A stretch of DNA of 64,000 nucleotides, from contig NZ_CP092915.1 in assembly GCF_022557175.1 (NCBI RefSeq), forward strand, positions 3,348,001 to 3,412,000. Reading direction: 5' to 3'. The notes beneath the pieces are model-generated. The model saw nothing but the letters and a program-made list of their open reading frames with translations. It searched no databases and had not been told where the DNA came from. Origin of the DNA: Mycolicibacterium sp. YH-1 (GTDB lineage: Bacteria; Actinomycetota; Actinomycetes; Mycobacteriales; Mycobacteriaceae). Positions 1 to 64,000 of the stretch are shown here, piece after piece. The position numbers and the translations under genes are program-made. How positions within the stretch are numbered: position 1 is the first letter of the stretch; each line of letters begins with the position of its first letter.

Positions 1-460
1 GAGCTCTTCCCATGCGTCGAAGTCGGCAGATCTCCCAAACGGGTTCGCCTGCATCGATCCCGAGCGCGGCCGCGTGCTTGCTGTTCGGCAGGCCAACCAC
101 CATGCTCACCAACTCGGTGTCGAGTTCGATCTCATCGCGCTGGCCCTTGAGGGTCTCCAACAGAGCACCGGGCCGCGACGGTTCGCTGACCAACCGTTGC
201 GGCGCAACGAAGATGCCGACGCCCTGATGGCGCACGATCTTTCCGCTGTGTGCGAGTTCGTCGAGCGCGCGGCGCACCGAAATCACGCTGACTTCGGCCA
301 TCTCGGCAAGTTCGGCCGTACTGGGCAGCTGATCGCCCTCGCGCAAGCCCTGGTCTTCGATGAGCGATACGACGAGGTCGTAGACGCGTTGATACCGAAG
401 CGGACGCCGAGAGCCACCGTCACGCGATCTGCCGCGCTTCGGTTCTGCGGCTTCGGTCAC
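1..460 (-). CDS. GntR/HutC-family regulator, NagR/DasR-like (3' end outside window)
   Basis: This is probably a transcriptional regulator of amino-sugar use. The reverse strand from a GTG at 460 encodes a basic leader, then a winged helix-turn-helix of GntR type (YQRVYDLVVSLIEDQGL... LPSTAELAEMAEVS, about residues 20-85). The beginning of a UTRA ligand domain follows, and the frame is cut by the window edge at the segment VWEICRLRRMG. The start is supported by GGAGGATGT just before the GTG. It lies head to head with nagB, the usual arrangement for a NagR/DasR repressor that senses glucosamine-6-phosphate or N-acetylglucosamine-6-phosphate. The family is clear; the ligand is inferred from context only. 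Confidence 0.85.
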   Translation of the reverse strand, partial: MTEAAEPKRGRSRDGGSRRPLRYQRVYDLVVSLIEDQGLREGDQLPSTAELAEMAEVSVISVRRALDELAHSGKIVRHQGVGIFVAPQRLVSEPSRPGALLETLKGQRDEIELDTELVSMVVGLPNSKHAAALGIDAGEPVWEICRLRRMGRA

Positions 461-601
461 ACATCCTCCAGTTTGAGCTGGCAGCCAACTGCCACGAGTT
501 CCGGGCCGTCCCTCGAGGTTCGGGCTGGTCCGCGAAATCGCCGAAATCGGCGTCATCACGGCGCCACCGCAGCATAGCCGCGACGGCTTAGTTCCCATAC
601 A

Positions 602-612
602 TTGTTATACAA
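602..612. promoter_or_regulatory. Palindromic candidate operator in GntR-nagB intergenic region
   Basis: TTGTTATACAA has TTGT/ACAA arms around a 3-base centre, extendable by one imperfect pair on each side. It sits 15 bases before the nagB start, in the divergent promoter region of a GntR regulator. It could be the operator or part of the -10 region. It does not resemble the DasR dre consensus closely. Confidence 0.4.
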
Positions 613-626
613 GGAATGAGGATTTA

Positions 627-1427
627 ATGAAGGTCATCATCGTCCCAGATGCAGCGAGTGCTGCGGTCGCTGCGGCGGATATGGTCACCGATCTGCTCAA
701 CGAGAAGCCCGATGCCGTCCTCGGCCTCGCGACCGGGTCGAGTCCGCTGGGCCTCTATGCCGAGCTGGCCGCCCGGGTCGCAGCGGGGTTGAACACGAGC
801 GAGGTATCCGGCTTCGCGCTCGATGAGTACGTCGGATTGCCCCCGAGTGACCCGCGCAGCTATGCGCACGTCATTCGCACGCAGGTCACCGAACCACTCG
901 GGCTCGATCCGGACAGGGTGCGGGTACCGGCGGGGGTCGGCGACGACCTCGATGCGGTGTGCCGCGACTACGAGGCGGCGATTGCCAACGCAGGGGGTAT
1001 CGACCTGCAGATCTTGGGGATCGGGCGCAACGGCCACCTTGGCTTCAACGAGCCGACCTCATCGTTCGCATCGCGCACCAGGGTCACGTCATTGGCGAGG
1101 AAGACGAGGCAGGACAACGCACGCTTCTTCGCCACCCCCGACGACGTCCCGCTCGACTGTGTGACACAGGGATTGGGCACCATCATGGACGCGCGTCGTG
1201 CGTTGTTGATTGCGACAGGTGCGGCGAAGGCGGACGCGATAGCGCGCGCCGTGGAGGGCCCGGTCTCCGCATTCTGCCCGGCCTCGATCCTGCAGCATCA
1301 CCGCGACGCGGTCATCGTCGTTGACGACGAGGCCGCCGCCGGGCTCACGCTCGCCGATGACTACCGCGACGTGCATGACCGTGAACGGCGGCGTGCGCCT
1401 CGGCGAATATTATTCTCGCCGCTATGA
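627..1427 (+). CDS. nagB: Glucosamine-6-phosphate deaminase
   Basis: This cytosolic enzyme converts glucosamine-6-phosphate to fructose-6-phosphate plus ammonia, the last step feeding amino sugars into glycolysis. The 266-residue protein has the phosphosugar-binding segment LATGSSPLGLYAEL, the lid/catalytic region FALDEYVGLP, and LGIGRNGHLGFNEP, which holds the catalytic His and Glu. The Asp seen before the His in E. coli NagB is Asn here, a substitution also found in some Gram-positive enzymes. The length is normal, but the last 15 or so residues are unusually Arg-rich and unlike the family tail. A weak GGAATGAGG precedes the ATG. It is divergent from a GntR regulator that probably represses it. 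Confidence 0.93.
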   Translation: MKVIIVPDAASAAVAAADMVTDLLNEKPDAVLGLATGSSPLGLYAELAARVAAGLNTSEVSGFALDEYVGLPPSDPRSYAHVIRTQVTEPLGLDPDRVRVPAGVGDDLDAVCRDYEAAIANAGGIDLQILGIGRNGHLGFNEPTSSFASRTRVTSLARKTRQDNARFFATPDDVPLDCVTQGLGTIMDARRALLIATGAAKADAIARAVEGPVSAFCPASILQHHRDAVIVVDDEAAAGLTLADDYRDVHDRERRRAPRRILFSPL

Positions 1428-1526
1428 CACTGTGACGTCACCGCGGAGCGCGTATCGCTATGGGGCAGCACGGTTGTGGGTGAAACTCGCCAAAGCGGGT
1501 CGGCGGGAAGGCGCTCACACAAGAAA

Positions 1527-1563
1527 GGGAGCCTGCCGCTCGGGGGGTTCGCGGCAGGCTCCC
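1527..1563. terminator. Bidirectional hairpin terminator between nagB and fbpC
   Basis: A perfect 13-bp stem (GGGAGCCTGCCGC paired with its complement) encloses an 11-base loop. It lies between the convergent ends of nagB (stop 1427) and fbpC (stop 1589). There is no T-tract, as is common for mycobacterial intrinsic terminators. It lies closer to the fbpC stop. Confidence 0.8.
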
Positions 1564-1588
1564 AGGTCTTGCAGGTGTCAGGCTCGGG

Positions 1589-2653
<1,065 letters not shown>

Positions 2654-2787
2654 TCACGTCGATGTAATCCGTTCCGGGTGCCAACACCGAGAAATGACAT
2701 CGCGGTTGGCTAACGATTCCGACTCGGCGCCGAGACCCCAGAAGCGGATCTAGCGTGTGACCTGTGTGAATTAAGTGATTGGTGTGA

Positions 2788-4041
2788 CTAGGGCCGGTCG
2801 GGCGACGCGCTGCGCGTCACGCGGTGCAGCTGAGTGACGTGGCGCGGTTCCAACTCGTCCAACGAGGTCACGCCAAGAAGTCGCATTGTCCTGCTGACCT
2901 GCGAGGACAAGATCTCGATGGCACGGTCCACACCCGCCTCGCCGCCGGCCATCAAACCGTAAAGGTAGGCGCGCCCAATCAACGTGAAGCGGGCACCGAG
3001 CGCAATGGCCGCGACGATATCGGCCCCGGACATCACCCCGGTGTCCAGCAAAACCTCACAGGAGCTGCCCACCTCCCGCGCGACGCTCGGCAGCAGATGA
3101 AACGGCACCGGTGCGCGGTCGAGCTGACGCCCGCCGTGATTGGACAGCACGATACCGTCGACGCCGAGGTCGACCACCGCCCTGGCGTCATCGAGGGTCT
3201 GAATGCCCTTGACCACCAATCGATTCGGCCACTGATCCTTGATCCAGGCGAGATCCTCGAACGTCATCGTGGGATCGAATGCGCTGTCCAGGTACTCCGC
3301 AACGGTTCCCGGTAGCCGGTCCAGCGAGGCGAACGACAGAGGTTCGGTGGTCAGCAGGTCGATCCACCACCGTGGGTGCGGTATCGCATTGGCCACCGTG
3401 CGCAACGTCAATGTGGGCGGTATCGACATACCGTTTCGCGTGTCGCGCAGCCGTGCGCCGGCGACCGGAACATCGACCGTGACGAGCAGCGTGTCGTACC
3501 CCGCGGCCGCGGCGCGCTCGACAAGCGCCATCGAGCGGTCCCTGTCCTTCCACATGTACAGCTGGAACCAGTTGCGGCCATCTGGATTCGCGGCCGCGAC
3601 GTCCTCGATCGACGCCGTCCCCAGCGTGGACAGCGAGAAGGGGATACCCGCTCGGCCCGCCGCGTGGGCGCCGGCGATCTCCCCCTCGGTGTGCATCAAC
3701 CGCGTGAAGCCCGTTGGTGCGATACCGAACGGCAGTGCGACGCGACCGCCCAATACCTCACGACTGGTGTCGATTTCGGCGACGTTGCGCAGGATCGTCG
3801 GATGAAACTCGATATCGCTGAACGCCTGTCTGGCGCGGGCCAGCGACAGCTCGTCCTCCGCGGCACCGTCGGTGTAGTCGAACGCCGCCCTCGGCGTGCG
3901 CCGTTGGGCGATCTGCCGAAGGTCGGCGATCGTGAGCGCCGCCGCCAACCTTCGGGCCGTCGCATCCAGGCGTGGCTTGCGGAACCCGATCAGCGGGGTC
4001 AGATCACGGGGTCGTGGGATATGTCGTTTCACGGCAACCAC
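2788..4041 (-). CDS. lldD2: FMN-dependent L-lactate dehydrogenase, LldD2 type
   Basis: This membrane-associated quinone-linked enzyme oxidises L-lactate to pyruvate. The 417-residue protein is an FMN-dependent alpha-hydroxy-acid dehydrogenase over its whole length. It has [19 protein letters not shown] near the N terminus, the substrate/FMN segment [11 protein letters not shown], the active-site His in [10 protein letters not shown], and the phosphate-binding [18 protein letters not shown]. Closely spaced matches to M. tuberculosis LldD2 run along the protein. The GTG at 4041 directly follows the stop of the upstream channel gene, so the two are probably cotranscribed. fbpC lies 194 bp downstream behind its own promoter region. 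Confidence 0.93.
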
Positions 4042-5442
4042 TCACTCCGCCGCGGCCGCCAGCGCGCGCTGCACCTCTTGCTGGCGTTCCTCGATGGTGC
4101 GGCCGATCTCTTGCAGCAGGAGCGGTTTGCCCAGCACCAGTTGCTCCATGTGCTCGCGCTCGACCTGAAGCACCGTGACCTCGTCGACGGCGAACGCAGA
4201 CGACGCCACGGGCTCGCGGGTCAACGCGGTCGACCCGATGAAATCGCCCTCGTCGACGATGCGCACCGGGACGAGCCCGCCGTCCTCGGTCGTGGCGACC
4301 AGCCGCACGCGGCCGTTGACGATGAAGGACATATGGGTCGGCACCTGACCGCGAACCTGAAGACTCTCCTCGGCGCCGTACCGGGTGATACGCGCGTGGG
4401 GCAGCAGCTCCTGCTGATCGGTGTGGCTCAGCCGCAGGGTCGGAGCGATCACCCGTAGTGACTTCTCCAACCGCTCCGGCGTCGCGAAGTCGTCGGATAC
4501 GCCGTCCAGATTCAGTTCTGCGCGGCGTGCCGCGTACCAGACCCACCGCAGGAACGTCGCCCGGGCCGCGCCGCCGTCGGCGGGGGACTGCACCGGAATC
4601 GACGTCTTGTACTGGCCGGCGCCGGCCACCGAACTGGACGGTGACGCCCCGGTGCGCAGTTGAGGCAGCCCGCCCGCCACCCGGACCAGTAGTCGGCACA
4701 CGTCGTCGGGGGGATCGTTCTGATCGAACTCGGTGATCACCGAGATCGAGTGCTCGCCCGGCGGCCTGCTCAAGTTGGCGAACGATGCGCCAGCCAGCAC
4801 GGAGTTCGGAATGATCTGCAGGCCGCTGCCGGTGTCGATGTGGGTGGCGCGCCAGTTGACCTCCACCACGCGACCACGCGCCGACGGTGTGTCGACCCAG
4901 TCGCCGATCTGGAACGGCTGCTCGAAGAGCAGCAGCAGCCCCGAGATGATCTGGCCAACGGAGTTCTGCAGCGTCAAGCCGAGAACGATCGACGTGATAC
5001 CGAGCGCGGTGAAGAGTCCGCCGACGTTGGCGCCCCAGATGTAGGAGAAGATGATCGCGAGCCCGATCGCGATGACCAGGAACCGCGCCACGTCGAGGAA
5101 TATCGACGGAATCCGCTTGCGCCAAGACCCTTCCGGCGCACCCTGGAACAGCGTGGCGTTGAGCCCGGACAGCACCAGTACGAGCACCACGAAGCCCAGC
5201 ACCGTGGACACGATGCGGACCGGGGTGGCTTCGGCCGACACCTCGGTCGCCTTCACCAGGAGCATCAGCAGCGCGCCGAGCGGCAGGATGTAGTTGCGCA
5301 CCAACCCGACCGGCTTGGCCAGCGCGCTGCCGCGGCGGGTGAGCGCCGCTCGCACCTCGGTGAGCAGTACCAACGCGATCGGCAGGCCGATCGCCACACC
5401 CAGGGCCCAGTAGAACCAGGAGGCATCCACCACGCTGGTCAC
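4042..5442 (-). CDS. MscS-family channel with C-terminal cyclic-nucleotide-binding-like domain (Rv2434c-like)
   Basis: This is an inner-membrane small-conductance mechanosensitive channel. Four hydrophobic segments lie in the first 170 residues. The last is the glycine/alanine pore helix leading into GLTLQNSVGQIISGLLLLFE and the MscS beta domain (FQIGDWV). From about residue 330 a CNB-type beta barrel follows. The phosphate-binding cassette is degenerate: the usual Gly-Glu is replaced (GDFIGSTAL) and the Arg expected after Pro is absent (EPVASSAFA). The GTG start overlaps the upstream cyclase stop by four bases. The pair resembles M. tuberculosis Rv2434c-Rv2435c. Loss of the cassette residues argues against ordinary cAMP gating. 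Confidence 0.88.
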   Translation of the reverse strand: MTSVVDASWFYWALGVAIGLPIALVLLTEVRAALTRRGSALAKPVGLVRNYILPLGALLMLLVKATEVSAEATPVRIVSTVLGFVVLVLVLSGLNATLFQGAPEGSWRKRIPSIFLDVARFLVIAIGLAIIFSYIWGANVGGLFTALGITSIVLGLTLQNSVGQIISGLLLLFEQPFQIGDWVDTPSARGRVVEVNWRATHIDTGSGLQIIPNSVLAGASFANLSRPPGEHSISVITEFDQNDPPDDVCRLLVRVAGGLPQLRTGASPSSSVAGAGQYKTSIPVQSPADGGAARATFLRWVWYAARRAELNLDGVSDDFATPERLEKSLRVIAPTLRLSHTDQQELLPHARITRYGAEESLQVRGQVPTHMSFIVNGRVRLVATTEDGGLVPVRIVDEGDFIGSTALTREPVASSAFAVDEVTVLQVEREHMEQLVLGKPLLLQEIGRTIEERQQEVQRALAAAAE

Positions 5443-7616
5443 TGGTGGCGCTCCGTGAGGCGCCAGATCCGTTGGTTCTCACCGGCGACGGTGACCTCAC
5501 CCGCGGCGGCGAAGCTGCGGCTGTCGCGCATTGCGTCGTAGACGTCGGACGTGACGTACACGCCCGGCTGAGCCGATCCGCTCTGCACTTGATAGGCGAG
5601 ATCGACCGCCGCGCCCCACATGTCGTAGGCGAGGCTGGACCGACCGACCAGCCCGCTGCTCACGGTGCCGGTGTCGATACCGGCGCGCAGCTTCAGTCCA
5701 TGGCCCGACTCACCGTTGAACCTGTCGACGATGCGTTGCATCTCGATGGCGAAGTCGACCGTGCGCCGCACGTTGTCGATGCGTGGCACGTTGAGCCCGC
5801 AGCTCGCGAGGTAGCCGTTGTGCAACGTCCGGACCCGCTCGATGCCAAGGGACTCCGCGGCGGAGTCGAACTGGCGAACGAGCCGGTTCACGATGGCCAG
5901 GGACTCATCAGAGCTCAGGTCTGCCGACAGCTCGTCGAGTCCGACGATGTCGGCGAAGAGCACCGTCACGTCCTGGTGATCCTGGGCGATGGTCTCCTCA
6001 CCCTCGCGATACCGCGCGACGACATTCTCGGGCATCAATGACAGCATCAGGCGGTCGTTCTCGCGGCGTTGTTCGTTGAGCAGATCCTCCTTGATTGCGA
6101 GATTGCGGCTCATATCGTTGAAAGCGTGTGTCAGGTCGCCGAACTCGTCGCGGGACGTCACTGGAACCGTGGCCCCGTAGTCACCCGAGCTGATCTGTTG
6201 GGCACCCGCCTCGAGTCGGCGGATCGGCCGCACGAACAGTCGCGCGAGCAGCATCGACGCGATGCACACCACGAAGATCATGGCCACGGTGGACAGCACC
6301 AGCTTGCGGGTGAACGCCGAGACCGGTGCGAACGCCTCCGCGGTGTCGATCTTGGCGATGACGTTCCAGCGCAGCCCGGGGATGTCGGCGGGCGCATAGG
6401 CCTGCAGGGTGTCGTGGCCGAGGTAGTCCTCGGCGATCAACGTGCCGCGTTGGCCCCGTTGAGCCAGTTGGGTCGCTTCGGTTGGCACCGGCTGAACCAG
6501 CGTGGTGCCGCGTCGGTTGATCGCCTCCTCTGCGATGTCGGGTGCGGTGCCCGCGTCGATCACGTCGCGCTTGTAGGCCTCGGGATCCTCGAGGAATAAC
6601 CGGGAGTCCGATCTCATCAGATCATCGGGCCCGACGATGAACGTCTCGCCCGTGTCGCCCATGCCCGAGTCCTTCCAGCGCCGGTCCATTGTCATCAGGC
6701 GATTGATCTTCGAGATCGGAAACTGCAGGGCCAGCACACCCTCGACCCTGCCTTGCGGACCGACGGGTGAGGTGAGCCACGCCGTCGGCTCGTCGGCCGG
6801 TGGATAGTCGCCGAAGTCGGTGATGCCGACGTGGTCGATGACGTTCGAGTCGAGCGCGTCCTGGTACGCCTCGGTGAGATTGCCGCTCTTGAACGGGCCG
6901 GTGTAGACGTTCGTACCGAGATCGACGGCCTTGTAGGCGCTGTAGACGACGTTGCCCCGGGTGTCGAGCAGCAGCGCATCCTCGAATTCGAACCGCGTCA
7001 CGATCTCGCGGAAGAAGTCGTTGAACTGAGCATTGGCGGCAGACCACGCGCTGCCGTCGCGGGCGTCGTCGAAGTTGATGGCCTCCTCCCAGTCCGAGAA
7101 CGGAGCGGTGTAGAGGGCCTGCAGGTAGCGCTGCGCGTTCGAGGTTGGTACGAGTGACTTGACGTCCAACTCGTCGCCGGTCTCGATCTTCTTGTCCCTC
7201 ACGAACTGGTTTGTGTAGTAGTCGACGAGCGACTGCTGCTGGGCGGGAGTGACGGGGGCCGCACCGAGTTCGTCGAAGCCCTTCGTGAACGCCTCGATGG
7301 CCTGAGTCGCGGTGGAGCCGCGTGAGTAGACCACCAGCGAGTCCTTCAGGTCCTGAATTGATGCCCGCAGTTGCCGACTCTGTGCCTGCCGGGTCTCGGT
7401 CAGGCTGTCGAAGACCGCGGCACGCAAGGAATTGCGGCCCGACTGATAGCCGATGGCACCCACGACGGCGGCCGAAAGGACGCTTGTCAGCAGGAGCATG
7501 ACGAGGAGCTTGGACTGGATGCTCACCCTCGACAACACGCGACGACGACTCCGCTTCGCGGTGGTGGCCGAGTCAGGTGTCTCGATCTGGTGGACATCGT
7601 CGTTCGAGATTGTCAT
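5439..7616 (-). CDS. Membrane class III cyclase-like protein with Cache and HAMP domains (Rv2435c-like)
   Basis: This is a receptor-type cyclase homologue of 725 residues. It has a TM helix at about 40-60, a large extracytoplasmic Cache-like sensor, a second TM at about 440-460, HAMP (FVRPIRRLEAGAQQI...), and a C-terminal class III cyclase domain. One metal Asp is present (ADIVG, about 556). The second is Asn in RTLHNGYL (about 600), the adenine-pocket Lys is Arg (about 596), and the transition-state Asn and Arg are Asp and Gln in VDLAYQ (about 672 and 676). On these residues it is probably inactive or highly atypical. I prefer the ATG at 7616 to the TTG three codons upstream. It precedes the CNB-channel gene with a 4-base overlap. 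Confidence 0.88.
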   Translation of the reverse strand: MTISNDDVHQIETPDSATTAKRSRRRVLSRVSIQSKLLVMLLLTSVLSAAVVGAIGYQSGRNSLRAAVFDSLTETRQAQSRQLRASIQDLKDSLVVYSRGSTATQAIEAFTKGFDELGAAPVTPAQQQSLVDYYTNQFVRDKKIETGDELDVKSLVPTSNAQRYLQALYTAPFSDWEEAINFDDARDGSAWSAANAQFNDFFREIVTRFEFEDALLLDTRGNVVYSAYKAVDLGTNVYTGPFKSGNLTEAYQDALDSNVIDHVGITDFGDYPPADEPTAWLTSPVGPQGRVEGVLALQFPISKINRLMTMDRRWKDSGMGDTGETFIVGPDDLMRSDSRLFLEDPEAYKRDVIDAGTAPDIAEEAINRRGTTLVQPVPTEATQLAQRGQRGTLIAEDYLGHDTLQAYAPADIPGLRWNVIAKIDTAEAFAPVSAFTRKLVLSTVAMIFVVCIASMLLARLFVRPIRRLEAGAQQISSGDYGATVPVTSRDEFGDLTHAFNDMSRNLAIKEDLLNEQRRENDRLMLSLMPENVVARYREGEETIAQDHQDVTVLFADIVGLDELSADLSSDESLAIVNRLVRQFDSAAESLGIERVRTLHNGYLASCGLNVPRIDNVRRTVDFAIEMQRIVDRFNGESGHGLKLRAGIDTGTVSSGLVGRSSLAYDMWGAAVDLAYQVQSGSAQPGVYVTSDVYDAMRDSRSFAAAGEVTVAGENQRIWRLTERHQ

Positions 7617-7715
7617 CGATTGCAAAGACTAGCTCGCAAAACCATTCGACCAGACCCAGTCGGCGAATGTTCGGCAGGCATCGACACCGGGGCGCGTGGC
7701 GGGCACCGTGGTGTG

Positions 7716-8144
7716 ATGGCCGATGCCTACGACCTGCGGCGCTTCCTCGACGCTCAGGACCCGGTCTACGAGACCGTTCTGACAGAACTGGAGGCCGGCC
7801 GCAAACGAACCCACTGGATGTGGTTCATCTTTCCGCAGATGCGCGGACTGGGGCACAGCGCGACCGCGACGCACTTCGGCATCCGATCGCGCGACGAGGC
7901 CGTCGCCTACCTCGAGCACGGGGTGCTCGGCGCTCGACTGCGACGGTGCGCACGACTGCTGACCTCGCTTGAGGAAACCTCGGCCGACCTGGTGCTGGGT
8001 CCGGTGGACGCGGTCAAGCTGCGTTCGTCGATGACCCTGTTCGCGGCGGTGGCCGACGACGACCGTGACTTCGTTGCGGTGCTTGCGCAGTACTACGGCG
8101 GCGAACCCGACCCGAGGACCCTTGATCTGCTGGCGTCGGACTAG
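7716..8144 (+). CDS. DUF1810 family protein
   Basis: This 142-residue cytosolic protein has unknown biochemical function. It matches DUF1810 along its whole length: DLRRFLDAQDPVYETVLTEL, the conserved THWMWFIFPQMRGLG block, HFGIRSRDEAVAYLEH, and a C-terminal TLFAAV segment. The ATG at 7716 matches the family start. The frame is open further upstream, but that extension runs into the divergent cyclase promoter and looks non-coding. Its stop overlaps the stop of the convergent GH13 gene by four bases. Confidence 0.85.
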   Translation: MADAYDLRRFLDAQDPVYETVLTELEAGRKRTHWMWFIFPQMRGLGHSATATHFGIRSRDEAVAYLEHGVLGARLRRCARLLTSLEETSADLVLGPVDAVKLRSSMTLFAAVADDDRDFVAVLAQYYGGEPDPRTLDLLASD

Positions 8145-9472
8145 GGGGCCAGGATCGCCCACCCGTGCGGTTCGACGTCGAGCGCCTCGACGCGGTCCTC
8201 GGGAGGTGCGCCGGAGCCGGCGAGGATGCGGGCACTGCCAAGGCCGATCTCCGACAACGACATCTGCAGGGGCGCGTCGTCGAGGTTCAGTGCTACCACC
8301 AGCGATCCGGTCTGCGAACTGGTTCGGTACACGTATCGGCTGTTGGTCAGTGACAGGGCTGTTGTTCGCGCCGTGTGCAACCACGGATATCTGCGGCGCA
8401 GGCCGATGAGGTGCTGGTGCAAGCGGAAGGCATCCTCGCCCAGGTGCTCGGCGTCCTGCGGGCGCGCGGGGAACTCCGGACGTACGGCGTCGTCGCCGCC
8501 GAAGCGCTCCTCCTTGACACCGCGGTAGCCCCACTCGTCGCCCGCGTAGATGCTCGGTGTGCCACCGGTGGTGAGAAGGACGACCAGGGCGTGCGCGGCG
8601 TGGCGCGGGTCCTCGACCTGACTGGCGATGCGGGTGACGTCGTGGTTGCCGATGAACGTCATGGGAACGAAGGCGTCGAGGAACTCGGCGTGCCGACGCA
8701 GGGCGTGGTCGAGTTCGTGGAAGTTGGCGTCGTTGAGGCTGCTCCAGATCGCCTTCCACAGCTCGTACTGCGTGACCGAGTCGAACGTCGCCGCCGAGAC
8801 GGTACCGGCGTAGTCACCGTGAATGACCTCGCCCACGAACCAGGCGTCACCGAACTCCGTGCGAACCCTCGGCAGCACGCGTGCCCAGAATGCGTCGGGC
8901 ACCGCGTAGGCCGCATCTAGTCGCCAGCCGTCGGCGCCGCGGCGCAACCAGTGCGACATGACGTCGGCGACGTAGTCGGTGACCTCCGGGTTGTCGTGAT
9001 TCAGCGTGATCAGACCGTCGTGACCCTCGAAGGCGACGAAGCCGTTGCGCCGCTTGCGGAACCACGCGTCATCCCCGCCGCTGACGGCCTCCTGGTAGCG
9101 GGCGAAGTCGGTGCCGACATGGTTGAACACACCGTCGAGCAGGATCCGCAGGCCGCGTCGGTGCGCCTCGGTGACGAGGTAATCGAAGTCGGCGTCATCG
9201 CCGAGGCGGGGGTCGATCCGGTAGTGGTCGGTGGTGTCATAACCGTGCGTGCGCGAGGCGAAGATCGGGCCAAGCGCGATACCGGAGGCGCCCAGCTCCA
9301 GGGCATGGTCGTACCAGTCGACGACGCGGCGTAACCGGTGCTGGTCGGGCGTCGGCGGCCGATCATTGGGGAAGGCGCCGACGAAGCCCAGTGGATAGAC
9401 CTGCCACCAGATCGCGTGCTCGACCCACCCCGGGCCCGTCGCGGATGAGCGCTCGCGCGAAGACCCTGTCAT
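8141..9472 (-). CDS. GH13 alpha-amylase-family glycoside hydrolase
   Basis: A 443-residue cytoplasmic enzyme, without signal peptide, that acts on alpha-glucosidic bonds. The (beta/alpha)8 barrel has all GH13 signatures: DGVFNHVG (region I), GWRLDAAY with nucleophile Asp186, FVGEVIHGD with acid/base Glu215, and IGNHDVTRI with the transition-state Asp278. A short C-terminal beta domain follows. The protein is compact, like maltogenic or trehalose-active members, so the exact substrate is not clear. The ATG at 9472 overlaps the deaminase stop by four bases, placing it third in an apparent TPR protein-deaminase-GH13 transcription unit. Confidence 0.88.
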   Translation of the reverse strand: MTGSSRERSSATGPGWVEHAIWWQVYPLGFVGAFPNDRPPTPDQHRLRRVVDWYDHALELGASGIALGPIFASRTHGYDTTDHYRIDPRLGDDADFDYLVTEAHRRGLRILLDGVFNHVGTDFARYQEAVSGGDDAWFRKRRNGFVAFEGHDGLITLNHDNPEVTDYVADVMSHWLRRGADGWRLDAAYAVPDAFWARVLPRVRTEFGDAWFVGEVIHGDYAGTVSAATFDSVTQYELWKAIWSSLNDANFHELDHALRRHAEFLDAFVPMTFIGNHDVTRIASQVEDPRHAAHALVVLLTTGGTPSIYAGDEWGYRGVKEERFGGDDAVRPEFPARPQDAEHLGEDAFRLHQHLIGLRRRYPWLHTARTTALSLTNSRYVYRTSSQTGSLVVALNLDDAPLQMSLSEIGLGSARILAGSGAPPEDRVEALDVEPHGWAILAP

Positions 9473-9948
9473 CGCGCGAACTTCGCCGCATAAAGGGATT
9501 TCATCTCCGCGGCATACTCGGCGACCGGCCCTTCGGCGACCACGCCTGGGGCCACGGTCGAAATCGGCAGCGGTGCAACGGGGGACGGATCCGATCCCCA
9601 CTCGGCGAGCCACTGGGTCAGCTGTGCCGATGAGGTCGCGTAGACGATGCGTCCGAGCCCAACCCAGGCGTGCGCGGCCGAGCACATCGGGCAGTGTTCA
9701 CCCGAGGTGTAGACGATCGCGCTCGCCCGCTGCGTCGGGGTCAGGTGGCTTGCCGCCCAGCGGGCGATCTCGAACTCGGGGTGACGGGTGGCGTCACCGC
9801 CCTGCACTCGGTTGCGATCCTCGAAGAGGACTCGCCCCTCGGCGTCCACCAGAATCGAGCCGAACGGTTCGTCGCCCGCCTCGAGGGCGATGCGGGCGAG
9901 ATCGACACAGCGTCGCAGCCGCTTGAGATCGTCACCGCCGATGGCCAC
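9469..9948 (-). CDS. Nucleoside deaminase (CDA/TadA fold)
   Basis: This is a zinc-dependent deaminase of about 159 residues that probably acts on a free purine or pyrimidine base or nucleoside. The zinc site is complete: His56-Pro-Glu58 (RHPEFE) and Cys86/Cys89 (EHCPMCSAA). The N-terminal segment EAGDEPFGSILVD is typical of guanine/cytosine deaminase relatives of TadA. A GTG at 9948 is the best start; codons upstream run into the preceding gene's end. The substrate cannot be told from sequence. Confidence 0.83.
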   Translation of the reverse strand: MAIGGDDLKRLRRCVDLARIALEAGDEPFGSILVDAEGRVLFEDRNRVQGGDATRHPEFEIARWAASHLTPTQRASAIVYTSGEHCPMCSAAHAWVGLGRIVYATSSAQLTQWLAEWGSDPSPVAPLPISTVAPGVVAEGPVAEYAAEMKSLYAAKFAR

Positions 9949-9986
9949 AGCGGGTGAGTCTACGCGGACACCTGAGCGGCGAGGGC

Positions 9987-11675
9987 TCAGCAGCAGCCGT
10001 CGGCGACTTCCAGCCGGCAGGCGCACGAGGCCCGGATCGGCGTGTCGGCGCGGGCCGCCGCCACCTCGAGCTGCCGTTCGATGATGCCCGCCTCGTCATC
10101 GCGGCCCAGCCGTCGCAGGCATTCGTGGTAGCCGTGCAGGCTCCACACGTTGCCCGGGTGCTGACAGCACCGCGCCAGCGTCGGGTCCAGCCCGAGATCC
10201 TCGGCGTAGACGCGGGCGGCCTCCTCGACGTGGCCCTGCTCGAGAAGCAGCGCGCCGAGGGCGTGTCTCGTTGGGGTCATCCAGCCCCACGGTTCGTCGT
10301 ACGGGAGCTGGTCGTCCAGCGCTGTGGCCTGGCGCAGCGCCGCGAACGCCGCATCGAAATCGCCCTCCCGGTAGGCGATCTCACCGTCCAGCATCGCCGC
10401 GGCGACGGCCAGGATGTCCCGGCTGGTGTTGTTGAACAGGTAGCGGCTGTCCGGGACACGCGCATATGCGGCGGCGAAGGCCTCCCGTTCGGCCCACGCC
10501 TTGGCCATTTCGCCCTTGGCGGCCTGGGCGACACCGCGGCCATACCGGACGATCGCGGTGGTGGTGCAGTACAGGGCCTCGTCAAGGGGTAGGGGTTCGG
10601 CGATCAGCTCGTCCCACTTGCCGAACCGAACCAGAACGTGAATCCGCAATCCCACGAATGCCTCTAGCCAGTCGGCCATCGGCGGTGACTCGACGGCCAG
10701 CAGCTCGGGCGTCAGCTGTGCCGCGAGTTCGTCGGCGGCCTGCAGGGCGAGCCGGAACTGGCCCTCGAACATCGCCGAGTAGACCACGAAGTGAAGATCG
10801 TGTGCCCGGTACAGCGAGTAGAAGTTGAGCGGCCCCTCCCGTTCGACGAACCGGCGATCCGCTTGTACAGCAATCTGATTCGCGATGATCGAGCTGCGAT
10901 AGTCGCCACACAGCACGTCGATGTGGCTCGGCATGTGCTGCAGATGGCCCGCGTCGGGGACCAGTCCGCGCAACAGGTCGGCGGCGGGTAGCGCGGTCTC
11001 CGGGTGAGCCGACATCTCCATTGCGTGCAGGTAGAGATGCAGGATGCCGGGATGTTCGCGACCTGCAGGCGTGGCGAGCGCGGTGTCCAGGATCCGTACC
11101 GCCTCGACAACCCGGGAACCAGGAGCGGGTTCACCGGTCCCGGTGTCCCACAACGCCCATGCCGTGACGTTGAGCAGTGCGTCGGCCGCCAGCGCCTGCA
11201 CGTCGATGTCGTCGGGATGGGCCGCCGCCAGCGCCGACATCGCCTCGGCGTAGCCGGCGTGCCCCGCGGTGAGCGCGGCGGCGTCGGCGGGATCAGCGGT
11301 GGGGAAGCGCGCCGACAGCGCTTCGATCAGCTCGAGTTCCAGCACCGAAGCCCGGCCCCGGCGGGCCTGGTCCAGCTCGTCGCGTGCCCGGGCCAACGAG
11401 TCGGCCAGGTCGACGGGATCGAAGGCCTCCCAGGCCTTGTTGTAGTTCGGGCCGACCGCATACGCGATGCCCCAGCGCGCAATCGCGAGGCCGGGGTCCA
11501 GTGCCAGGGCGCGCTCGAAACACCGAATCGACTCCTCGTGGTTGAACGCGAACGCCCACACCATGCCTCGCCCGAACCACACCTGCGCCTCGGGCGAGGT
11601 GGTGTCAACCGGTCGGTGATGTGACCCGAGGTCGTAGTACGGCTCCATCTCGATCGGTGCTGCTGTGATCGTCAT
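9987..11675 (-). CDS. Tetratricopeptide-repeat protein
   Basis: A soluble protein of about 562 residues built of helical hairpin repeats. Clear TPR units are seen near residues 30-65 (FAFNHEESIRCFERALALDP), 150-190, 395-445 and 490-530. It starts with the conserved MEPYYDLGSHHRPV-like segment shared by mycobacterial relatives and ends in a Cys-rich tail (CAC and GCC). Function is unknown; TPRs normally serve protein-protein contact. The ATG at 11675 or one nine codons later are both plausible. Either start lies inside the 3' end of the upstream membrane-protein gene. Confidence 0.8.
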   Translation of the reverse strand: MTITAAPIEMEPYYDLGSHHRPVDTTSPEAQVWFGRGMVWAFAFNHEESIRCFERALALDPGLAIARWGIAYAVGPNYNKAWEAFDPVDLADSLARARDELDQARRGRASVLELELIEALSARFPTADPADAAALTAGHAGYAEAMSALAAAHPDDIDVQALAADALLNVTAWALWDTGTGEPAPGSRVVEAVRILDTALATPAGREHPGILHLYLHAMEMSAHPETALPAADLLRGLVPDAGHLQHMPSHIDVLCGDYRSSIIANQIAVQADRRFVEREGPLNFYSLYRAHDLHFVVYSAMFEGQFRLALQAADELAAQLTPELLAVESPPMADWLEAFVGLRIHVLVRFGKWDELIAEPLPLDEALYCTTTAIVRYGRGVAQAAKGEMAKAWAEREAFAAAYARVPDSRYLFNNTSRDILAVAAAMLDGEIAYREGDFDAAFAALRQATALDDQLPYDEPWGWMTPTRHALGALLLEQGHVEEAARVYAEDLGLDPTLARCCQHPGNVWSLHGYHECLRRLGRDDEAGIIERQLEVAAARADTPIRASCACRLEVADGCC

Positions 11676-12714
11676 GAGTCGCACGATAATTCAGCGCTGA
11701 CCGCAGCGCGCCCGATCGGACGACGGCGGCACCGCCGGCGAGCAGGCAGCCGACGGCCGCCCAGCAAAGGAGTGTGACCAGCGGTGTCATCGCGCCGTTG
11801 CCGCCGAAGTACTGGACGCTGCGCAGCAGTGCGACTCCGGAGCCCTGCGGCACGACCGCGTTGAGCGCGGTGTAGAAGCCCGACAGCAGCGGTTTGCCGA
11901 CGGGGCCCGCCGCCGCCGCGTTGCCGACGATCACCAGAAACATCGTCAGCACGGCGGACGCCACCGTCCCGAACGCGGCGGCGACACCGGTGACGGCGCC
12001 GCCGACGGCCATGGCGTAGAGGAACAGTGCACCGAACACCGACCAGGTGTGCCCGGTGAGCGCGCCGAGTATGACGTCGGTGTAGAGCGTGACGCCCCCG
12101 GCGAGCAACGCCGCGAACGCGACGAGGCTGAGTGTGCGCCACACCAGTGTCGATGGCGCGTGCACACCGCCCATCATGCGGCCGAACAGCGTGGCACCCA
12201 CCGATGCGCCGATCGAGAGAAAGATGACCGCGTAGAACACGACTGTGCCCTGTGGGTCGGCGGTCGTGCTGGGGGCCACGTCGGTGACGCTCGCGGTGAG
12301 GCCTGCGTTCTGGGCGATGCCACGACCGACGGTCTCCGCGGCGTTGGCGACGCTGCGTCCGCCTCCACCCGCGACGTAGACGTCCATGTGCCCGTCCGGG
12401 TTCAGGACGAATGCCGCGTCCGCCGTGCGCTCGTAAACCGCGTCGCGTGCTGCAGTCGCATCGGTCACCGGGGTGACCTCAAGGGTGTCCTGAGCCCGAA
12501 TGCCGTCGACGACCTGCTGTGGGGCGGCCACCGCGACGGACAGATGGTGCAGCGTCGGCTTGGCGAAAGCGCCTGAGTAGCTGGCGATCATGGCGATGAC
12601 GACGACAGCCAGCGCCGCCATGACCAACGCCACGTTGCGGACGTCGGCACGCGACGGGGTTGTCCTGGTCGCCGTTTCGGCGGCAGGGCGAGGGGGAGTG
12701 CGGTGCTTGCCCAC
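11605..12714 (-). CDS. Multispanning membrane protein, ABC-2/DUF3533-like
   Basis: A 369-residue integral membrane protein of YhgE/SNG1/ABC-2-permease-like architecture. It has one N-terminal TM (about residues 27-47), an extracytoplasmic domain of about 110 residues, then about six hydrophobic helices between 160 and 330. Such proteins are usually export permeases or their partners. It lies 13 bp downstream of a TetR regulator, suggesting a self-contained regulator-exporter unit. Its last 24 or so codons overlap the start of the TPR gene in another frame, an unusually long same-strand overlap of about 71 bp. Confidence 0.75.
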   Translation of the reverse strand: MGKHRTPPRPAAETATRTTPSRADVRNVALVMAALAVVVIAMIASYSGAFAKPTLHHLSVAVAAPQQVVDGIRAQDTLEVTPVTDATAARDAVYERTADAAFVLNPDGHMDVYVAGGGGRSVANAAETVGRGIAQNAGLTASVTDVAPSTTADPQGTVVFYAVIFLSIGASVGATLFGRMMGGVHAPSTLVWRTLSLVAFAALLAGGVTLYTDVILGALTGHTWSVFGALFLYAMAVGGAVTGVAAAFGTVASAVLTMFLVIVGNAAAAGPVGKPLLSGFYTALNAVVPQGSGVALLRSVQYFGGNGAMTPLVTLLCWAAVGCLLAGGAAVVRSGALRSALNYRATHDDHSSTDRDGAVLRPRVTSPTG

Positions 12715-12727
12715 GATGGACCTTTCG

Positions 12728-13315
12728 TCAGTTCATGGTCGCGGCGCGAGTGAGCAGTGCGTCGACGGTGTCGAGCGCAGCGGTCACCCTGCCACGAAGA
12801 TCGGTGGTGTGCTCGGAGCCCGGAGGCTCCTCCATCCAGGACCGCAGAACCTCCTGGAAGCCGCCGACGAGGAATCGACTGACCGCCTCCGGCGAGAGAC
12901 CCGGAATGGAGCCGACGACGGGCATGCCCTGGCGGGCAAGCTCCTCGCAGGCGGGCAGGAGTTCGGCGCGGAATGCCGCCACCACCCGTTGTGTCACCGC
13001 GCTGGGCACGACGTTGTGATACATCGCGCGGTGTTCGGCGGCCAGGTCGAAGATCCGCAGGATCCGTGACCGGGGCTCGCCGTCGATATCGGCGGTCGCA
13101 GCGGCGAAGGTCAGGGTGAACGCCGAGGCGACCGCATCGTCGCGGTCAGTGAAGTGCTGGTAGAAGACCTGCCTGCTGACTCCGGCACGCGCCACCAGAT
13201 CGGCGACGGTGATCTGGTCGACGGGTCGTTCATGGGCCAGTGCGAATGCCGCGTCCCGCAACAGGGTGCGGACGCGTTCGGCGCGGGGGTCCACGCTGTG
13301 CGTTCGTGCGGCCAT
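12728..13315 (-). CDS. TetR-family transcriptional regulator
   Basis: A 195-residue repressor. The N-terminal HTH is clear (LLRDAAFALAHERPVDQITV, then VARAGVSRQVFYQHFTDRDD), followed by an all-helical ligand domain. The start at 13315 (MAARTHSVD) is where similarity to the family begins; longer readings are non-coding in character. It is the first gene of a unit with the ABC-2-like membrane protein, so the likely target is its own promoter and that transporter. No clear palindrome was found in the 150 bp upstream. Confidence 0.88.
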   Translation of the reverse strand: MAARTHSVDPRAERVRTLLRDAAFALAHERPVDQITVADLVARAGVSRQVFYQHFTDRDDAVASAFTLTFAAATADIDGEPRSRILRIFDLAAEHRAMYHNVVPSAVTQRVVAAFRAELLPACEELARQGMPVVGSIPGLSPEAVSRFLVGGFQEVLRSWMEEPPGSEHTTDLRGRVTAALDTVDALLTRAATMN

Positions 13316-13468
13316 GGGGAGAGCGTAGGGAAGTTCGTAGACATCTGTCCACGAACTAGGAGATGATCTCGGCCACCGGTCGCGCCACGCTGTGACGCAG
13401 CGCTCACCGCGCACCGCTCGCGCGAGACGTGCGGGAACTCGGTCGCGGTCTCGCTTCGTTGCGGGCTG

Positions 13469-14113
13469 GTGACCATCGTGCGAGCAACCCTGCCGGACCT
13501 GCCGACTCAAGCGAATCGACTCATCGATCTTGGGGTGCACCGCCTCATGGGATGGCCGGCGAACCGGCTGCGCGCCGCCGCCGAACCCATTGGGGGACAG
13601 GCGTCGCTGCTCGTCGTTCACCCCGATCTGGTGCCAGCCTCGGCCCTCGCACCGCTGGTGTGCCACGACGACAAGCCCGGGTTCGTGGTCGCCGACATGA
13701 CCGATGTCGACGAGTTCACCTCGGTGGCACCGCTGCCTGATTCGCCGCTGTACCTGATCGACGATCTCGATCGGGGCGATGACATGGCCAACTGGAGCCC
13801 GGACGAGGCGGCCCCCGCCATTGCCTCGGCAGGCCGGACCGCCCTCACGCTGACCGAGGGCCTGCACTGGCTGCTGCAGTGCCCCGACGTCCTTGAGCGT
13901 GGGCACTGCTACATGACCATCGGCTCACGCAAGCGCAAGCCCACCGGCGCACTCGACACCCGAACGCCGGCGATCTGGATCAGCAACGGCACCGGTCGCG
14001 ACGGCTCCGACCGGCGTGATGCGCCGAAGGTGGGGTGGTGCTGGGCAGGCAACCGGCACACCTGGCTGGGATTCGCCTCGGCATCCACCCGCACGCCGGT
14101 CGCGCAGGCGTGA
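13469..14113 (+). CDS. DUF5701-like conserved protein
   Basis: A 214-residue soluble protein of unknown function, found mainly in actinobacteria. It is recognisable by LPDLPTQANRLIDLGVHRL at the N terminus, the central GFVVADMTDVDEF segment, the TLTEGLHWLLQCPDVLERG block and the C-terminal W-rich GWCWAGNRHTWLGFASA. A GTG start at 13469 is used. It precedes the thioesterase gene, but a KstR-like operator lies between them, so they are probably separate units. Confidence 0.65.
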   Translation: MTIVRATLPDLPTQANRLIDLGVHRLMGWPANRLRAAAEPIGGQASLLVVHPDLVPASALAPLVCHDDKPGFVVADMTDVDEFTSVAPLPDSPLYLIDDLDRGDDMANWSPDEAAPAIASAGRTALTLTEGLHWLLQCPDVLERGHCYMTIGSRKRKPTGALDTRTPAIWISNGTGRDGSDRRDAPKVGWCWAGNRHTWLGFASASTRTPVAQA

Positions 14114-14127
14114 TTCGACACCACTGC

Positions 14128-14141
14128 TAGAACGTGTTCTA
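14128..14141. promoter_or_regulatory. KstR-like operator
   Basis: TAGAACGTGTTCTA fits the KstR consensus TnnAACnnGTTnnA at every fixed position and is part of a 16-base near-perfect palindrome (14127-14142). It lies only 8 bases before the thioesterase start. In known mycobacteria KstR represses sterol-degradation genes and is released by a sterol CoA-thioester intermediate. Confidence 0.8.
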
Positions 14142-14149
14142 GTGCAGCC

Positions 14150-14767
14150 ATGGTTGAGTTCACCGTTGACAACCTCAGTGCGGCAGAGGTCGAACGCCTC
14201 CGCGGTATCTATGGACCACTGGCCGAGTCGGTCCGCGAACTCATCGACGCAACCATTCGCACCGAGGTCGACGCCGATACCGTTGCGACCGCGAGGGCCG
14301 AGATCGAGGCAGCCACCGCCAGGCTGCGCGACCGCCAGATCGACGGCCCCTACGGTGTGCGGATTTCGGAGAATGGCCTGATGCCCTGGGGGAACCCGGT
14401 GATCGGGCTGCGTAATCCGATCGCGCCGCCGCTGGTGATACACCGGGCACCCGACGGTTCGGTGTTCTGCGACTTCCACCTGGGCGGCCCCTATGAGGGC
14501 CCGCCCGGGCACGTCCACGGCGGGATCTCGGCACTGGTCCTCGACCACCTGTTGGGTGAGGCTGCCAGCGATGGGACATCGCCGCGCCTGACCGGCACCA
14601 TCTCGATGCGCTACCTCCGCACCACCCCACTCGGCGATCTGCACGCCGAGGCGAGAATCGTTCGCACCGAGGGGATCAAGACCTACGCGGTCGGCCAGCT
14701 CTCGGACGCCGACGGCGTCACCGTGGAGGCCGAGGGGGTTTTCATCACGCCGAAGTGGGCCCGCTGA
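14150..14767 (+). CDS. PaaI/hotdog-fold thioesterase
   Basis: A 205-residue acyl-CoA thioesterase-like protein. The C-terminal half is a hotdog fold with the PaaI-type signature GHVHGGISALVLDHLLGEAA, followed by the strand MRYLRTTPLGDLHAEARI. The N-terminal 90 residues are helical and include an acidic coiled stretch. The KstR-like operator immediately upstream suggests it hydrolyses or edits CoA esters during sterol or related lipid breakdown. The exact acyl substrate is unknown. Confidence 0.85.
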   Translation: MVEFTVDNLSAAEVERLRGIYGPLAESVRELIDATIRTEVDADTVATARAEIEAATARLRDRQIDGPYGVRISENGLMPWGNPVIGLRNPIAPPLVIHRAPDGSVFCDFHLGGPYEGPPGHVHGGISALVLDHLLGEAASDGTSPRLTGTISMRYLRTTPLGDLHAEARIVRTEGIKTYAVGQLSDADGVTVEAEGVFITPKWAR

Positions 14768-14784
14768 CCGCTGTCCCCGCGGGA

Positions 14785-16770
14785 TCAGGGCGCGCTGGGC
14801 GTACTCGCTGCGATCACCACCAGTTGGTCGGTCACGGTCTCGATCTCGGCCGCCAGAATCCGCGCCCACGCATCGTCGGCAGCCGCTAGCTCTGCACGCG
14901 CACGATCGGTGGCGACCGTCAGCGCGGCGACATCCACCGTCCACGCCGAACCCGCGGTCTGCGGGTCGCCGCGCAGGGCAGCGACATACTCGTCCACGGT
15001 GTTGATCAGGTCGTGACTGAACTCGGCGGGACGATGCGGGGGCAGGCTCTCCTCGAGCGCTGCGCATGCCGCGGTCACGGCGTTGAGCCCGGCGCGATAC
15101 TCACGCAGCCACCTGCGCAGATGACGCTCGTCCATGGCGCCGACAGCCGCCGCGGCCTCGAACGCAGCCCTGGCCCGGTACGCACGCTCCCACGCCGCCG
15201 CAACGATGTCATCGGACCCATCGTGCACCGACGCCCCGATCACCATTGCCGCGTAATCGATCTCGGCCTTGAGTAGTTCGCTGGCACGCTGCCGCAGCCG
15301 GACGGCGGCCTGATCCGGCAACACGACGTGCGCGAGCACCGCCAGCATGCCGCCGATCAACGTCGCGGCGACGCGGTCGCTGACCGAGGCAAGACCGTCC
15401 ACCCCGGCGATGTCGATGAGGAACACGATGGCCGCGGCCAGTGCCGCACTCACCGCCAGATAGCCAATCCCCGATGCCAGGTAGGCGACACCGAGCAGGG
15501 CCACCGCCAGCGTGGCCGCGGCCATACCGGTCGGATGCACCATCAGGGCGATGACCGTGGCGATCACGACGCCGATCACGTTGCCGCCGACGCGTCCCAC
15601 GCAGCGCGTGTACGTGTGCGCGGTCTCGGGGCGCAGCACCATCACCACGGTCAGCGGGATCCAATAACCATGCGCCACCTCCGCGAAACGCGCGATCGCT
15701 ACGCCGCAACCGGCGGCCACCGCGAGCCGTACGGCGTGCCGCAGCACCGGTGACTCCTTGGTGAGCTGCCCGCGGGCCATGGCGATCGTGTTGGCGAGCA
15801 CGCCGAAGAAGTGCGACCGCGGTAACTGAGCCAGCTCGTTCGGCCGCGGCCCGAACTCGTTGAATCTGAGTGTCGCGGCCTCGCGCAGTTGGTCGGAGAG
15901 TCGTTCCACCAGTAACTGGTCAGACTCACCCGTCTCGGCGGCGACTGCCTCAAACCTGGTGATGGCGTCCTCGGCGGAGCCGATCTGCTTGGGCCGTGCG
16001 ACGGCGTCCAACACCTCACCGGCGGCCGTCAGGATCCGTGTGCGGGCGTCGCCGTCCATTGTCCGTCGTGCGATCGCCGTCATGGTCGCCGCGATCCGTT
16101 CGGGCAACCTGTACCAGGCGCGGTAGGCAACCGGGTGGTGGCTGGCCTGCCTGTCGGTGAGGGCGAACGCATCGCGCAACTCCTGCAGCGGTTCCTCGGT
16201 GAACTGGGCTGCGGGGTCCTCGGCGAGGCTGCGAGCGTCGACCGCCAGGGATACATACGCGCGAGTCAGCGCCTCGCGCTGGATCCGCCAGCGCCGTCTC
16301 GGCCAGATCGCGATGAGTGCGGCCTGCGCCACGCCGCCTGCCACGGCGAGAGCGGCGGTGCCTCCTATTGCCGCCCAGGACGGCGTGATCGGCGGCGAGA
16401 TGACCAGAAGGCCGCTCGCCGCCGCCGCGATCAGCCCCGGGTTCGAGCCTGCGGCCCATGTCATGCCGGCCCAGAAGCACCACACGGCGACGACGACCGC
16501 GAACAGCACCGAGTGCGCCGATGTGGCTGCGCCAAGCAGCACCGCGACGCCCAACGCGATCGAGACGCCAATGACCATCGGGATTCTGCCGCGTGGGCTG
16601 TCCCGAAGCGCCGTCGCGCCGGCGATCGCAGCGGCTCCGGCTGCGGCCGTTGCCCCGGCGGCACCCACTGTGGACAGACCGATTCCGGCCACCACGAGGA
16701 CACCCAGCAGACTGCGAATCACCGCGCCGGGGTCCGTCAGGTACTGCCTCCGGGCCAGGCCCTTGATCAC
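14785..16770 (-). CDS. FUSC-family membrane protein
   Basis: A 661-residue inner-membrane protein of the fusaric-acid-resistance/YccS type. It has two groups of five to six TM helices (about residues 15-140 and 330-470), separated by a soluble helical domain and followed by a C-terminal helical domain with RQRASELLKAEIDYAAMVI. Relatives export aromatic acids, but the substrate cannot be inferred. The GTG at 16770 is chosen because further upstream the frame lies opposite a real plus-strand gene. It is divergent from the 16834 operon with about 63 bp between starts. Confidence 0.82.
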   Translation of the reverse strand: MIKGLARRQYLTDPGAVIRSLLGVLVVAGIGLSTVGAAGATAAAGAAAIAGATALRDSPRGRIPMVIGVSIALGVAVLLGAATSAHSVLFAVVVAVWCFWAGMTWAAGSNPGLIAAAASGLLVISPPITPSWAAIGGTAALAVAGGVAQAALIAIWPRRRWRIQREALTRAYVSLAVDARSLAEDPAAQFTEEPLQELRDAFALTDRQASHHPVAYRAWYRLPERIAATMTAIARRTMDGDARTRILTAAGEVLDAVARPKQIGSAEDAITRFEAVAAETGESDQLLVERLSDQLREAATLRFNEFGPRPNELAQLPRSHFFGVLANTIAMARGQLTKESPVLRHAVRLAVAAGCGVAIARFAEVAHGYWIPLTVVMVLRPETAHTYTRCVGRVGGNVIGVVIATVIALMVHPTGMAAATLAVALLGVAYLASGIGYLAVSAALAAAIVFLIDIAGVDGLASVSDRVAATLIGGMLAVLAHVVLPDQAAVRLRQRASELLKAEIDYAAMVIGASVHDGSDDIVAAAWERAYRARAAFEAAAAVGAMDERHLRRWLREYRAGLNAVTAACAALEESLPPHRPAEFSHDLINTVDEYVAALRGDPQTAGSAWTVDVAALTVATDRARAELAAADDAWARILAAEIETVTDQLVVIAASTPSAP

Positions 16771-16833
16771 GAGACCATTTCTACTCCACCGAGACGCTGC
16801 GATCCGGGTGCCACGTCTGGGTAGGTTCAACGA

Positions 16834-17544
16834 GTGGAAAAGTTGATGGTCACACTTCGCCGGTCGGTGGCCGACGAGTCCTGGTGCACGAGATTGCGTT
16901 CGCAGGTCGGGGACGAGCTGCTGGCCCTCGGTCTGCCGGGTGTCGCGGTGAATGTGCGCGACGGCGCGGTGCGGGATTCGTTGATGACGCTGACGACGCT
17001 CGACCCGCCCGTCGTCGCGGTCGTGAGCCTGTGGACACAGCAGTACTACGGCGAGGCGTCCCAAAAGGCGCTGTCCCTGCTCGAGCGCGAGTGCGAGCTC
17101 AGTGCCGCCTACCTGGTGACCGAGTCGGTGCCAATGCCGCCTCCGGACGTCATCGGAGCGCGGACCGCGGGGCTGGCCAATGTGGCGCTGTTGCGACGCC
17201 CGGAGCACCTCGATCCGCAAACCTGGCTCACCCGTTGGCATATCGACCACACCCCGGTCGCGATCGCGACGCAGTCCACATTCGGTTACACCCAGAACAC
17301 CGTCGTGCGTGCGCTCACTCCCGGCGCGCCGCTCGTCTCCGCCATCGTGGAGGAGAACTTTCCGATTGAGGCCACCAGGGATCTGCACGCGTTCTTCGGC
17401 GCGGCCGACGACGCCGATCTCGGTGACCGGATGAACCGCATGGTGGCGAGCACGTCGGCGTTCGGGGCCAACGAGCAGGTCGACTGCGTGCCCACCAGCC
17501 GCTATCTCCTGCGCAGTCCCTTCGCCCCAGAGGTCGTTGTATGA
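16834..17544 (+). CDS. EthD-like alpha/beta-barrel domain protein
   Basis: A 236-residue soluble protein. The segments WLTRWHIDHTPVAIATQSTFGYTQN and DAFFGAADDADL-like repeats suggest two ferredoxin-like dimeric alpha/beta barrel halves of EthD type. The GTG start at 16834 (VEKLMVTLRRS) follows gggtaggttc weakly. It opens an operon in which each gene overlaps the next (ATGA with the FDOR-like gene). The function is unknown; neighbours suggest small-molecule or lipid catabolism. Confidence 0.6.
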   Translation: MEKLMVTLRRSVADESWCTRLRSQVGDELLALGLPGVAVNVRDGAVRDSLMTLTTLDPPVVAVVSLWTQQYYGEASQKALSLLERECELSAAYLVTESVPMPPPDVIGARTAGLANVALLRRPEHLDPQTWLTRWHIDHTPVAIATQSTFGYTQNTVVRALTPGAPLVSAIVEENFPIEATRDLHAFFGAADDADLGDRMNRMVASTSAFGANEQVDCVPTSRYLLRSPFAPEVVV

Positions 17545-17981
17545 CAACACTTTCCGATGCCGTCGCGCTCGCAGCCGCCGACCAGGGCCTTGCCGTCGTG
17601 GCGACGCTGCGCGCTGACCAGACCATCCAGTCCTCGCTCATCAACGCCGGCGTGCTGACTCATCCCGCGACGGGCGAGCCCAGCCTGGCGTTCGTCACCT
17701 ACGGCCGGGTCAAGCTCGCCAATCTGCGGTCGCGACCGCAGCTCGCCGTGACGTTCCGCGACGGCTGGCGTTGGGCGACTGTCGAGGGCACCGCCGAACT
17801 GGCCGGGCCCGACGACCCGAGACCGTGGTTGACCGACGACGGTTTGCGCGTGCTGCTGCGCGACGTCTTCACCGCCGCGGGCGGCACGCACGACGACTGG
17901 AACGAGTACGACAGGGTGATGGCCGAACAGCGACGCACCGTCGTGTTGATCGCACCCACGCGGGTCTACAGCAATGGTTGA
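17541..17981 (+). CDS. PPOX/FDOR-type flavin or F420-dependent split-barrel oxidoreductase
   Basis: A 146-residue split beta-barrel protein of the pyridoxamine-5'-phosphate-oxidase/FDOR superfamily. Typical segments are LAVVATLRADQTIQSSLINAG, GRVKLANLRSRPQLAVTF and WRWATVEGTAELAG. In mycobacteria many such proteins use F420H2 rather than FMN, but cofactor choice is not decidable here. It overlaps the upstream gene by four bases and the downstream crotonase by eight, so translation is probably coupled. Confidence 0.8.
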   Translation: MTTLSDAVALAAADQGLAVVATLRADQTIQSSLINAGVLTHPATGEPSLAFVTYGRVKLANLRSRPQLAVTFRDGWRWATVEGTAELAGPDDPRPWLTDDGLRVLLRDVFTAAGGTHDDWNEYDRVMAEQRRTVVLIAPTRVYSNG

Positions 17982-18762
17982 CCCTTACGCTTCAGACGTG
18001 CTCGTGCAGACCGGTGACGCCAATGGCGTCCGCACCCTGACGCTGAATCGGCCCGAGGCGCTCAACGCCTTCAACGAGGCGCTCTACGACGCGACCACCA
18101 TCGCGTTGCTGGCGGCCGACGAGGATCCCTCGGTCGCGGTGATCCTGTTGACCGGCGCCGGCCGAGCGTTCTCCGCAGGCAACGACCTGCTCGAGATGCA
18201 GGCGCGTATCACCGACCCGGACTTCCAGCAGGGCGAGCACGGGTTTCCGGGGCTGATCAGGACGCTCACGGCGCTGCGCAAGCCGCTGATCCTGGCGGTC
18301 AATGGTCTCGGCGTCGGTATCGGGGCGACGATCCTCGGCTACGCGGACCTCGTCTTCATGTCCTCGACCGCACGCCTCAAGTGCCCGTTCACCAGCCTCG
18401 GCGTGGCACCCGAGGCGGCATCGTCATATCTGCTGCCGCAGCTGATCGGCAGGCAGAACGCCGCCTGGATGTTGATGTCCTCGGAATGGGTGCACGCGGA
18501 GGAGGCCCTGCGGATGGGGCTCGCGTGGAAGGTGTGCGAGCCCGACGATCTGCTGGGCGAGGCGGGCAGGCACGCGGAAGTCCTTGCCTCCCGATCGATT
18601 CCCAGCCTCATGGCGGTGAAGCAGACGATCGTTGACCCCACTCGCGCCGAGATCACCGCGGCAGCGGCACGTGAGTACGCGTTGTTCGAGGTGTTGCTCG
18701 GCGCATCCGCCAACGTCGATGCGCTGTCGGAGTTCTCCGGCAGGCGCAAGGGCTCGGACTGA
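17974..18762 (+). CDS. echA: Enoyl-CoA hydratase/isomerase (crotonase) family
   Basis: A 262-residue crotonase-fold enzyme that would hydrate or isomerise an enoyl-CoA. The oxyanion-hole segments AFSAGNDLLEM and NGLGVGIGATILGYADLVFMS are intact. In FTSLGVAPEAASSYLLP a single catalytic acidic residue is kept, as in Delta3,Delta2-enoyl-CoA isomerases. The N-terminal extension of about 15 residues is short. It is last in the overlapping three-gene operon. Its stop is one base from that of the convergent bfd gene. Confidence 0.85.
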   Translation: MVDPYASDVLVQTGDANGVRTLTLNRPEALNAFNEALYDATTIALLAADEDPSVAVILLTGAGRAFSAGNDLLEMQARITDPDFQQGEHGFPGLIRTLTALRKPLILAVNGLGVGIGATILGYADLVFMSSTARLKCPFTSLGVAPEAASSYLLPQLIGRQNAAWMLMSSEWVHAEEALRMGLAWKVCEPDDLLGEAGRHAEVLASRSIPSLMAVKQTIVDPTRAEITAAAAREYALFEVLLGASANVDALSEFSGRRKGSD

Positions 18763-18763
18763 C

Positions 18764-18979
18764 TTACCCGACTGCGCGGCGGGAGCAGGCCAACGCGGCC
18801 TGCCTGGGACAGCCCTGCACCTGAACTGCATCGATGATGGCGCGGACGGTACGGCGGCAGCGCCCGCAGTCGGAGCCAGCACCGCACGCCTCGGCGATCT
18901 GCTTGGAGGTGCACGCTCCGGATGCGGCGAGGTCGGCGACCACCTGGCTGGTCACACCATTACAGAGGCAGACGAACAT
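18764..18979 (-). CDS. bfd: Bacterioferritin-associated ferredoxin
   Basis: A 71-residue [2Fe-2S] protein. Cysteines in MFVCLCNGVTS and in GSDCGRCRRTV form the Bfd Cys-x-Cys ... Cys-x2-Cys cluster site. Bfd reduces the ferric core of bacterioferritin and so releases stored iron. It lies divergently from the bacterioferritin gene across 527 bp that contain two iron-box motifs. An extra Cys pair (GCPRQAALACSRR) is present in the C-terminal tail. Confidence 0.88.
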   Translation of the reverse strand: MFVCLCNGVTSQVVADLAASGACTSKQIAEACGAGSDCGRCRRTVRAIIDAVQVQGCPRQAALACSRRAVG

Positions 18980-19288
18980 CAGAGCACCCGCCCCGGTACG
19001 GCAATCACGCGAGTGCGGCTTTCCGCGCGTACGGCAGAAATGCGATCACTGCGGGGCTGGCCTCCGAATGGCCGACCGTTGGTTCACCCCGGTGAATTGA
19101 GGTCGAGACAATTAGCCGGGAATGGAATGGGGCGGGATTGTGGCCGACACGGCAATTCGTCGATTCGCGAATGCCGTCGGGACGACGAGTCGCAGCCGAA
19201 ATGAGCGATTGAATACGCTGATCGCTCATCACTTCCGCCTCGTAATCGAAGGCGCTCAGCCGTACGACCGAGCCCCGCTGCCAGTAGG

Positions 19289-19307
19289 TTAGTGCAGTCT
19301 AACCTTA
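19289..19307. promoter_or_regulatory. IdeR iron-box-like motif 1 (bfrA upstream)
   Basis: TTAGTGCAGTCTAACCTTA matches 14 of 19 positions of the mycobacterial iron box, with a near-perfect right half (CTAACCTTA). A left half TAGGTTAG begins 4 bases earlier (19285) with wider spacing. In M. tuberculosis, tandem iron boxes let IdeR activate bfrA under high iron. Confidence 0.65.
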
Positions 19308-19340
19308 CTAAGGGCAGCCAGTCCATCATCGGTGGCCAGA

Positions 19341-19359
19341 TAAGGTTCGCCTCACCAAA
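19341..19359. promoter_or_regulatory. IdeR iron-box-like motif 2 (bfrA upstream)
   Basis: TAAGGTTCGCCTCACCAAA matches 15 of 19 positions of the iron-box consensus. It lies 52 bp downstream of the first motif and about 150 bp before the bfrA start. Confidence 0.65.
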
Positions 19360-19506
19360 GACATGGGCAAACGGGGGACCGGACACGCCGAGGGGTGCCA
19401 AGTTTCGATCGCCGACGGCGGCCTCCTGGACTAGGTTGGGAAGCGTTCGACAGCCACGAACAACCCATGACACGCGGTCGGCCAGTCCGCTGCCCAAGGA
19501 GCGATC

Positions 19507-19986
19507 ATGCAAGGCGATCCAGAAATTCTGAAACTGCTCAATGAGCAATTGACAAGCGAACTCACCGCCATCAATCAATACTTTCTGCATTCCAAGATGC
19601 AGGACAATTGGGGCTTCACTGAATTAGCGAGTCATACCCGCGCGGAATCATTCGATGAAATGCGTCACGCCGAGGCGATTACCGATCGAATTCTGCTTCT
19701 CGATGGGCTGCCGAACTACCAGCGGCTCTTCTCTCTGCGGGTTGGGCAGACGCTCCGCGAGCAGTTCGAGGCCGACCTGGCGATCGAGTACGAGGTCCTT
19801 GAGCGCCTCAAGCCCGCGATCACGCTGTGCCGCTCCAAGGAAGACCCCACCACTGCGAACCTCTTCGAGTCGATCGTCGCTGACGAGGAGAGCCACGTCG
19901 ATTACCTCGAGACCCAGCTCGAGCTGATGGACAAGCTCGGTGTGGAGCTGTACTCGGCGCAGTGCGTCTCACGTCCGCCGAAGTAG
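19507..19986 (+). CDS. bfrA: Bacterioferritin
   Basis: A 159-residue haem-containing ferritin that forms a 24-subunit iron-storage shell. It has the diiron ferroxidase ligands (Glu in LNEQLTSELTAINQY, ESFDEMRHAEAI, EYEVLERLKPAI and DEESHVDYLETQ) and the haem-ligand Met in DEMRHAE. The length is normal and AAGGAG precedes the ATG at a good distance. Expression is probably IdeR-controlled through the two upstream boxes; bfd lies divergently. Confidence 0.96.
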   Translation: MQGDPEILKLLNEQLTSELTAINQYFLHSKMQDNWGFTELASHTRAESFDEMRHAEAITDRILLLDGLPNYQRLFSLRVGQTLREQFEADLAIEYEVLERLKPAITLCRSKEDPTTANLFESIVADEESHVDYLETQLELMDKLGVELYSAQCVSRPPK

Positions 19987-20064
19987 CGCTGTAACTTTTG
20001 TAGCCTATCTAACGATATCGTGGTGGGCGCTCTGAGCGCCAGCAACGACGTTCGAGAGGCTTTC

Positions 20065-22116
20065 ATGACGAGTTCCGCACCGAGTGCGGTCGCGGACCCC
20101 GAGTCCGCGGCCGCGCTCCTCAGTCCGCAGCGACGCAACCTCATATTCGTCGCGGTCCTGCTCGGCATGCTGCTCGCGGCACTGGACCAGACGATCGTCG
20201 CCACCGCACTTCCGACCGTCGTCGCCGATCTCGGCGGCGCCGGCCATCAAGCGTGGGTGGTGACCAGCTACCTGCTCGCCTCGACCATCGCCACCGTTGT
20301 CGTCGGAAAGCTCGGCGACTTGTTCGGCCGCAAGATCGTCTTCGAGGTCTCGGTGGTGTGCTTCCTGGTCGGCTCGGTGCTGTGCGGATTGGCCGGGTCG
20401 ATGACGATGCTCGTCGCCTCGCGTGCGCTGCAGGGTATCGGCGGCGGCGCCATCATGGTGACCGCGATGGCGGTGATCGGTGAGGTCATCCCGCTACGCG
20501 ATCGTGGCCGCTATCAGGGCGCACTCGGCGCGGTCTTCGGGGTCACCACCGTGATCGGCCCGCTGCTCGGCGGGTTCTTCACCGACCATCTGACGTGGCG
20601 CTGGGCATTCTGGATCAACGTTCCGGTGGCGATCGTCGTCCTCATCGTCGGCGCGCTAGCGATCCCGTCGCTGGCGAAGGCCGCCAAGCCGGTGATCGAC
20701 TACGCGGGCATCGTCCTCATCGGGATCGCCGCCTCGGGGCTCACACTGGCCACCAGCTGGGGCGGCGGTGAGTACGCCTGGACCTCTCCGGTGATCATCG
20801 GCCTTTTCGCCGGCTCCGTCGTCGCGCTGGCCGTCTTCGTCAGGGTCGAGATGCGCACACCCGAACCGATCCTGCCCATCCGCCTGTTCGCAAGCCCGGT
20901 CTTCACGGTGTGCTGCATTCTGGCGTTCATCGTCGGTTTCGCGATGCTCGGTGCGCTGACCTTCCTGCCAACCTTCATGCAGTTCGTCGACGGGGTATCG
21001 GCGACCGAGTCGGGTCTGCGCACCCTGCCGATGGTGGTCGGGATGCTGCTGACATCGATCGGCAGCGGCAACATCGTCGGTCGCACCGGCAGGTACAAAG
21101 TGTTCCCGGTGGCGGGCACGGCCATCATGACGGTGGCGTTCGTGCTGCTGTCCCAGATGAACGCGACGACGCCGGCCTGGCAGCAGTCGCTATACCTGTT
21201 CGCGCTTGGCACCGGTATCGGCCTGTGCATGCAGGTGCTCGTGCTGGTGGTGCAGAGTACGTCCACCTTCACCGATCTTGGTGTCGCGACGTCGGGTGTC
21301 ACGTTCTTCCGCACCATCGGAAGCTCTTTCGGCGCAGCGATATTCGGCTCCCTGTTCGCCAACTTCCTGGCGGGCCGGATCGGCCCGGCACTGATCGCGG
21401 GCGGCGCGCCGCCGGCCGCCGCGGAGTCTCCGAAGGCGCTGCATGCGCTCCCACCGGAGATGGCCGCGCCCATCGTCGAGGCCTACGCCGACGCGCTGGG
21501 CACGGTGTTCCTGTGCGCGGCGCCGGTGGCCGTCGTCGGGTTCATCGTCTCGCTGTTCCTTAAGGAGATCCCGCTGCGGGAGATGGAGGCCGCGGCGGCG
21601 ACTGACCTCGGCGAGGGCTTCGGCATGCCAGGCGCCGACTCGCCGGAGAAGATCCTCGAGGTCGCCGTCGGGCGGATGTTCCGCGACTCGCCCGAGATCC
21701 GTTTGCGCAGCCTGGCCCGTGAGCCCGGATGCGAACTCGACGTCGCACAACTGTGGGCGCTGCTGCAGATCTATCGACAGAACCAGGTCTTCGGGTCGGC
21801 GACCCTGACTGATATCGCCGAACGGCTCCGGGTGCCCCACGAGGTCATCGAGCCCACGTTCGAGGGTGTCATCCACGATGGCCTGGCGCTCGGGACGGGT
21901 GGCAAGTTGTGGCTCACGCAGGCCGGTGCGAAACACGTGGAGGCGCTGTCGGCGGGAATCGTCGGACGCATCGTCGACAAGCTCGCACAGTCGCCGACCT
22001 TCGAGGGCATACCGGATCGCGAGGCGGTCGACGCCGCACTGGAGCACATCGCCCATCGCATGCTGCTTCAACGCGACTGGACCGATGACCGCAGAGAGTT
22101 GACCGCGGCGCGCTGA
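20065..22116 (+). CDS. DHA2-family MFS multidrug transporter with C-terminal cytosolic domain
   Basis: A drug:H+ antiporter with about 14 TM helices between residues 25 and 515. Signatures include LDQTIVATALPTVVADL (DHA2 motif D1), GKLGDLFGRK (motif A), RALQGIGGGAIMV and GPLLGGFFTDHLTWRWAFWIN (motif C). A soluble tail of about 150 residues follows the last helix and includes a winged-helix-like stretch (SATLTDIAERLRVPHEVIEPT). The ATG at 20065 is preferred to a GTG 15 codons earlier because GAGAGG precedes it and a -10-like element lies near 20005. A perfect 10-base palindrome, ACGATATCGT (20012-20021), sits in the leader. Confidence 0.85.
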   Translation: MTSSAPSAVADPESAAALLSPQRRNLIFVAVLLGMLLAALDQTIVATALPTVVADLGGAGHQAWVVTSYLLASTIATVVVGKLGDLFGRKIVFEVSVVCFLVGSVLCGLAGSMTMLVASRALQGIGGGAIMVTAMAVIGEVIPLRDRGRYQGALGAVFGVTTVIGPLLGGFFTDHLTWRWAFWINVPVAIVVLIVGALAIPSLAKAAKPVIDYAGIVLIGIAASGLTLATSWGGGEYAWTSPVIIGLFAGSVVALAVFVRVEMRTPEPILPIRLFASPVFTVCCILAFIVGFAMLGALTFLPTFMQFVDGVSATESGLRTLPMVVGMLLTSIGSGNIVGRTGRYKVFPVAGTAIMTVAFVLLSQMNATTPAWQQSLYLFALGTGIGLCMQVLVLVVQSTSTFTDLGVATSGVTFFRTIGSSFGAAIFGSLFANFLAGRIGPALIAGGAPPAAAESPKALHALPPEMAAPIVEAYADALGTVFLCAAPVAVVGFIVSLFLKEIPLREMEAAAATDLGEGFGMPGADSPEKILEVAVGRMFRDSPEIRLRSLAREPGCELDVAQLWALLQIYRQNQVFGSATLTDIAERLRVPHEVIEPTFEGVIHDGLALGTGGKLWLTQAGAKHVEALSAGIVGRIVDKLAQSPTFEGIPDREAVDAALEHIAHRMLLQRDWTDDRRELTAAR

Positions 22117-22127
22117 GCAGAAATAAC

Positions 22128-22141
22128 TAGAACGTGTTCCA
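22128..22141. promoter_or_regulatory. KstR-like operator
   Basis: TAGAACGTGTTCCA fits TnnAACnnGTTnnA at all fixed positions and shares 13 of 14 bases with the site at 14128. It lies 30 bases before the AhpD-like gene and would control the three-gene run to 25138. Confidence 0.78.
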
Positions 22142-22171
22142 GAAATGGGCCATCGGGCGTACTCTTTCGCC

Positions 22172-22654
22172 ATGAGCCGAATCGGAGACTTCGCCGACGA
22201 CGACGCAGTGGCATGGGTGACCCGCTCACCTGACATCGGTACCGCGATGGCCGGTTACACACACGCCGTCTACAACCAGAACCGGTTGCCCATGCGGGTG
22301 CGTGAGCTTGCGCGCATGGTCATCGCACTGAACAACGAATGCGTTGTCTGCCAGAACACCCGGGACTCCGAGGGCATCGCCGCGGGTGTCGACGAGGATC
22401 TGTACGACAACGCCGGGGTGTGGCGAACCTGGCCCGGGTACAGCGACGCCGAGCGCGTTGCCGCCGAGTTCGCCGAGCGCTTCGCCTCTGATCACACCGG
22501 TTTGCGCGACGATGAGGACTTCTGGGACCGCGCTCACCAGCACTTCAGCGACGAACTGATCACCGATCTGGCCCTGTCGTGCGCGATGTGGCTGGGCATG
22601 GGCCGGATGCTGCGCACGCTGGATATCGGTCAGAGCTGCAAGATCACGCTGTAG
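22172..22654 (+). CDS. Carboxymuconolactone decarboxylase/AhpD-like protein
   Basis: A 160-residue all-helical protein of the AhpD/CMD fold. The thiol motif is present as ECVVCQNTRDSEG (Cys-x2-Cys). It is preceded by RVRELARMVIALNN, the helix that builds the AhpD active site. Such proteins are thiol peroxidase/reductase partners or decarboxylases. The ATG at 22172 lies 30 bases after the KstR-like operator. It is followed at 21 bp by the glutamine-synthetase-like gene. Confidence 0.82.
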   Translation: MSRIGDFADDDAVAWVTRSPDIGTAMAGYTHAVYNQNRLPMRVRELARMVIALNNECVVCQNTRDSEGIAAGVDEDLYDNAGVWRTWPGYSDAERVAAEFAERFASDHTGLRDDEDFWDRAHQHFSDELITDLALSCAMWLGMGRMLRTLDIGQSCKITL

Positions 22655-22675
22655 CCCAACCGGCGGCGGTGCAGA

Positions 22676-24016
22676 ATGGCTGCCATGGCGGCCATCGCGC
22701 AGCTTGCAGCCGACGGAGTCCTTGCACTGGTAGGGACGGTGGTCAATCCCGCCGGCCTGATCCACGCAAAGATGGTGCCGTTGGCCAAATCGGCGGCGTT
22801 CGTGCAGCCGGGGCTCGGCGCGAGCCCCGTGTGGCACGTCTTCGCGATAGACCAGCTCGGCGTCGTCACCGGTGACGCCATCGGCGTGGTCGGCGATCTG
22901 CGGGTCCGCATAGACCCCGACGCGGTGCGCGTGCTCGGCGACGGATTGGCCTGGGCGCCAGGGAATTTCTTCCACCAGGACGGCTCACCAGATCCGCTGT
23001 GCAGCCGTGGCACCCTGCACCGTGTCCAGCAGCGACTTACCGCGGCCGGGTTCGAGGCGCTCGTCGGCCACGAGATCGAATTCGTCCTGGTGGGGCCTGA
23101 CGGTGCCCGGCTGCCGTCCACGCTGTGGGCGCAGTACGGTGTGGCCGGCGTGCTCGAGCACGAGGGTTTCGTCCGTGACGTGATCGAGGCGGCCGCCGCA
23201 TCGGGCATTGTGCTCGAACAACTCCATCCCGAGTACGGCGCCAATCAGTTCGAGATCTCGCTGGCGCCACTCGCCCCCGTCGCGGCCGCCGATCAACTGG
23301 TGGCGATGCGTATCGTGATCGGACGGGTGGCCCGCAAGTACGGTGTGCGAGCCTGCCTCTCCCCAGTTCCGTTCGCGGGCAGCGTCGGATCCGGTGCTCA
23401 CCAACATCTCTCGCTCATCGCAGACGGCGAGCCCACCTTCTCGGGAGGTACGGGGCCCAGGGGTATGACACCGGCCGGTGCATCGGCCATTGCCGGGCTG
23501 CTGGCGGGTCTGCCCGCCGCCCAGGGCGTGCTGAGTGGCTCGATCCTGTCCGGTCTCCGGATGCGCCCTGGCCTCTGGTCGGGGGCACACGTCTGCTGGG
23601 GAACCGAGAACCGGGAAGCCGCCATGCGGTTCGTCGCCGGTGGTGATGCGAATCCCCATGGCGCCAACGTCGAGGTGAAGGCCGTCGACCCGTCGGCGAA
23701 TCCGTACTTCGCCACGGCAGCCATCCTCGGGCTCGCCCTCGACGGTATTGAGCGCGACCTCTCGCTGCCGCCCGAGGTCACCGTCAACCCGTCGTTGCTG
23801 AGCGCGGCGGAGCGGGAAGCCGTTGGCATGACAGCACTCCCGAGTGATCAGATCGAGGTGATCGACGCACTCGCCGGGTCGGAGCTCGTCCGGGGGATTC
23901 TCGGGAGCTCCGCGGTTGACGCGATCGTCGCGGTGCGGCGATATGAGCACGACACATATGCGGACCTCACCGACGACGAGCTGACGGCCAGGTTCCGGAT
24001 GTCCTGGAGTGTGTAG
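22676..24016 (+). CDS. Glutamine-synthetase-like ligase (GlnA4/FluG-C type)
   Basis: A 446-residue member of the glutamine synthetase superfamily, probably an amine or carboxylate gamma-glutamyl ligase rather than true GlnA. Metal and ATP site segments are kept: GHEIEFVLV, EYGANQFEISL, GAHQHLSL, NREAAMRFV and VKAVDPSANPYFATAAIL. The N-terminal beta-grasp portion is short. It is followed without gap by an amidohydrolase gene, matching the domain pair of eukaryotic FluG and plant nodulin-type proteins in reverse order. Upstream control is by the KstR-like site. Confidence 0.8.
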   Translation: MAAMAAIAQLAADGVLALVGTVVNPAGLIHAKMVPLAKSAAFVQPGLGASPVWHVFAIDQLGVVTGDAIGVVGDLRVRIDPDAVRVLGDGLAWAPGNFFHQDGSPDPLCSRGTLHRVQQRLTAAGFEALVGHEIEFVLVGPDGARLPSTLWAQYGVAGVLEHEGFVRDVIEAAAASGIVLEQLHPEYGANQFEISLAPLAPVAAADQLVAMRIVIGRVARKYGVRACLSPVPFAGSVGSGAHQHLSLIADGEPTFSGGTGPRGMTPAGASAIAGLLAGLPAAQGVLSGSILSGLRMRPGLWSGAHVCWGTENREAAMRFVAGGDANPHGANVEVKAVDPSANPYFATAAILGLALDGIERDLSLPPEVTVNPSLLSAAEREAVGMTALPSDQIEVIDALAGSELVRGILGSSAVDAIVAVRRYEHDTYADLTDDELTARFRMSWSV

Positions 24017-25138
24017 ATGATTCGTTCGTCGGATCACGTGCTGGCAGACCACATCGAATCCGTGCGCTTGATCGACCATCATGTGCACGGCTTCTGGCTG
24101 GAGTCCGGCGACCGCAGCCGCTTCGAGAGCGGCCTCAGTGAGGGCAACGCCAACCCCATGGCCGACTTCGGGTCCGCATTCGACACGCAGCTCGGATTCG
24201 CACTGCGTGCCCACTGCGCCCCTCTGCTGGGGCTGGCGCGCCACGTCGATGCGGACACCTACTGGGACCATCGCAGCGGGTACGACGACATCGAGTTGGC
24301 GCGCGTGTTCCTGGGTGCAGCGGGGGTCTCGGATTGGCTCGTCGACACCGGACTCTCCTCGGGTGTCGCGGAACCCGCACTGGTGTCGGAGGTCTCGGGT
24401 GCACGCGCACACGAAGTGCTGCGGCTCGAGACGCTCGCGCAGGACGCCGCCCACACGAGCGGTGACTACGCCGCGGTCTTCGAGGAGCTGCTGCACACGC
24501 GCGGCGCGGCGGCGATCGCGACGAAGTCGATCCTGGCCTATCGCGGCGGGTTCGTCGGAGACCTGTCGGATCCGTCGGCGGCCAGCGTGCGCGAGGCCGC
24601 CGCACGCTGGCGCGACGAGGGCGGCACCCGCCTCACCGATCGGGTGCTACTGCGTTTCGGCCTGCATCAGGCCCTCCGGCTGGGCAAGCCACTGCAGTTT
24701 CACGTCGGGTTCGGGGATCGGGACTGCGATCTGGCTCGCGCGAACCCGCTGCACCTGCGCGACTTCCTGTGCGCAGCGGGAGACACCCCGGTCATGCTGC
24801 TGCACTGCTATCCGTTCGAGCGCGAGGCCGGCTATCTGGCTCAGGCGTTCAACAACGTGTACCTCGACGGCGGCCTGTCTATCAATTTCCTCGGAGCGCG
24901 GGCCAGGGACTTCATCGGCCGCCTGCTCGAGCTGGCCCCGTTCCACAAGATTCTGTACTCGTCGGATGGATACGGCCCACCGGAACTGCACTATCTCGGT
25001 GCACGCCTGTGGCGCAACGGCATCCGGGACGTGGTCACGGAGTTCGTGCAGGCCGACGAGTGGTCAGTGGGCGATGCCATGCGGGTGGTCGAGTTGATCG
25101 CGTCCACAAACGCTCGACGGGTCTACGGCCTGGGCTGA
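24017..25138 (+). CDS. Amidohydrolase (FluG N-domain/TIM-barrel type)
   Basis: A 373-residue metal-dependent hydrolase. It has the HxH metal site in LIDHHVHGFW, a barrel His in LQFHVGFGDRD and another in VMLLHCYPFEREAGYL, and the final metal Asp in YSSDGYGPPE. The ATG follows the stop of the glutamine-synthetase-like gene with no gap, so translation should be coupled. In FluG-like proteins this domain is fused to the ligase, which suggests the two work in sequence on a gamma-glutamyl or amide substrate. The last 75 bases overlap the convergent P450 gene. Confidence 0.8.
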   Translation: MIRSSDHVLADHIESVRLIDHHVHGFWLESGDRSRFESGLSEGNANPMADFGSAFDTQLGFALRAHCAPLLGLARHVDADTYWDHRSGYDDIELARVFLGAAGVSDWLVDTGLSSGVAEPALVSEVSGARAHEVLRLETLAQDAAHTSGDYAAVFEELLHTRGAAAIATKSILAYRGGFVGDLSDPSAASVREAAARWRDEGGTRLTDRVLLRFGLHQALRLGKPLQFHVGFGDRDCDLARANPLHLRDFLCAAGDTPVMLLHCYPFEREAGYLAQAFNNVYLDGGLSINFLGARARDFIGRLLELAPFHKILYSSDGYGPPELHYLGARLWRNGIRDVVTEFVQADEWSVGDAMRVVELIASTNARRVYGLG

Positions 25139-26452
25139 GCCGACCTCGTGGATCGCCCGAACCGTGACACGGGCCCCGCGGTGCGGTACCAGGATCACCG
25201 CCTTGACGCGCTGCCGCTCGCCGACCGCCGCCGTCGTCGTCGCGAACTCGACTCGACGGAGCACCTCGCGCAACACGATCCGCATCTCGGTCAGCGCGAA
25301 CGTCGCACCGAGGCAGCGGCGGTTGCCGCCACCGAACGGCAGCCACGTGGTCGGACCGAGCGTTGCGCCCACCATGCGGTCGGGATCGAAGCGCTCCGGG
25401 TCGGGATACAACTCGGCGTTGGCGTGGACAAGCCCGATACCCGGGGCCACCATCACCCCTGCGGGCAACCGATATCCGGCGACGACCGTCGGTGCCTGCA
25501 GCACCCGGCCCACGTCGAAGACCACCGGCCGGATTCGGAGGACCTCCTTGCCCACGGCGTCGAGGTACTCGTCGCCCGCGGGATCTCCTGCCGCGCTGGC
25601 GTGGGCCGCCCGAACCGCCTTTGCCAGGACATCGGGGTGGCGGGTGAGTCGCTCCAACGTCCACGACAATGCGGTGGCGGTGGTGTCGTGCCCCGCCACC
25701 AACAGCGTCATCAGCTGGTCGCGCAGTTCCCTGTCGGTCATCACCCCCGAACGGATCATCACGGCCAGTGCATCGCTGCGCTCGCCGAGGTGCCGATCGG
25801 CGCGCCGGTCGGCGATCTCGGCGTACAACAGGCGATCGGCCTCGGCGGTATGTCCGCGCACCGCTCGCCAGGGTCGGCGTCGCTGCAGCTTCGGGTTGGC
25901 GACCGCCAACGTCTGCCAGGCGCTCAACGTGAGCAGTTTGGGCATGACAGCGCGTAACTCGGTCAGCCGTACTGGATCGCTCGCGCCGATGACCGTTCGC
26001 AGAATCACCTCGAGCGTGAGCCGTGACATGTGCGGTGCCACCGCGAACTCGGTACCGATCGGCCAGGATGCGATGTTCTCGGCCGCGAGTTCGGCCATCA
26101 CCCCCGCTTGGCGTGCCACCGCGTCACGGTGAAACGGCGCCATCACGAGCTTGCGCCGTTCGCGGTGCACATCGTCGTCGACGACGAGCACGGAGCTGGA
26201 TCCGAGCAGCCCGGCCAACATCGAGTTCGCCTCGCCTGCATGGAAGATGCTGGGATCTCCCGCGAAGACCGTCTTGAGGTCGGTCGGATCGTCGACGTAG
26301 ACCAGCGTTCCGATCCCGGCGATCCGGAGTGTGAAAACCCTGCCGTAACGACGTCGGCAGCCAGCGACGAACCGCGGCCAGAACCTCAGCATGAGTCCGG
26401 CTTGCACCAGCCTGGGCAGGGGCGGCCCGGGCGGCAGCGACGAAGCGCTCAT
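25064..26452 (-). CDS. Cytochrome P450, CYP135/CYP138-like
   Basis: A 462-residue haem monooxygenase. The I-helix oxygen motif is LLVAGHDTTATALSW, the K-helix ExxR is KEVLRIRP, and the haem-binding loop is FGGGNRRCLGATFAL with the Cys ligand. N-terminal PPGPPLPRLVQAGLMLRFWPRF resembles mycobacterial CYP135/CYP137/CYP138 members, which keep a hydrophobic lead. The substrate is unknown. No ferredoxin gene is adjacent. Its last 25 codons overlap the end of the convergent amidohydrolase gene. Confidence 0.88.
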   Translation of the reverse strand: MSASSLPPGPPLPRLVQAGLMLRFWPRFVAGCRRRYGRVFTLRIAGIGTLVYVDDPTDLKTVFAGDPSIFHAGEANSMLAGLLGSSSVLVVDDDVHRERRKLVMAPFHRDAVARQAGVMAELAAENIASWPIGTEFAVAPHMSRLTLEVILRTVIGASDPVRLTELRAVMPKLLTLSAWQTLAVANPKLQRRRPWRAVRGHTAEADRLLYAEIADRRADRHLGERSDALAVMIRSGVMTDRELRDQLMTLLVAGHDTTATALSWTLERLTRHPDVLAKAVRAAHASAAGDPAGDEYLDAVGKEVLRIRPVVFDVGRVLQAPTVVAGYRLPAGVMVAPGIGLVHANAELYPDPERFDPDRMVGATLGPTTWLPFGGGNRRCLGATFALTEMRIVLREVLRRVEFATTTAAVGERQRVKAVILVPHRGARVTVRAIHEVGSAQAVDPSSVCGRDQLDHPHGIAH

Positions 26453-26473
26453 ACCGCCAGCATATGCTCCTGG

Positions 26474-26917
26474 TTAGACCTCACCGGTCGCGTCGTACAC
26501 CCAGGACATGTCGGCGTTCGCGAAGTCCTCAAGCCATGTCGGGGGAGCGTGGTTGGCCAGGGCGCCCATATCCCAGTAGTCCTTCCACACCGTGATCTTG
26601 TCGTTCTCGACCCGGTGCACGGTGACGAACTTCAGCACCGCGGATTCACCTGTGCTCCAATGCCATTCCTCATGATGCTCGTACATCGCGTCGTGACCGT
26701 TCTCAACGAGCAGGCCGTCGAAGTTCTCGTAGGACGCGAGCGGTTCCAGGCCGATCTTGAGCCGCTTGACGATGTCATCGGGCCCCTTGGCGGCCGCCGC
26801 GGGCCCCACCGGCACGTCGAGATAGATGCAGTCGTCGGAGAGGAAGCCCTTGAGGCTCTCCCAGTCCCGCGCCGACAGCGCCTTCCACATTCCAAGAACG
26901 GTATCCTCAACTGACAC
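26474..26917 (-). CDS. SnoaL-like/limonene-1,2-epoxide hydrolase-family protein
   Basis: A 147-residue cone-shaped NTF2-like fold. It begins VEDTVLGMWKALSARDWESL, has the family segment LSDDCIYLDVPV, and ends in ...MGALANHAPPTWLEDFANAD. Members are epoxide hydrolases, ketosteroid-isomerase-like enzymes or polyketide cyclases; catalytic assignment is not possible here. The GTG at 26917 overlaps the end of the upstream amidohydrolase by 11 bases, so the two are probably cotranscribed and functionally linked. Confidence 0.8.
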   Translation of the reverse strand: MSVEDTVLGMWKALSARDWESLKGFLSDDCIYLDVPVGPAAAAKGPDDIVKRLKIGLEPLASYENFDGLLVENGHDAMYEHHEEWHWSTGESAVLKFVTVHRVENDKITVWKDYWDMGALANHAPPTWLEDFANADMSWVYDATGEV

Positions 26918-28694
26918 TGGCGAACTCGTCTTTCTGCTTGGGGAGAGCGGGGGAGTTGTGGGCGGCGCGCAGGAATCGGCCCGTGCGCTGGTTGCCGACC
27001 AGATCGGTGGCCTGGCCGGCGACGAAAACGGCTCGCCCGCCGACGAACACCGCCGTGACGGTCTCATCGTTGCGGTTGACCATCCGTGAGAGGTCGCCGT
27101 ACTGGTCGACGGGATCCTCCGCGTAGCCGTCGAGGGAGTGGTCGAGGCGCTCGGGATCGATGATGGCGATGTCAGCGCGGTCGCCGACGCGCAGGTGCCC
27201 CGCGTCAAGGCGGTACCAGTCGGCGAGTTCGCCGGTGAGTCTGTGCACCGCGGCCTCGACGGTCATGAACGGCGTGCCCGCCCGCTGCGCATCGTGGACG
27301 TGCCGCAGCAGCCGCAGGCCCATGTTGTAGAAGGCCATGTTCCGCAGGTGGGCGCCTGCGTCGGAGAAGCCCATCTGGATGCCGGGGTCGCGCGCCAGCT
27401 TCTTGAGCACCTTGGGCCGGTGATTGGAGATCGTGGTGCGCCACCGCAGATCCGTGCCGTGCTCGAGGACCAGGTCGAGGAACGCGTCGACCGGATGCAG
27501 TCCGCGGGCGTCAGCGACCTCGCCGAACGTCTTGCCGACAACCGACGCGTCGGGGCAGGCCACGATGTCGGCGTCGTAGAAGTCGCGCTGCCAGACCCGC
27601 ACGCCGAGCTTGTTCTCGTAGTCCTTGCGGAACTGACGCCGGTAGGCCTCGTCGCGCATGAGTTCGTTGCGTTCCACCTCTTCGGCCAGATGCAGCGCGG
27701 CGGCACCGGCGCCGAACTCCTCGAACACCACGAGGTCGATACCGTCGGCGTAGACCTCGAACGGCACGGGCAGGTGCTGCCACCGGAAGTTGCCGCCGAG
27801 AAGGTTCACCGCGCGCGCCAGCGGGCCCATCATGTGGATCGCGTAGGGGTTGGACTTCACGTCGGCCGCCGACAGCAGGCTGGTCTTGAGCGGATTGCGG
27901 AAGATGCCGAGCGACTGCGCCACCTGGGAGGCCAGGTTGAGCGGGTTGGAGATGTCCGGCCCGGACTGCATGACCCGGCCCGCCCGCCGCAGCAGCGACT
28001 TCAGCCTGCGCAGCTCGCGGGGCTTCGCGTAGGTGGACGGCAGCGTGCGCGACCGGCAGACTTCGCCGTCGATCTTGTCGAACAGCAGTTGCATCGAAGA
28101 CATACCGACGAAGCCGGCCCGCAGCGCCTCGCCGAGCATCTCCTCCATGCGCGCCAGTTCCTGCCGGGTCGGCTGATCGTCCTTGCGGGTGGCCCGGTCC
28201 AGGCCCATCACTGCGGTTCGCATGTCGGAGTGGCCGATGAACGCGGCGAGGTTCGGGCCCAGCGGGCGCGCCTCGAGTGCCTCGATGTACTCGTCACAGG
28301 TGGTCCACGTCTTGTTGCCGTCGACCGCGCCGATAACGTGCTCGCGCGGGATGGCCTCGACCCGGCCGAACAGATCGCCTGCCTCGGTGCCGTCGACGTG
28401 AATGGTCGACAGCGAGCACGAACCGAGCATGACGGTGGTGACGCCGTGTCGCAGCGACTCGGCCAGAGCGGGACCGTTGAGCACCTCGACGTCGTAGTGG
28501 GTGTGGATGTCGAGCATCCCGGGCAGCACCCACTTGCCGGTCGCGTCGATCACCTGCGGGCAGCCCGTCGGGTCGAGTTCATCGGTGGTGATCACCACGA
28601 CGTGACCGTCGCGGATACCGAGGTTGCGCACCGCTGACGCGGCGCCGGTTCCATCGAACCAGCGGCCGTTGCGGATGATCGTGTCGTAGGTCAC
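26907..28694 (-). CDS. N-acyl-D-amino-acid deacylase/amidohydrolase-3 family protein
   Basis: A 595-residue zinc amidohydrolase resembling mycobacterial D-aminoacylase-type proteins (Rv2913c-like). It starts with the small beta domain TYDTIIRNGRWFDGTG, then has the HxH metal site in MLDIHTHYDVEVL, later His residues in AAFIGHSD and ISNHRP, and the closing Asp in GFSDAGAHLRNMAFYN. It ends with the returning beta domain (GDRADIAIIDPERL, AVFVGGRAVF). The natural substrate is uncertain. It overlaps the SnoaL-like gene. Confidence 0.85.
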   Translation of the reverse strand: MTYDTIIRNGRWFDGTGAASAVRNLGIRDGHVVVITTDELDPTGCPQVIDATGKWVLPGMLDIHTHYDVEVLNGPALAESLRHGVTTVMLGSCSLSTIHVDGTEAGDLFGRVEAIPREHVIGAVDGNKTWTTCDEYIEALEARPLGPNLAAFIGHSDMRTAVMGLDRATRKDDQPTRQELARMEEMLGEALRAGFVGMSSMQLLFDKIDGEVCRSRTLPSTYAKPRELRRLKSLLRRAGRVMQSGPDISNPLNLASQVAQSLGIFRNPLKTSLLSAADVKSNPYAIHMMGPLARAVNLLGGNFRWQHLPVPFEVYADGIDLVVFEEFGAGAAALHLAEEVERNELMRDEAYRRQFRKDYENKLGVRVWQRDFYDADIVACPDASVVGKTFGEVADARGLHPVDAFLDLVLEHGTDLRWRTTISNHRPKVLKKLARDPGIQMGFSDAGAHLRNMAFYNMGLRLLRHVHDAQRAGTPFMTVEAAVHRLTGELADWYRLDAGHLRVGDRADIAIIDPERLDHSLDGYAEDPVDQYGDLSRMVNRNDETVTAVFVGGRAVFVAGQATDLVGNQRTGRFLRAAHNSPALPKQKDEFASVS

Positions 28695-28758
28695 CCCGTC
28701 ATAGAACCGTCCCCGGCCAGCGGTGTCAACGAAATCGTGAACAGATTCTGAAATTTGT

Positions 28759-29682
28759 CTACTGGACCGACCAGGCGTCGGGCATTCGCCCGTCGGTATC
28801 GGTGAAGCGATACTCGCGCGCCAGTTCTGCCGAGCTCACCGACCGCAGGTTCCAGCGGGCACGGTCGGGGTCCGCGGCGATCGCGGCGATACCGCGGCCC
28901 AGGTATCGAGGCGTCTCCGATTCCGCGAAGGGCGGCGGTGCGACCGAGTGGCCGTCGGTGCGTTCCGGGTCCATCGCCGCCTGCCAGTCACTCTCGCTGA
29001 CGCCGTAGTTGTCCAGCATCATCTCCGACCGCAGCCACCCCGGAGTCACCGAGACCGCGGTCGCCCCGTACGGCGCCAGATCGTGCCCCTGGCTGAACGC
29101 CAGCCGGTTCGCGGCGACCTTCGCCAGGTCGTAGAACGCCGAGATGCGGTAGTGATTCGCGTTGAACTCCGCCGTACCGTCGGTCACCTCGACCAGCAGA
29201 CCACCGGGTCGCGACACCAGCAGCGGCAGCAGACAGTGCGAGGTGATCAGGTGGGTGTCGATGCCCAGGCGCAGGATGCGCAGTCCATCGGCGAGGTCGT
29301 GCTCCCACAGCGGCCGGTTCCACGATGACGGCGACCCCTTGAGGACCTCCGCGCCCCATATGGAGTTGACCAGTACATCGATGGCGCCATGGTCCGTGCG
29401 CACCCGGTCGGCCAGCGCGCGCACCTGGTCGGGCTCGAGATGATCGACGGCGACCGCGATGCCGACACCGCCGAGGTCGGTGACCAACTGGGCGGTCTCC
29501 TCGATGGTCTCGGGCCGGTCGTAGTCCGACTGCAGCAGGCCCGACGCACTGCTGCGCCCAGTGCAGATCACCGTCGCGCCGGCCTCACCGAGAGCAGCGG
29601 CGATACCCCTGCCGGCCCCACGGGTGGCCCCTGCGACCACGGCGACGCGGCCCCGGAGGTCTGGTGGAACATGCTGCGACAT
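28759..29682 (-). CDS. Short-chain dehydrogenase/reductase
   Basis: A 307-residue SDR. The Rossmann glycine motif is AVVAGATRGAGRGIAAAL and the catalytic pair is YDLAK (Tyr and Lys). The segment VNSIWGAEV replaces the usual NNAG. The C-terminal extension beyond residue 250 is longer than usual. The ATG at 29682 is chosen because upstream codons reach into the divergent promoter. It sits 65 bp from the divergent dienelactone hydrolase gene. The substrate is unknown. Confidence 0.85.
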   Translation of the reverse strand: MSQHVPPDLRGRVAVVAGATRGAGRGIAAALGEAGATVICTGRSSASGLLQSDYDRPETIEETAQLVTDLGGVGIAVAVDHLEPDQVRALADRVRTDHGAIDVLVNSIWGAEVLKGSPSSWNRPLWEHDLADGLRILRLGIDTHLITSHCLLPLLVSRPGGLLVEVTDGTAEFNANHYRISAFYDLAKVAANRLAFSQGHDLAPYGATAVSVTPGWLRSEMMLDNYGVSESDWQAAMDPERTDGHSVAPPPFAESETPRYLGRGIAAIAADPDRARWNLRSVSSAELAREYRFTDTDGRMPDAWSVQ

Positions 29683-29746
29683 CCACCCAGTATTGGTGGT
29701 GTGGCGCTTCGCCAGCGGCACTTCCGCATACGCGGGCATACTCGCG

Positions 29747-30670
29747 ATGGTGACCCCGCTGCAGCGGTACATCGCCGAGGAGATCGCCACCGATCACGTT
29801 GACGGTCTGCTGTCCAGACGGGAGGCGCTGCGGCGCCTCGCGCTGATCGGTGTCGGCACCGCCGCGGCCACCGCGCTGATCACCGCGTGCGGGCAGTCAC
29901 GCGAGCAGGACACGGCCCCGACCAGTGACTCCGCCACCAGCCCGACGACCGCGCCCGGCGGTGCTTCGCCACCCGGTGCGGAGACCGCGGTCGCAGGTGA
30001 GCCCATCACCTGGGCCGGACCCCAGGGCGACCTGCAGGGTGTCTGGGCACCGGCACAGAATCCCAGGGGCGGCGTGCTCGTCATCCACGAGAACAAGGGG
30101 CTCACCGACTGGGCCCGGTCGGTCGCGGGGCGGCTGGCGGGGATCGGGTACTCGGCCCTGGCCATCGACCTACTCTCTGCCCAGGGTGGGACCGCCACCT
30201 TCACCGACCCCGCCGAGGCCACCGCGGCGCTGAGCACGATCCCGCCCGCGGAGTTCGTGGCCAATCTGAAGTCCGGTGTCGCCGAGGTGGCCCGGCGCGC
30301 ACCGGGCGTCAAACTCGCCGCGGTCGGGTTCTGCATGGGCGGCGGCCTGGTTTGGCAGCTGCTCGCATCCGGTGAGCCACGGCTCTCAGCGGCTGTCCCG
30401 TTCTACGGCCCGCTGCCCGATGGCGCTGACTTCGGCGGCTCCCGCGATGTCGCGGTACTGGGCTTCTACGCAGAGAAGGACGCCCGGGTCAACGCGACGA
30501 GGGAGGCGGCGGAGCAGGCGCTCACCAGGGCCGGTCTGGTGCACGAGTTGGTCATGGAGCCTGGCGCCGACCATGCGTTCTTCAACGACACGGGGCCGCG
30601 GTACGACCCGGCGGCGGCCGCTGATGCGTGGCAGCGTCTGCAGGATTGGTTCACCCGGTACGTCGGCTAG
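29747..30670 (+). CDS. Exported dienelactone hydrolase-family lipoprotein
   Basis: A 307-residue alpha/beta hydrolase. The N terminus has a twin-arginine-like run (LSRREALRRLALIG), a hydrophobic segment and a lipobox ending LITACGQ, so it is probably exported and lipid-anchored. A Thr/Ser/Pro linker of about 40 residues leads to the catalytic domain. That domain has a Cys nucleophile in GFCMGGGLV, Asp near YAEKDARV and His in GADHAFFND. The Cys nucleophile is typical of dienelactone hydrolases; a surface lipoprotein of this family is less common. Confidence 0.83.
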   Translation: MVTPLQRYIAEEIATDHVDGLLSRREALRRLALIGVGTAAATALITACGQSREQDTAPTSDSATSPTTAPGGASPPGAETAVAGEPITWAGPQGDLQGVWAPAQNPRGGVLVIHENKGLTDWARSVAGRLAGIGYSALAIDLLSAQGGTATFTDPAEATAALSTIPPAEFVANLKSGVAEVARRAPGVKLAAVGFCMGGGLVWQLLASGEPRLSAAVPFYGPLPDGADFGGSRDVAVLGFYAEKDARVNATREAAEQALTRAGLVHELVMEPGADHAFFNDTGPRYDPAAAADAWQRLQDWFTRYVG

Positions 30671-30719
30671 TCCCGTCCATCGACGACGAATGGGTCCTGC
30701 GGTGACCTAGGATCCGAGC

Positions 30720-31142
30720 ATGGTTCGACGGGCTGACGTGACGTTGGCGAGCGTGCTCGGGGCGGTTTTGGCCACGGCGTTCGCGATGGTGACCGCGTCC
30801 GCACCCGCCACGGCCGAGCCGGAATCACCGCCCTGCTCGTTCGCGCTGACCCCGCCGCGTGTGGTGGATGTGTCGGGCACCCCGATGGTGACGGCGTCGG
30901 TGAACCCGGCCGGTTGCTCGGTCGCGGCCGAGCCGACGTCATCGGTCGCCTGCGTGCAGATGGAGGGCAGTTCCGCGGTACAGCAGTGCGCCTCAACCGA
31001 GGGGCCCGGCACCGCGAAGGTCTTCTACGGTCCGTACCGGCCCGGTGCCACCTATGTGGCGACGGGTCGTGGCTGCGCGTCGACGGGCAATCCACCCCGA
31101 TCGCTGTGCCAGACCGCGGGCCCGCTGACCGCCACGCTGTAG
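30720..31142 (+). CDS. Small secreted Cys-containing mycobacterial protein
   Basis: I do not recognise a family for this 140-residue protein. It has a signal peptide of about 32 residues (VLGAVLATAFAMVTASAPATAEP). The mature part has eight cysteines, including PPCSFAL, AGCSV, VACVQ, QQCAS, RGCAS and SLCQT, suggesting disulfides outside the membrane. Codon use is typical of the genome. It stands alone between the dienelactone hydrolase and a permease operon. Confidence 0.7.
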   Translation: MVRRADVTLASVLGAVLATAFAMVTASAPATAEPESPPCSFALTPPRVVDVSGTPMVTASVNPAGCSVAAEPTSSVACVQMEGSSAVQQCASTEGPGTAKVFYGPYRPGATYVATGRGCASTGNPPRSLCQTAGPLTATL

Positions 31143-31253
31143 CCCCTGCGGCGTTTCGATCACGGTGACTCCAGATATGGTCGCGGCCATCCACCGAGCC
31201 CTATCGTCCCTCTAGTCGCCGGCACTCGGCGCCATGAAGGGGCGGGTACAAGC

Positions 31254-32690
31254 ATGTCCGAAACCATTGCTGCAACAGATGATTTGGGCATCCCCGAGAG
31301 ACCGGACCGCAAGCTGCGGGGCCGCCTCGGCGTCGCCTCCATAGTCTTCATGGTGGTCGCAGCGGCCGCGCCGCTTGGGGTTATCGGCGGTGTCGTGCCG
31401 CTGGGCATCGCCTCGGGCAACGGCACCGGCTTCCCCGCGACCTTCATCGTGGCCACCGCCGTATTCCTGTTGTTCGCGGTCGGTTTCACCGCGATGACGC
31501 CCTTCGTCGAGGAGGCCGGGGCGTTCTTCTCCTATGTGCGCACGTCGCTGGGCGCACCGACCGGCATCGGCATAGCCTTTGTCGCGATCGTCACCTACGT
31601 CGCCCTCGAGGCCGGCGTCTATGGCCTGCTGGGCCTCGCGGGATCGAGCGTCGTCGAATTGTTCGGCGGCCCCGCGGTGCCGTGGTGGTCGGTCGCGTTG
31701 GTCACCTTCGCGGTGACGACCTACCTCGGCTACCGCAGCATCGAACTGTCGAGCAAGGTGCTCGGCATCCTGCTGACGGCCGAGATCGCGATCGTCGCCG
31801 TCCTCGATCTGGTGATCGTCGTCGAAGGTGGTGACAGCGGATTGTCCGCCGGCATAGTCGATCCCCAGGCCATCCTGTCCGGATCGCTGGGCATCGGCCT
31901 GCTCTTCGCGATCATCAGCTACGTCGGCTTCGAGGCGACCGCAGTGTTCCGCGACGAGGTACGCGACCCCGAGCGCACCATCCCGCGTGCGACGTATGTG
32001 TCACTGGTGCTGATCGGCGTCTTCTACGCCATCACGAGTTGGGCGTTCATCTCGGGCTGGGGCGACGAGGAGGCCGTCCGCAGGGCCACCGACGAGGGCG
32101 CGACATTCCTCGGCGACACCGCCCAGCGCTACCTCGGCGTCGTCGGCGCAGACCTCGTCACGGTGCTGTACTTCACGAGCCTGTTCGCGTGCATCCTCGC
32201 GTTCCACAACGTCGCGTCGCGGTACGTCTTCGCGCTGTCCGCGCGCGACGTCCTACCGGCGACGCTGAGTAGGCCGCACCACCGGCACGGCTCGCCGCAC
32301 CGGGCGTCGCTGTGGATCTCCGGCGTCGTCGCGGTCGGCATCCTGGCCGCGGTGGTGTTCGGACTCGACCCCGCGGCGCAGTTCTACACCTGGTTCGCCG
32401 GTGTGACGACGGTCGGCGTGATCATCCTGATGGTCACGACCACCGTCGCGGTGCTGGTGTTCTTCGCCCGCGATCGAAAGGGTCACTCCCAGTGGCGCGT
32501 TCGCATCGCGCCGGCGCTGGGTCTGGTCGGCCTCGTCGCCGCCCTCGGCCTGATCCTGGCCAACCTCAGCGATCTGGTCGGTGGTTCCAGCGTGCTCGCG
32601 TGGATCATCGTGGGCCTGCTCGCCGTCGCGTTCGCCGCGGGCTTCGTCATCGGTGCCCGGGTCCCGGACAAGTCAGACCAGGTCGCCTGA
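31254..32690 (+). CDS. APC-superfamily amino acid/amine permease
   Basis: A 478-residue transporter with about 12 TM helices. Helix 1 carries AAAAPLGVIGGVVPLGIASG and helix 6 ISYVGFEATAVFRDEVRDPERTIPRA, both typical of APC-type permeases. The start ATG at 31254 gives a normal cytosolic N terminus of about 25 residues. Its stop overlaps the start of a gamma-glutamyl-ligase-type enzyme (TGATG), and a flavin monooxygenase follows. Uptake of an amine or amino acid for the downstream enzymes is the simplest reading. Confidence 0.87.
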   Translation: MSETIAATDDLGIPERPDRKLRGRLGVASIVFMVVAAAAPLGVIGGVVPLGIASGNGTGFPATFIVATAVFLLFAVGFTAMTPFVEEAGAFFSYVRTSLGAPTGIGIAFVAIVTYVALEAGVYGLLGLAGSSVVELFGGPAVPWWSVALVTFAVTTYLGYRSIELSSKVLGILLTAEIAIVAVLDLVIVVEGGDSGLSAGIVDPQAILSGSLGIGLLFAIISYVGFEATAVFRDEVRDPERTIPRATYVSLVLIGVFYAITSWAFISGWGDEEAVRRATDEGATFLGDTAQRYLGVVGADLVTVLYFTSLFACILAFHNVASRYVFALSARDVLPATLSRPHHRHGSPHRASLWISGVVAVGILAAVVFGLDPAAQFYTWFAGVTTVGVIILMVTTTVAVLVFFARDRKGHSQWRVRIAPALGLVGLVAALGLILANLSDLVGGSSVLAWIIVGLLAVAFAAGFVIGARVPDKSDQVA

Positions 32691-34033
32691 TGACACAGAT
32701 CATCGACGGACGATCCGCGGCGACCGCCCCCGAACTCGAATTGCTGCGGGGGCTCGAGGACGGTTCTCTTGGCGAGATCGAAGTGGCCTGGAGTGACGCG
32801 TTCGGTCACGCCGCGGGCAAGCGAATCCCGGCGCGGGGCTTCCTCGAGCGTGCCAGGAGCAGCGGGTTCGCGTTCTGCGAGGCCGCGCTCGGCTGGAACA
32901 CCGACGGCACCGTCATCGACTCGCTGCGGCTGACCAACTGGGACAGCGGTTATCCCGATGTGCTGGCAGTGCCCGATCTCGCGACGTTCCGGCCGCTGCC
33001 GTGGCGTCCCGGCGTCGGCCACGTCGTGTCCGATGTCGTGCGGCACGACCGGCAGCCCTCACCGCTGGATCCGCGCGGCGTGCTCAAACGGGTGCTGGCT
33101 CGACTCCTCGCGCTGGGTTACACCGCCAAGGTCGGGGTGGAACTCGAGTTCTACCTGCTGAATCCGGACGGGTCGCCGTTCCAGGAGGACATTCACGCCT
33201 ACTCGCTGGAGAACGCCAACGCCCTCGATCCGATCCTGACCGACCTGCACGAGACCCTGGGCGCATTCACCAGGCTCGAGGGCATCCAGACCGAGTACGG
33301 GCCGGGCCAGGTCGAGACCAATCTGATCTACACCGATGCGCTGGAGGCCGCCGACGACAGTGTGCGGCTGAAGTACGCGGCCAAGGAGGTGGCGCGCAGG
33401 CACGGCAAGATCGCCAGCTTCATGCCCAAACCCTTCTCCGAGCATTCGGGAAGCTCTGCACACCTGCATATCTCGCTGTGGCGGGACGGCCAGCCCGCGT
33501 TCGGGTCCGACGATGGCAACGAGAACGACGTCGCCCTGCACGCGATCGCAGGCCTGCTCGAACATCTGCCGTCGATAACCCTGTTCGGTGCACACTCGGT
33601 GAACGCCTACCGCCGGTTCGTGCCCGACTCGTTTGCGCCTGCCACCGTCACCTGGAGTCGCGACAACCGCAGCGCCGCGGTGCGGTCACTGATTGAGTCG
33701 ACACCCGAGGGCAATCGCATCGAACTGCGGACGGGCGGCTCGGACGCCAACCCTTACTGGCTCACCGCGTCGGCACTCGCAGCCGTGGTCGCCGGACTTG
33801 AGGCGGCCAGGAGGCCACCGTTGGCCGAGGGCGGAAACCTGTACGGCAGTGGGACTCCACTGCCGGAATCCCTTGGCGTGGCCGTTGCGCTGGCCACCAG
33901 GAACGACACGATCGCCGACATCCTGGGCGCCGCGTCGGTACATGACTTCGCGGCGATCGCCAGCAGTGAGTGGATCGAGTACAACGGCCACGTCAGCGAC
34001 TGGGAACGCCAGCGCTACCTGACGCGATCGTGA
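32690..34033 (+). CDS. Glutamine-synthetase-family gamma-glutamyl-amine ligase (PuuA-like)
   Basis: A 447-residue glutamine synthetase superfamily enzyme, likely a gamma-glutamylpolyamine or related ligase. Key segments are VGVELEFYLL, EYGPGQVETNL, GSSAHLHISLW, TWSRDNRSAAVR and IELRTGGSDANPYW, covering metal, ATP and glutamate sites. The ATG at 32690 overlaps the permease stop. Its neighbours, a permease and a flavin monooxygenase, fit a route that imports an amine, glutamylates it and oxidises the product. It is only distantly related to the GS-like protein at 22676. Confidence 0.85.
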   Translation: MTQIIDGRSAATAPELELLRGLEDGSLGEIEVAWSDAFGHAAGKRIPARGFLERARSSGFAFCEAALGWNTDGTVIDSLRLTNWDSGYPDVLAVPDLATFRPLPWRPGVGHVVSDVVRHDRQPSPLDPRGVLKRVLARLLALGYTAKVGVELEFYLLNPDGSPFQEDIHAYSLENANALDPILTDLHETLGAFTRLEGIQTEYGPGQVETNLIYTDALEAADDSVRLKYAAKEVARRHGKIASFMPKPFSEHSGSSAHLHISLWRDGQPAFGSDDGNENDVALHAIAGLLEHLPSITLFGAHSVNAYRRFVPDSFAPATVTWSRDNRSAAVRSLIESTPEGNRIELRTGGSDANPYWLTASALAAVVAGLEAARRPPLAEGGNLYGSGTPLPESLGVAVALATRNDTIADILGAASVHDFAAIASSEWIEYNGHVSDWERQRYLTRS

Positions 34034-34079
34034 GCCGCCCAGCGAATCGTTCCCCGCTTTCGGTGAGGAGAGACCGACC

Positions 34080-35309
34080 ATGACACTCGATTCCGTCGCG
34101 GCGCGGCCCGCATTCTCCGACGAACCGTTGCGTGGCACGACCGCCGACCGCCTGGCTCGACTGCCAGAGATCGTCGCGGAGTTGCGTCGTGCGGATGCCA
34201 CCGCCGAGCGGGATCGCATCCTGCAGTACGGTGCCGTCGAGCGAATCCGCCGCGCAGGCCTGCTCGATCTGCGCGTTCCCGCACGGTACGGCGGTCCCGG
34301 AGGGCGGGTTCGCGATGTGCTCTTCACCGTGATTCAGATTGCGAGGGGCAGTTCGAATGTCGCGCAGTCGCTGCGCGCACACTACGGCTTCGCTGAGCGT
34401 CTGCTGAGCAACCGGGCAACCGAACACGAACGGGTGCAGTGGTTTCCGGTCATCAGTGCAGGAACCGTGTTCGGCAACGCGATCACCGACCTCAACGGCA
34501 AGGCGCCATCGAGTGCGGACACGACCCTCATCGCCGACGCGGCGGGCGTGCTGCGCCTCAACGGTCACAAGTTCTACTCCACCGGAACGCTTTTCGCCGA
34601 CGTCATCGCGGTGTCGGCCGTTGACTCCGGTGGCCGTGACCTGCAGGCGATCGTGCCGACGGACCGCGTCGGCGTCGAGCTGTTCGACGACTGGGACGGT
34701 TTCGGTCAGCGCCTCACCGCCAGCGGCGGAACCCGATTCGACGATGTTGCGGTGCACCCCGACGAGGTCACCACGATCTCGGACGGTGCGCACCTGGGCC
34801 ACAGCACCGGCTTCCTGCAGCTGTATCTGGCTGCCGTGGCGGCGGGCATCGCGCACGCGACCGCTGACGACGCGGTGGCCTACGTCCGCGAGCGGGCGCG
34901 ACCGGCGGCGCACTCGGTGGCCGCGACGGCGGCACAGGATCCGTTCGTGCTGGAGGCCGTCGGCGAGATCGCGGCCAACGCCGCCGCCGCGGAGGCTCTG
35001 GTGCTCGTGGCGGCCGACGCGATCGATGACATCACCGACGCCGGGCGCCAGGACGATGCCGCTGCTCTGGCCGACCTGGCGGTCGTCATCGCCAAGGCGC
35101 AACTGATCGCGGAGCGCCTGACGTTGTCGGGTGCGCAACGGTTGTTCGACACCGGCGGCGCATCGGCCACCGCGCGGACACTCAATCTGGACCGGCACTG
35201 GCGCAATGCGCGCACCCTGGCCAGCCACAACCCGCTCGCCTACAAGGCCCACGCGACGGGGGACTACCTGGTCAATGGCACCTGGCCGCCGGCCAACGGC
35301 TACTTCTGA
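34080..35309 (+). CDS. Acyl-CoA-dehydrogenase-fold flavin monooxygenase (DszC/SfnB-like)
   Basis: A 409-residue protein of the acyl-CoA dehydrogenase fold. It has the N-terminal helical domain (RAGLLDLRVPARYGGPG), the middle beta domain (GNAITDLNGK, LNGHKFYSTGTLFAD) and the C-terminal helices ending RTLASHNPLAYKAHATGDY. The catalytic Glu region of true dehydrogenases is not evident. The NPLAYKA ending matches flavin-dependent DszC/SfnB monooxygenases acting on sulfur or nitrogen compounds. A strong GAGGAG precedes the ATG. It follows the ligase by 46 bp. Confidence 0.8.
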   Translation: MTLDSVAARPAFSDEPLRGTTADRLARLPEIVAELRRADATAERDRILQYGAVERIRRAGLLDLRVPARYGGPGGRVRDVLFTVIQIARGSSNVAQSLRAHYGFAERLLSNRATEHERVQWFPVISAGTVFGNAITDLNGKAPSSADTTLIADAAGVLRLNGHKFYSTGTLFADVIAVSAVDSGGRDLQAIVPTDRVGVELFDDWDGFGQRLTASGGTRFDDVAVHPDEVTTISDGAHLGHSTGFLQLYLAAVAAGIAHATADDAVAYVRERARPAAHSVAATAAQDPFVLEAVGEIAANAAAAEALVLVAADAIDDITDAGRQDDAAALADLAVVIAKAQLIAERLTLSGAQRLFDTGGASATARTLNLDRHWRNARTLASHNPLAYKAHATGDYLVNGTWPPANGYF

Positions 35310-35331
35310 GCGCTCGGCACCCACTGAACTG

Positions 35332-35393
35332 CGCCGAGACTGCGGGGAGATCGCGATTTGCTCCTAAACCGCGATCTCCCCGCAGTCTCGGCG
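35332..35393. repeat. Perfect 24-bp inverted repeat with 14-base loop
   Basis: Arms 35332-35355 and 35370-35393 are exact complements beginning CGCCGAGACTGCGGGGAG. It lies 23 bp after the monooxygenase stop, so it can act as a rho-independent terminator. The stem is longer and more exact than a typical terminator and has no T-tract, so a dispersed palindromic repeat is also possible. Confidence 0.8.
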
Positions 35394-35504
35394 GGTGGTG
35401 AGCGTGGCGTGGGACCCGGCGTTTGAGGATCGGCGCCGACGGGCATCCGCTCAATCAGCGCGTACGTCAATTCAGCTGACGTACTACCGATTGAAGGAGT
35501 CGTC

Positions 35505-35954
35505 ATGACGACCACCGGCTGGATCATCATCGCCGTCGTCGCCGTACTGGCCGTTCTGGCCGTCGCGTTCATCGCGCGTGCAGCGACCCAGCGGAGAAGG
35601 CGCGTGCAGGCCGACCGAATCCGCGCGGAGGTGAGCGAGGGCGACGAGCGTCTACAGCGGCGTGAGGCCATCACCGCCGAGACCGAGGCCAAGGCACGCG
35701 CGGCGCAGGCCGAATCCGAGGCCAAGGCTGCCGAGGCCGCACGCCTGCAGGAGCGTGCGGCAAGCCACCGCGTCGAGGTCGACTCCGCCCGTGAGCAGCT
35801 CGACGAACGCCGTGAGCGTGCCGATGCGCTGGATCCTCGGACGACTCCGTCCGAGGAGACAACCGCATCCGAGGAGACGACCCCGGCCGACGTTCGGCCC
35901 GAGGGCCGGGGGGAGCACACCTCCCACCGCCAACCTCGGCGCTCCGTTCGGTAG
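35505..35954 (+). CDS. Small membrane protein with cytosolic coiled coil
   Basis: I do not recognise a named family for this 149-residue protein. One TM helix (GWIIIAVVAVLAVLAVAFIA, residues 5-24) is followed by a basic stop-transfer segment. A heptad-rich Ala/Glu/Arg helix runs from about 35 to 110, then an acidic and finally basic tail. It is probably an N-out, C-in anchored coiled coil. A good AAGGAG precedes the ATG. Confidence 0.7.
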   Translation: MTTTGWIIIAVVAVLAVLAVAFIARAATQRRRRVQADRIRAEVSEGDERLQRREAITAETEAKARAAQAESEAKAAEAARLQERAASHRVEVDSAREQLDERRERADALDPRTTPSEETTASEETTPADVRPEGRGEHTSHRQPRRSVR

Positions 35955-35989
35955 GCCCGAGGCGAGACCCGTTGCGGCGCAGGCGCTGG

Positions 35990-37273
35990 CTACCTCCGCG
36001 GTGTCCAGGCCACGGGTAGTCGTTTGATGCCGTGGATGAAGGCCGACTGCAGTCGGTCGGGTTCCTCGGTGGCAACCAGGTCCGGGATCTGCCGGTGTAG
36101 TTCCTCGAAGGCGACGGTGATCTCGCGGCGGGCAAGGTTCGCGCCAAGACAGAAGTGAGCTCCACCGCCGCCGAAGCCGACATGCGGGTTCGGGTGCCGC
36201 CGCAGGTCGAATGTCCACGGATCGGCGAACTTTGACTCGTCGCGGTTGGCCGACCCGTACCACAGCGTGACCTTGTCACCGGCACTGAGATCGACCCCGC
36301 CGAGTTCGAGATCGCGTGTGACGGTTCGGCGCATGTAGCTCACCGGTGACGCCCAGCGCACGATCTCCTCGACGGCGGTCGGTGCCATGCCCTCGTAGTC
36401 CTGCCACCACGCGTCGCGCTGATCGGTGAACCTGCTCAACGCCAGTACCCCGTGGCTGATCGCATTGCGGGTGGTCTCATTGCCCGCCACGACCAACAGA
36501 ATGAAGAAGGAGGCGACCTCGCTGGACGTGAGTCGCTCACCGTCCAGTTCGGCCTGCACCAGGGCGGTGGTCAGGTCGTCGCCGGGGTTGCTTCGACGGT
36601 CGTCGGCCAGTGCCGAGGCGTAGGCTCCGATATCCATCGCGACGCCGAAGAACTCGTCGAAGTCGGACGTGATGTCGGGATCGCCGAATCCCAGAATGAC
36701 GTTGGTCCAGTGGAAGATCCGCTGGTGGTCCGACTCGGGGATCCCCATCATGTCGCAGATGATCTGCAGCGGCAGTGGGCCGGCGAGTTCGGCGACGAGT
36801 TCGGCGTTGCCGTCGGGATGGTCGGCCAGCATCTTCGCGACCAGGCGTCGTGCTCGGTCCCGGACCGAGTCCTCAATGAGGGTGAGCACCCTCGGGGTGA
36901 AGGCACTGCGGACGATGTTGCGCAACCGGGTGTGGCGCGGGTCGTCCATCGCGATCATGGATCCGAAGTACTCGGCGAGTTCCGGGGTCTGATCGCCGAT
37001 GGTGATGCCGAGCGCCGAGCTGAACAACTCGGGGTGCCGGCTGGCGTGGAACACGTCGTCATACCGCGTGACGGCCCAGTGGCCGCGGCCCGGCTCGAAA
37101 CCATCCTGGACGAATTCGGGGTGATGCGACACGGGCGCCTCGCGGCGCAGTGTGGCGAAGGCGCCGTCGCGGATATCGTCGTCGAGGGCCCAGAAGTCCC
37201 ATGACCCGAGGTTGATATCGGAGAGCGGCACGTCGGGCGGCACCGTTCCGTTGACTCGCTGCACCACACCCAT
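35990..37273 (-). CDS. cyp124: Cytochrome P450, CYP124 type
   Basis: A 427-residue P450 very like M. tuberculosis CYP124, which omega-hydroxylates methyl-branched lipids and cholesterol-derived side chains. The shared N terminus (RVNGTVPP... LGSWDFWALDDDIRDGAF) and the segment PLQIICDMMGIPESDHQRIF are diagnostic. The I-helix is VVAGNETTRNAISHG, ExxR is AVEEIVRWASP and the haem loop is FGGGGAHFCLGANLA. It probably helps oxidise sterol or branched-lipid side chains. This window also holds a CYP125-type enzyme. It may be a paralogue of the canonical cyp124. Confidence 0.9.
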   Translation of the reverse strand: MGVVQRVNGTVPPDVPLSDINLGSWDFWALDDDIRDGAFATLRREAPVSHHPEFVQDGFEPGRGHWAVTRYDDVFHASRHPELFSSALGITIGDQTPELAEYFGSMIAMDDPRHTRLRNIVRSAFTPRVLTLIEDSVRDRARRLVAKMLADHPDGNAELVAELAGPLPLQIICDMMGIPESDHQRIFHWTNVILGFGDPDITSDFDEFFGVAMDIGAYASALADDRRSNPGDDLTTALVQAELDGERLTSSEVASFFILLVVAGNETTRNAISHGVLALSRFTDQRDAWWQDYEGMAPTAVEEIVRWASPVSYMRRTVTRDLELGGVDLSAGDKVTLWYGSANRDESKFADPWTFDLRRHPNPHVGFGGGGAHFCLGANLARREITVAFEELHRQIPDLVATEEPDRLQSAFIHGIKRLPVAWTPRR

Positions 37274-37402
37274 ATCGCATCACCTCATCGTCGAGAACAT
37301 GCTCCCGCCGAGATTAGACCCGCCCGGCGTCACCGGCTCGCGGACTGGCCGAGGTGTCGGCGACCCGCCAAAAACATGGCGGCCGTCAATTTCCTCCCAC
37401 AG

Positions 37403-37441
37403 TTAGGTTACCCTTGGATAAATTAAGTTAGGCTAGCCAAA
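37403..37441. promoter_or_regulatory. Tandem IdeR iron-box-like motifs upstream of PPE gene
   Basis: TTAAGTTAGGCTAGCCAAA (37423-37441) matches 16 of 19 iron-box positions. A weaker match, TTAGGTTACCCTTGGATAA (37403-37421), abuts it. They lie about 53 bp before the PPE start at 37494, where bound IdeR would repress transcription in iron-replete cells. Confidence 0.75.
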
Positions 37442-37493
37442 GCTACGAAAGGATGTGCCGGGCCCGGTGTGCGGCTGCCCGGACAAAACGCCG

Positions 37494-39065
37494 ATGACCG
37501 CTCCCGTGTGGATGGCGCTGCCCCCAGAGGTGCACTCGACGCTGCTCAGTGGGGGGCCGGGCGCCGGACCGCTCCTGGCGGCAGCCGGCGCATGGAGTTC
37601 ATTGAGCGCCGAGTACGCCGCGGCGGCCGCTGAACTCAGTGCACTGATGGGCACCGTGCTCGGCGGATCCTGGACAGGGTCCAGCGCCGACCGGTACTTC
37701 GCCGCACACACGCCCTACCTGGCCTGGCTGTCTCAGGCGAGCGCCAACAGCGCCGTCGTGGCACTCCAGATCGAGGCGGCGGCCGCGTCCTACTCCGCGG
37801 CATTGGCGACCATGCCCACCCTCGCCGAGCTGGCCGCCAACCACACCACTCGCGGCGTGCTGGTGGCGACCAACTTCCTGGGCATCAACACGATCCCGAT
37901 CGCGCTCAATGAGGCCGACTACGCCCGGATGTGGGTGCAGGCCGCCACGACCATGAGCATCTACCAGGCCATCACCGGGGTAGCGGTGACATCAGCACCG
38001 CACACCGCACCGTCGCCGCTGCTGCTCGCACCCGGTGTCGGCGAGGCGGGCACCGCCTCGGCCACGGGGATGCAGTCGAGGGCGCAGATGAGCGCCGCGG
38101 AATCAGCTTCGGCGCTGGCCTTCGCGGATCCGATCGAGGAGCTGCTGTCAGGCTCCGAGCACTTCCTCAGCATGTACCGAGCGCTCAAACAGTTGGTGAC
38201 CAACCCGATCGGCACCATCTATCAGATCATCGTCGACTTCGCGACGAGCCCGTCGACCGCGATGGTCACCTGGCTGCCGTTGATGTACGTCTTCGCCTAC
38301 GCGGCGACCTTCGCCGTGATGGGCACGCCGATCTACGCCGCGGTCGCGGGCGCTGCGGCCGGGGTGGCCCTCCCGCTGGCTCTTGGGTTGGCCGGGATGG
38401 CCCAGGCCTACAACATCCCGATCGATGAACCCGCGCCGGTCGTTGCCAGCCCCGCCGACCAGCCGAGTGCGGTTGCGATGCCAGGTACACCGGCCAGTGC
38501 GGCGAGTGCCGCCGCACCTGCCGCGCCTGCGCCCACGGCCAGCGCAGCGGCACCGGCACCGGCGCCGACGCCCGTGCCCGCCGGTGCCGAGGGTGTGGGG
38601 TACGCGATCCGCGGCGATGGGCCGGGCTTCGGCTTCGGCCCGCCGATGCGCAACAGCGCGGGAGCGGTGGCGCACGCCCCGAACAGTGCGGCGGCTGCGG
38701 TTGGCGCGGCCGCGTTGGCCTCCAGCCGTGCGAAGTCGAAGGCGCGCAAGCGGCGCGGCGCTGCCGCCAAGGAACGCGGCTATCGCTACGAGTTCATGAC
38801 CATCGACGATGACATCCCGACGCCATCCGGTGAGGGGAAGCCGGCAGCCACCACCGCATCGGGTCACGGCGCAGGGAGACTTGGACTCACCGGCGCCGCC
38901 ACGAAGCTCACCGGCACCGCCACGAAGTCCGTGGCCACCGCCCCCGGCGGGCTGACAACGCTGGCCGGTGACCCGTTCGGCAACAGCACGACACTTCCGA
39001 TGTTGCCCGGAAGCTGGGGCGTCGGCGACGAGGGCGAGGAGTCGTCGGGCGGCCGGACCGACTAG
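37494..39065 (+). CDS. PPE-family protein
   Basis: A 523-residue PPE protein, secreted or cell-surface in mycobacteria through type VII systems. The N-terminal domain begins [15 protein letters not shown] and has the canonical WxG-like [10 protein letters not shown] and [37 protein letters not shown]. The C-terminal part has hydrophobic helices (about 250-310), a long Ala/Pro region and a basic/acidic ending that includes [13 protein letters not shown]. An in-frame GTG 13 codons upstream is possible. No PE partner or ESX genes are beside it. Two iron-box motifs upstream suggest IdeR repression, as for PPE37 of M. tuberculosis. Confidence 0.92.
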
Positions 39066-39502
39066 TCCCCGGGCCGCGACTCATGGCCCTGACGGCCGTG
39101 GGTGCGCCTGCGCTCCTTCATATCGGCCTCGTACGCGTGACGCAGGCCCAGCTGCAGTTCGTCACGCACGGCGCGTTCGTGACGGCGGAACTCCGACCAG
39201 TACCCGTCGTCGAACTCCTCCATGATCTGGAACGTCCAGCGCCCGTGCAGCACGTTGAGCCCGACGAGTTCCGTCTCGATGCGATCGGCGATCGCGTCGT
39301 GTCCTGCTGCTCGCAGCTCGTCGCAAGCGTTCCCGAGTACCAGGTCGGCATGGCCGATGAGCTGGTGAAACGAGTACAGATGGCCACGCGCGCGCTCGAC
39401 GTACTCCAGCGCCTCCGACACCTTCCCGACCGCTGCGATGGTGTCGTCGTCCACGCCAGGGGGACGTCGCTGCGGACCGTACGCATCATCGCGCTCGCTC
39501 AT
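39062..39502 (-). CDS. Conserved hypothetical protein
   Basis: I do not recognise a family with certainty for this 146-residue soluble protein. It is largely helical, with the segments [23 protein letters not shown] and [33 protein letters not shown], and a basic tail. It resembles actinobacterial hypothetical proteins of similar length. Its stop overlaps the PPE stop by four bases. The start ATG at 39502 is divergent from the BVMO gene. Confidence 0.7.
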
Positions 39503-39597
39503 TCAAGATCAGTACCCCGCCTGAGGGCACATCAACCGCGGCGGGCCATTCCTCCGATACCCTGCGTCGCGGTGCCGCGCCGTGATAGCACCTTGGG

Positions 39598-41538
39598 GTG
39601 CGGAACTCACATGCGGGACAACCCTTTACGACCTCTGACGAGGAGATCGCCGATGCACTGCTCGACGTCAGCATTCCGACGCTGATCTTGTCGCTGGTGC
39701 ACATGTCGGGGAATCCGGAGCTGATCCGGGGCGCGCTCAAGCCCGCAGGCCTGTTCCTCAACGAGGTGCAGGGATACATGTCCGAGCAGGACAAGGCCGC
39801 CGCGCGTGACCTCGCCGTCGGGGTGATCGCGGACTACCGCGACCGCGGCTGCCCCGAGCCCGAGCCGGTGGGCGCCGAGCTGCTCAAGGAGATGATGGAG
39901 TGGCTGGTCTGCGAGCCCGTACCCGATGAGTACGTGCCGCTGCTGCTCGAGGAGATGGAGCTCGACGGTGTCGATCAGCGAGCCACCCGCGTCGACGACC
40001 CGGCGTCCGCGGATGCAGAAGCGCGTGCCGAGTTCCCCGTCGTCGTGATCGGCTGCGGCGAGTCCGGGTTGCTGGCCGGCATCCGCCTCAAGGAGGCCGG
40101 CATCCCGTTCACCATCATCGAGCGCAATGCGGGCGTGGGCGGAACCTGGTATCAGAACACCTACCCGGGCGCCCGCGTCGACGTGGGAAACCACTTCTAC
40201 TGCTACAGCTTCGAACCGACCGACCAGTGGACGCACTACTTCGCCGAGCAACCCGAACTCCAGGCGTACTTCGAGGACGTCGCAGCGCGGTACGGCATCG
40301 GCCCGCACATCAGGTTCGACACGGAGGTGACGGGTGCGATATGGGATGACGCAGAAGCGTCCTGGACGGTGTCGGTGCGCGACGGCGATGGCAACCCGTC
40401 CACCCTGTCCGCGCGGGCGCTCATCAGCGCGGTGGGCCAGCTGAACCGGCCCAAGACTCCCGATATCGCCGGCCAGACCGACTTCACCGGTCCGGCCTTC
40501 CACTCCGCGGAGTGGGATCACTCGGTGGACCTGCGCGGTAAGCGCGTCGCGATGATCGGCGCCGGGGCCAGCGGATTCCAGATCGCACCGGCCATTGCCG
40601 AGGAGACCGAGCACCTCACGGTGTTCCAGCGCACCGCGCAGTGGATGTTTCCCAACCCGAACTACCACGTCGAGGTGGGCCCGGGCGTGCAGTGGGCACT
40701 GCGGCATCTGCCCTTCTACGGGCGCTGGTACCGGTTCTTGCTGTTCTGGCCCGGTTGTGACAAGGGGCTGGACGCCGCGCGGGTCGATCCGGACTATCCC
40801 GATCAGCAGCGTGCGGTCAGTGAGATCAGCGAGATCACCCGGCTGGTCTTCACCGAGTGGATCACCAGCCAGCTCGGGGATGACGCCGACCTGGCCGCCA
40901 AGGTGGTGCCGGACTATCCGGCCACCGGCAAGCGCACCCTGCAGGACAACGGCAGCTGGCTGCGCACCCTGACGCGTGACGACGTCGACCTGGTACGGAC
41001 GCCGATCGCCCGCATCGAGTCCGATGCCGTGGTCACCGAGGACGGGAGCCGCCACCCCGCCGACGTCATCGTCTACGCCACGGGCTTCCATGCCAACAAG
41101 GTGATGTGGCCGATGTCGATCGTCGGGCGGGACGGGGAGGACCTCTGTACGCGGTGGGGTGAACGTCCCGTCGCCTATCTGGGCATCACGGTGCCCGGGT
41201 ACCCGAACCTGTTCTGCATGTACGGCCCGGGCACCAACCTGGCCAGTGGCGGCAGCCTGATATTCCACTCCGAGTGCCAGATGCGCTACATCACCGCGTG
41301 TTTGGAGCACCTGATCGGCAGTGGCCACAGGTCGATGGAACCCCGGCAGGATCGCTGCGACGACTGGGTTCGGCGCAGCCAGGACGAAATGAGCAGGATG
41401 GTGTGGGCGCAGCCGTCCATCACTCACTCGTTCTACAAGAACAGCTTCGGCGAGGTGTACACACTCAGCCCGTGGCGGCTGGTGGACTACTGGACCTGGA
41501 CGCGCGACGTCGACGCGGGTGACTTCGTACTCCGCTGA
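39598..41538 (+). CDS. Type I Baeyer-Villiger monooxygenase, HAPMO-like
   Basis: A 646-residue FAD/NADPH enzyme that inserts oxygen next to a ketone. The first Rossmann motif is VIGCGESGLLAGI (about residue 150), the BVMO fingerprint is FTGPAFHSAEW, and the second is MIGAGASGFQIAPAI. A helical N-terminal extension of about 140 residues precedes the FAD motif, as in 4-hydroxyacetophenone monooxygenases. The GTG at 39598 retains this extension. The substrate is unknown, but the mycobacterial setting and nearby P450s suggest steroid or aryl ketones. Confidence 0.9.
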   Translation: MRNSHAGQPFTTSDEEIADALLDVSIPTLILSLVHMSGNPELIRGALKPAGLFLNEVQGYMSEQDKAAARDLAVGVIADYRDRGCPEPEPVGAELLKEMMEWLVCEPVPDEYVPLLLEEMELDGVDQRATRVDDPASADAEARAEFPVVVIGCGESGLLAGIRLKEAGIPFTIIERNAGVGGTWYQNTYPGARVDVGNHFYCYSFEPTDQWTHYFAEQPELQAYFEDVAARYGIGPHIRFDTEVTGAIWDDAEASWTVSVRDGDGNPSTLSARALISAVGQLNRPKTPDIAGQTDFTGPAFHSAEWDHSVDLRGKRVAMIGAGASGFQIAPAIAEETEHLTVFQRTAQWMFPNPNYHVEVGPGVQWALRHLPFYGRWYRFLLFWPGCDKGLDAARVDPDYPDQQRAVSEISEITRLVFTEWITSQLGDDADLAAKVVPDYPATGKRTLQDNGSWLRTLTRDDVDLVRTPIARIESDAVVTEDGSRHPADVIVYATGFHANKVMWPMSIVGRDGEDLCTRWGERPVAYLGITVPGYPNLFCMYGPGTNLASGGSLIFHSECQMRYITACLEHLIGSGHRSMEPRQDRCDDWVRRSQDEMSRMVWAQPSITHSFYKNSFGEVYTLSPWRLVDYWTWTRDVDAGDFVLR

Positions 41539-41905
41539 AGATGGCACCGGCTGCCAGCAGCAAACGATCACCAGCGAGGCGCTGCCATCGAATCAGCAAC
41601 CACACCAGCAACATCCATTGCATGGGCGCCAGGCCGTAGGGGGTCAACCAGTGGCTCGCGAACGACGTCCACAAAGCGGTGACCTGGGCAGCGGCGACGA
41701 AAAGCTGTGCGCGGCGGTCGCATCCGATCTCATGTGCAATCAGGGCGGCGAACGCTGGCGCTGGGGGGCGGCTGGTCGGCCGAACCCCGGTTCAGGTGTT
41801 ACCGGCCGATGGCCAGCATGTACACCTCGTCGAACCAGTATCCGCGGCCGAATATTGTTGTAGTGCAATGCAGAATCGCGATATCCCGGAGATCGCCAGC
41901 ACACC
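41533..41905 (-). pseudogene. Decayed ArnT/PMT-like glycosyltransferase fragment
   Basis: On the reverse strand GRGYWFDEVYMLAIGR and GSADQPP match the N-terminal donor/active loop of polyprenol-phosphate-mannose-type (ArnT/PMT) membrane glycosyltransferases. A TAA (41799-41801) interrupts them. Just beyond, at a run of six G (41763-41768), the frame shifts into AALIAHEIGCDRRAQL and HWLTPYGLAPMQWMLLVWLL, again typical of the family. Some 30 residues of the family seem deleted at that point, and everything after the first TM hairpin is lost. The fragment ends at the BVMO stop. Confidence 0.72.
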
Positions 41906-42138
41906 CCGAGTAGCAAACTCCGGGTCCGTCCGCCCATCGTCGGTCATCGACGCCGACACTGACGGGTGGGGACACCGTGCCGGTAACGCTCTGCGCGGCG
42001 GCGACGATGATCAAAGTAGGGTCACATTTGGGGTCACATCAGGGTGTGCGAAACGAGCGTGACCGCGTCGGCATCGGATTGCACGGGAAGTCATCTCGTG
42101 GTATTCGCCGTCGATGGTCACGGGTAGGAGTGACGACA
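41906..42138. other. Non-coding region before secreted protein gene
   Basis: I see no convincing gene here. The region contains the remains upstream of the glycosyltransferase fragment and the promoter of the 42139 gene. Confidence 0.5.
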
Positions 42139-42582
42139 ATGAAGCTGCGCAGGATCGCCGAGTTGACGGCGACCGCCGTGATCGCGAGCGGACTGGCCAT
42201 GGGTTCGGCCGTTGGGGCAGCGCCCGTGACGTCCGCCGCACCAGCGGCGCCGGTACCGCTGAAGCCAGGACACGGGGGAGACGACTGGTGCCGCCCGTGG
42301 TGTGACAACGGCAACAACGGCAACGGCCGCGGCGGAGGACCCAAGTGGGACAAGGGCCCGTGGTGGGCCAACAACAAGCACGACTGGTGGGACGACCGCA
42401 ACGGAGCACCGCCGTGGGGTTGGGGACCGCCGCCGCCGTACCACTGGAACGGTGGGCCGCTGCCGCAGTACATCGACTACTACGGCTATCGGGCCAATCC
42501 GGTGTGGAACGACGGCAACCGGCAGTGGGGAATCTGGGTGCTCGGGCAGTGGATCCCGGTCTTCGGCGTCGGGGTGAACTAG
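42139..42582 (+). CDS. Small secreted Trp/Gly-rich protein
   Basis: I do not recognise a named family for this 147-residue protein. It has a signal peptide of about 34 residues (RIAELTATAVIASGLAMGSA). The mature part is rich in Trp, Gly, Asn, Pro and Tyr, with DDWCRPWCDN (a close Cys pair) and PPWGWGPPPPYHW. It ends in the compact motif NRQWGIWVLGQWIPVFG. The start at 42139 follows GTAGGAG. Similar short Trp-rich exported proteins occur in other mycobacteria. Its stop overlaps the convergent SRPBCC gene by four bases. Confidence 0.75.
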   Translation: MKLRRIAELTATAVIASGLAMGSAVGAAPVTSAAPAAPVPLKPGHGGDDWCRPWCDNGNNGNGRGGGPKWDKGPWWANNKHDWWDDRNGAPPWGWGPPPPYHWNGGPLPQYIDYYGYRANPVWNDGNRQWGIWVLGQWIPVFGVGVN

Positions 42583-43046
42583 ACCGCGGGATCGTCGGCT
42601 TCGACGACGGCCTTGATCCGCTGCAACGTGGTGCGCATGTCGCGCTCGTTGCGTCGTCGTCGAAGCTGGCCGCCGAGCACGCCGAACAACGAGGTGAAAA
42701 GCCCCTCGGTCATGCGGAATGACTCGGTGACATCGGTGCCGCCGTCCACCTTCTCGAACCGGTAGTGCCAGTTGTTCACCGGCCGGTCGCCGACGAGCAC
42801 CTCGAAGCCGAACTCGCGGCCGGGATCACAGGCTGTCACTCTGCAGGTCGTCCAGTAGACGGGACCGATCTCATTGCGCCGGACGTGACCGCGGAACTTC
42901 GCGCCGAGCGCCGGACCGGTCGCACCGTCGAGCCATTCGGCTTCGAAGGTCTCCGGGGAGAACCTGCCGGTGTTCCGCACGTCGGAGACGAGGTCCCAGA
43001 TGGTCTGCGCGGGTGCCGACATAGGCACCGTCACGGATGCATGCAT
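42579..43046 (-). CDS. SRPBCC/polyketide-cyclase-like protein
   Basis: A 155-residue START-like (SRPBCC) fold protein: ASVTVPMSAPAQTIWDLVSDV starts the first strand and helix, GAKFRGHVRRN lies mid-protein, and the long C-terminal helix has RNERDMRTTLQRIKAVVE. These proteins bind small hydrophobic ligands; no specific activity can be assigned. It is divergent from the LLM oxidoreductase gene. Confidence 0.83.
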   Translation of the reverse strand: MHASVTVPMSAPAQTIWDLVSDVRNTGRFSPETFEAEWLDGATGPALGAKFRGHVRRNEIGPVYWTTCRVTACDPGREFGFEVLVGDRPVNNWHYRFEKVDGGTDVTESFRMTEGLFTSLFGVLGGQLRRRRNERDMRTTLQRIKAVVEADDPAV

Positions 43047-43104
43047 GAGCCCATTGTCAGACAGGCCAACGCGGCGCGAGTGGATATGGCGTTAACGTGG
43101 GCTC

Positions 43105-43989
43105 GTGATGAAGATCCGCTTCGGCGTCGGATTGGCCGGCGACACCGCACCCGAGGCCCTGCCCGCACTCGTCGATCGACTCGAAGCACTCGGCATCGAT
43201 TCACTGTGGTTCTCGGAGTTGGTGTACTCCAACGCGGTTGACCCGTTCGTCGGCATGGCGTTCGCCTTGTCCAGGACCGCGCGGCTCAAGGTCGGCACGT
43301 CAGTCGTGGTGCTACCCGGCCGCCATCCAGTCCTGGTCGCCAAGCAGTTGGCCTCATTGGCCGCGCTGGCACCCAAGCGGGTCCTTCCTGTGTTCGGGCT
43401 GCGTTCGGCACTGCCCGCCGAACGCGCGGCCTTCGTCGTGCCGGACGGACGCCGTGCGGCGGTCTTCGACGAGTCGTTGCGGTTGTTGAGGGCCGCTCTG
43501 GAATCCGACGGTACGAGCTTCTCGGGTGAGTTCTTCGATGTGCCGACGGTCGCGGTCCAACCCCGGCCTGCCGCGGGCCTCGACATCTGGCTTGGCGGCT
43601 CGGCGCCCGCAGGCTTCCAGCGCATCGGCCGTCTCGCGGACGGCTGGCTCGGCAGCTTCCTCACGCCCGACGAGGCGCGGCGCGGACGGGTGCTGATCGA
43701 GGAGGCGGCTGCTGATGCGGGGCGATCGATAGAACCCGACCACTTCGGCATCAACCTGGCGGTCAGCGACGCCGGACTCAGCGATGACCTCACCACAGCG
43801 GTACGCAGACGCAGACCCGACGTCGACCCCGCCGAACTGGTTGCCGACGGGTGGCCCGCGCTGCACCGCCTCATCGACGGCTACCTGAAGGCAGGCCTGA
43901 CCAAATTCGTGGTCCGCCCCGCCGACGGCGCCTCGATCGATGGGTTCGTCGACCGGTTCGCCGCCGAACTCCTGCCCCGGGAGAACTGA
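43105..43989 (+). CDS. LLM-class F420-dependent oxidoreductase
   Basis: A 294-residue luciferase-like TIM-barrel enzyme. The N terminus KIRFGVGLAGD, the segment GTSVVVLPGRHPVLVAKQLASL and DIWLGGSAPAGFQRIGRLADGW are typical of the mycobacterial F420-dependent branch, which reduces or dehydrogenates varied substrates. A GTG at 43105 and an ATG one codon later are both usable. It is monocistronic by spacing; the substrate is unknown. Confidence 0.85.
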   Translation: MMKIRFGVGLAGDTAPEALPALVDRLEALGIDSLWFSELVYSNAVDPFVGMAFALSRTARLKVGTSVVVLPGRHPVLVAKQLASLAALAPKRVLPVFGLRSALPAERAAFVVPDGRRAAVFDESLRLLRAALESDGTSFSGEFFDVPTVAVQPRPAAGLDIWLGGSAPAGFQRIGRLADGWLGSFLTPDEARRGRVLIEEAAADAGRSIEPDHFGINLAVSDAGLSDDLTTAVRRRRPDVDPAELVADGWPALHRLIDGYLKAGLTKFVVRPADGASIDGFVDRFAAELLPREN

Positions 43990-44385
43990 CACCACCGCCG
44001 CAACCACCTTCTGACCGTGGCCTGCGGCTTAGCCATGTTCGCACGGCGCCGCCGTGTAGCGGACGGGCAACCCGTGAACTTCATGATCACGCTCAGTGCG
44101 GGGCGTGCAGACCCCCCGGCACTTCGGTAACGGCGCAGATCAGCGGCAAAGGTCGCACAGCAAACTCCGAGGCCGGTCCTCATCCCGAACGCAGGCGTAG
44201 CTTCTCTCGGTGATTACGGCATGGTGACGTGGGGTAGAGAAGTGAATGTCCAATTCGCTGAGCCCGCGAAAACTCGGGTACTGTAAATAAGCTGCGCTGA
44301 TGTACGGGGGAGGCTCTCCAGCCGAGTGGAGCCACAGACGCAGCCGAAGAACATAGAGCCAGAAGGCTAGGATTTGCAAGAGACA
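43990..44385. other. Intergenic region upstream of mycolate methyltransferase
   Basis: These 396 bases hold no gene I can support. A -10-like TACTGTAAAT lies near 44280 and would give a 5' leader of about 100 bases before the methyltransferase. Confidence 0.5.
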
Positions 44386-45258
44386 ATGACCGACACAAAA
44401 GGCCTGAAGCCGAAGTTCGAAGACGTACAGGCGCATTACGATCTGTCTGACGACTTCTTCCGGCTGTTCCTCGATTCGACGCAGACGTACAGCTGTGCGT
44501 ACTTCGAACGCGACGATATGACGCTCGAAGAGGCGCAGCTCGCCAAGATCGACCTCTCACTGGGCAAGCTGGGCCTCGAGCCGGGCATGACGCTGCTCGA
44601 CATCGGCTGCGGCTGGGGCGCGACCCTGAAGCGCGCCATCGAGAAGTATGACGTCAACGTTGTCGGCTTGACGCTGAGCAAGAATCAGCAGGCCCACGTG
44701 CAGGGCGTGCTCGATCAGTCGGACAGTCCACGCACCAAGCGCGTACTCCTGGAGGGCTGGGAGCAATTCCACGAGCCCGTCGACCGCATCGTGTCGATCG
44801 GGGCCTTCGAGCACTTCGGTCGCGAGCGCTACGACGACTTCTTCAAGATGGCCTACGCGGCGCTGCCCAGCGGCGGCGTGATGATGCTGCACACCATCAT
44901 CAAGCCAAGCGATGCGGAGTTCACCGAACGCGGGCTGCCTCTGACCATGACGAAGCTCAAATTCTTCAAATTCATCATGGATGAGATCTTCCCGGGCGGT
45001 GAGCTGCCCCACGCCTCCAAGGTCGAGGAGCACGCGACCAAGGTCGGCTTCGAACTCACGCGGGTACAGCCACTCCGGCTGCATTACGCCCGCACGTTGG
45101 GCATCTGGGCGGCGGCGCTCCAGGCCCACCGCGACGAGGCCATCGCCATCCAGTCCGAAGAGGTCTACAACCGGTACATGAAGTACCTCACCGGCTGTGA
45201 GGAACTCTTCACCGAGGGCTACACCGACATCTGCCAGTTCACGCTGCGCAAGGACTGA
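44386..45258 (+). CDS. Mycolic acid cyclopropane/methoxy synthase (CmaA/MmaA family)
   Basis: A 290-residue SAM-dependent methyltransferase that modifies meromycolate chains. The signature FEDVQAHYDLSDDFFRLFLD, the SAM loop LLDIGCGWGATLKRAI, GLTLSKNQQAH, RIVSIGAFEHFG and the ending YMKYLTGCEELF are shared with M. tuberculosis CmaA1, MmaA1-4 and UmaA. Sequence alone does not settle whether it cyclopropanates, adds a methoxy/hydroxyl branch or makes trans unsaturation. The ATG at 44386 is preferred to a TTG four codons earlier. Confidence 0.93.
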   Translation: MTDTKGLKPKFEDVQAHYDLSDDFFRLFLDSTQTYSCAYFERDDMTLEEAQLAKIDLSLGKLGLEPGMTLLDIGCGWGATLKRAIEKYDVNVVGLTLSKNQQAHVQGVLDQSDSPRTKRVLLEGWEQFHEPVDRIVSIGAFEHFGRERYDDFFKMAYAALPSGGVMMLHTIIKPSDAEFTERGLPLTMTKLKFFKFIMDEIFPGGELPHASKVEEHATKVGFELTRVQPLRLHYARTLGIWAAALQAHRDEAIAIQSEEVYNRYMKYLTGCEELFTEGYTDICQFTLRKD

Positions 45259-45267
45259 CCAGCGCCG

Positions 45268-45645
45268 TCAGCAGGCAACGGGGTGTGACTCGCAATACGG
45301 CGTGGTCCCGGGGAACCGGTAGCGGTGCGAGGCGACCCACCGGTAGACAGCTTCCTGCAGCCTGCCCACCCCGGGCAATCGGTAGACGCGAAGCGGAAGT
45401 CGAGTGCCCCATGCGGCGGCCAGCGCAGCGTTGATCGCCTCGGCTCCGGCATACACCGTGCCCGTCGAGTCGCGCCACCAAGAGGACTCGTACATCCGCT
45501 CCTCGGAAACACCCAGCAGTTCGGCTGTGCCCGCCTGCTGAAACGGGCAGATTTCGAGATCGCCCGTCCGGTTCATTCGGACGATTCGGTTCACGGCGCG
45601 CGTGCACATGCCACATACGCCGTCGAAGTACAGCGTTCCAGTCAT
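45268..45645 (-). CDS. DCC-family (DUF393) thiol-disulfide oxidoreductase-like protein
   Basis: A 125-residue protein with the DCC signature at the N terminus: TLYFDGVCGMCTRAVNRIVR, giving the family's Asp and a Cys-x2-Cys redox pair. Mid-protein FQQAGTAELLG and the C-terminal LPGVGRLQEAVYRWVASHRYRF are typical. The redox role is predicted, not shown. It lies 9 bp from the convergent methyltransferase stop. Confidence 0.85.
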   Translation of the reverse strand: MTGTLYFDGVCGMCTRAVNRIVRMNRTGDLEICPFQQAGTAELLGVSEERMYESSWWRDSTGTVYAGAEAINAALAAAWGTRLPLRVYRLPGVGRLQEAVYRWVASHRYRFPGTTPYCESHPVAC

Positions 45646-45669
45646 GACCTCATTGTGCGCCTGGCCGCA

Positions 45670-46722
45670 TCACGATTGTGCGCCTGGGCGCGCAGGAGGG
45701 CCCGCTGTACCGCCTGCCGCGTCCCGGCGGCGCGCTGCCATACCCGCGAGTGCCTCCAGCACCACGCGGTGCGCGGCGTTGACCGTCAGTTCGGCATGGT
45801 CGTAGGCAGGGCTGACCTCGACGACGTCGACGCCGGCGACATCGTGCTCGTAGCAGAGCCGGCGCACCATCCGCAGCAGGTCGGCACTGGTGATGCCGCC
45901 GGGCTCGGGTGTGCCGGTGCCCGGGGCGTGCGCCGGGTCGAGGACGTCGATGTCCACTGACACATAGAGCTTGTCGGCCTTGGCGAGTGCCTCGCCGACC
46001 GCGTCGGCCATGACAGCCTTGAATCCGCGCTCCCAGATCTCCTGCATGGTGTGCCACACCATGCCCTGTTCGAGCATCCACTCGAAGGTGTCCTGCGGCG
46101 GCCAGTACCCGCGCAGGCCGACCTGCACGAAGTGCGTGCCGGGCACGGCACCCGACTCGATCAGGCGCCGCATGGGCGTGCCGTGGCTGGCGAGGTTGCC
46201 GTCGATGATGTCGGCGGTGTCGGCGTGTGCGTCGAAGTGGACGATGCCCACGTTGCCGTAACCGTGCACGTCGGCAACCGCGGTGGCCGAGGGCCACGTT
46301 ATGGAGTGATCGCCGCCGAGGACGACGGGCACTATGCCGCGCGAGGCGACGGCGTGCACTCTCTCCCGAATGTTGTTGTGGGACACCTCGGTAAGGCCGT
46401 GTGGGCAGTGTGCATCACCGAAGTCGACGACCTCGAGCCAGTCGAATATCTCCAGCCCCAGATCGAGGTGATAGGTCCCCGGCTCGTACGCCGTGGCACG
46501 GATCGCCCTCGGGCCGAACCGTGCACCCGGCCGGTTGGTCGTCGCCACGTCGAACGGCGCTCCCACGATGGCCACGTCGGGACGCCAGGAGTCGAGTTGC
46601 TCGGTCTCGGTGAGGAACGGACGGTGCCCGAAGGTGGCCAGCCCGGAGTACGGCAGGTCGAGCTGTTCGGCCATGCCGCGCGGCAGGTCGCGTTGCGGCC
46701 CGTCGTCGTGCTCGTGGCTCAT
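45670..46722 (-). CDS. Agmatinase/guanidinobutyrase-type ureohydrolase
   Basis: A 350-residue manganese-dependent ureohydrolase that releases urea from a guanidino compound. The dinuclear Mn ligands are complete: GGDHSITWPS, HFDAHADT (His and two Asp) and SVDIDVLDPAHAPG. The lid segment TEVSHNN and the N-terminal helix GPRAIRATAYEPG fit agmatinase relatives. The choice between agmatine, guanidinobutyrate and other guanidines is not decidable. Its stop side is open; its start overlaps the thioesterase stop by four bases. Confidence 0.88.
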   Translation of the reverse strand: MSHEHDDGPQRDLPRGMAEQLDLPYSGLATFGHRPFLTETEQLDSWRPDVAIVGAPFDVATTNRPGARFGPRAIRATAYEPGTYHLDLGLEIFDWLEVVDFGDAHCPHGLTEVSHNNIRERVHAVASRGIVPVVLGGDHSITWPSATAVADVHGYGNVGIVHFDAHADTADIIDGNLASHGTPMRRLIESGAVPGTHFVQVGLRGYWPPQDTFEWMLEQGMVWHTMQEIWERGFKAVMADAVGEALAKADKLYVSVDIDVLDPAHAPGTGTPEPGGITSADLLRMVRRLCYEHDVAGVDVVEVSPAYDHAELTVNAAHRVVLEALAGMAARRRDAAGGTAGPPARPGAQS

Positions 46723-47189
46723 TGGCCGAGGGTACCGCCTGGCGTCAGCCGTTGGGCCGCAACGGAAATCAATGCGTCACGCAGAAGGTCCGGTATCGCT
46801 CGCTTGGTCCAGTCCTGTGTGGACACCACGACGTAGACGTTGCGCCCGTGGACGGCGATTCGCTCGGCCGAATCACCTGCGCCGCACCGCCACACCTCGA
46901 AGCCCAGCGTAAAACTCGTCGTCCCGATGGCCTCGCACACCACGCCCACACGCACAGTGTCTCGCCAGCGGACCGGCGCGAGGTAGTCGATCTCGGCGTG
47001 CACCACCTGAACGTCGTAACCGGCGGACGCCAGCTCGGGAAATGACACGCCGAGGCGGTCGAAGAACGCGGTCGACGCCTCGTCGAACCACGTGAGGTAG
47101 TGGCCGTTGAACACCACCCCCTGCTGGTCGATCTCGGCGTAGCGGGGGACGACCGGAAGAGAGAACGGCTGACTCACGCCAGTCACCAT
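46719..47189 (-). CDS. Hotdog-fold acyl-CoA thioesterase (4HBT/YbgC-like)
   Basis: A 156-residue thioesterase: VVPRYAEIDQQGVVFNGHYLTWFDEA contains the 4HBT-type Asp near the N terminus, followed by VVHAEIDYLAPVRWRDTVRV. The ATG at 47189 is chosen over one eight codons upstream because family similarity begins with PFSLPVVPRY. It overlaps the ureohydrolase start and is divergent from the dehydratase gene (24 bp between starts). Confidence 0.83.
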   Translation of the reverse strand: MVTGVSQPFSLPVVPRYAEIDQQGVVFNGHYLTWFDEASTAFFDRLGVSFPELASAGYDVQVVHAEIDYLAPVRWRDTVRVGVVCEAIGTTSFTLGFEVWRCGAGDSAERIAVHGRNVYVVVSTQDWTKRAIPDLLRDALISVAAQRLTPGGTLGQ

Positions 47190-47212
47190 GCCCTGCCGGG
47201 GCGATCCGGGCA

Positions 47213-48187
47213 ATGGACGACGCGGCTACGCTTCTCCCGGTGCAACTCGTCACGTTGGAAGACATCGGCGCCGCCGCGGAACGGATCAGGGGTTCGGTAC
47301 TGCGCACACCGCTGGTGCCCGCGCCGTGGGCCGACCCGGACCGGCCGCTGTGGATCAAGCCCGAGAACCTGCAGTCGATCGGAGCGTTCAAGGTCAGGGG
47401 CGCGTTCAACGCTATCGGGTCACTCGATGCGCAGACCCGGGCCAGGGGAGTCGTCGCGTACTCCAGCGGTAACCACGCCCAGGCGGTCGCCTACGCGGCG
47501 GCGGCGTACGCCATCCCGGCTCACATCGTCATGCCGGAGGAGACCCCGAACGTGAAGGTGGCTGCCACCCGCGGGCACGGCGCCGAGGTCGTGTTGTGCG
47601 CGGCAGGGCAACGCGAGAGGGTCGCCGAGGAGGTGGTCGCCAAGACGGGCGGCGTCCTGATACCTCCCTTCGACCACCCGGACGTTATCGCGGGGCAGGG
47701 CACCATCGGGCTGGAGATCGCGCAGGACCTGCCTGACGTCGAAACCGTGCTCGTCCCCGTCAGCGGCGGTGGCCTGGCCTCCGGTGTCGGCACGGCGATC
47801 AAGGCCTTGTGTCCGCGGGCCAGGGTTATCGGCGTCGAGCCCGACCTGGCCGCCGACACCGCCGAGGCGCTGCGTGTCGGTCACCGCGTCGACTGGTCGA
47901 TCGAGGACCGCAACCGGACGATCGCCGACGGGCTGCGATCGCAGCCCTCGGCGCTGACCTTCGCTCATCTGCAGCGAGTGCTCGATGATGTGATCACGGT
48001 GCCGGAGAACGACATCAGGGCCGCTGTCCGCGAACTGGCCGAGCGCGCGCATCTGGTCAGCGAGCCCAGCGGGGCCGTCACGTTGGCGGCGTACCGCGCG
48101 GCCGCGACCCCGCCAGGTCGTACGGTGGCGATTCTCTCGGGTGGCAACATCGAGCCCGCCATGCTGGCCGGGATCCTGGCCAACTGA
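47213..48187 (+). CDS. Threonine/serine dehydratase-like PLP enzyme
   Basis: A 324-residue fold-type II PLP enzyme. The Schiff-base lysine is in SIGAFKVRGAFNA, the phosphate/substrate loop in YSSGNHAQAVAYAA, and the PLP-phosphate glycine loop in VPVSGGGLASGVG. Length and lack of a C-terminal ACT domain fit catabolic threonine dehydratase or serine racemase/3-hydroxyaspartate lyase relatives. A GTG at 47240 is an alternative start. Confidence 0.87.
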   Translation: MDDAATLLPVQLVTLEDIGAAAERIRGSVLRTPLVPAPWADPDRPLWIKPENLQSIGAFKVRGAFNAIGSLDAQTRARGVVAYSSGNHAQAVAYAAAAYAIPAHIVMPEETPNVKVAATRGHGAEVVLCAAGQRERVAEEVVAKTGGVLIPPFDHPDVIAGQGTIGLEIAQDLPDVETVLVPVSGGGLASGVGTAIKALCPRARVIGVEPDLAADTAEALRVGHRVDWSIEDRNRTIADGLRSQPSALTFAHLQRVLDDVITVPENDIRAAVRELAERAHLVSEPSGAVTLAAYRAAATPPGRTVAILSGGNIEPAMLAGILAN

Positions 48188-48192
48188 GCCGC

Positions 48193-49656
48193 CTAGTGCA
48201 CGCCCTCCATCAGCCTGCTCACCCATCCAGACAGCGCCAACACCACGATTCCCACGGCAATCGCGACGGCGCCCAGGATGCCGAAGTACGCGAACTCGCG
48301 CGACGGGTCGTAGTAGCCGGCGAACACACCTGACAACGCCGTGCCCAACCCGACCGAGAAGAAGTAGAGCGCCATCATCTGGGCCCGGAAGGCCTGCGGG
48401 GCGAGTTGGGTGGTCACGGCGAGACCGATCGGGGAGATCATCAGCTCCGACACCGCGAAAACGCCCAGAATGGCGAAGACCAGCAGCGCAGGCACCGCAC
48501 GCCCGGTAGTGCCTGCCATCGGCAGGAACAACAGGAACGCCGCGCCCATGCCGATGACGCCGTAGGCGAACTTGCGCGGGGTCGTCGGCGCCCGGTTTCC
48601 GAGCCGCGTCCACATCACCGCGAACAGCGGTGACAGCGCAATGATCCACACCGGTTCGATTGAGCCGACCCAGCTCGATGGCGCCGTCCAGCCGAAGATC
48701 GACCAGTTCATCCGCTCGTCGGAGTACACCGCGAGGACGGTGAAGATCTGCTGGAACAGCGACCAGAACACGGCGTTGGCGATGAACAGCGGGATGAACG
48801 CCCGCACGCGGGTGCGCTCTATCGGTGCGACCTTCGGGCTCGTCAGCATGACGGCGAAGTAGGCGATGGCCGCCACCACGATCACCCCCGTCGTCACCTG
48901 AGACAGGTTCGCCAGCGTCACCAGCCCGGTGGCGATCACCGCGGCGATCACGACGAGCCCCGCCACCGCGATACCGATGTACATCGCGATTCTGTTGTGC
49001 GGCAGTGGATTCGGTACTTCCCGACCGTATTCGCCCAGGTTGCGCCGGAACGCGACGTACTGCACCAGTCCCAACGCCATGCCGATCGCGGCCGCACCGA
49101 ATCCGTAGTGGAAGCCGACGTGCGTCTGCAGCAGTCCGGTGATCAGGGGCCCGACAAAGGCGCCGAGATTGATACCCAGGTAGAAGAGGGTGAATCCGCC
49201 ATCCGCTCGGGCATCACCCCGGTCGTAGAGCGTGCCAAGCAGTGATGACGCGTTGGCCTTCAGCGCCCCGGAGCCCAGCGCGACCAGGACGAGGCCGATC
49301 CCGACACCGGAGAGCCCGGGCAGAACGGCTAGCGCGATGTGGCCGACCATGACCACCACCCCGCCGTAGAACACGGTGCGTTCCATCCCCAGCAGGCGGT
49401 CGGCGACCCACCCCCCGAGCACCGTGGACAGGTACACCAGCCCGCCGTAGGCGCCGACGATCCCGGTGCCGGTGCTCTGCGGTAACCCGAGTCCGCCGTC
49501 GGTGACCGAGTAGTAGAGGTAGTAGCCGAGGATCGTGAGCATGCCGTAGAAGGAGAAGCGCTCCCACAACTCGACCCCGAACAGGTTGACCAGGCCTATC
49601 GGGTGTCCGAATACGGTGCGTTGCGCTGGTTGCTCGGTGTGACTGCCCGCTGTCAT
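48193..49656 (-). CDS. POT-family proton-coupled oligopeptide transporter
   Basis: A 487-residue MFS-type peptide symporter with about 14 hydrophobic helices. The POT signature is complete: VELWERFSFYGMLTILGYYL in helix 1 and FYLGINLGAFVGPLITG in helices 4-5. Helix 10 carries MISPIGLAVTTQLAP. It would import di- and tripeptides. The stop lies six bases from the convergent dehydratase stop. Confidence 0.92.
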   Translation of the reverse strand: MTAGSHTEQPAQRTVFGHPIGLVNLFGVELWERFSFYGMLTILGYYLYYSVTDGGLGLPQSTGTGIVGAYGGLVYLSTVLGGWVADRLLGMERTVFYGGVVVMVGHIALAVLPGLSGVGIGLVLVALGSGALKANASSLLGTLYDRGDARADGGFTLFYLGINLGAFVGPLITGLLQTHVGFHYGFGAAAIGMALGLVQYVAFRRNLGEYGREVPNPLPHNRIAMYIGIAVAGLVVIAAVIATGLVTLANLSQVTTGVIVVAAIAYFAVMLTSPKVAPIERTRVRAFIPLFIANAVFWSLFQQIFTVLAVYSDERMNWSIFGWTAPSSWVGSIEPVWIIALSPLFAVMWTRLGNRAPTTPRKFAYGVIGMGAAFLLFLPMAGTTGRAVPALLVFAILGVFAVSELMISPIGLAVTTQLAPQAFRAQMMALYFFSVGLGTALSGVFAGYYDPSREFAYFGILGAVAIAVGIVVLALSGWVSRLMEGVH

Positions 49657-49833
49657 GGGCGCTAGGTTGCCACGTCGGGCCGTTGGCCCGGTAGTGTCGC
49701 CGCAAAGGGTGAGCGATACCCGCGTTTGGCGTGCGCCTCCGTTGCCGTGCGCCGGTGTGGTCCGGGCTGGAACCCTGCCGACTCAAGGTTCCGTCCGGTG
49801 TCAGCCACCTCGATGTTCGAAAAGGGTGTGCAA

Positions 49834-51114
49834 GTGGACGCGGTACTCGGGTTGTCGATGACTCCCACGTCCGTCGGGCTGGTCCTCGTGGAAGGTCAGG
49901 ATGCCGACGGTGCCACGGTGGATCGAAAAGCGTTCGACGTGCGCCACGGGGCCGTCCGGACCTCGGCGCAGGCAGCCGACGCCGTGCGACACACAGAGGC
50001 GCTGGCCGCTGCCCGCGGGCTCCGACTGCACTCGATCGGCGTGACCTGGAGCGAGGACAGCGACCCTGAGGCGTCGCTGCTGTTGACGGCACTGTCGGAA
50101 GCCGGGCACGACACCGTCGTACCCGTCCGGATGCCGGAGGCCACCGAAGCGCTCGCGCGCGGTATGGCGTCGGTGATCGGCTACGAGACCACCGCGGTGT
50201 GTGTCATCGAACCCCACACCGCGATGACACTGATCGTGCACGGAGGCGACGGCGCGGTACAGACCGCCTTCAACCACGCCATCGACTCGGACGTGGACCT
50301 GATCAACTGGCTGAGCACCGTGTTCGCCCGCGCCGACTGGCAGCCCGATGCGCTCGTCATCGTCGGATCGGCCGGCGGTTTCGCGTCGATCCTTCCCGAT
50401 CTCGAACTCGCGCTCTCGGTTCCCGTCTTCGCGCCCGAGGAAGCGGAGTTGGCACTGGCCAGGGGCGCGGCGCTGGCCTCGGCCCAAACCCTCAAGAGCC
50501 CAGCCGATCTCGACAATGGCTTCAAGGCCTTCGGTGCCGTGGGCGCCCGGGGCGGGCAACGCACAACATTGGCACGTCGTCTGGTCCAGGTCGGACCCGC
50601 GGCGATGCTGGTGGCAGGCGTCGTGACGTTCGTGGTGTCGGTGTCACTGGCGGTCAGCCTGCAACTCTCCCCACGCACCGATGCCGTGAACGCCGCCGCG
50701 AGCGAACCCCAGGCCAGGGTGAGCGCTCCTGAGGCCCCGGCCTCAGCAGGCCTGAAGCCGCCGACGCGGCTGCCATCGGCTCCGGCCGCGCCGCCGCCGC
50801 CCGAGGCCCCTGTCGTTCCGGAGGCGCCGCCTGTGGACGTCGCCCCGCCGGAGGCCCCCTACGTTCCCGAAGCGCCGATCGACGAGGTTCCCGCCGCCAC
50901 ACCCGAGTACCCCGAGGTCGTCGCACCACCCGCGATCGCGCCAGCGCCTGTGATCGCCCAGGTCCCGGCGACGCCACCGCCCGTCGTTGCGCCCTACCCG
51001 ACGAAGAAGCCGGGCATCCTGACTCGCATCCGTGACAAGCTCCGGATCGGCGACGACAACCCGCCACCTCCGCCTGCGCTGCCGCCGTCGTACACCGTGA
51101 TGCCCGGCGGGTAG
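49834..51114 (+). CDS. Mycobacterial DUF7159-type protein with Pro-rich tail
   Basis: A protein of about 426 residues. The first 240 residues form an actin/Hsp70-like (ASKHA-type) domain starting VDAVLGLSMTPTSVGLVLVEG. One TM helix lies at about residues 255-275, followed by a long Pro/Ala/Glu-rich extracytoplasmic tail with repeated PEAP units and a basic end. Relatives occur in several copies in mycobacteria, with no known function. The GTG at 49834 follows AAAGGGTG and is where similarity starts. Confidence 0.75.
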   Translation: MDAVLGLSMTPTSVGLVLVEGQDADGATVDRKAFDVRHGAVRTSAQAADAVRHTEALAAARGLRLHSIGVTWSEDSDPEASLLLTALSEAGHDTVVPVRMPEATEALARGMASVIGYETTAVCVIEPHTAMTLIVHGGDGAVQTAFNHAIDSDVDLINWLSTVFARADWQPDALVIVGSAGGFASILPDLELALSVPVFAPEEAELALARGAALASAQTLKSPADLDNGFKAFGAVGARGGQRTTLARRLVQVGPAAMLVAGVVTFVVSVSLAVSLQLSPRTDAVNAAASEPQARVSAPEAPASAGLKPPTRLPSAPAAPPPPEAPVVPEAPPVDVAPPEAPYVPEAPIDEVPAATPEYPEVVAPPAIAPAPVIAQVPATPPPVVAPYPTKKPGILTRIRDKLRIGDDNPPPPPALPPSYTVMPGG

Positions 51115-51126
51115 CCGGAGCGCCCG

Positions 51127-51732
51127 TTGGCACCACCATCGCAGGCCCGGGAGGGCCTTCGCCTCACGCTCCGACTGACCATCGTGCTTGCGGTCGCGCT
51201 GGCGCTCGTCCTGGTCGAGACGTCGTCACGGTCGGGTGTGTCGTGGCGCCTGATCACATTCACCTACCAGGCCAACATCCTTGCCGCGGCCTACTACGCG
51301 TGGACGCTGTGCTCGCCGAGGGCGGACGCCCGCTCCGGCCTGCGTGGCGCGGTCGTGCTCTACGTCGTCGCCGCGGGTGTGGTGTGGAATCTGTTCCTCA
51401 CCGGACACAGCATGGGCTACACGCCCGCGAATTTCCTTCTGCACGTGGCAGTTCCGGTGCTGGCCGTGATCGACTGGGTGGTGGTCGGCCAGGGGCGGAA
51501 TCCGGTGCGGTGGTGGCAGCCGGTCGCGTGGTTGTCCTACCCGGCGGCCTACGGTGCGCTCGCGTTTCTGGTACTGAACAACGCAGGCAGGCGAGCGCCG
51601 TACTACTTCCTGGATCCGGGAAGCGTCGGTGTGGCGTCCGTATTGGTGAACGTGGGCCTTCTCGCCGCGGGGTTCCTCGGTCTGGGCTATTTGCTCGTCG
51701 GTCTGGCGCGCGCGACCTCGGCTAACGCTTGA
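51127..51732 (+). CDS. Pr6Pr-family membrane protein
   Basis: A 201-residue integral membrane protein with six TM helices. LITFTYQANILAAAYYAW, NLFLTGHSMGYTPANFLLHVAVPVLAVIDWVVVG and WLSYPAAYGALAF match the Pr6Pr/FAR-17a-like group with membrane-embedded His, Asn and Asp residues. The function is unknown. A TTG start at 51127, 12 bases after the previous stop, is used. Confidence 0.78.
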   Translation: MAPPSQAREGLRLTLRLTIVLAVALALVLVETSSRSGVSWRLITFTYQANILAAAYYAWTLCSPRADARSGLRGAVVLYVVAAGVVWNLFLTGHSMGYTPANFLLHVAVPVLAVIDWVVVGQGRNPVRWWQPVAWLSYPAAYGALAFLVLNNAGRRAPYYFLDPGSVGVASVLVNVGLLAAGFLGLGYLLVGLARATSANA

Positions 51733-51779
51733 TCCTCGGATTGCGATCTAGCATGTAGTTACCGACCAGACATCGGAGG

Positions 51780-52532
51780 ATGAACTTGCGTACAGCGCTA
51801 TCGCGTGTGCTGGCAGCGGCGGGGACCGCAACCCTGCTACTCGGGGCCTCGACGGGTATCGGGGTCTCGGCGGTGCCGCAGCCGACCCCCGTAGCGAACA
51901 TCTCACCGGGCCCCGGTGATGTCGTCGGCGTCGCTGCCGCGGTGACGGTCACCTTCGCGGGGCCGGTGGCCAACCGCGCCGCGGTCGAGCGCAGCATCGG
52001 GTTCTCTTCGACCGACACCCCCACGGGCACGTTCTCGTGGCTCGACAACGACGTCCTGCAGTGGACGCCCAAGGAGTTCTGGCCCGCACACTCGGAGATC
52101 ACGGTGTCCGTCGGTGGCGCCAAGACCAGCTTCGAGACAAGTGCGGCGGTGGTCGGCGTCGCCGATATCGACGCGCACACCTTCACGGTGAGCATCGATG
52201 ACCAGGTCGTCCGCGAGATGCCGGCATCGATGGGCAAGCCCAAGTTCCCGACGCCGACGGGCACGTTCTCCGTGTTGGGGAAGGAGAACGTGGTCGTGAT
52301 GGACTCACGCACCATCGGTATCCCGCTGAGCGACCCGGAGGGTTACAAGCTCACGGTCTACGACGCGGTTCGCGTGACCTGGGGTGGCGTCTACGTGCAT
52401 GGTGCGCCGTGGTCCACGGGGTCGCAGGGCTACGCCAACGTGAGCCACGGGTGCATCAACCTGAGCCCCGACAACGCCGCGTGGTACTTCGACAACGTCA
52501 GCATCGGGGATCCGATCATCATCCGCGCGTAG
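51780..52532 (+). CDS. ldtA: L,D-transpeptidase, LdtA/LdtMt1 type
   Basis: A 250-residue exported enzyme that makes 3->3 peptidoglycan cross-links and is inhibited by carbapenems. A signal peptide of about 30 residues is followed by an Ig-like domain (GDVVGVAAAVTVTFAGPV) and the YkuD catalytic domain. The active site is complete: His in YVHGAPWS and Ser-His-Gly-Cys-Ile-Asn in YANVSHGCINLS. GVADIDAHTFTVSIDDQVV and MDSRTIGIPL closely match M. tuberculosis LdtA (Rv0116c). GGAGG precedes the ATG. Confidence 0.94.
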   Translation: MNLRTALSRVLAAAGTATLLLGASTGIGVSAVPQPTPVANISPGPGDVVGVAAAVTVTFAGPVANRAAVERSIGFSSTDTPTGTFSWLDNDVLQWTPKEFWPAHSEITVSVGGAKTSFETSAAVVGVADIDAHTFTVSIDDQVVREMPASMGKPKFPTPTGTFSVLGKENVVVMDSRTIGIPLSDPEGYKLTVYDAVRVTWGGVYVHGAPWSTGSQGYANVSHGCINLSPDNAAWYFDNVSIGDPIIIRA

Positions 52533-53175
52533 CCTCGTGCAGGTTCTTCACCGTCGGTGAGGCAGCCACGGTTGATGGATCCGGGTTGGTGCCCAGAACC
52601 CGATCGGCCGTACCCGCGGTCGTGACGGTGAACCAGTAGTGCTCGTTCTTGAAGTGATGGTGGCGGTGGTTGCGCCACACCGCGCGGTAGGCCGCGGTCT
52701 TGGGCTTGTAGTCACTGTGGATCAGGTAGTGGCACCACTCGTAGACGATGCCGAGTGTCGCGAGGAACACCAGGAAGGTCAACCCCAGGCCGGGCCGCGG
52801 AAAGGCCAACAGGGCGATCGCGACCGCCGCAGGCAGGACCCACAACAGCGCGGGCCACGGGATGAAGATCAGCGGCACGTCGCGGGGGTCCACGTGGTGC
52901 TCGCGATGCTTGCGGGCCAGCAGGGAGTCGACTGTGATCCCGCCGAGACTCCGTGGCCGCCAATGCAGTACGAAGACGTGCACCATCCATTCGAAGAACG
53001 GGAACACCGCGAGCATCGCCAGGGGGACCAGCGCGTCGGTGGGCTGCCAGTCGCCGACGGCAGCCCGCGCGGCGACCGCGGCGAGCCAGGTGGCGCCGAT
53101 CATCCACGGCGAGGGGTGACGCCAGAACTCGGCGAACGCGTCCGCCAGCGTGAAGCCTCGTCGTCCGTTCGTCAT
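52519..53175 (-). CDS. Fatty acid hydroxylase/sterol-desaturase-superfamily membrane protein
   Basis: A 218-residue diiron membrane oxygenase. It has four TM helices and the histidine clusters [26 protein letters not shown] and [15 protein letters not shown], which supply about eight metal ligands. It would hydroxylate or desaturate a lipid. Its start overlaps the FadR-type regulator stop by four bases, so lipid-responsive control is likely. The 3' end overlaps the convergent ldtA end by 14 bases. Confidence 0.87.
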
Positions 53176-53894
53176 TGGCCGTCCTCCAATGTGGTGATCG
53201 CGCCGAGCATGGCCAGGGTGGCCGGCTCGAGCAGGGCGCGCGCGGCACGCTCGGCGGTGTCGGGATCGCCCGCGCGGATCGCGTCGGCCACCAGGCGGTA
53301 GTTCTCCGGGCGTCCGACCTCCTCGGCCATCAACGCCGCGAGCGCGGGAAGTGCGGGCTCGTAGGTGGCTCGCAGGGTGTTGTACATCAACCGGAAGGCG
53401 ATCGAGTCCGCACCGTCGACGATGTGATCCCAGAAGGCCAGGGCGTGACGCTGCCGCGCGATCGGATCCTGTTCGGCGCCCAGCGCGGCGATCGTCGCGT
53501 CCAGGATGTCGGGCAGTTCGGGCGTTCGGCGGCGCGCCGCGAGTTCGGCGACCTTCGGTCCGTTGTGCAGGCGGGTCTCCAGGATGCTGCGAACCACCGC
53601 GACGTCTACCTCGCCGGCGCGCACCAGCAGCCGGGGGAGCAGGTCCAGACCTGCGTGGCGCCGAAAGTCGCGGACCGTGGTGGCGTCGCCCTGTCGAATC
53701 TCGACGAGGCCTGCGGCGGTGAGTCGCTTGAGTGCCTCCCGGATCGCCGGCCGCGAGACCCCGAGCACCTCGGCGAGCCGGCGTTCACTGGGGAGTGCCT
53801 CACCGGGTTGCATATCGCCGCTGAGGACCTCGCTGACGATCTGCTCGAAGACGTCCTCGGGTACCGATCGGCGGTTGACAGGTTGCAGCGCCAT
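53172..53894 (-). CDS. GntR-family regulator, FadR/FCD subfamily
   Basis: A 240-residue regulator: N-terminal winged HTH ([44 protein letters not shown], written here only as its ends VFEQI and EALKRL) and a helical C-terminal FCD domain with [11 protein letters not shown] and [19 protein letters not shown]. It is coupled to the downstream hydroxylase and has a palindromic operator candidate 36 bases upstream, so it probably represses itself and the hydroxylase until a lipid-derived ligand binds. Confidence 0.87.
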
Positions 53895-53930
53895 GTCGAC
53901 AGGCTGCCACTCACCCGGTCAGAGGTCAAG

Positions 53931-53941
53931 TGGTCTTACCA
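53931..53941. promoter_or_regulatory. FadR/GntR-type operator candidate
   Basis: TGGTCTTACCA matches the TGGTnnnACCA pattern of FadR-type GntR operators. With flanks it becomes AGTGGTCTTACCAGT with one mismatch. It lies 36 bp upstream of the regulator start and just after the stop of the preceding gene. Confidence 0.7.
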
Positions 53942-53958
53942 GTAGCCAGTCCCAGCGG

Positions 53959-54582
53959 CTAGGAGGGGATGCCGGTGTACTCGGGGTTCGGCGGTACCGC
54001 CAACGCCACCCCGATGCGGTTGGTCGCACCGATGAATGCGGCGATCGAGATGCCCTCCAGGATCTGGTGATCGTCGAGACCGAGATCGCGCAGGTGGTCC
54101 AGGTCGGCGTCGCGGATCGACTGCGGATGGTTGTTGACCGCCACGGCCAGATCGCCGAGTGCTCGCTCACGATCGGTGAGTTCGGCGACCTGGTGGTGAT
54201 CGATCGCGACGCGCTGGCCAAACGACCAGTCACCGGCCAGCTTGCCGAGTTTGTTGGCGTGGTTGGTGTGGCAGTAGGCGCACCGGTTCTCGCCCGACAC
54301 CACCGTCGCGATCACCTCGCGTTCGCGCGCGGACAGCCCGCCGCGACCATCGGTTCCGAGCAGGGGGAGCAGGTAGCCGTTGAGCCGCTCGAGGTCAGCC
54401 TCGTTGAGTGACAGCGCGCGAAACCAGTTGGAGGTCAACCCCTCATCGCGCTGCTGGCGGGAGAAGAAGCCGCGCACACCGGGGGTGGTCAGCTCGTCGA
54501 GATCGGGCACGCGCAACCGCGACACCCGACCGGGCGATGGTGAGGTGGCGTTGGCGGCGGGTGCGTCGGCGGTGGCGGTCAT
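53959..54582 (-). CDS. AhpD-like peroxidase-related protein
   Basis: A 207-residue all-helical AhpD/CMD-fold protein with the thiol active site ENRCAYCHTNH (Cys-x2-Cys with following His) after REREVIATVVSG. The N-terminal 60 residues include a flexible leader and FSRQQRDEGLTSNWFRALSLNE, typical of the uncharacterised peroxidase-related (Pden-type) subgroup. Start ATG at 54582. It is separate from the FadR unit by the operator region. Confidence 0.83.
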   Translation of the reverse strand: MTATADAPAANATSPSPGRVSRLRVPDLDELTTPGVRGFFSRQQRDEGLTSNWFRALSLNEADLERLNGYLLPLLGTDGRGGLSAREREVIATVVSGENRCAYCHTNHANKLGKLAGDWSFGQRVAIDHHQVAELTDRERALGDLAVAVNNHPQSIRDADLDHLRDLGLDDHQILEGISIAAFIGATNRIGVALAVPPNPEYTGIPS

Positions 54583-54652
54583 GGCTCGAGAATGCGGCGC
54601 GTCGGGCTGAGCGACAACATTTGCGCCCCAGCAGACTAAAACCGTTGCGCGC

Positions 54653-55423
54653 CTATCGCAGTGCCGCGGCGGTCTGCTCGTCGGCGGGTAGGAACGCCTC
54701 GATGCTGAGTTCGGCGGCGGTCAGATCCAGAGCGGTGCCGAACGTCGTGACCGTGCTCATGAACGTCAGCACCGCACCGTCGGGGCGCTCGATCACCAAC
54801 GGCACGACGACGCCACCCAGATCGCGGGTCTCCTCCGAGCCACCCGGGTAGGCCTCGATCTCGGTGAGCAGGCCACGCAGCTCCTCGGAACCACTGGCCG
54901 CCACCTCGCGGCGCAGCCTGCCGATGACGTGATGGCGCCACTGCCCGAGATTTCGGATGTGGGGTGCCAGTCCATCGGGGTGCAACGAGATGCGGAGCGC
55001 GTTGGGCGCCTCCAGCAGGTGCCCGGCAACGCCACTCATCAGCATCGACACCCCAGCATTCGCCGCAACGATGCGCCAACCGCGGTCCACCGCGAGGCAC
55101 GGATACGGGTCGTAGGCCCGCAGTACCCGGTCGACGCCTTCGCGTACGGCGGCCATATCGGGGTCGTCCAGCGAGCGTTCGGTGAACTCCGGGGCGAGGC
55201 CGGCCGCCAGCAGCAGGTGATTCTGTTCGCGATGGGGGACGTCCAGGGCCTCAGCCAGCCTCAGCACCATGGCGCGGCTGGGCGCCGATCTCCCGGTCTC
55301 GATGAAGCTCACGTGTCGCGACGACACGTCGGCCTGCAGGGCGAGATCGAGCTGGCTGAGCCGCCGACGCTGCCGCCACTGACGGACGAGGGTGCCGAAC
55401 TGGACGGGGGAGGCGGTGGCCAT
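54653..55423 (-). CDS. XRE-family regulator with MmyB-like ligand domain
   Basis: A 256-residue regulator. The Cro/CI-type HTH is at about residues 10-65 (WRQRRRLSQLDLALQADVSSRHVSF, shown as its ends WRQRRR and RHVSF). The C-terminal MmyB/PAS-like domain has YPCLAVDRGWRIVAANAGVS. Members of this group sense fatty acids or small aromatics and often control a divergent gene. Here a membrane-protein gene is divergent and a 17-base palindrome lies between them. Confidence 0.87.
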   Translation of the reverse strand: MATASPVQFGTLVRQWRQRRRLSQLDLALQADVSSRHVSFIETGRSAPSRAMVLRLAEALDVPHREQNHLLLAAGLAPEFTERSLDDPDMAAVREGVDRVLRAYDPYPCLAVDRGWRIVAANAGVSMLMSGVAGHLLEAPNALRISLHPDGLAPHIRNLGQWRHHVIGRLRREVAASGSEELRGLLTEIEAYPGGSEETRDLGGVVVPLVIERPDGAVLTFMSTVTTFGTALDLTAAELSIEAFLPADEQTAAALR

Positions 55424-55456
55424 GCCTCAGTGTTGCGCAGGACTCCGTCGGCATCC

Positions 55457-55473
55457 ATTACCTCCGCGGTAAT
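55457..55473. promoter_or_regulatory. Palindromic operator candidate for XRE regulator
   Basis: ATTACCTCCGCGGTAAT has perfect 6-base arms ATTACC/GGTAAT around TCCGC. It lies 34 bp from the XRE regulator start and 58 bp from the divergent membrane-protein start. A second TTACC occurs at 55483. Confidence 0.65.
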
Positions 55474-55530
55474 TGCCACCCTTACCTGGTCGCCGCACGC
55501 TGGACATGTCCGCATCAACGGCAGGAGCAG

Positions 55531-55878
55531 ATGATGGAGTCCCACCGGCAACACACCGTCCCGCAGATTCCGCGCTGGTTGCGGTTCGTGCTGAAGTCCG
55601 ACCGCGCGGGATCGTCGTGGTACGTCGGCCTGGGGTTCTTCTTCGCGCCTGTGCTGGCCATTGTTTCACCGTGGCCGGCCGTGACGACGGTGCTGTGGGT
55701 CGCGATCGCGCTCGCCGGACTGTGGCTTGGGCTGTTGGGCCTGGCGATGGCGACCGGGCTGGCCATGGTGCTGCGAACGGGCGCCGATATCCCGGAGGAC
55801 TACTGGCGTTCGATATTCGACTACCCCGGTGGTGTCAAGCCCGTTGCGGCGAAGCCTGTTGCGCCACGGGGTCTTTAG
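55531..55878 (+). CDS. Small membrane protein
   Basis: A 115-residue protein with two TM helices (about 30-50 and 55-80: GLGFFFAPVLAIVSPWPAV, ALAGLWLGLLGLAMATGLAM). A C-terminal soluble tail carries DIPEDYWRSIFDYPGG. I do not recognise its function. It is divergent from the XRE regulator and probably its target. The end overlaps the convergent P450 gene by 44 bases. Confidence 0.7.
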   Translation: MMESHRQHTVPQIPRWLRFVLKSDRAGSSWYVGLGFFFAPVLAIVSPWPAVTTVLWVAIALAGLWLGLLGLAMATGLAMVLRTGADIPEDYWRSIFDYPGGVKPVAAKPVAPRGL

Positions 55879-57118
55879 AACCCTGGCCGCCGGTGTAGTC
55901 GACCTGCCAGTGCTTGATCCCGTTGAGCCAGCCCGACCGGAGCCGCTCGGGCTTGGCCAGCGGGGTCAGGTCGGGCATCTCGTCGGCGATGGCGTTGAAC
56001 ATCAGATCGATGGTCATCCGGGCCAGATTCGCACCGATGCAGTAGTGGGCGCCCGTGCCGCCGAAACCGACATGCGGGTTCGGGTCGCGCGTGATGTCGA
56101 AGGTGTACGGGTCGTCGAAGACGTCTTCGTCGAAGTTGGCCGAGCGGTAGAACATCACGACCCGCTGGCCCTTCTTGATCGGCACACCATCCAGCTCGGT
56201 GTCCTCGAGCGCCGTGCGTTGAAACGACGTCACCGGGGTTGCCCACCGAACGATCTCATCGGCCGCCGTGGCGGGTCGCTCGCGCTTGAAGAGCTCCCAC
56301 TGGTCGGGGAAGTCGGTGAAGGCCATCATTCCCTGGGTGATCGAGTTGCGGGTGGTCTCGTTGCCCGCGACCGCCAGCAGGATGACGAAGAAGCCCAGTT
56401 CGTCGTCGGAGAGTTTGTGCCCGTCGACGTCGGCTTGCACGAGTTTCGTGACGAGATCCTCGCCAGGGGCGTCGGCGCGTTCGGCCGCAAGCTGCATACC
56501 GTAGGTGATGAGTTCGACCGACGCGGAGATCGCGTCGTTGTTGGCGAACTCGGGATCCATGTCACCGACCATCTGGTTCGACCAGTGGAAGAGCTTCATC
56601 CGGTCCTCCTGCGGCACCCCCATCAGGCTGGCGATGGCCTGCAGCGGAAGTTCGCAGGAGACCTGCTCGACGAAGTCGCCGTAACCCTGCGCCGCCGCCG
56701 TCTCGACGATGCTCTTGGCGCGCTCCCGTAGGTCGTCGCGCAGCCGCTCGATCGCGCGTGGGGTGAACGCCCGCGAGATGATCTTGCGCAGATGGGTGTG
56801 GTGCGGCGCGTCCATGTTGAGCAGGACGAACTTGCCGGTGTCGATCTGCTGCTGCACGGTGCCGTCCTGGTACCGCGGAAGGGCCGTCTTCTCCAGGCTG
56901 GAGAAGACGTCGCTTCGGCGCGACACCTCCTTGACGTCCTTGTGCTTGGTCACCACCCAGAATCCGCCGTCACCGAACCCGCCGACACCGTCGGGCTGCT
57001 CGTTCCACCAGATCGGTGCGACCTTGCGCATCTCGGCAAGTTCCTCGACCGGCAGTCGCTCGGCGTAGATGTCGGGATCAGTGAAGTCGAAACCGGGTGG
57101 CAAGTTCGGGGTGGCCAT
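55835..57118 (-). CDS. cyp125: Cytochrome P450, CYP125 type (steroid C26 hydroxylase-like)
   Basis: A 427-residue P450. NLPPGFDFTDPDIYAERLPV at the N terminus, FVEQVSCELPLQAIASLMGV and FHWSNQMVG are shared with M. tuberculosis CYP125A1, which starts cholesterol side-chain oxidation at C26/C27. The I-helix is VAGNETTRNSITQGMMAF, ExxR AADEIVRWATP and the haem loop FGGTGAHYCIGANLA. It lacks the usual KstR-regulon neighbours, so it may be a second CYP125 paralogue. A degenerate KstR-like sequence lies about 95 bp upstream. Confidence 0.9.
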   Translation of the reverse strand: MATPNLPPGFDFTDPDIYAERLPVEELAEMRKVAPIWWNEQPDGVGGFGDGGFWVVTKHKDVKEVSRRSDVFSSLEKTALPRYQDGTVQQQIDTGKFVLLNMDAPHHTHLRKIISRAFTPRAIERLRDDLRERAKSIVETAAAQGYGDFVEQVSCELPLQAIASLMGVPQEDRMKLFHWSNQMVGDMDPEFANNDAISASVELITYGMQLAAERADAPGEDLVTKLVQADVDGHKLSDDELGFFVILLAVAGNETTRNSITQGMMAFTDFPDQWELFKRERPATAADEIVRWATPVTSFQRTALEDTELDGVPIKKGQRVVMFYRSANFDEDVFDDPYTFDITRDPNPHVGFGGTGAHYCIGANLARMTIDLMFNAIADEMPDLTPLAKPERLRSGWLNGIKHWQVDYTGGQGSKDPVAQQASPQRA

Positions 57119-57212
57119 TGTAAAAGGCTCCTCACACGACGTGATCTAGTGGCGTAACTCATTGCTACACCACAGATGACAGGTACCGAGGAGGGTTCGG
57201 AAAACTCGCAAG

Positions 57213-57226
57213 TGAAACGTGTTCTT
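57213..57226. promoter_or_regulatory. Degenerate KstR-like motif upstream of CYP125-type gene
   Basis: TGAAACGTGTTCTT matches TnnAACnnGTTnnA except for the last base. Its core AACGTGTTC equals those of the two stronger sites at 14128 and 22128. The distance to the P450 start is about 95 bp. Confidence 0.4.
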
Positions 57227-57354
57227 CTCACCCCGCGGCGACGATTGAGATGCGCGTCCGGTGGACAGCTGTAACGATTGGCCGGTGAAAACGGAAGAAC
57301 GCGTCAACTACCGTCGGTAACATCTGTCCCAGCCGCAACTCCCGGGAGGCCACC

Positions 57355-57945
57355 GTGATGGGCGTCAACATGCCGAGTTTTCTGACCGCAGCCGTCGGCG
57401 GAGCAGCGTGCGCGCTGATGGCGCTCGCTGGCTCCGGTGTGGCGAGCGCCGATCCGATTCCGCCGATGCCACCGCCGCCGGCGCCCGCAGGCGAGGCCGC
57501 ACCCGCAGCACAGGCACCACTGCCGGCGGAGGCGGCGCCTCTATCGACCGCGGCGGGCGAGGGCCCGGCTGCGGCGGAGATCCCGAAGCCCGAGGGCGTC
57601 CCACACCTGGCCAGTCCTGATGCTCTGCCGCCGGGCTCGACGATGGATCCGTCCGCGCAGGGTAACGAGCGTCCCAATGTGAGCTACCTGAAGGACCTCT
57701 GGCATGCCGTGCAGAGCCAGGAGATCAGCGGTAAGGAGGCCCTGATCATGGGCCTGGCGCAGCGCGGTATGAACACGCCGTACCCGGAGCAGGCGGCAGG
57801 CCCGAACGTTCCCCTCAGCCCGGCGAACGCGGCGAACCCGGCGGCCCCGCTGGCCCCGATTGACCCTCAGGCCCCGCTGGCCCCGCCCGGTGCACCGCTG
57901 CCGCCACCGGCTCCGGCCCCGCTATCTCCTGCGGCGGCCCCCTGA
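57355..57945 (+). CDS. Secreted Pro/Ala-rich protein
   Basis: I do not recognise a defined function for this 196-residue protein. A signal peptide of about 32 residues ends near VASADP. A Pro/Ala-rich segment (32-85), a short conserved core (NVSYLKDLWHAVQSQEISGKEAL, about 108-135) and a second Pro/Ala tail follow. GGGAGG precedes the GTG-ATG start pair; ATG at 57358 is an alternative. Similar proteins exist in other mycobacteria. Confidence 0.72.
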   Translation: MMGVNMPSFLTAAVGGAACALMALAGSGVASADPIPPMPPPPAPAGEAAPAAQAPLPAEAAPLSTAAGEGPAAAEIPKPEGVPHLASPDALPPGSTMDPSAQGNERPNVSYLKDLWHAVQSQEISGKEALIMGLAQRGMNTPYPEQAAGPNVPLSPANAANPAAPLAPIDPQAPLAPPGAPLPPPAPAPLSPAAAP

Positions 57946-57951
57946 CGGTGA

Positions 57952-58300
57952 TCAGTGCGTGAGGACCGCCTCGGTGACGGCTTCGATTCTGGCTGGCACG
58001 TGCCTGTGCCACGGAGCCCCCGCGTAGGCGTCACGCCAACCCACTGACGTCAGGGCTTTCAGCGCGACGCCTGGGGTGTGTGAGTGTCCCTCTGCGTCAA
58101 CATGGTCCCGACCAGAGACCTGGCCTGACCCCCGTCGACGATCAGGACGACGTGGAAGCCCGTGCTCCGCTTACCTTCTCGCCGGGCCTCGACTAGACCG
58201 GACTCCTGCTGGGCCCGGGTCTCGGCGCGAGCTCGCTCGCGTGAGCCGATGGGCCGTCGCCCGGTTGTGACCCACGGCAGCGAGAACGACGTCGCCGCGT
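57952..58300 (-). pseudogene. Frameshifted remnant of an unidentified gene
   Basis: The reverse strand from about 58150 to a TGA at 57952-57954 reads protein-like (VALKALTSVGWRDAYAGAPW then HRHVPARIEAVTEAVLTH) with strong GC3. Upstream, another frame is also protein-like (SGLVEARREGKRSTGFHVV). The two are joined only by a frameshift near 58130. I cannot name the family; the remnant suggests gene decay beside the tubulin-like operon. Confidence 0.4.
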
Positions 58301-58763
58301 GAGTTCTCGCGCCAGATCGTAAGTGAATCAACACAACTCCCCATGGGTGTCCGACTTCGGCGACGCGTGTTCTCGAGCGCTCACCGGTGCGGTGGGAAGC
58401 TGGTCTCCGACCGGCGAGTTGGCGGATGTCACCAGGGCATTGAAGGAATCCGCCGTCGGGCTTGCTGCCCTCGCGGCTAATCGCAATGAGTGCGCCTACC
58501 AACGACATGCGATACCAGTGATGCACTCGGGTGGCCCCGAAAGTTTGCGCCGCGCAGAAGTGCAGCCCGGTGTTACACTACATTTGACCTCGCCGTTTAT
58601 AAGAGGATGACATGTCATTAGGGGCTGACATGTCGATCCTTGACGGGAGGGGCGCCGGGGGACACAGTCTGCTCACCGACGTCTAGGTGTTGGCCCCCGG
58701 GTTTGCGGCGCGGTCCTCACGGACCGTTCGGTATGTCGCTTACGTCTGGCGAAGGACACGCCG
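58301..58763. other. Promoter region of the DUF4190/VWA/tubulin-like operon
   Basis: I see no supported gene here. The region contains two copies of TGACATGTC and a GAAGGA ribosome-binding site before 58764. It is AT-richer than flanking genes. Confidence 0.55.
58608..58634. repeat. TGACATGTC direct repeat, candidate operator
   Basis: TGACATGTCA at 58608-58617 is a perfect 10-base palindrome; TGACATGTC recurs at 58626-58634, 18 bases downstream. Both lie about 130-155 bp upstream of the first operon gene and may bind a dimeric regulator cooperatively. Confidence 0.55.
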
Positions 58764-59432
58764 ATGGCATCAAACAGAACCCGCGCAGGGCCACTGGATC
58801 CGTTCGGCGGCCCCACCTTCAACGGTTCGCAGCCCGCTCGAGGGCCGGGATCTACGTACACACCAAGGCCACCGGATGTCGACGCCAAAACGCTGGCGAC
58901 GTTATCGATTGTCTTTGCGTTCGTGTTCGCACCCGTAGGTGCGGTACTGGGCCACGTGGCGCTTTCCCAGAGCAAACGGGGGACACGACAGGCCCGCGAC
59001 CGTGCGCTGGTTGGCTTGTCGCTGTCGTACGCGTTCATCCTGTTCGCAGTCATCGCGCTGCTGCTGTGGGCGATCACCGCTCAATCCGGCTCGTCATCGA
59101 CGGCGGCCCAACCCACCGGCATGGCACCTCCCACACAGGCGGCACCCATCCCGAAGGTCGAAACAACAGTCGTCACTCGGGCACCGCCTGTCCGCAGAAC
59201 GGTGAGTGTCAATGAGTTACACGCGGGCGACTGCGTCGAGATTCAGCAGACCAAACCTGACCCGAATAACGCTGATACCCAATTGATCAAGATTTACCCA
59301 GTGAACTGCCAGGTTCGGGATGGCGTGTTCCGTGTCGACGTGGTCTCATCGTCGACCAACCCCTGCATTGATGAGTACTTGGCCAACCCGGGAAACACGA
59401 TCGTTGCCTGCATCACGAAGTTCAAAGGTTGA
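58764..59432 (+). CDS. DUF4190-like membrane protein with Cys-bearing C-terminal domain (1)
   Basis: A 222-residue protein. The N-terminal 45 residues are Pro/Gly-rich and contain a DPF tripeptide at residues 12-14. Two TM helices (about 47-68 and 78-100) flank the basic loop SQSKRGTRQARDRA, the DUF4190 arrangement. A Thr/Pro linker leads to a C-terminal domain with four Cys (GDCVEI, VNCQV, NPCIDE, VACITK), likely disulfide-bonded outside the membrane. The positive-inside rule would put both ends outside, so the side of the DPF segment is uncertain. It is paralogous to the next gene. Confidence 0.75.
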   Translation: MASNRTRAGPLDPFGGPTFNGSQPARGPGSTYTPRPPDVDAKTLATLSIVFAFVFAPVGAVLGHVALSQSKRGTRQARDRALVGLSLSYAFILFAVIALLLWAITAQSGSSSTAAQPTGMAPPTQAAPIPKVETTVVTRAPPVRRTVSVNELHAGDCVEIQQTKPDPNNADTQLIKIYPVNCQVRDGVFRVDVVSSSTNPCIDEYLANPGNTIVACITKFKG

Positions 59433-59472
59433 TGCCGATGTACGGTGACCACGCGTTGCAGAGGCGCCTACG

Positions 59473-60156
59473 ATGACTGTCGCCGGTGATCCGTTCCGAC
59501 AGGTGCCGGCCGATCCGCCCAGTCCGCCCAATGGACCGGCTCCCCACACGTATCTGCCGCAGCCGCAGCCGTGGCCGTTCGGCCCGACCGGCGGAAACCC
59601 TTATCCGCCAACGGAACCACCCCACAACACACTCGCAACACTGTCACCTGTCTTCGCCGTCGTGGCGCCGCCAGTTGGCGTGATTCTCGGTCATCGGGCC
59701 CTGATGCAGATACGCCGGTCAGGTGAGAGGGGCCGCACGGCAGCCATCTGGGGCGTGGTCATCGGTTATGTGTTGACTGCGGCACTGCTGGCCGGATTGA
59801 TCCTGTGGGCCATCACCGATCCATCCGGAAGATCCGAACCGGCGCCGGGCCCGGGCACCGTCGGAGCTGATCCGCCGCTGCGGGCCCCGCCTCCGGTGGT
59901 GGTGACTTCAGTGGCGCCACCGCCCGTCAGCCCCAGGGTCAAGCTCGACCTGACGCAGGTGACCGTCGGCACCTGCGCGGAAATTCAGAAGCGTGACATC
60001 GGCGCCGATGCGCTAGATCTGTTCGCGGTACCTTGCAAACACCGCCAAGGGGTGTACACCGTCGTCGCCCGCGTTGCCAACGACTTCGACTGCCAATCCA
60101 CCTACATCGCAGCCCCGCCCGATCACTCATTCGCACTGTGCCTCAACGAGTACTGA
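59473..60156 (+). CDS. DUF4190-like membrane protein with Cys-bearing C-terminal domain (2)
   Basis: A 227-residue paralogue of the previous protein, separated by 40 bp. It has DPF at residues 6-8, a Pro-rich lead, two TM helices (about 58-78 and 95-115) around a basic loop (QIRRSGERGR), a Pro linker and a domain with Cys in GTCAEIQKRD, VPCKH, FDCQS and LCLNEY. The pattern 'GxC-EIQ... PxxC... C... C' is shared with protein 1. It ends one base before the next start, so the genes are coupled. Confidence 0.75.
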   Translation: MTVAGDPFRQVPADPPSPPNGPAPHTYLPQPQPWPFGPTGGNPYPPTEPPHNTLATLSPVFAVVAPPVGVILGHRALMQIRRSGERGRTAAIWGVVIGYVLTAALLAGLILWAITDPSGRSEPAPGPGTVGADPPLRAPPPVVVTSVAPPPVSPRVKLDLTQVTVGTCAEIQKRDIGADALDLFAVPCKHRQGVYTVVARVANDFDCQSTYIAAPPDHSFALCLNEY

Positions 60157-60157
60157 C

Positions 60158-60691
60158 ATGCTAGATCCGTTTGATTTCAGCGACTTCGGTTCAACGCCAA
60201 CAACAGCCGCAGCGCTTGCGTCCGACGCCAGGCCGCCGGGAGGGACCGCCGGAGTAGAGGCACCGCGGCAACGCACAAACCTCGACACTGGGTTCGATCC
60301 GTTCAGCGATGCACCGCCCCGACAGGCAAAGCCCCACGACGTGTTCCGCCCGACCACACCGTGGGCTACCGAATCGACCAACAGCCTCACCGTGGCCCGG
60401 CCGCCGCTGGCCCTATTCGGTCTCGCCATCGCACTCGCGACAGCGGGTGCGGTGATCGCCGGTGTATGGGGCGATGCGCTTGCGGCCGCGGGTGTCGGCT
60501 GGCTTCTGGCCGGTCCGTTGGCGATCGGACTGCTTGCCATCTACACCCTTGTCGACACCCGACGCCGCACCAACGCCGTCTATTCGGCGCCGAGCTGGAC
60601 CGGTGCCGCGTACTGGACGGCGGTGACGGTGTGCATGGCTGGAATTGCAATCAGCGCATGGTATCTCGCGCTGTGGGCAGGTAGGCGGTAG
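60158..60691 (+). CDS. Three-TM protein with DPF motifs at a cytosolic N terminus
   Basis: I recognise no family for this 177-residue protein. The N-terminal 80 residues are polar and carry DPF at residues 3-5 (MLDPFDFSDF) and again at 47-49 (GFDPFSD). TM helices follow at about 84-103, 109-132 and 149-173. A basic segment (DTRRR) follows TM2, so the N terminus is probably cytosolic. The ATG at 60158 is one base after the previous stop; the VWA gene starts five bases after its own stop. Confidence 0.68.
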   Translation: MLDPFDFSDFGSTPTTAAALASDARPPGGTAGVEAPRQRTNLDTGFDPFSDAPPRQAKPHDVFRPTTPWATESTNSLTVARPPLALFGLAIALATAGAVIAGVWGDALAAAGVGWLLAGPLAIGLLAIYTLVDTRRRTNAVYSAPSWTGAAYWTAVTVCMAGIAISAWYLALWAGRR

Positions 60692-60696
60692 GGCGG

Positions 60697-63420
60697 ATGA
60701 ACACGATGCGCAACAGCCGACACCGAGCCGGGCGGCTGTTGCGCTGGTTGTCGGCGGCCTTCCTTGCCGGGGGGCTCGTCCTGCTGGGTTCACCTGTCCC
60801 TCTCGCACATGCCGACGCGGGTGGCGCGAACCGATACGGAGGGTGCCTGGCAGCGCAGAAGCGCGGTGATCTTCTGCTGCTCTTCGACGAGTCGAGCAGC
60901 CTGCAGTCGACCGACGCCAAGGCGGCGCGAGTGTCGGCGGCGAACTATCTCATCCAGACGCTGGGCGCATACGCCGACCAGGTCGGCGCAGACCTCGACG
61001 TCGCGGTGGCCGGTTTTGCAGACAGCTATGTGCTGCATGAGAGTTGGACGAAGCTGAGCGCTGCGACGACCGGTTCCATTGCTGACAAGCTGGCCCCAGA
61101 GGCAACGCGTAACACCGGTATCGACACTGATTACTGGCTCGCCCTCGACGGTGCGCGCCAGACGTTGGCATCCCGGGAGAGCGGCCCCGGCAATGCCGAC
61201 CGATGCCAGGCCATCGCTTGGTTCTCCGACGGCAAGATCGATTTCACGGCGCGGCCGGTGGTTAAGCCGTATGCACCCGACGTCAGTCTGGACAGCGCGG
61301 GCGGTATCGGCGAGATGGTGCGCAGAGCCACCGAGGGGATCTGCAGGGCCGGAGGGGTGGCAGATCAGATCCGCTCCCGTGGCATCGTGATGTTGGCGGT
61401 CGGCCTCAGTGGCAATAGTGCTCCAGGGGATTTCGACACGATGTCGGCGATAGCCACCGGAAAGGGTGTCCTTGGGACGGACTGCGGCAGCATCACCACG
61501 CCGGTGCCGGGTGACTTCTATCCGGTGTCCAACCTCGACGACATGTTGTTCGCGTTCGACGCACTGAACCCCGATCCCGGGATCACGCGGCAGGGGCCCG
61601 TGTGCCACCTGCGGGTGTGTCCAGAAGCGCGCCACGACTTCGTGCTCGACCGCTCCATCAAGTCTGTGAACATCCTTGGCTCAGGTGGCGTGCCCGGCAT
61701 CGAGCCCTACCTGATCTCTCCGTCCGGTAAGACGTTGGAGCTGCCCAAGAAGCCTGGCACGACCGATGTCCAGATAGGCGGGACGCCGGTGCAATACGAG
61801 TGGCAGTCCGACTCCGCGCAGACCATCTCGATTCGTAACAGCGGGCCAGAGTGGGCGGGCAGATGGGCCGTCGTCTACGTCGACACCACAGGACAGCACC
61901 CGGACGCGGTATCCAAGGTCAACATCCACATCACCACCGACATCTACCCCGCGCTGGCCAACGCGGATCAAATCGACTGGCGCAGCGGGCAGGTCGTGAA
62001 GCGATTGACGTTCGGTCTTGCCGATGGTCAGGGTCACGCACTGGCTCCGACCGATCTGGCGGGCACGGCGAGGATGTCGGTGGCGCTGGTACCCGACGGT
62101 GGAGCACCCATACCGCTTGTCGAGTCCGCGCCGAAGTCCGATATCGCCAAACCGGTCGACGCCAACTTGACCGACGTCAAACCCGGCCGTGCCGAGTTGC
62201 GGATGTCGCTCGTCGTCACCACCGCGCCGGCCACCGGTCGCAATGGTGAACAGATCGCGCCAGGCACGATGTTGTCGCCGCAGAATGTCGAGGTCCCGAT
62301 CCAGATCCTGCCCAAGGCGAATCTGCCCAGCCCCGGTAGCCGTATCGACTTCGGCACCATGGAGGGGGTCAAAGGGGCGACGGCGTTGTTACCGATCACC
62401 GGGCCGGGCTGCGCGTGGATCTCGCCTTCTGAAGTAGCCAAAGTCAGAGCGACGCCCGACGGCGTCGGTGCCCCGCACTTCAGCTCCGACGCCAGCAGTC
62501 CTGACAACTGCTTGAAGGTGCAGGCGGGTCAGACCGTGAACCTGCCGGTCACACTGCGTACCGACCATGACGGCCACGGCGGACTCGACGGCAGTATTGG
62601 GGTACACGTCGCCGCGCTTGCCGACCCGGACGGCCCACAGGTGATTGACGTGCCGTTCTTCGCCTCCCTGACCCATCCCTTGAGCACCACGAACTTTCTG
62701 GTGGTGCTGATCGCCGCCATACTGCTCGGACCGGGCATACCACTCGCCCTGCTATACGCCGCCAAGTGGCGGGTGAGCAGAATACCGCCGAAACCTCTGC
62801 TGGCTGAGCGCATTCCGGTGGTAGTGAACGACGACGTTGTCCAGCGTGACGGCGCACCGTTCGCAATGGCCGATACCGACCTGGTGCACCCCGTGCCAGG
62901 CCTGGCGCGCGCCACCCGCAGATTGAGCGTGCTCGGCACGACGTTGATCGCGACGACCGGCAGAAGCCCGTTCGGCAGTGGACATGTTCGCGTAGAGGCC
63001 GACGGCCGCATCAGCACTGGATCCGCGCTTCCCGGCACCGACCGCAGCGGCCTGCACGCCGTGTTGCCACTGGCGGTGCACAACAACTGGGTGGTCCTGC
63101 ACGACCCCGACGGGCCTGCCGGTGAGGCGGAGGTGCTGCTGCTGGTCGGCGGGCGCACCGACAACGCTGCCCGTCAGCGTATCTACGACGATGTGGCCCG
63201 CAGGCTTCCCGAGCTCTTGGCTGCACTGCGGCTGCGTGCGGTCGAAGCCGGTGTGGCTCCACCGCACGACCCAACGTCGCACTCATCACCGTTCGGTGAA
63301 ACGGCCGCAGCGGCAACGCAAGCCGATCCGTTCGGTGCCGATGTGACCGCGATGTCCCCAGCCATCCCGCGGTGGCGGTCCGATCCCGATCCGTTCGACC
63401 CGTTTGATGGAGGACCCTGA
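60697..63420 (+). CDS. Membrane-anchored von Willebrand factor A-domain protein
   Basis: A 907-residue protein with a signal peptide (about 1-40) and an extracytoplasmic VWA domain with an intact MIDAS start (LLFDESSSL: Asp64, Ser66, Ser68), ending near residue 290. Beta-rich domains follow, then one TM helix at about 667-690. A cytosolic tail of about 215 residues follows; it contains DPF at 877-879, 898-900 and 901-903 (DPDPFDPFDGGP at the end). MIDAS domains bind a ligand through a metal, and here the binding face would be outside. Its stop shares a base with the tubulin-like start. Confidence 0.85.
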   Translation: MNTMRNSRHRAGRLLRWLSAAFLAGGLVLLGSPVPLAHADAGGANRYGGCLAAQKRGDLLLLFDESSSLQSTDAKAARVSAANYLIQTLGAYADQVGADLDVAVAGFADSYVLHESWTKLSAATTGSIADKLAPEATRNTGIDTDYWLALDGARQTLASRESGPGNADRCQAIAWFSDGKIDFTARPVVKPYAPDVSLDSAGGIGEMVRRATEGICRAGGVADQIRSRGIVMLAVGLSGNSAPGDFDTMSAIATGKGVLGTDCGSITTPVPGDFYPVSNLDDMLFAFDALNPDPGITRQGPVCHLRVCPEARHDFVLDRSIKSVNILGSGGVPGIEPYLISPSGKTLELPKKPGTTDVQIGGTPVQYEWQSDSAQTISIRNSGPEWAGRWAVVYVDTTGQHPDAVSKVNIHITTDIYPALANADQIDWRSGQVVKRLTFGLADGQGHALAPTDLAGTARMSVALVPDGGAPIPLVESAPKSDIAKPVDANLTDVKPGRAELRMSLVVTTAPATGRNGEQIAPGTMLSPQNVEVPIQILPKANLPSPGSRIDFGTMEGVKGATALLPITGPGCAWISPSEVAKVRATPDGVGAPHFSSDASSPDNCLKVQAGQTVNLPVTLRTDHDGHGGLDGSIGVHVAALADPDGPQVIDVPFFASLTHPLSTTNFLVVLIAAILLGPGIPLALLYAAKWRVSRIPPKPLLAERIPVVVNDDVVQRDGAPFAMADTDLVHPVPGLARATRRLSVLGTTLIATTGRSPFGSGHVRVEADGRISTGSALPGTDRSGLHAVLPLAVHNNWVVLHDPDGPAGEAEVLLLVGGRTDNAARQRIYDDVARRLPELLAALRLRAVEAGVAPPHDPTSHSSPFGETAAAATQADPFGADVTAMSPAIPRWRSDPDPFDPFDGGP

Positions 63421-64000
63421 TGCGACGATTCTTGGTAGTGGGTTGTGGTGGTTCGGGTGGCGCGACGCTGTCCTACATGATGGACCAGCTGCGCTCCGAA
63501 CTGCACACCGCAGGCGTCGACAAGCTGATTGCCGGTTGGCAATTCGTTCACATCGATGTGCCCAGCGCGGCAGATCCCGGCCCGGACGGGTTGGCGAACG
63601 TGGCCATGCAGGGTGGCACGTACGTCGGGTGTGGCCCGCGGGGGAGCAGCTACTCGATTCTCGACGGCGCGCTTTCGGCGCGGCTCGCCGCAGGAACCGC
63701 ACTGGACGCCATCGCGACGTGGGCGCCGCGCCAGCCGGATCAGGTGACCAATCCGATCTCGGCGGGTGCCGGCCAGTACCGGGCGATCGGGCGAATGATC
63801 ACGCTCAGCAAGGCCGGTGAGATCCGCAGCAAGCTGCAGTCGGCCACCGATGAGCTCTTCCGCGTGGAGACCATGTCACAGATGGCGTCGCTGGATGTCC
63901 CCGGAATGGGGCGGTTCGACCCGAACCAGCCGCCACTCGTGTTGGTGGTGTCTTCGATGGCCGGCGGTGCAGGTGCGTCGATGGCACTCGATGTGTGCCG
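63420..64000 (+). CDS. Tubulin-like GTPase-domain protein (5' part, continues beyond window)
   Basis: The first 193 codons are visible. It begins with the glycine-rich nucleotide loop LVVGCGGSGGATL (residues 5-17). At about 178-187 it has SSMAGGAGAS, which aligns with the tubulin/FtsZ signature GGGTGTG, so it belongs to the bacterial tubulin-like (Tubulin_2) group rather than FtsZ. It is translationally coupled to the VWA gene by TGATG. Its role is unknown; it could polymerise or act as a switch under the membrane proteins upstream. Confidence 0.75.
   Translation, partial: MRRFLVVGCGGSGGATLSYMMDQLRSELHTAGVDKLIAGWQFVHIDVPSAADPGPDGLANVAMQGGTYVGCGPRGSSYSILDGALSARLAAGTALDAIATWAPRQPDQVTNPISAGAGQYRAIGRMITLSKAGEIRSKLQSATDELFRVETMSQMASLDVPGMGRFDPNQPPLVLVVSSMAGGAGASMALDVC

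Follow-up and report, generated by a model that had tools for sequence, protein, structure and literature searches.

A nine-gene actinobacterial operon that may join tail-tagged membrane proteins to a tubulin relative

Can a tubulin relative inside an actinobacterial cell be coupled to a sensor outside it, and what would hold the membrane parts of such a device together? This question is raised by an operon at the end of the window analysed here, a stretch of 64,000 nucleotides from Mycolicibacterium sp. YH-1. The operon is of the actinobacterial FtsZl1/Tubulin_2–vWA–DO-GTPase type, in a variant without GAP1, and its nine genes probably form a machine linking an outside sensor to a tubulin relative inside.

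Gene content of the operon

The five open reading frames of the original prediction were all re-found on the forward strand: A (58764–59432), B (59473–60156), C (60158–60691), D (60697–63420) and E (63420–64000 in the window). The first three gaps measure 40, 1 and 5 bp, and D and E overlap by a single base. The predicted five-gene operon is tight and co-directional, but it is incomplete: four more co-directional genes, F to I, follow E beyond the window end at 64000 (L002 9953–16603; L002 coordinate + 57000 gives window numbering). The stop of G overlaps the start of H cleanly, and all nine frames are open and tightly packed. Gene content and order from C to I are nearly invariant across 15 genus labels. 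The co-occurrence of the vWA and tubulin-like genes, on which the prediction depended, was borne out: among the 68 named loci that extend 4.5 kb or more upstream of E, 67 have D directly before E and C before D.

The tubulin-like protein was confirmed as a Tubulin_2/FtsZl1 family member (PF13809, 1.4e-47, 163 bits; cut-off 27). The window holds the first 193 of the 1176 codons of E, and past 64000 the protein proved to be full-length Tubulin_2, neither truncated nor of another family. The glycine loops T1 (GxGGSG) and T4 (GGxGAS) are present in 84/84 aligned E proteins. In the AlphaFold2 model of an orthologue 74% identical to E (L099), a complete two-domain tubulin fold is shown, interrupted by a helical insertion; its alignments with CetZ, TubZ, FtsZ and tubulin cover both halves. 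Foldseek gave no match to it at E ≤ 0.001 (best 1.2e-3), and sequence searches for solved relatives of E and F returned nothing meaningful. The complete-looking fold of the model makes polymerisation a sensible expectation. The C-terminus of E is a conserved peptide behind a disordered stretch; IPxGGTF ends 28/31 mycobacterial rows, and the window copy, which has a long branch (0.29), ends in VVLSRGVMF.

Four membrane proteins precede E. The paired DUF4190-like proteins were recovered by PF13828 above its cut-off of 35 bits, in A (222 aa) at 35.5 bits and in B (227 aa) at 45.8 bits, and the C-terminal region of B is weakly like LppU/SCO3897 (NF049863, E = 8e-4, below cut-off). Both A and B carry a basic loop; by the charge rule, this suggests that their N-tails lie outside, unless their long first hydrophobic segment is a re-entrant hairpin. 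C (177 aa) has three transmembrane segments and belongs to no Pfam family. For D, hydropathy and charges only point to a signal-like N-terminal segment, an extracytoplasmic vWA domain, one transmembrane segment at ~658–690, a cytosolic part and a C-terminal tail. The intact MIDAS of the predicted extracellular VWA is upheld: though the Pfam match falls under the cut-off (VWA_2, E = 6e-4, 20.9 bits; cut-off 27), the first Asp, loop-2 Thr and loop-3 Asp are each kept in 80/81 aligned D proteins, the remaining row being a gap.

Beyond the window, F encodes a protein with a TM hairpin, G an FnIII-like one (fn3 match weak at E = 0.1, below cut-off, and no HRDC match), H another vWA-like protein, and I a DO-GTPase with a zinc ribbon. 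I is a diverged P-loop GTPase (PF19993, 33.6 bits) with GxxxxGK[ST] in 74/74 aligned proteins and an N-terminal zinc ribbon, of which CPRC and CPVC are present in the window copy. Two of its P-loop positions are A and R in 73/74 and T and P in the window copy. Judged from the alignments, nucleotide-binding and MIDAS residues are shown to be intact in the operon proteins. Two candidate identities of F were rejected: an alpha-pore-forming protein (Foldseek best E = 0.07, probability 0.21, rmsd >20, with a shared long-helix arrangement) and a LeoBC relative (PADLOC E = 0.032, too weak).

A GAP1-profile gene lies between G and H in 70/70 named relatives and was confirmed by Pfam in L033, the one tested. 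It is absent from this position in the window genome, and a search of the complete genome with PF20013 gave no match; control searches did detect both Tubulin_2 and GAP1-N2 in Corynebacterium glutamicum. GAP1 is much shorter in L108 and L122, and in six Corynebacterium loci (489–594 aa). The GAP1-less operon is a new observation, and its natural occurrence raises the question of whether GAP1 is dispensable or regulatory.

An aromatic motif in the tails of the membrane proteins

The tails of A to D have a DPF-type motif in common. Located by motif and hydropathy, it occupies residues 12–14 of A (58797–58805, forward strand) and 6–8 of B (59488–59496); it occurs at residues 3–5 and 47–49 in the N-terminal tail of C (60164–60172 and 60296–60304) and at residues 877, 898 and 901 in the C-terminal tail of D (63325–63333 and 63388–63405). 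The start of C, DPFDFSDFG here, is near-invariant, with [DNS]PFDFS[DE]FG in 25/26 mycobacterial C tails. The motif differs by lineage: Mycobacterium and Rhodococcus have DPF, Gordonia has NPF, and GFG or GW occurs elsewhere; the D tails of Pseudonocardia and Microlunatus have no [DN]P[FW].

C and D tails agree in motif across 18 units, an agreement reached in 0/20000 permutations, or 1/20000 after composition correction. The agreement is weaker in subsets: corrected values were 209/20000 without the four DPF/NPF genera and 1098/20000 within 16 Corynebacterium (uncorrected 23/20000). The G[FW] fraction alone gave no significance between C and D (rho 0.41, p 0.09), and unlike C and D tails occur in L089, L157 and L158. 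Both tails are present in 79/84 labelled loci, L092, L094, L102, L105 and L136 being without C or D. L107, L149, L150 and L153 have no genus label and enter no tail count. The same-genus loci L029–L042 and L044–L047 stand outside the tail statistics because they are largely repeats of named loci; L028, which repeats L122, was kept and makes one duplicate in the Mycobacterium counts. In the f14-family matches (L080–L084, L086) and the split-tubulin matches (L091 and others), profile searches recovered no more than the GTPase, alone or together with E.

Such a putative docking tag, common to the membrane proteins and changing in step between C and D, is apparently unreported so far. The broader proposal, to which we give somewhat less than an even chance, is an exchangeable actinobacterial tail code, in which an aromatic tag would label all membrane subunits belonging to one system. 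A soluble part of the tubulin machine would read that tag, much as endocytic adaptors read DPF/NPF motifs in eukaryotes. If so, tag and reader would co-evolve into lineage-private versions, and new modules such as DUF4190 or TM2-like proteins could join by gaining the tag.

The aromatic residues might instead be stickers that associate with one another, as FG repeats do, in a membrane-bound condensate, rather than ligands of a folded receptor. The Pro/Gly/Ser-rich tails with several spaced aromatics suit this idea, as do the choice of F or W by lineage, tending to be common to C and D, and the NPF found in the E tails of some Gordonia. We nevertheless think it rather unlikely: tripeptide context in the A–D tails of the DPF/NPF genera is 23–60 fold above shuffles, more than composition-driven stickers need, and the near-invariant mycobacterial C start resembles a docking site. 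This line of argument is weaker in the GFG/GW genera.

A candidate machine and its genomic setting

We propose, with confidence evenly divided, that the product of the operon is a tubulin machine tethered to the membrane. Its membrane subunits would be brought together by one aromatic motif in their tails that can be exchanged, and its output may be envelope remodelling or defence. The extracytoplasmic vWA domain of D would bind a metal-dependent envelope ligand. Through the aromatic motifs of their cytosolic tails, C and D, perhaps with A and B, would dock on a single soluble component common to them; membrane subunits carrying the tag could in this way be gathered and still be exchanged. The DO-GTPase I and the vWA-like H would act as a switch; E would assemble GTP-dependently at the membrane patch, its C-terminal peptide serving as an adaptor site; F would provide an extra membrane anchor. 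As a result, the membrane or envelope would be altered locally. Several observations count against the machine reading: the outside N-tails of A and B suggested by the charge rule, the weaker C–D agreement in subsets, the lack of a Foldseek match at E ≤ 0.001, and the changed E tip and I P-loop positions, by which the window copy may be drifting. The motif is also found outside the A–D tails, with 6 versus 0.5 occurrences in the N-terminal and 7 versus 1.5 in the C-terminal 60 residues of F (54 proteins), and 37 versus 12.4 in the middle part of D.

The surroundings of the operon look mobile. The decayed gene fragments noted next door are explained in part: a 137-bp segment at 57972–58108 (no strand assigned) is a copy, at 86% identity and in the same orientation, of the 3' end of a Pfam-named molybdopterin-oxidoreductase gene lying beyond the operon (other copy L002 17107–17243, outside the window). 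The flanking repeat suggests that the operon block was inserted, and the copy at 57972–58108 may mark its left edge. Among seven relatives with the molybdopterin-oxidoreductase gene, the right flank was matched in 7/7 and the window's immediate left flank was joined to it in 0/7, so the comparison gives no empty-site proof; other short matches covered window positions 52247–52520 at 68–70% (4/7), a 68-bp piece (1/7) and the repeat copy (2/7). No integrase was seen by eye among the listed frames, four small frames at the two edges of the block had no Pfam match above cut-off, and GC content (66.3% in the operon versus 66.9% in the window) gave no signal of foreign composition. Integration linked to a tRNA was rejected, the window being without tRNA. 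The operon occurs in 24/248 sampled genomes of the same genus, 14/298 in the order and 17/396 in the phylum. Upstream-flank proteins are shared by 20/24 pairs of loci whose E proteins are at least 90% identical, 20/144 at 70–90%, 17/777 at 50–70% and 0/1008 below 50%.

Of the mobile or defence locus originally predicted, the mobile-like surroundings are supported. An anti-phage or conflict system, as put forward by Kaur et al. (2020), would detect an invader through its vWA and FnIII proteins, with the DO-GTPase setting a threshold and the tubulin assembling as an effector that disables the infected cell. It would fit this patchiness, the rarely shared upstream flanks and the direct repeat, and is the published prediction for the DO-GTPase/GAP1 theme in PMC7159879. 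We consider it unlikely here: order and content from C to I hardly vary, the nine proteins yielded no recognisable effector domain, PADLOC left 8/9 without a match at E ≤ 1 and gave only the sub-significant LeoBC match of F, and GAP1, a core part of that proposal, is missing. A decayed window copy that lost GAP1 and has stopped working is improbable: its open frames, retained nucleotide-binding and MIDAS residues and tail motifs, and the shortened GAP1 of other loci weigh against the missing gene, the long E branch and the window-specific changes in I and at the E tip.

Comparison with known systems

A likeness to the tails lies in eukaryotic endocytosis, where AP2 appendages and EH domains bind DPF and NPF motifs. 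The same tripeptides recur there in tails that are disordered and serve to gather membrane factors. No homologous receptor is known to us, and any likeness would be convergent. Relative to CetZ, TubZ, FtsZ and tubulin, E stands apart by the long helical insertion between the halves, and identity to them is ~10–15%.

The layout, for which the original prediction knew of no characterised pathway in mycobacteria, is already in print as a prediction. Makarova and Koonin (2010; PMC2875224) predicted FtsZl1–vWA–GTPase operons to be membrane-remodelling systems and reported an actinobacterial clade; those operons likewise hold an FtsZl1-type Tubulin_2 protein, a vWA protein with MIDAS, TM proteins and a diverged, partly Cys-rich P-loop GTPase. 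The kinase or OmpA component described there as frequent but not universal has no Pfam match in the nine proteins here. T6–H7 and similarity to the tubulin C-terminal domain are given there as unidentified, whereas the E-orthologue model aligns over both halves, so the apparently complete but interrupted fold fills a gap in published descriptions. A term search of the main text of PMC2875224 found no mention of DPF, linear motif, tail, disordered or DUF4190.

The actinobacterial tubulin/DO-GTPase/GAP1-N2 theme that Kaur et al. (2020; PMC7159879) predicted to be a conflict system shares with this operon a DO-GTPase2 bearing a zinc ribbon, a single tubulin gene, a vWA protein of the membrane and an FnIII-like protein. 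It differs in having GAP1 as one of two conserved components. It also has FnIII-repeat proteins, one of them fused to HRDC, and variable effectors; here no effector domain is recognised and the core order is fixed in relatives, but several proteins belong to no known family. In the passages covered, neither H, F and C nor the DUF4190 pair is described, and a search of the paper did not turn up DPF, linear motif or DUF4190. A literature search covering mostly titles and the starts of abstracts, with subscription journals mostly outside it, found neither experiments on such operons nor mention of a tail motif in them. The conserved pairing of an extracytoplasmic vWA with a cytosolic tubulin-like protein agrees with the original prediction. 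That a tubulin homologue could be coupled through the membrane to an extracytoplasmic sensor has been a published prediction since 2010; what the shared tail motif adds to those published systems is testability, in the membership of membrane proteins, the residues to mutate and a predicted lineage-private specificity.

Gene content of the operon

The five genes of the original prediction, encoding two DUF4190 membrane proteins (A and B), a three-TM protein (C), a protein with an extracytoplasmic vWA domain (D) and a tubulin-like protein (E), are present with the described spacings, and reading past position 64000 extended the operon to nine genes in total. The window, 3348001-3412000 of a single-contig genome of 7.27 Mb listed as 100% complete, ends 193 codons into E. 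In L002, the sequence that extends past this end (L002 coordinate + 57000 = window numbering), E (6420-9950, 1176 aa) is followed by a TM-hairpin protein, F (9953-12571, 872 aa), an FnIII-like protein, G (12574-14520, 648 aa), a second vWA-like protein, H (14520-15449, 309 aa), and a zinc-ribbon DO-GTPase, I (15446-16603, 385 aa), all spaced by 2-bp gaps or overlapping. By Pfam, A and B are DUF4190 proteins, E belongs to Tubulin_2 and I to DO-GTPase2; neither the vWA of D nor the FnIII of G reaches its cut-off, and no Pfam family is accepted for C, F or H. NCBIfam and PADLOC searches of the operon proteins added nothing firm.

Aromatic tags in the membrane-protein tails

The tails of the window's membrane proteins carry DPF once in A, once in B, twice in C and three times in D. 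A single [DN]P[FW] was present in three N-termini and three C-termini of 299 genes that our crude gene finder chose from this genome as controls, and no terminus had two. One of these three C-tails, with DPF, belongs to a 536-aa predicted protein (window 37455-39062, plus strand). By the charge rule, the C and D tails would be cytosolic, while A and B are ambiguous. A-D tails are enriched 23-60 fold for the motif relative to shuffles across Mycobacterium, Rhodococcus, Williamsia and Gordonia. In these four DPF/NPF genera I has none, most of E, G, H and GAP1 (the partner gene usual in relatives' operons) shows chance levels or less, and F has a smaller excess at its two ends (6 against 0.5 in shuffles for the N-terminus, 7 against 1.5 for the C-terminus). 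The C-terminal stretch of E bears NPF/DPF in Gordonia (L128, L137) and L085, and in Corynebacterium gallinarum the protein upstream of C (L158 5948-6358), which we take to be TM2-like, opens with an NPF-bearing tail.

Tags vary by lineage: Gordonia has NPF, many Corynebacterium have GFG, the f4 family has GW and Nostocoides is W-rich. Outside the DPF genera the tags differ, yet C and D tend to carry matching ones. Across 18 units at genus level, of which three are single genomes, the F/W context of the C tail is predictive for the D tail (matched 0.495, mismatched -0.009; 0/20000 permutations, which take units as independent, true only roughly). The W fraction (rho 0.82) and P-before-F/W fraction (rho 0.73) correlate between C and D, and the G-before-F/W fraction does not significantly (rho 0.41). 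Agreement was seen in 16 Corynebacterium loci (23/20000) and 14 other-genera loci (2/20000). With amino-acid composition removed, it persisted over all units (0.208 vs -0.011; 1/20000), weakened without the four DPF/NPF genera (209/20000) and was not significant inside Corynebacterium (1098/20000).

Conservation, GAP1 absence and apparent mobility

Tubulin_2 is patchily distributed, occurring in 24/248 genus, 14/298 order and 17/396 phylum genomes in overlapping samples that each count the window's own genome. Loci were compared for the best 80 of 127 relatives among named genomes, using 15 genus labels that we assigned and neighbour-gene profiles grown from mycobacterial proteins. The anticipated co-occurrence of tubulin-like and vWA genes was borne out, with C-D-E in 67 of the 68 loci whose sequence upstream of E extends for 4.5 kb or more. 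The order E-F-G-GAP1-H holds in 69/70 named loci that have G as well as H; the exception, L137, differs only in the swapped listing of H and I, and its I ORF is over-extended. Type A or B DUF4190 genes lie upstream of C in mycobacteria, and two Microbacteriaceae loci have a distant, motif-free DUF4190-like gene there. Fourteen named mycobacterial loci (between L093 and L140) have additional DUF4190-like genes downstream of I, many with DPF/NPF repeats in their N-tails (L093, for example: DPFGGNPFGQNPFG). In the genomes of L026/L027, L059/L060, L074/L078 and L075/L077, two adjacent frames each give a partial match to Tubulin_2, possibly resembling the two-tubulin theme described for firmicutes.

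A GAP1-profile gene separates G from H in 70/70 named loci, and in L033 it is GAP1 by Pfam (GAP1-N2 1.2e-20, GAP1-M 3.2e-11). In the window genome, the H start overlaps the G stop without GAP1 between them, and a whole-genome search found no GAP1-N2, the Corynebacterium glutamicum control being positive. L108 (423 aa), L122 (393 aa) and six Corynebacterium loci (489-594 aa) have a much shorter GAP1 ORF. In a quick, midpoint-rooted E tree, L108 and L122 are sister to the remaining mycobacterial copies, and the window copy branches next on a long branch, a placement that is unsure because its fork is drawn open. In the window's I, two P-loop positions differ from the A and R seen in 73/74 proteins, changes that fit loss of a GTPase partner and that drift explains as well.

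Left of the operon lies a 137-bp copy of a molybdopterin-oxidoreductase gene 3' end, 86% matching the intact right-hand end and identically oriented. Such gene-end duplications are a typical trace of integration at the ends of genes. No joined empty site was found in relatives carrying this gene, and inspection of the ORFs by eye picked out no integrase. An upstream-flank protein is common to 20/24 locus pairs with E at least 90% identical, 20/144 at 70-90%, 17/777 at 50-70% and 0/1008 below; upstream flanks are seldom common between species. Given this repeat and these flanks, the block seems to move.

Between the DO-GTPase and molybdopterin-oxidoreductase genes, outside the window, lies a 175-aa ORF (L002 16620-17147, minus strand) that overlaps the right direct repeat. 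It has hydrophobic stretches and an HPDIWP motif that recurs, and no Pfam match above cut-off. In the upstream P450-like gene, 47 bp (window 56874-56920) match their own reverse complement at 85%.

Proposed mechanism and published systems

We favour a model in which the operon encodes a membrane-tethered tubulin machine. Envelope input would enter via the vWA of D, the tail tag would gather the membrane subunits, I together with H would form a switch, E would assemble, F would be the anchor, and the output would act on the membrane or envelope. A conflict system of the classical effector-swapping kind is a possible rival: patchy distribution and mobility favour it, and the fixed gene content and the lack of a recognised effector count against it.

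Our searches of an open-licence library turned up no experimental work on such operons, and by a term search neither DPF nor linear motifs occur in PMC2875224 or PMC7159879. The original prediction regarded the layout as uncharacterised; passages of these two articles already contain it as predictions. The membrane-remodelling system predicted in the first groups FtsZl1 proteins with GTPases as well as vWA and TM proteins and takes in an actinobacterial clade (Makarova & Koonin 2010, PMC2875224). In the second, actinobacterial DO-GTPase/GAP1-N2 neighbourhoods with tubulin, which include FnIII proteins alongside a membrane vWA protein, are a predicted conflict system (Kaur et al. 2020, PMC7159879).
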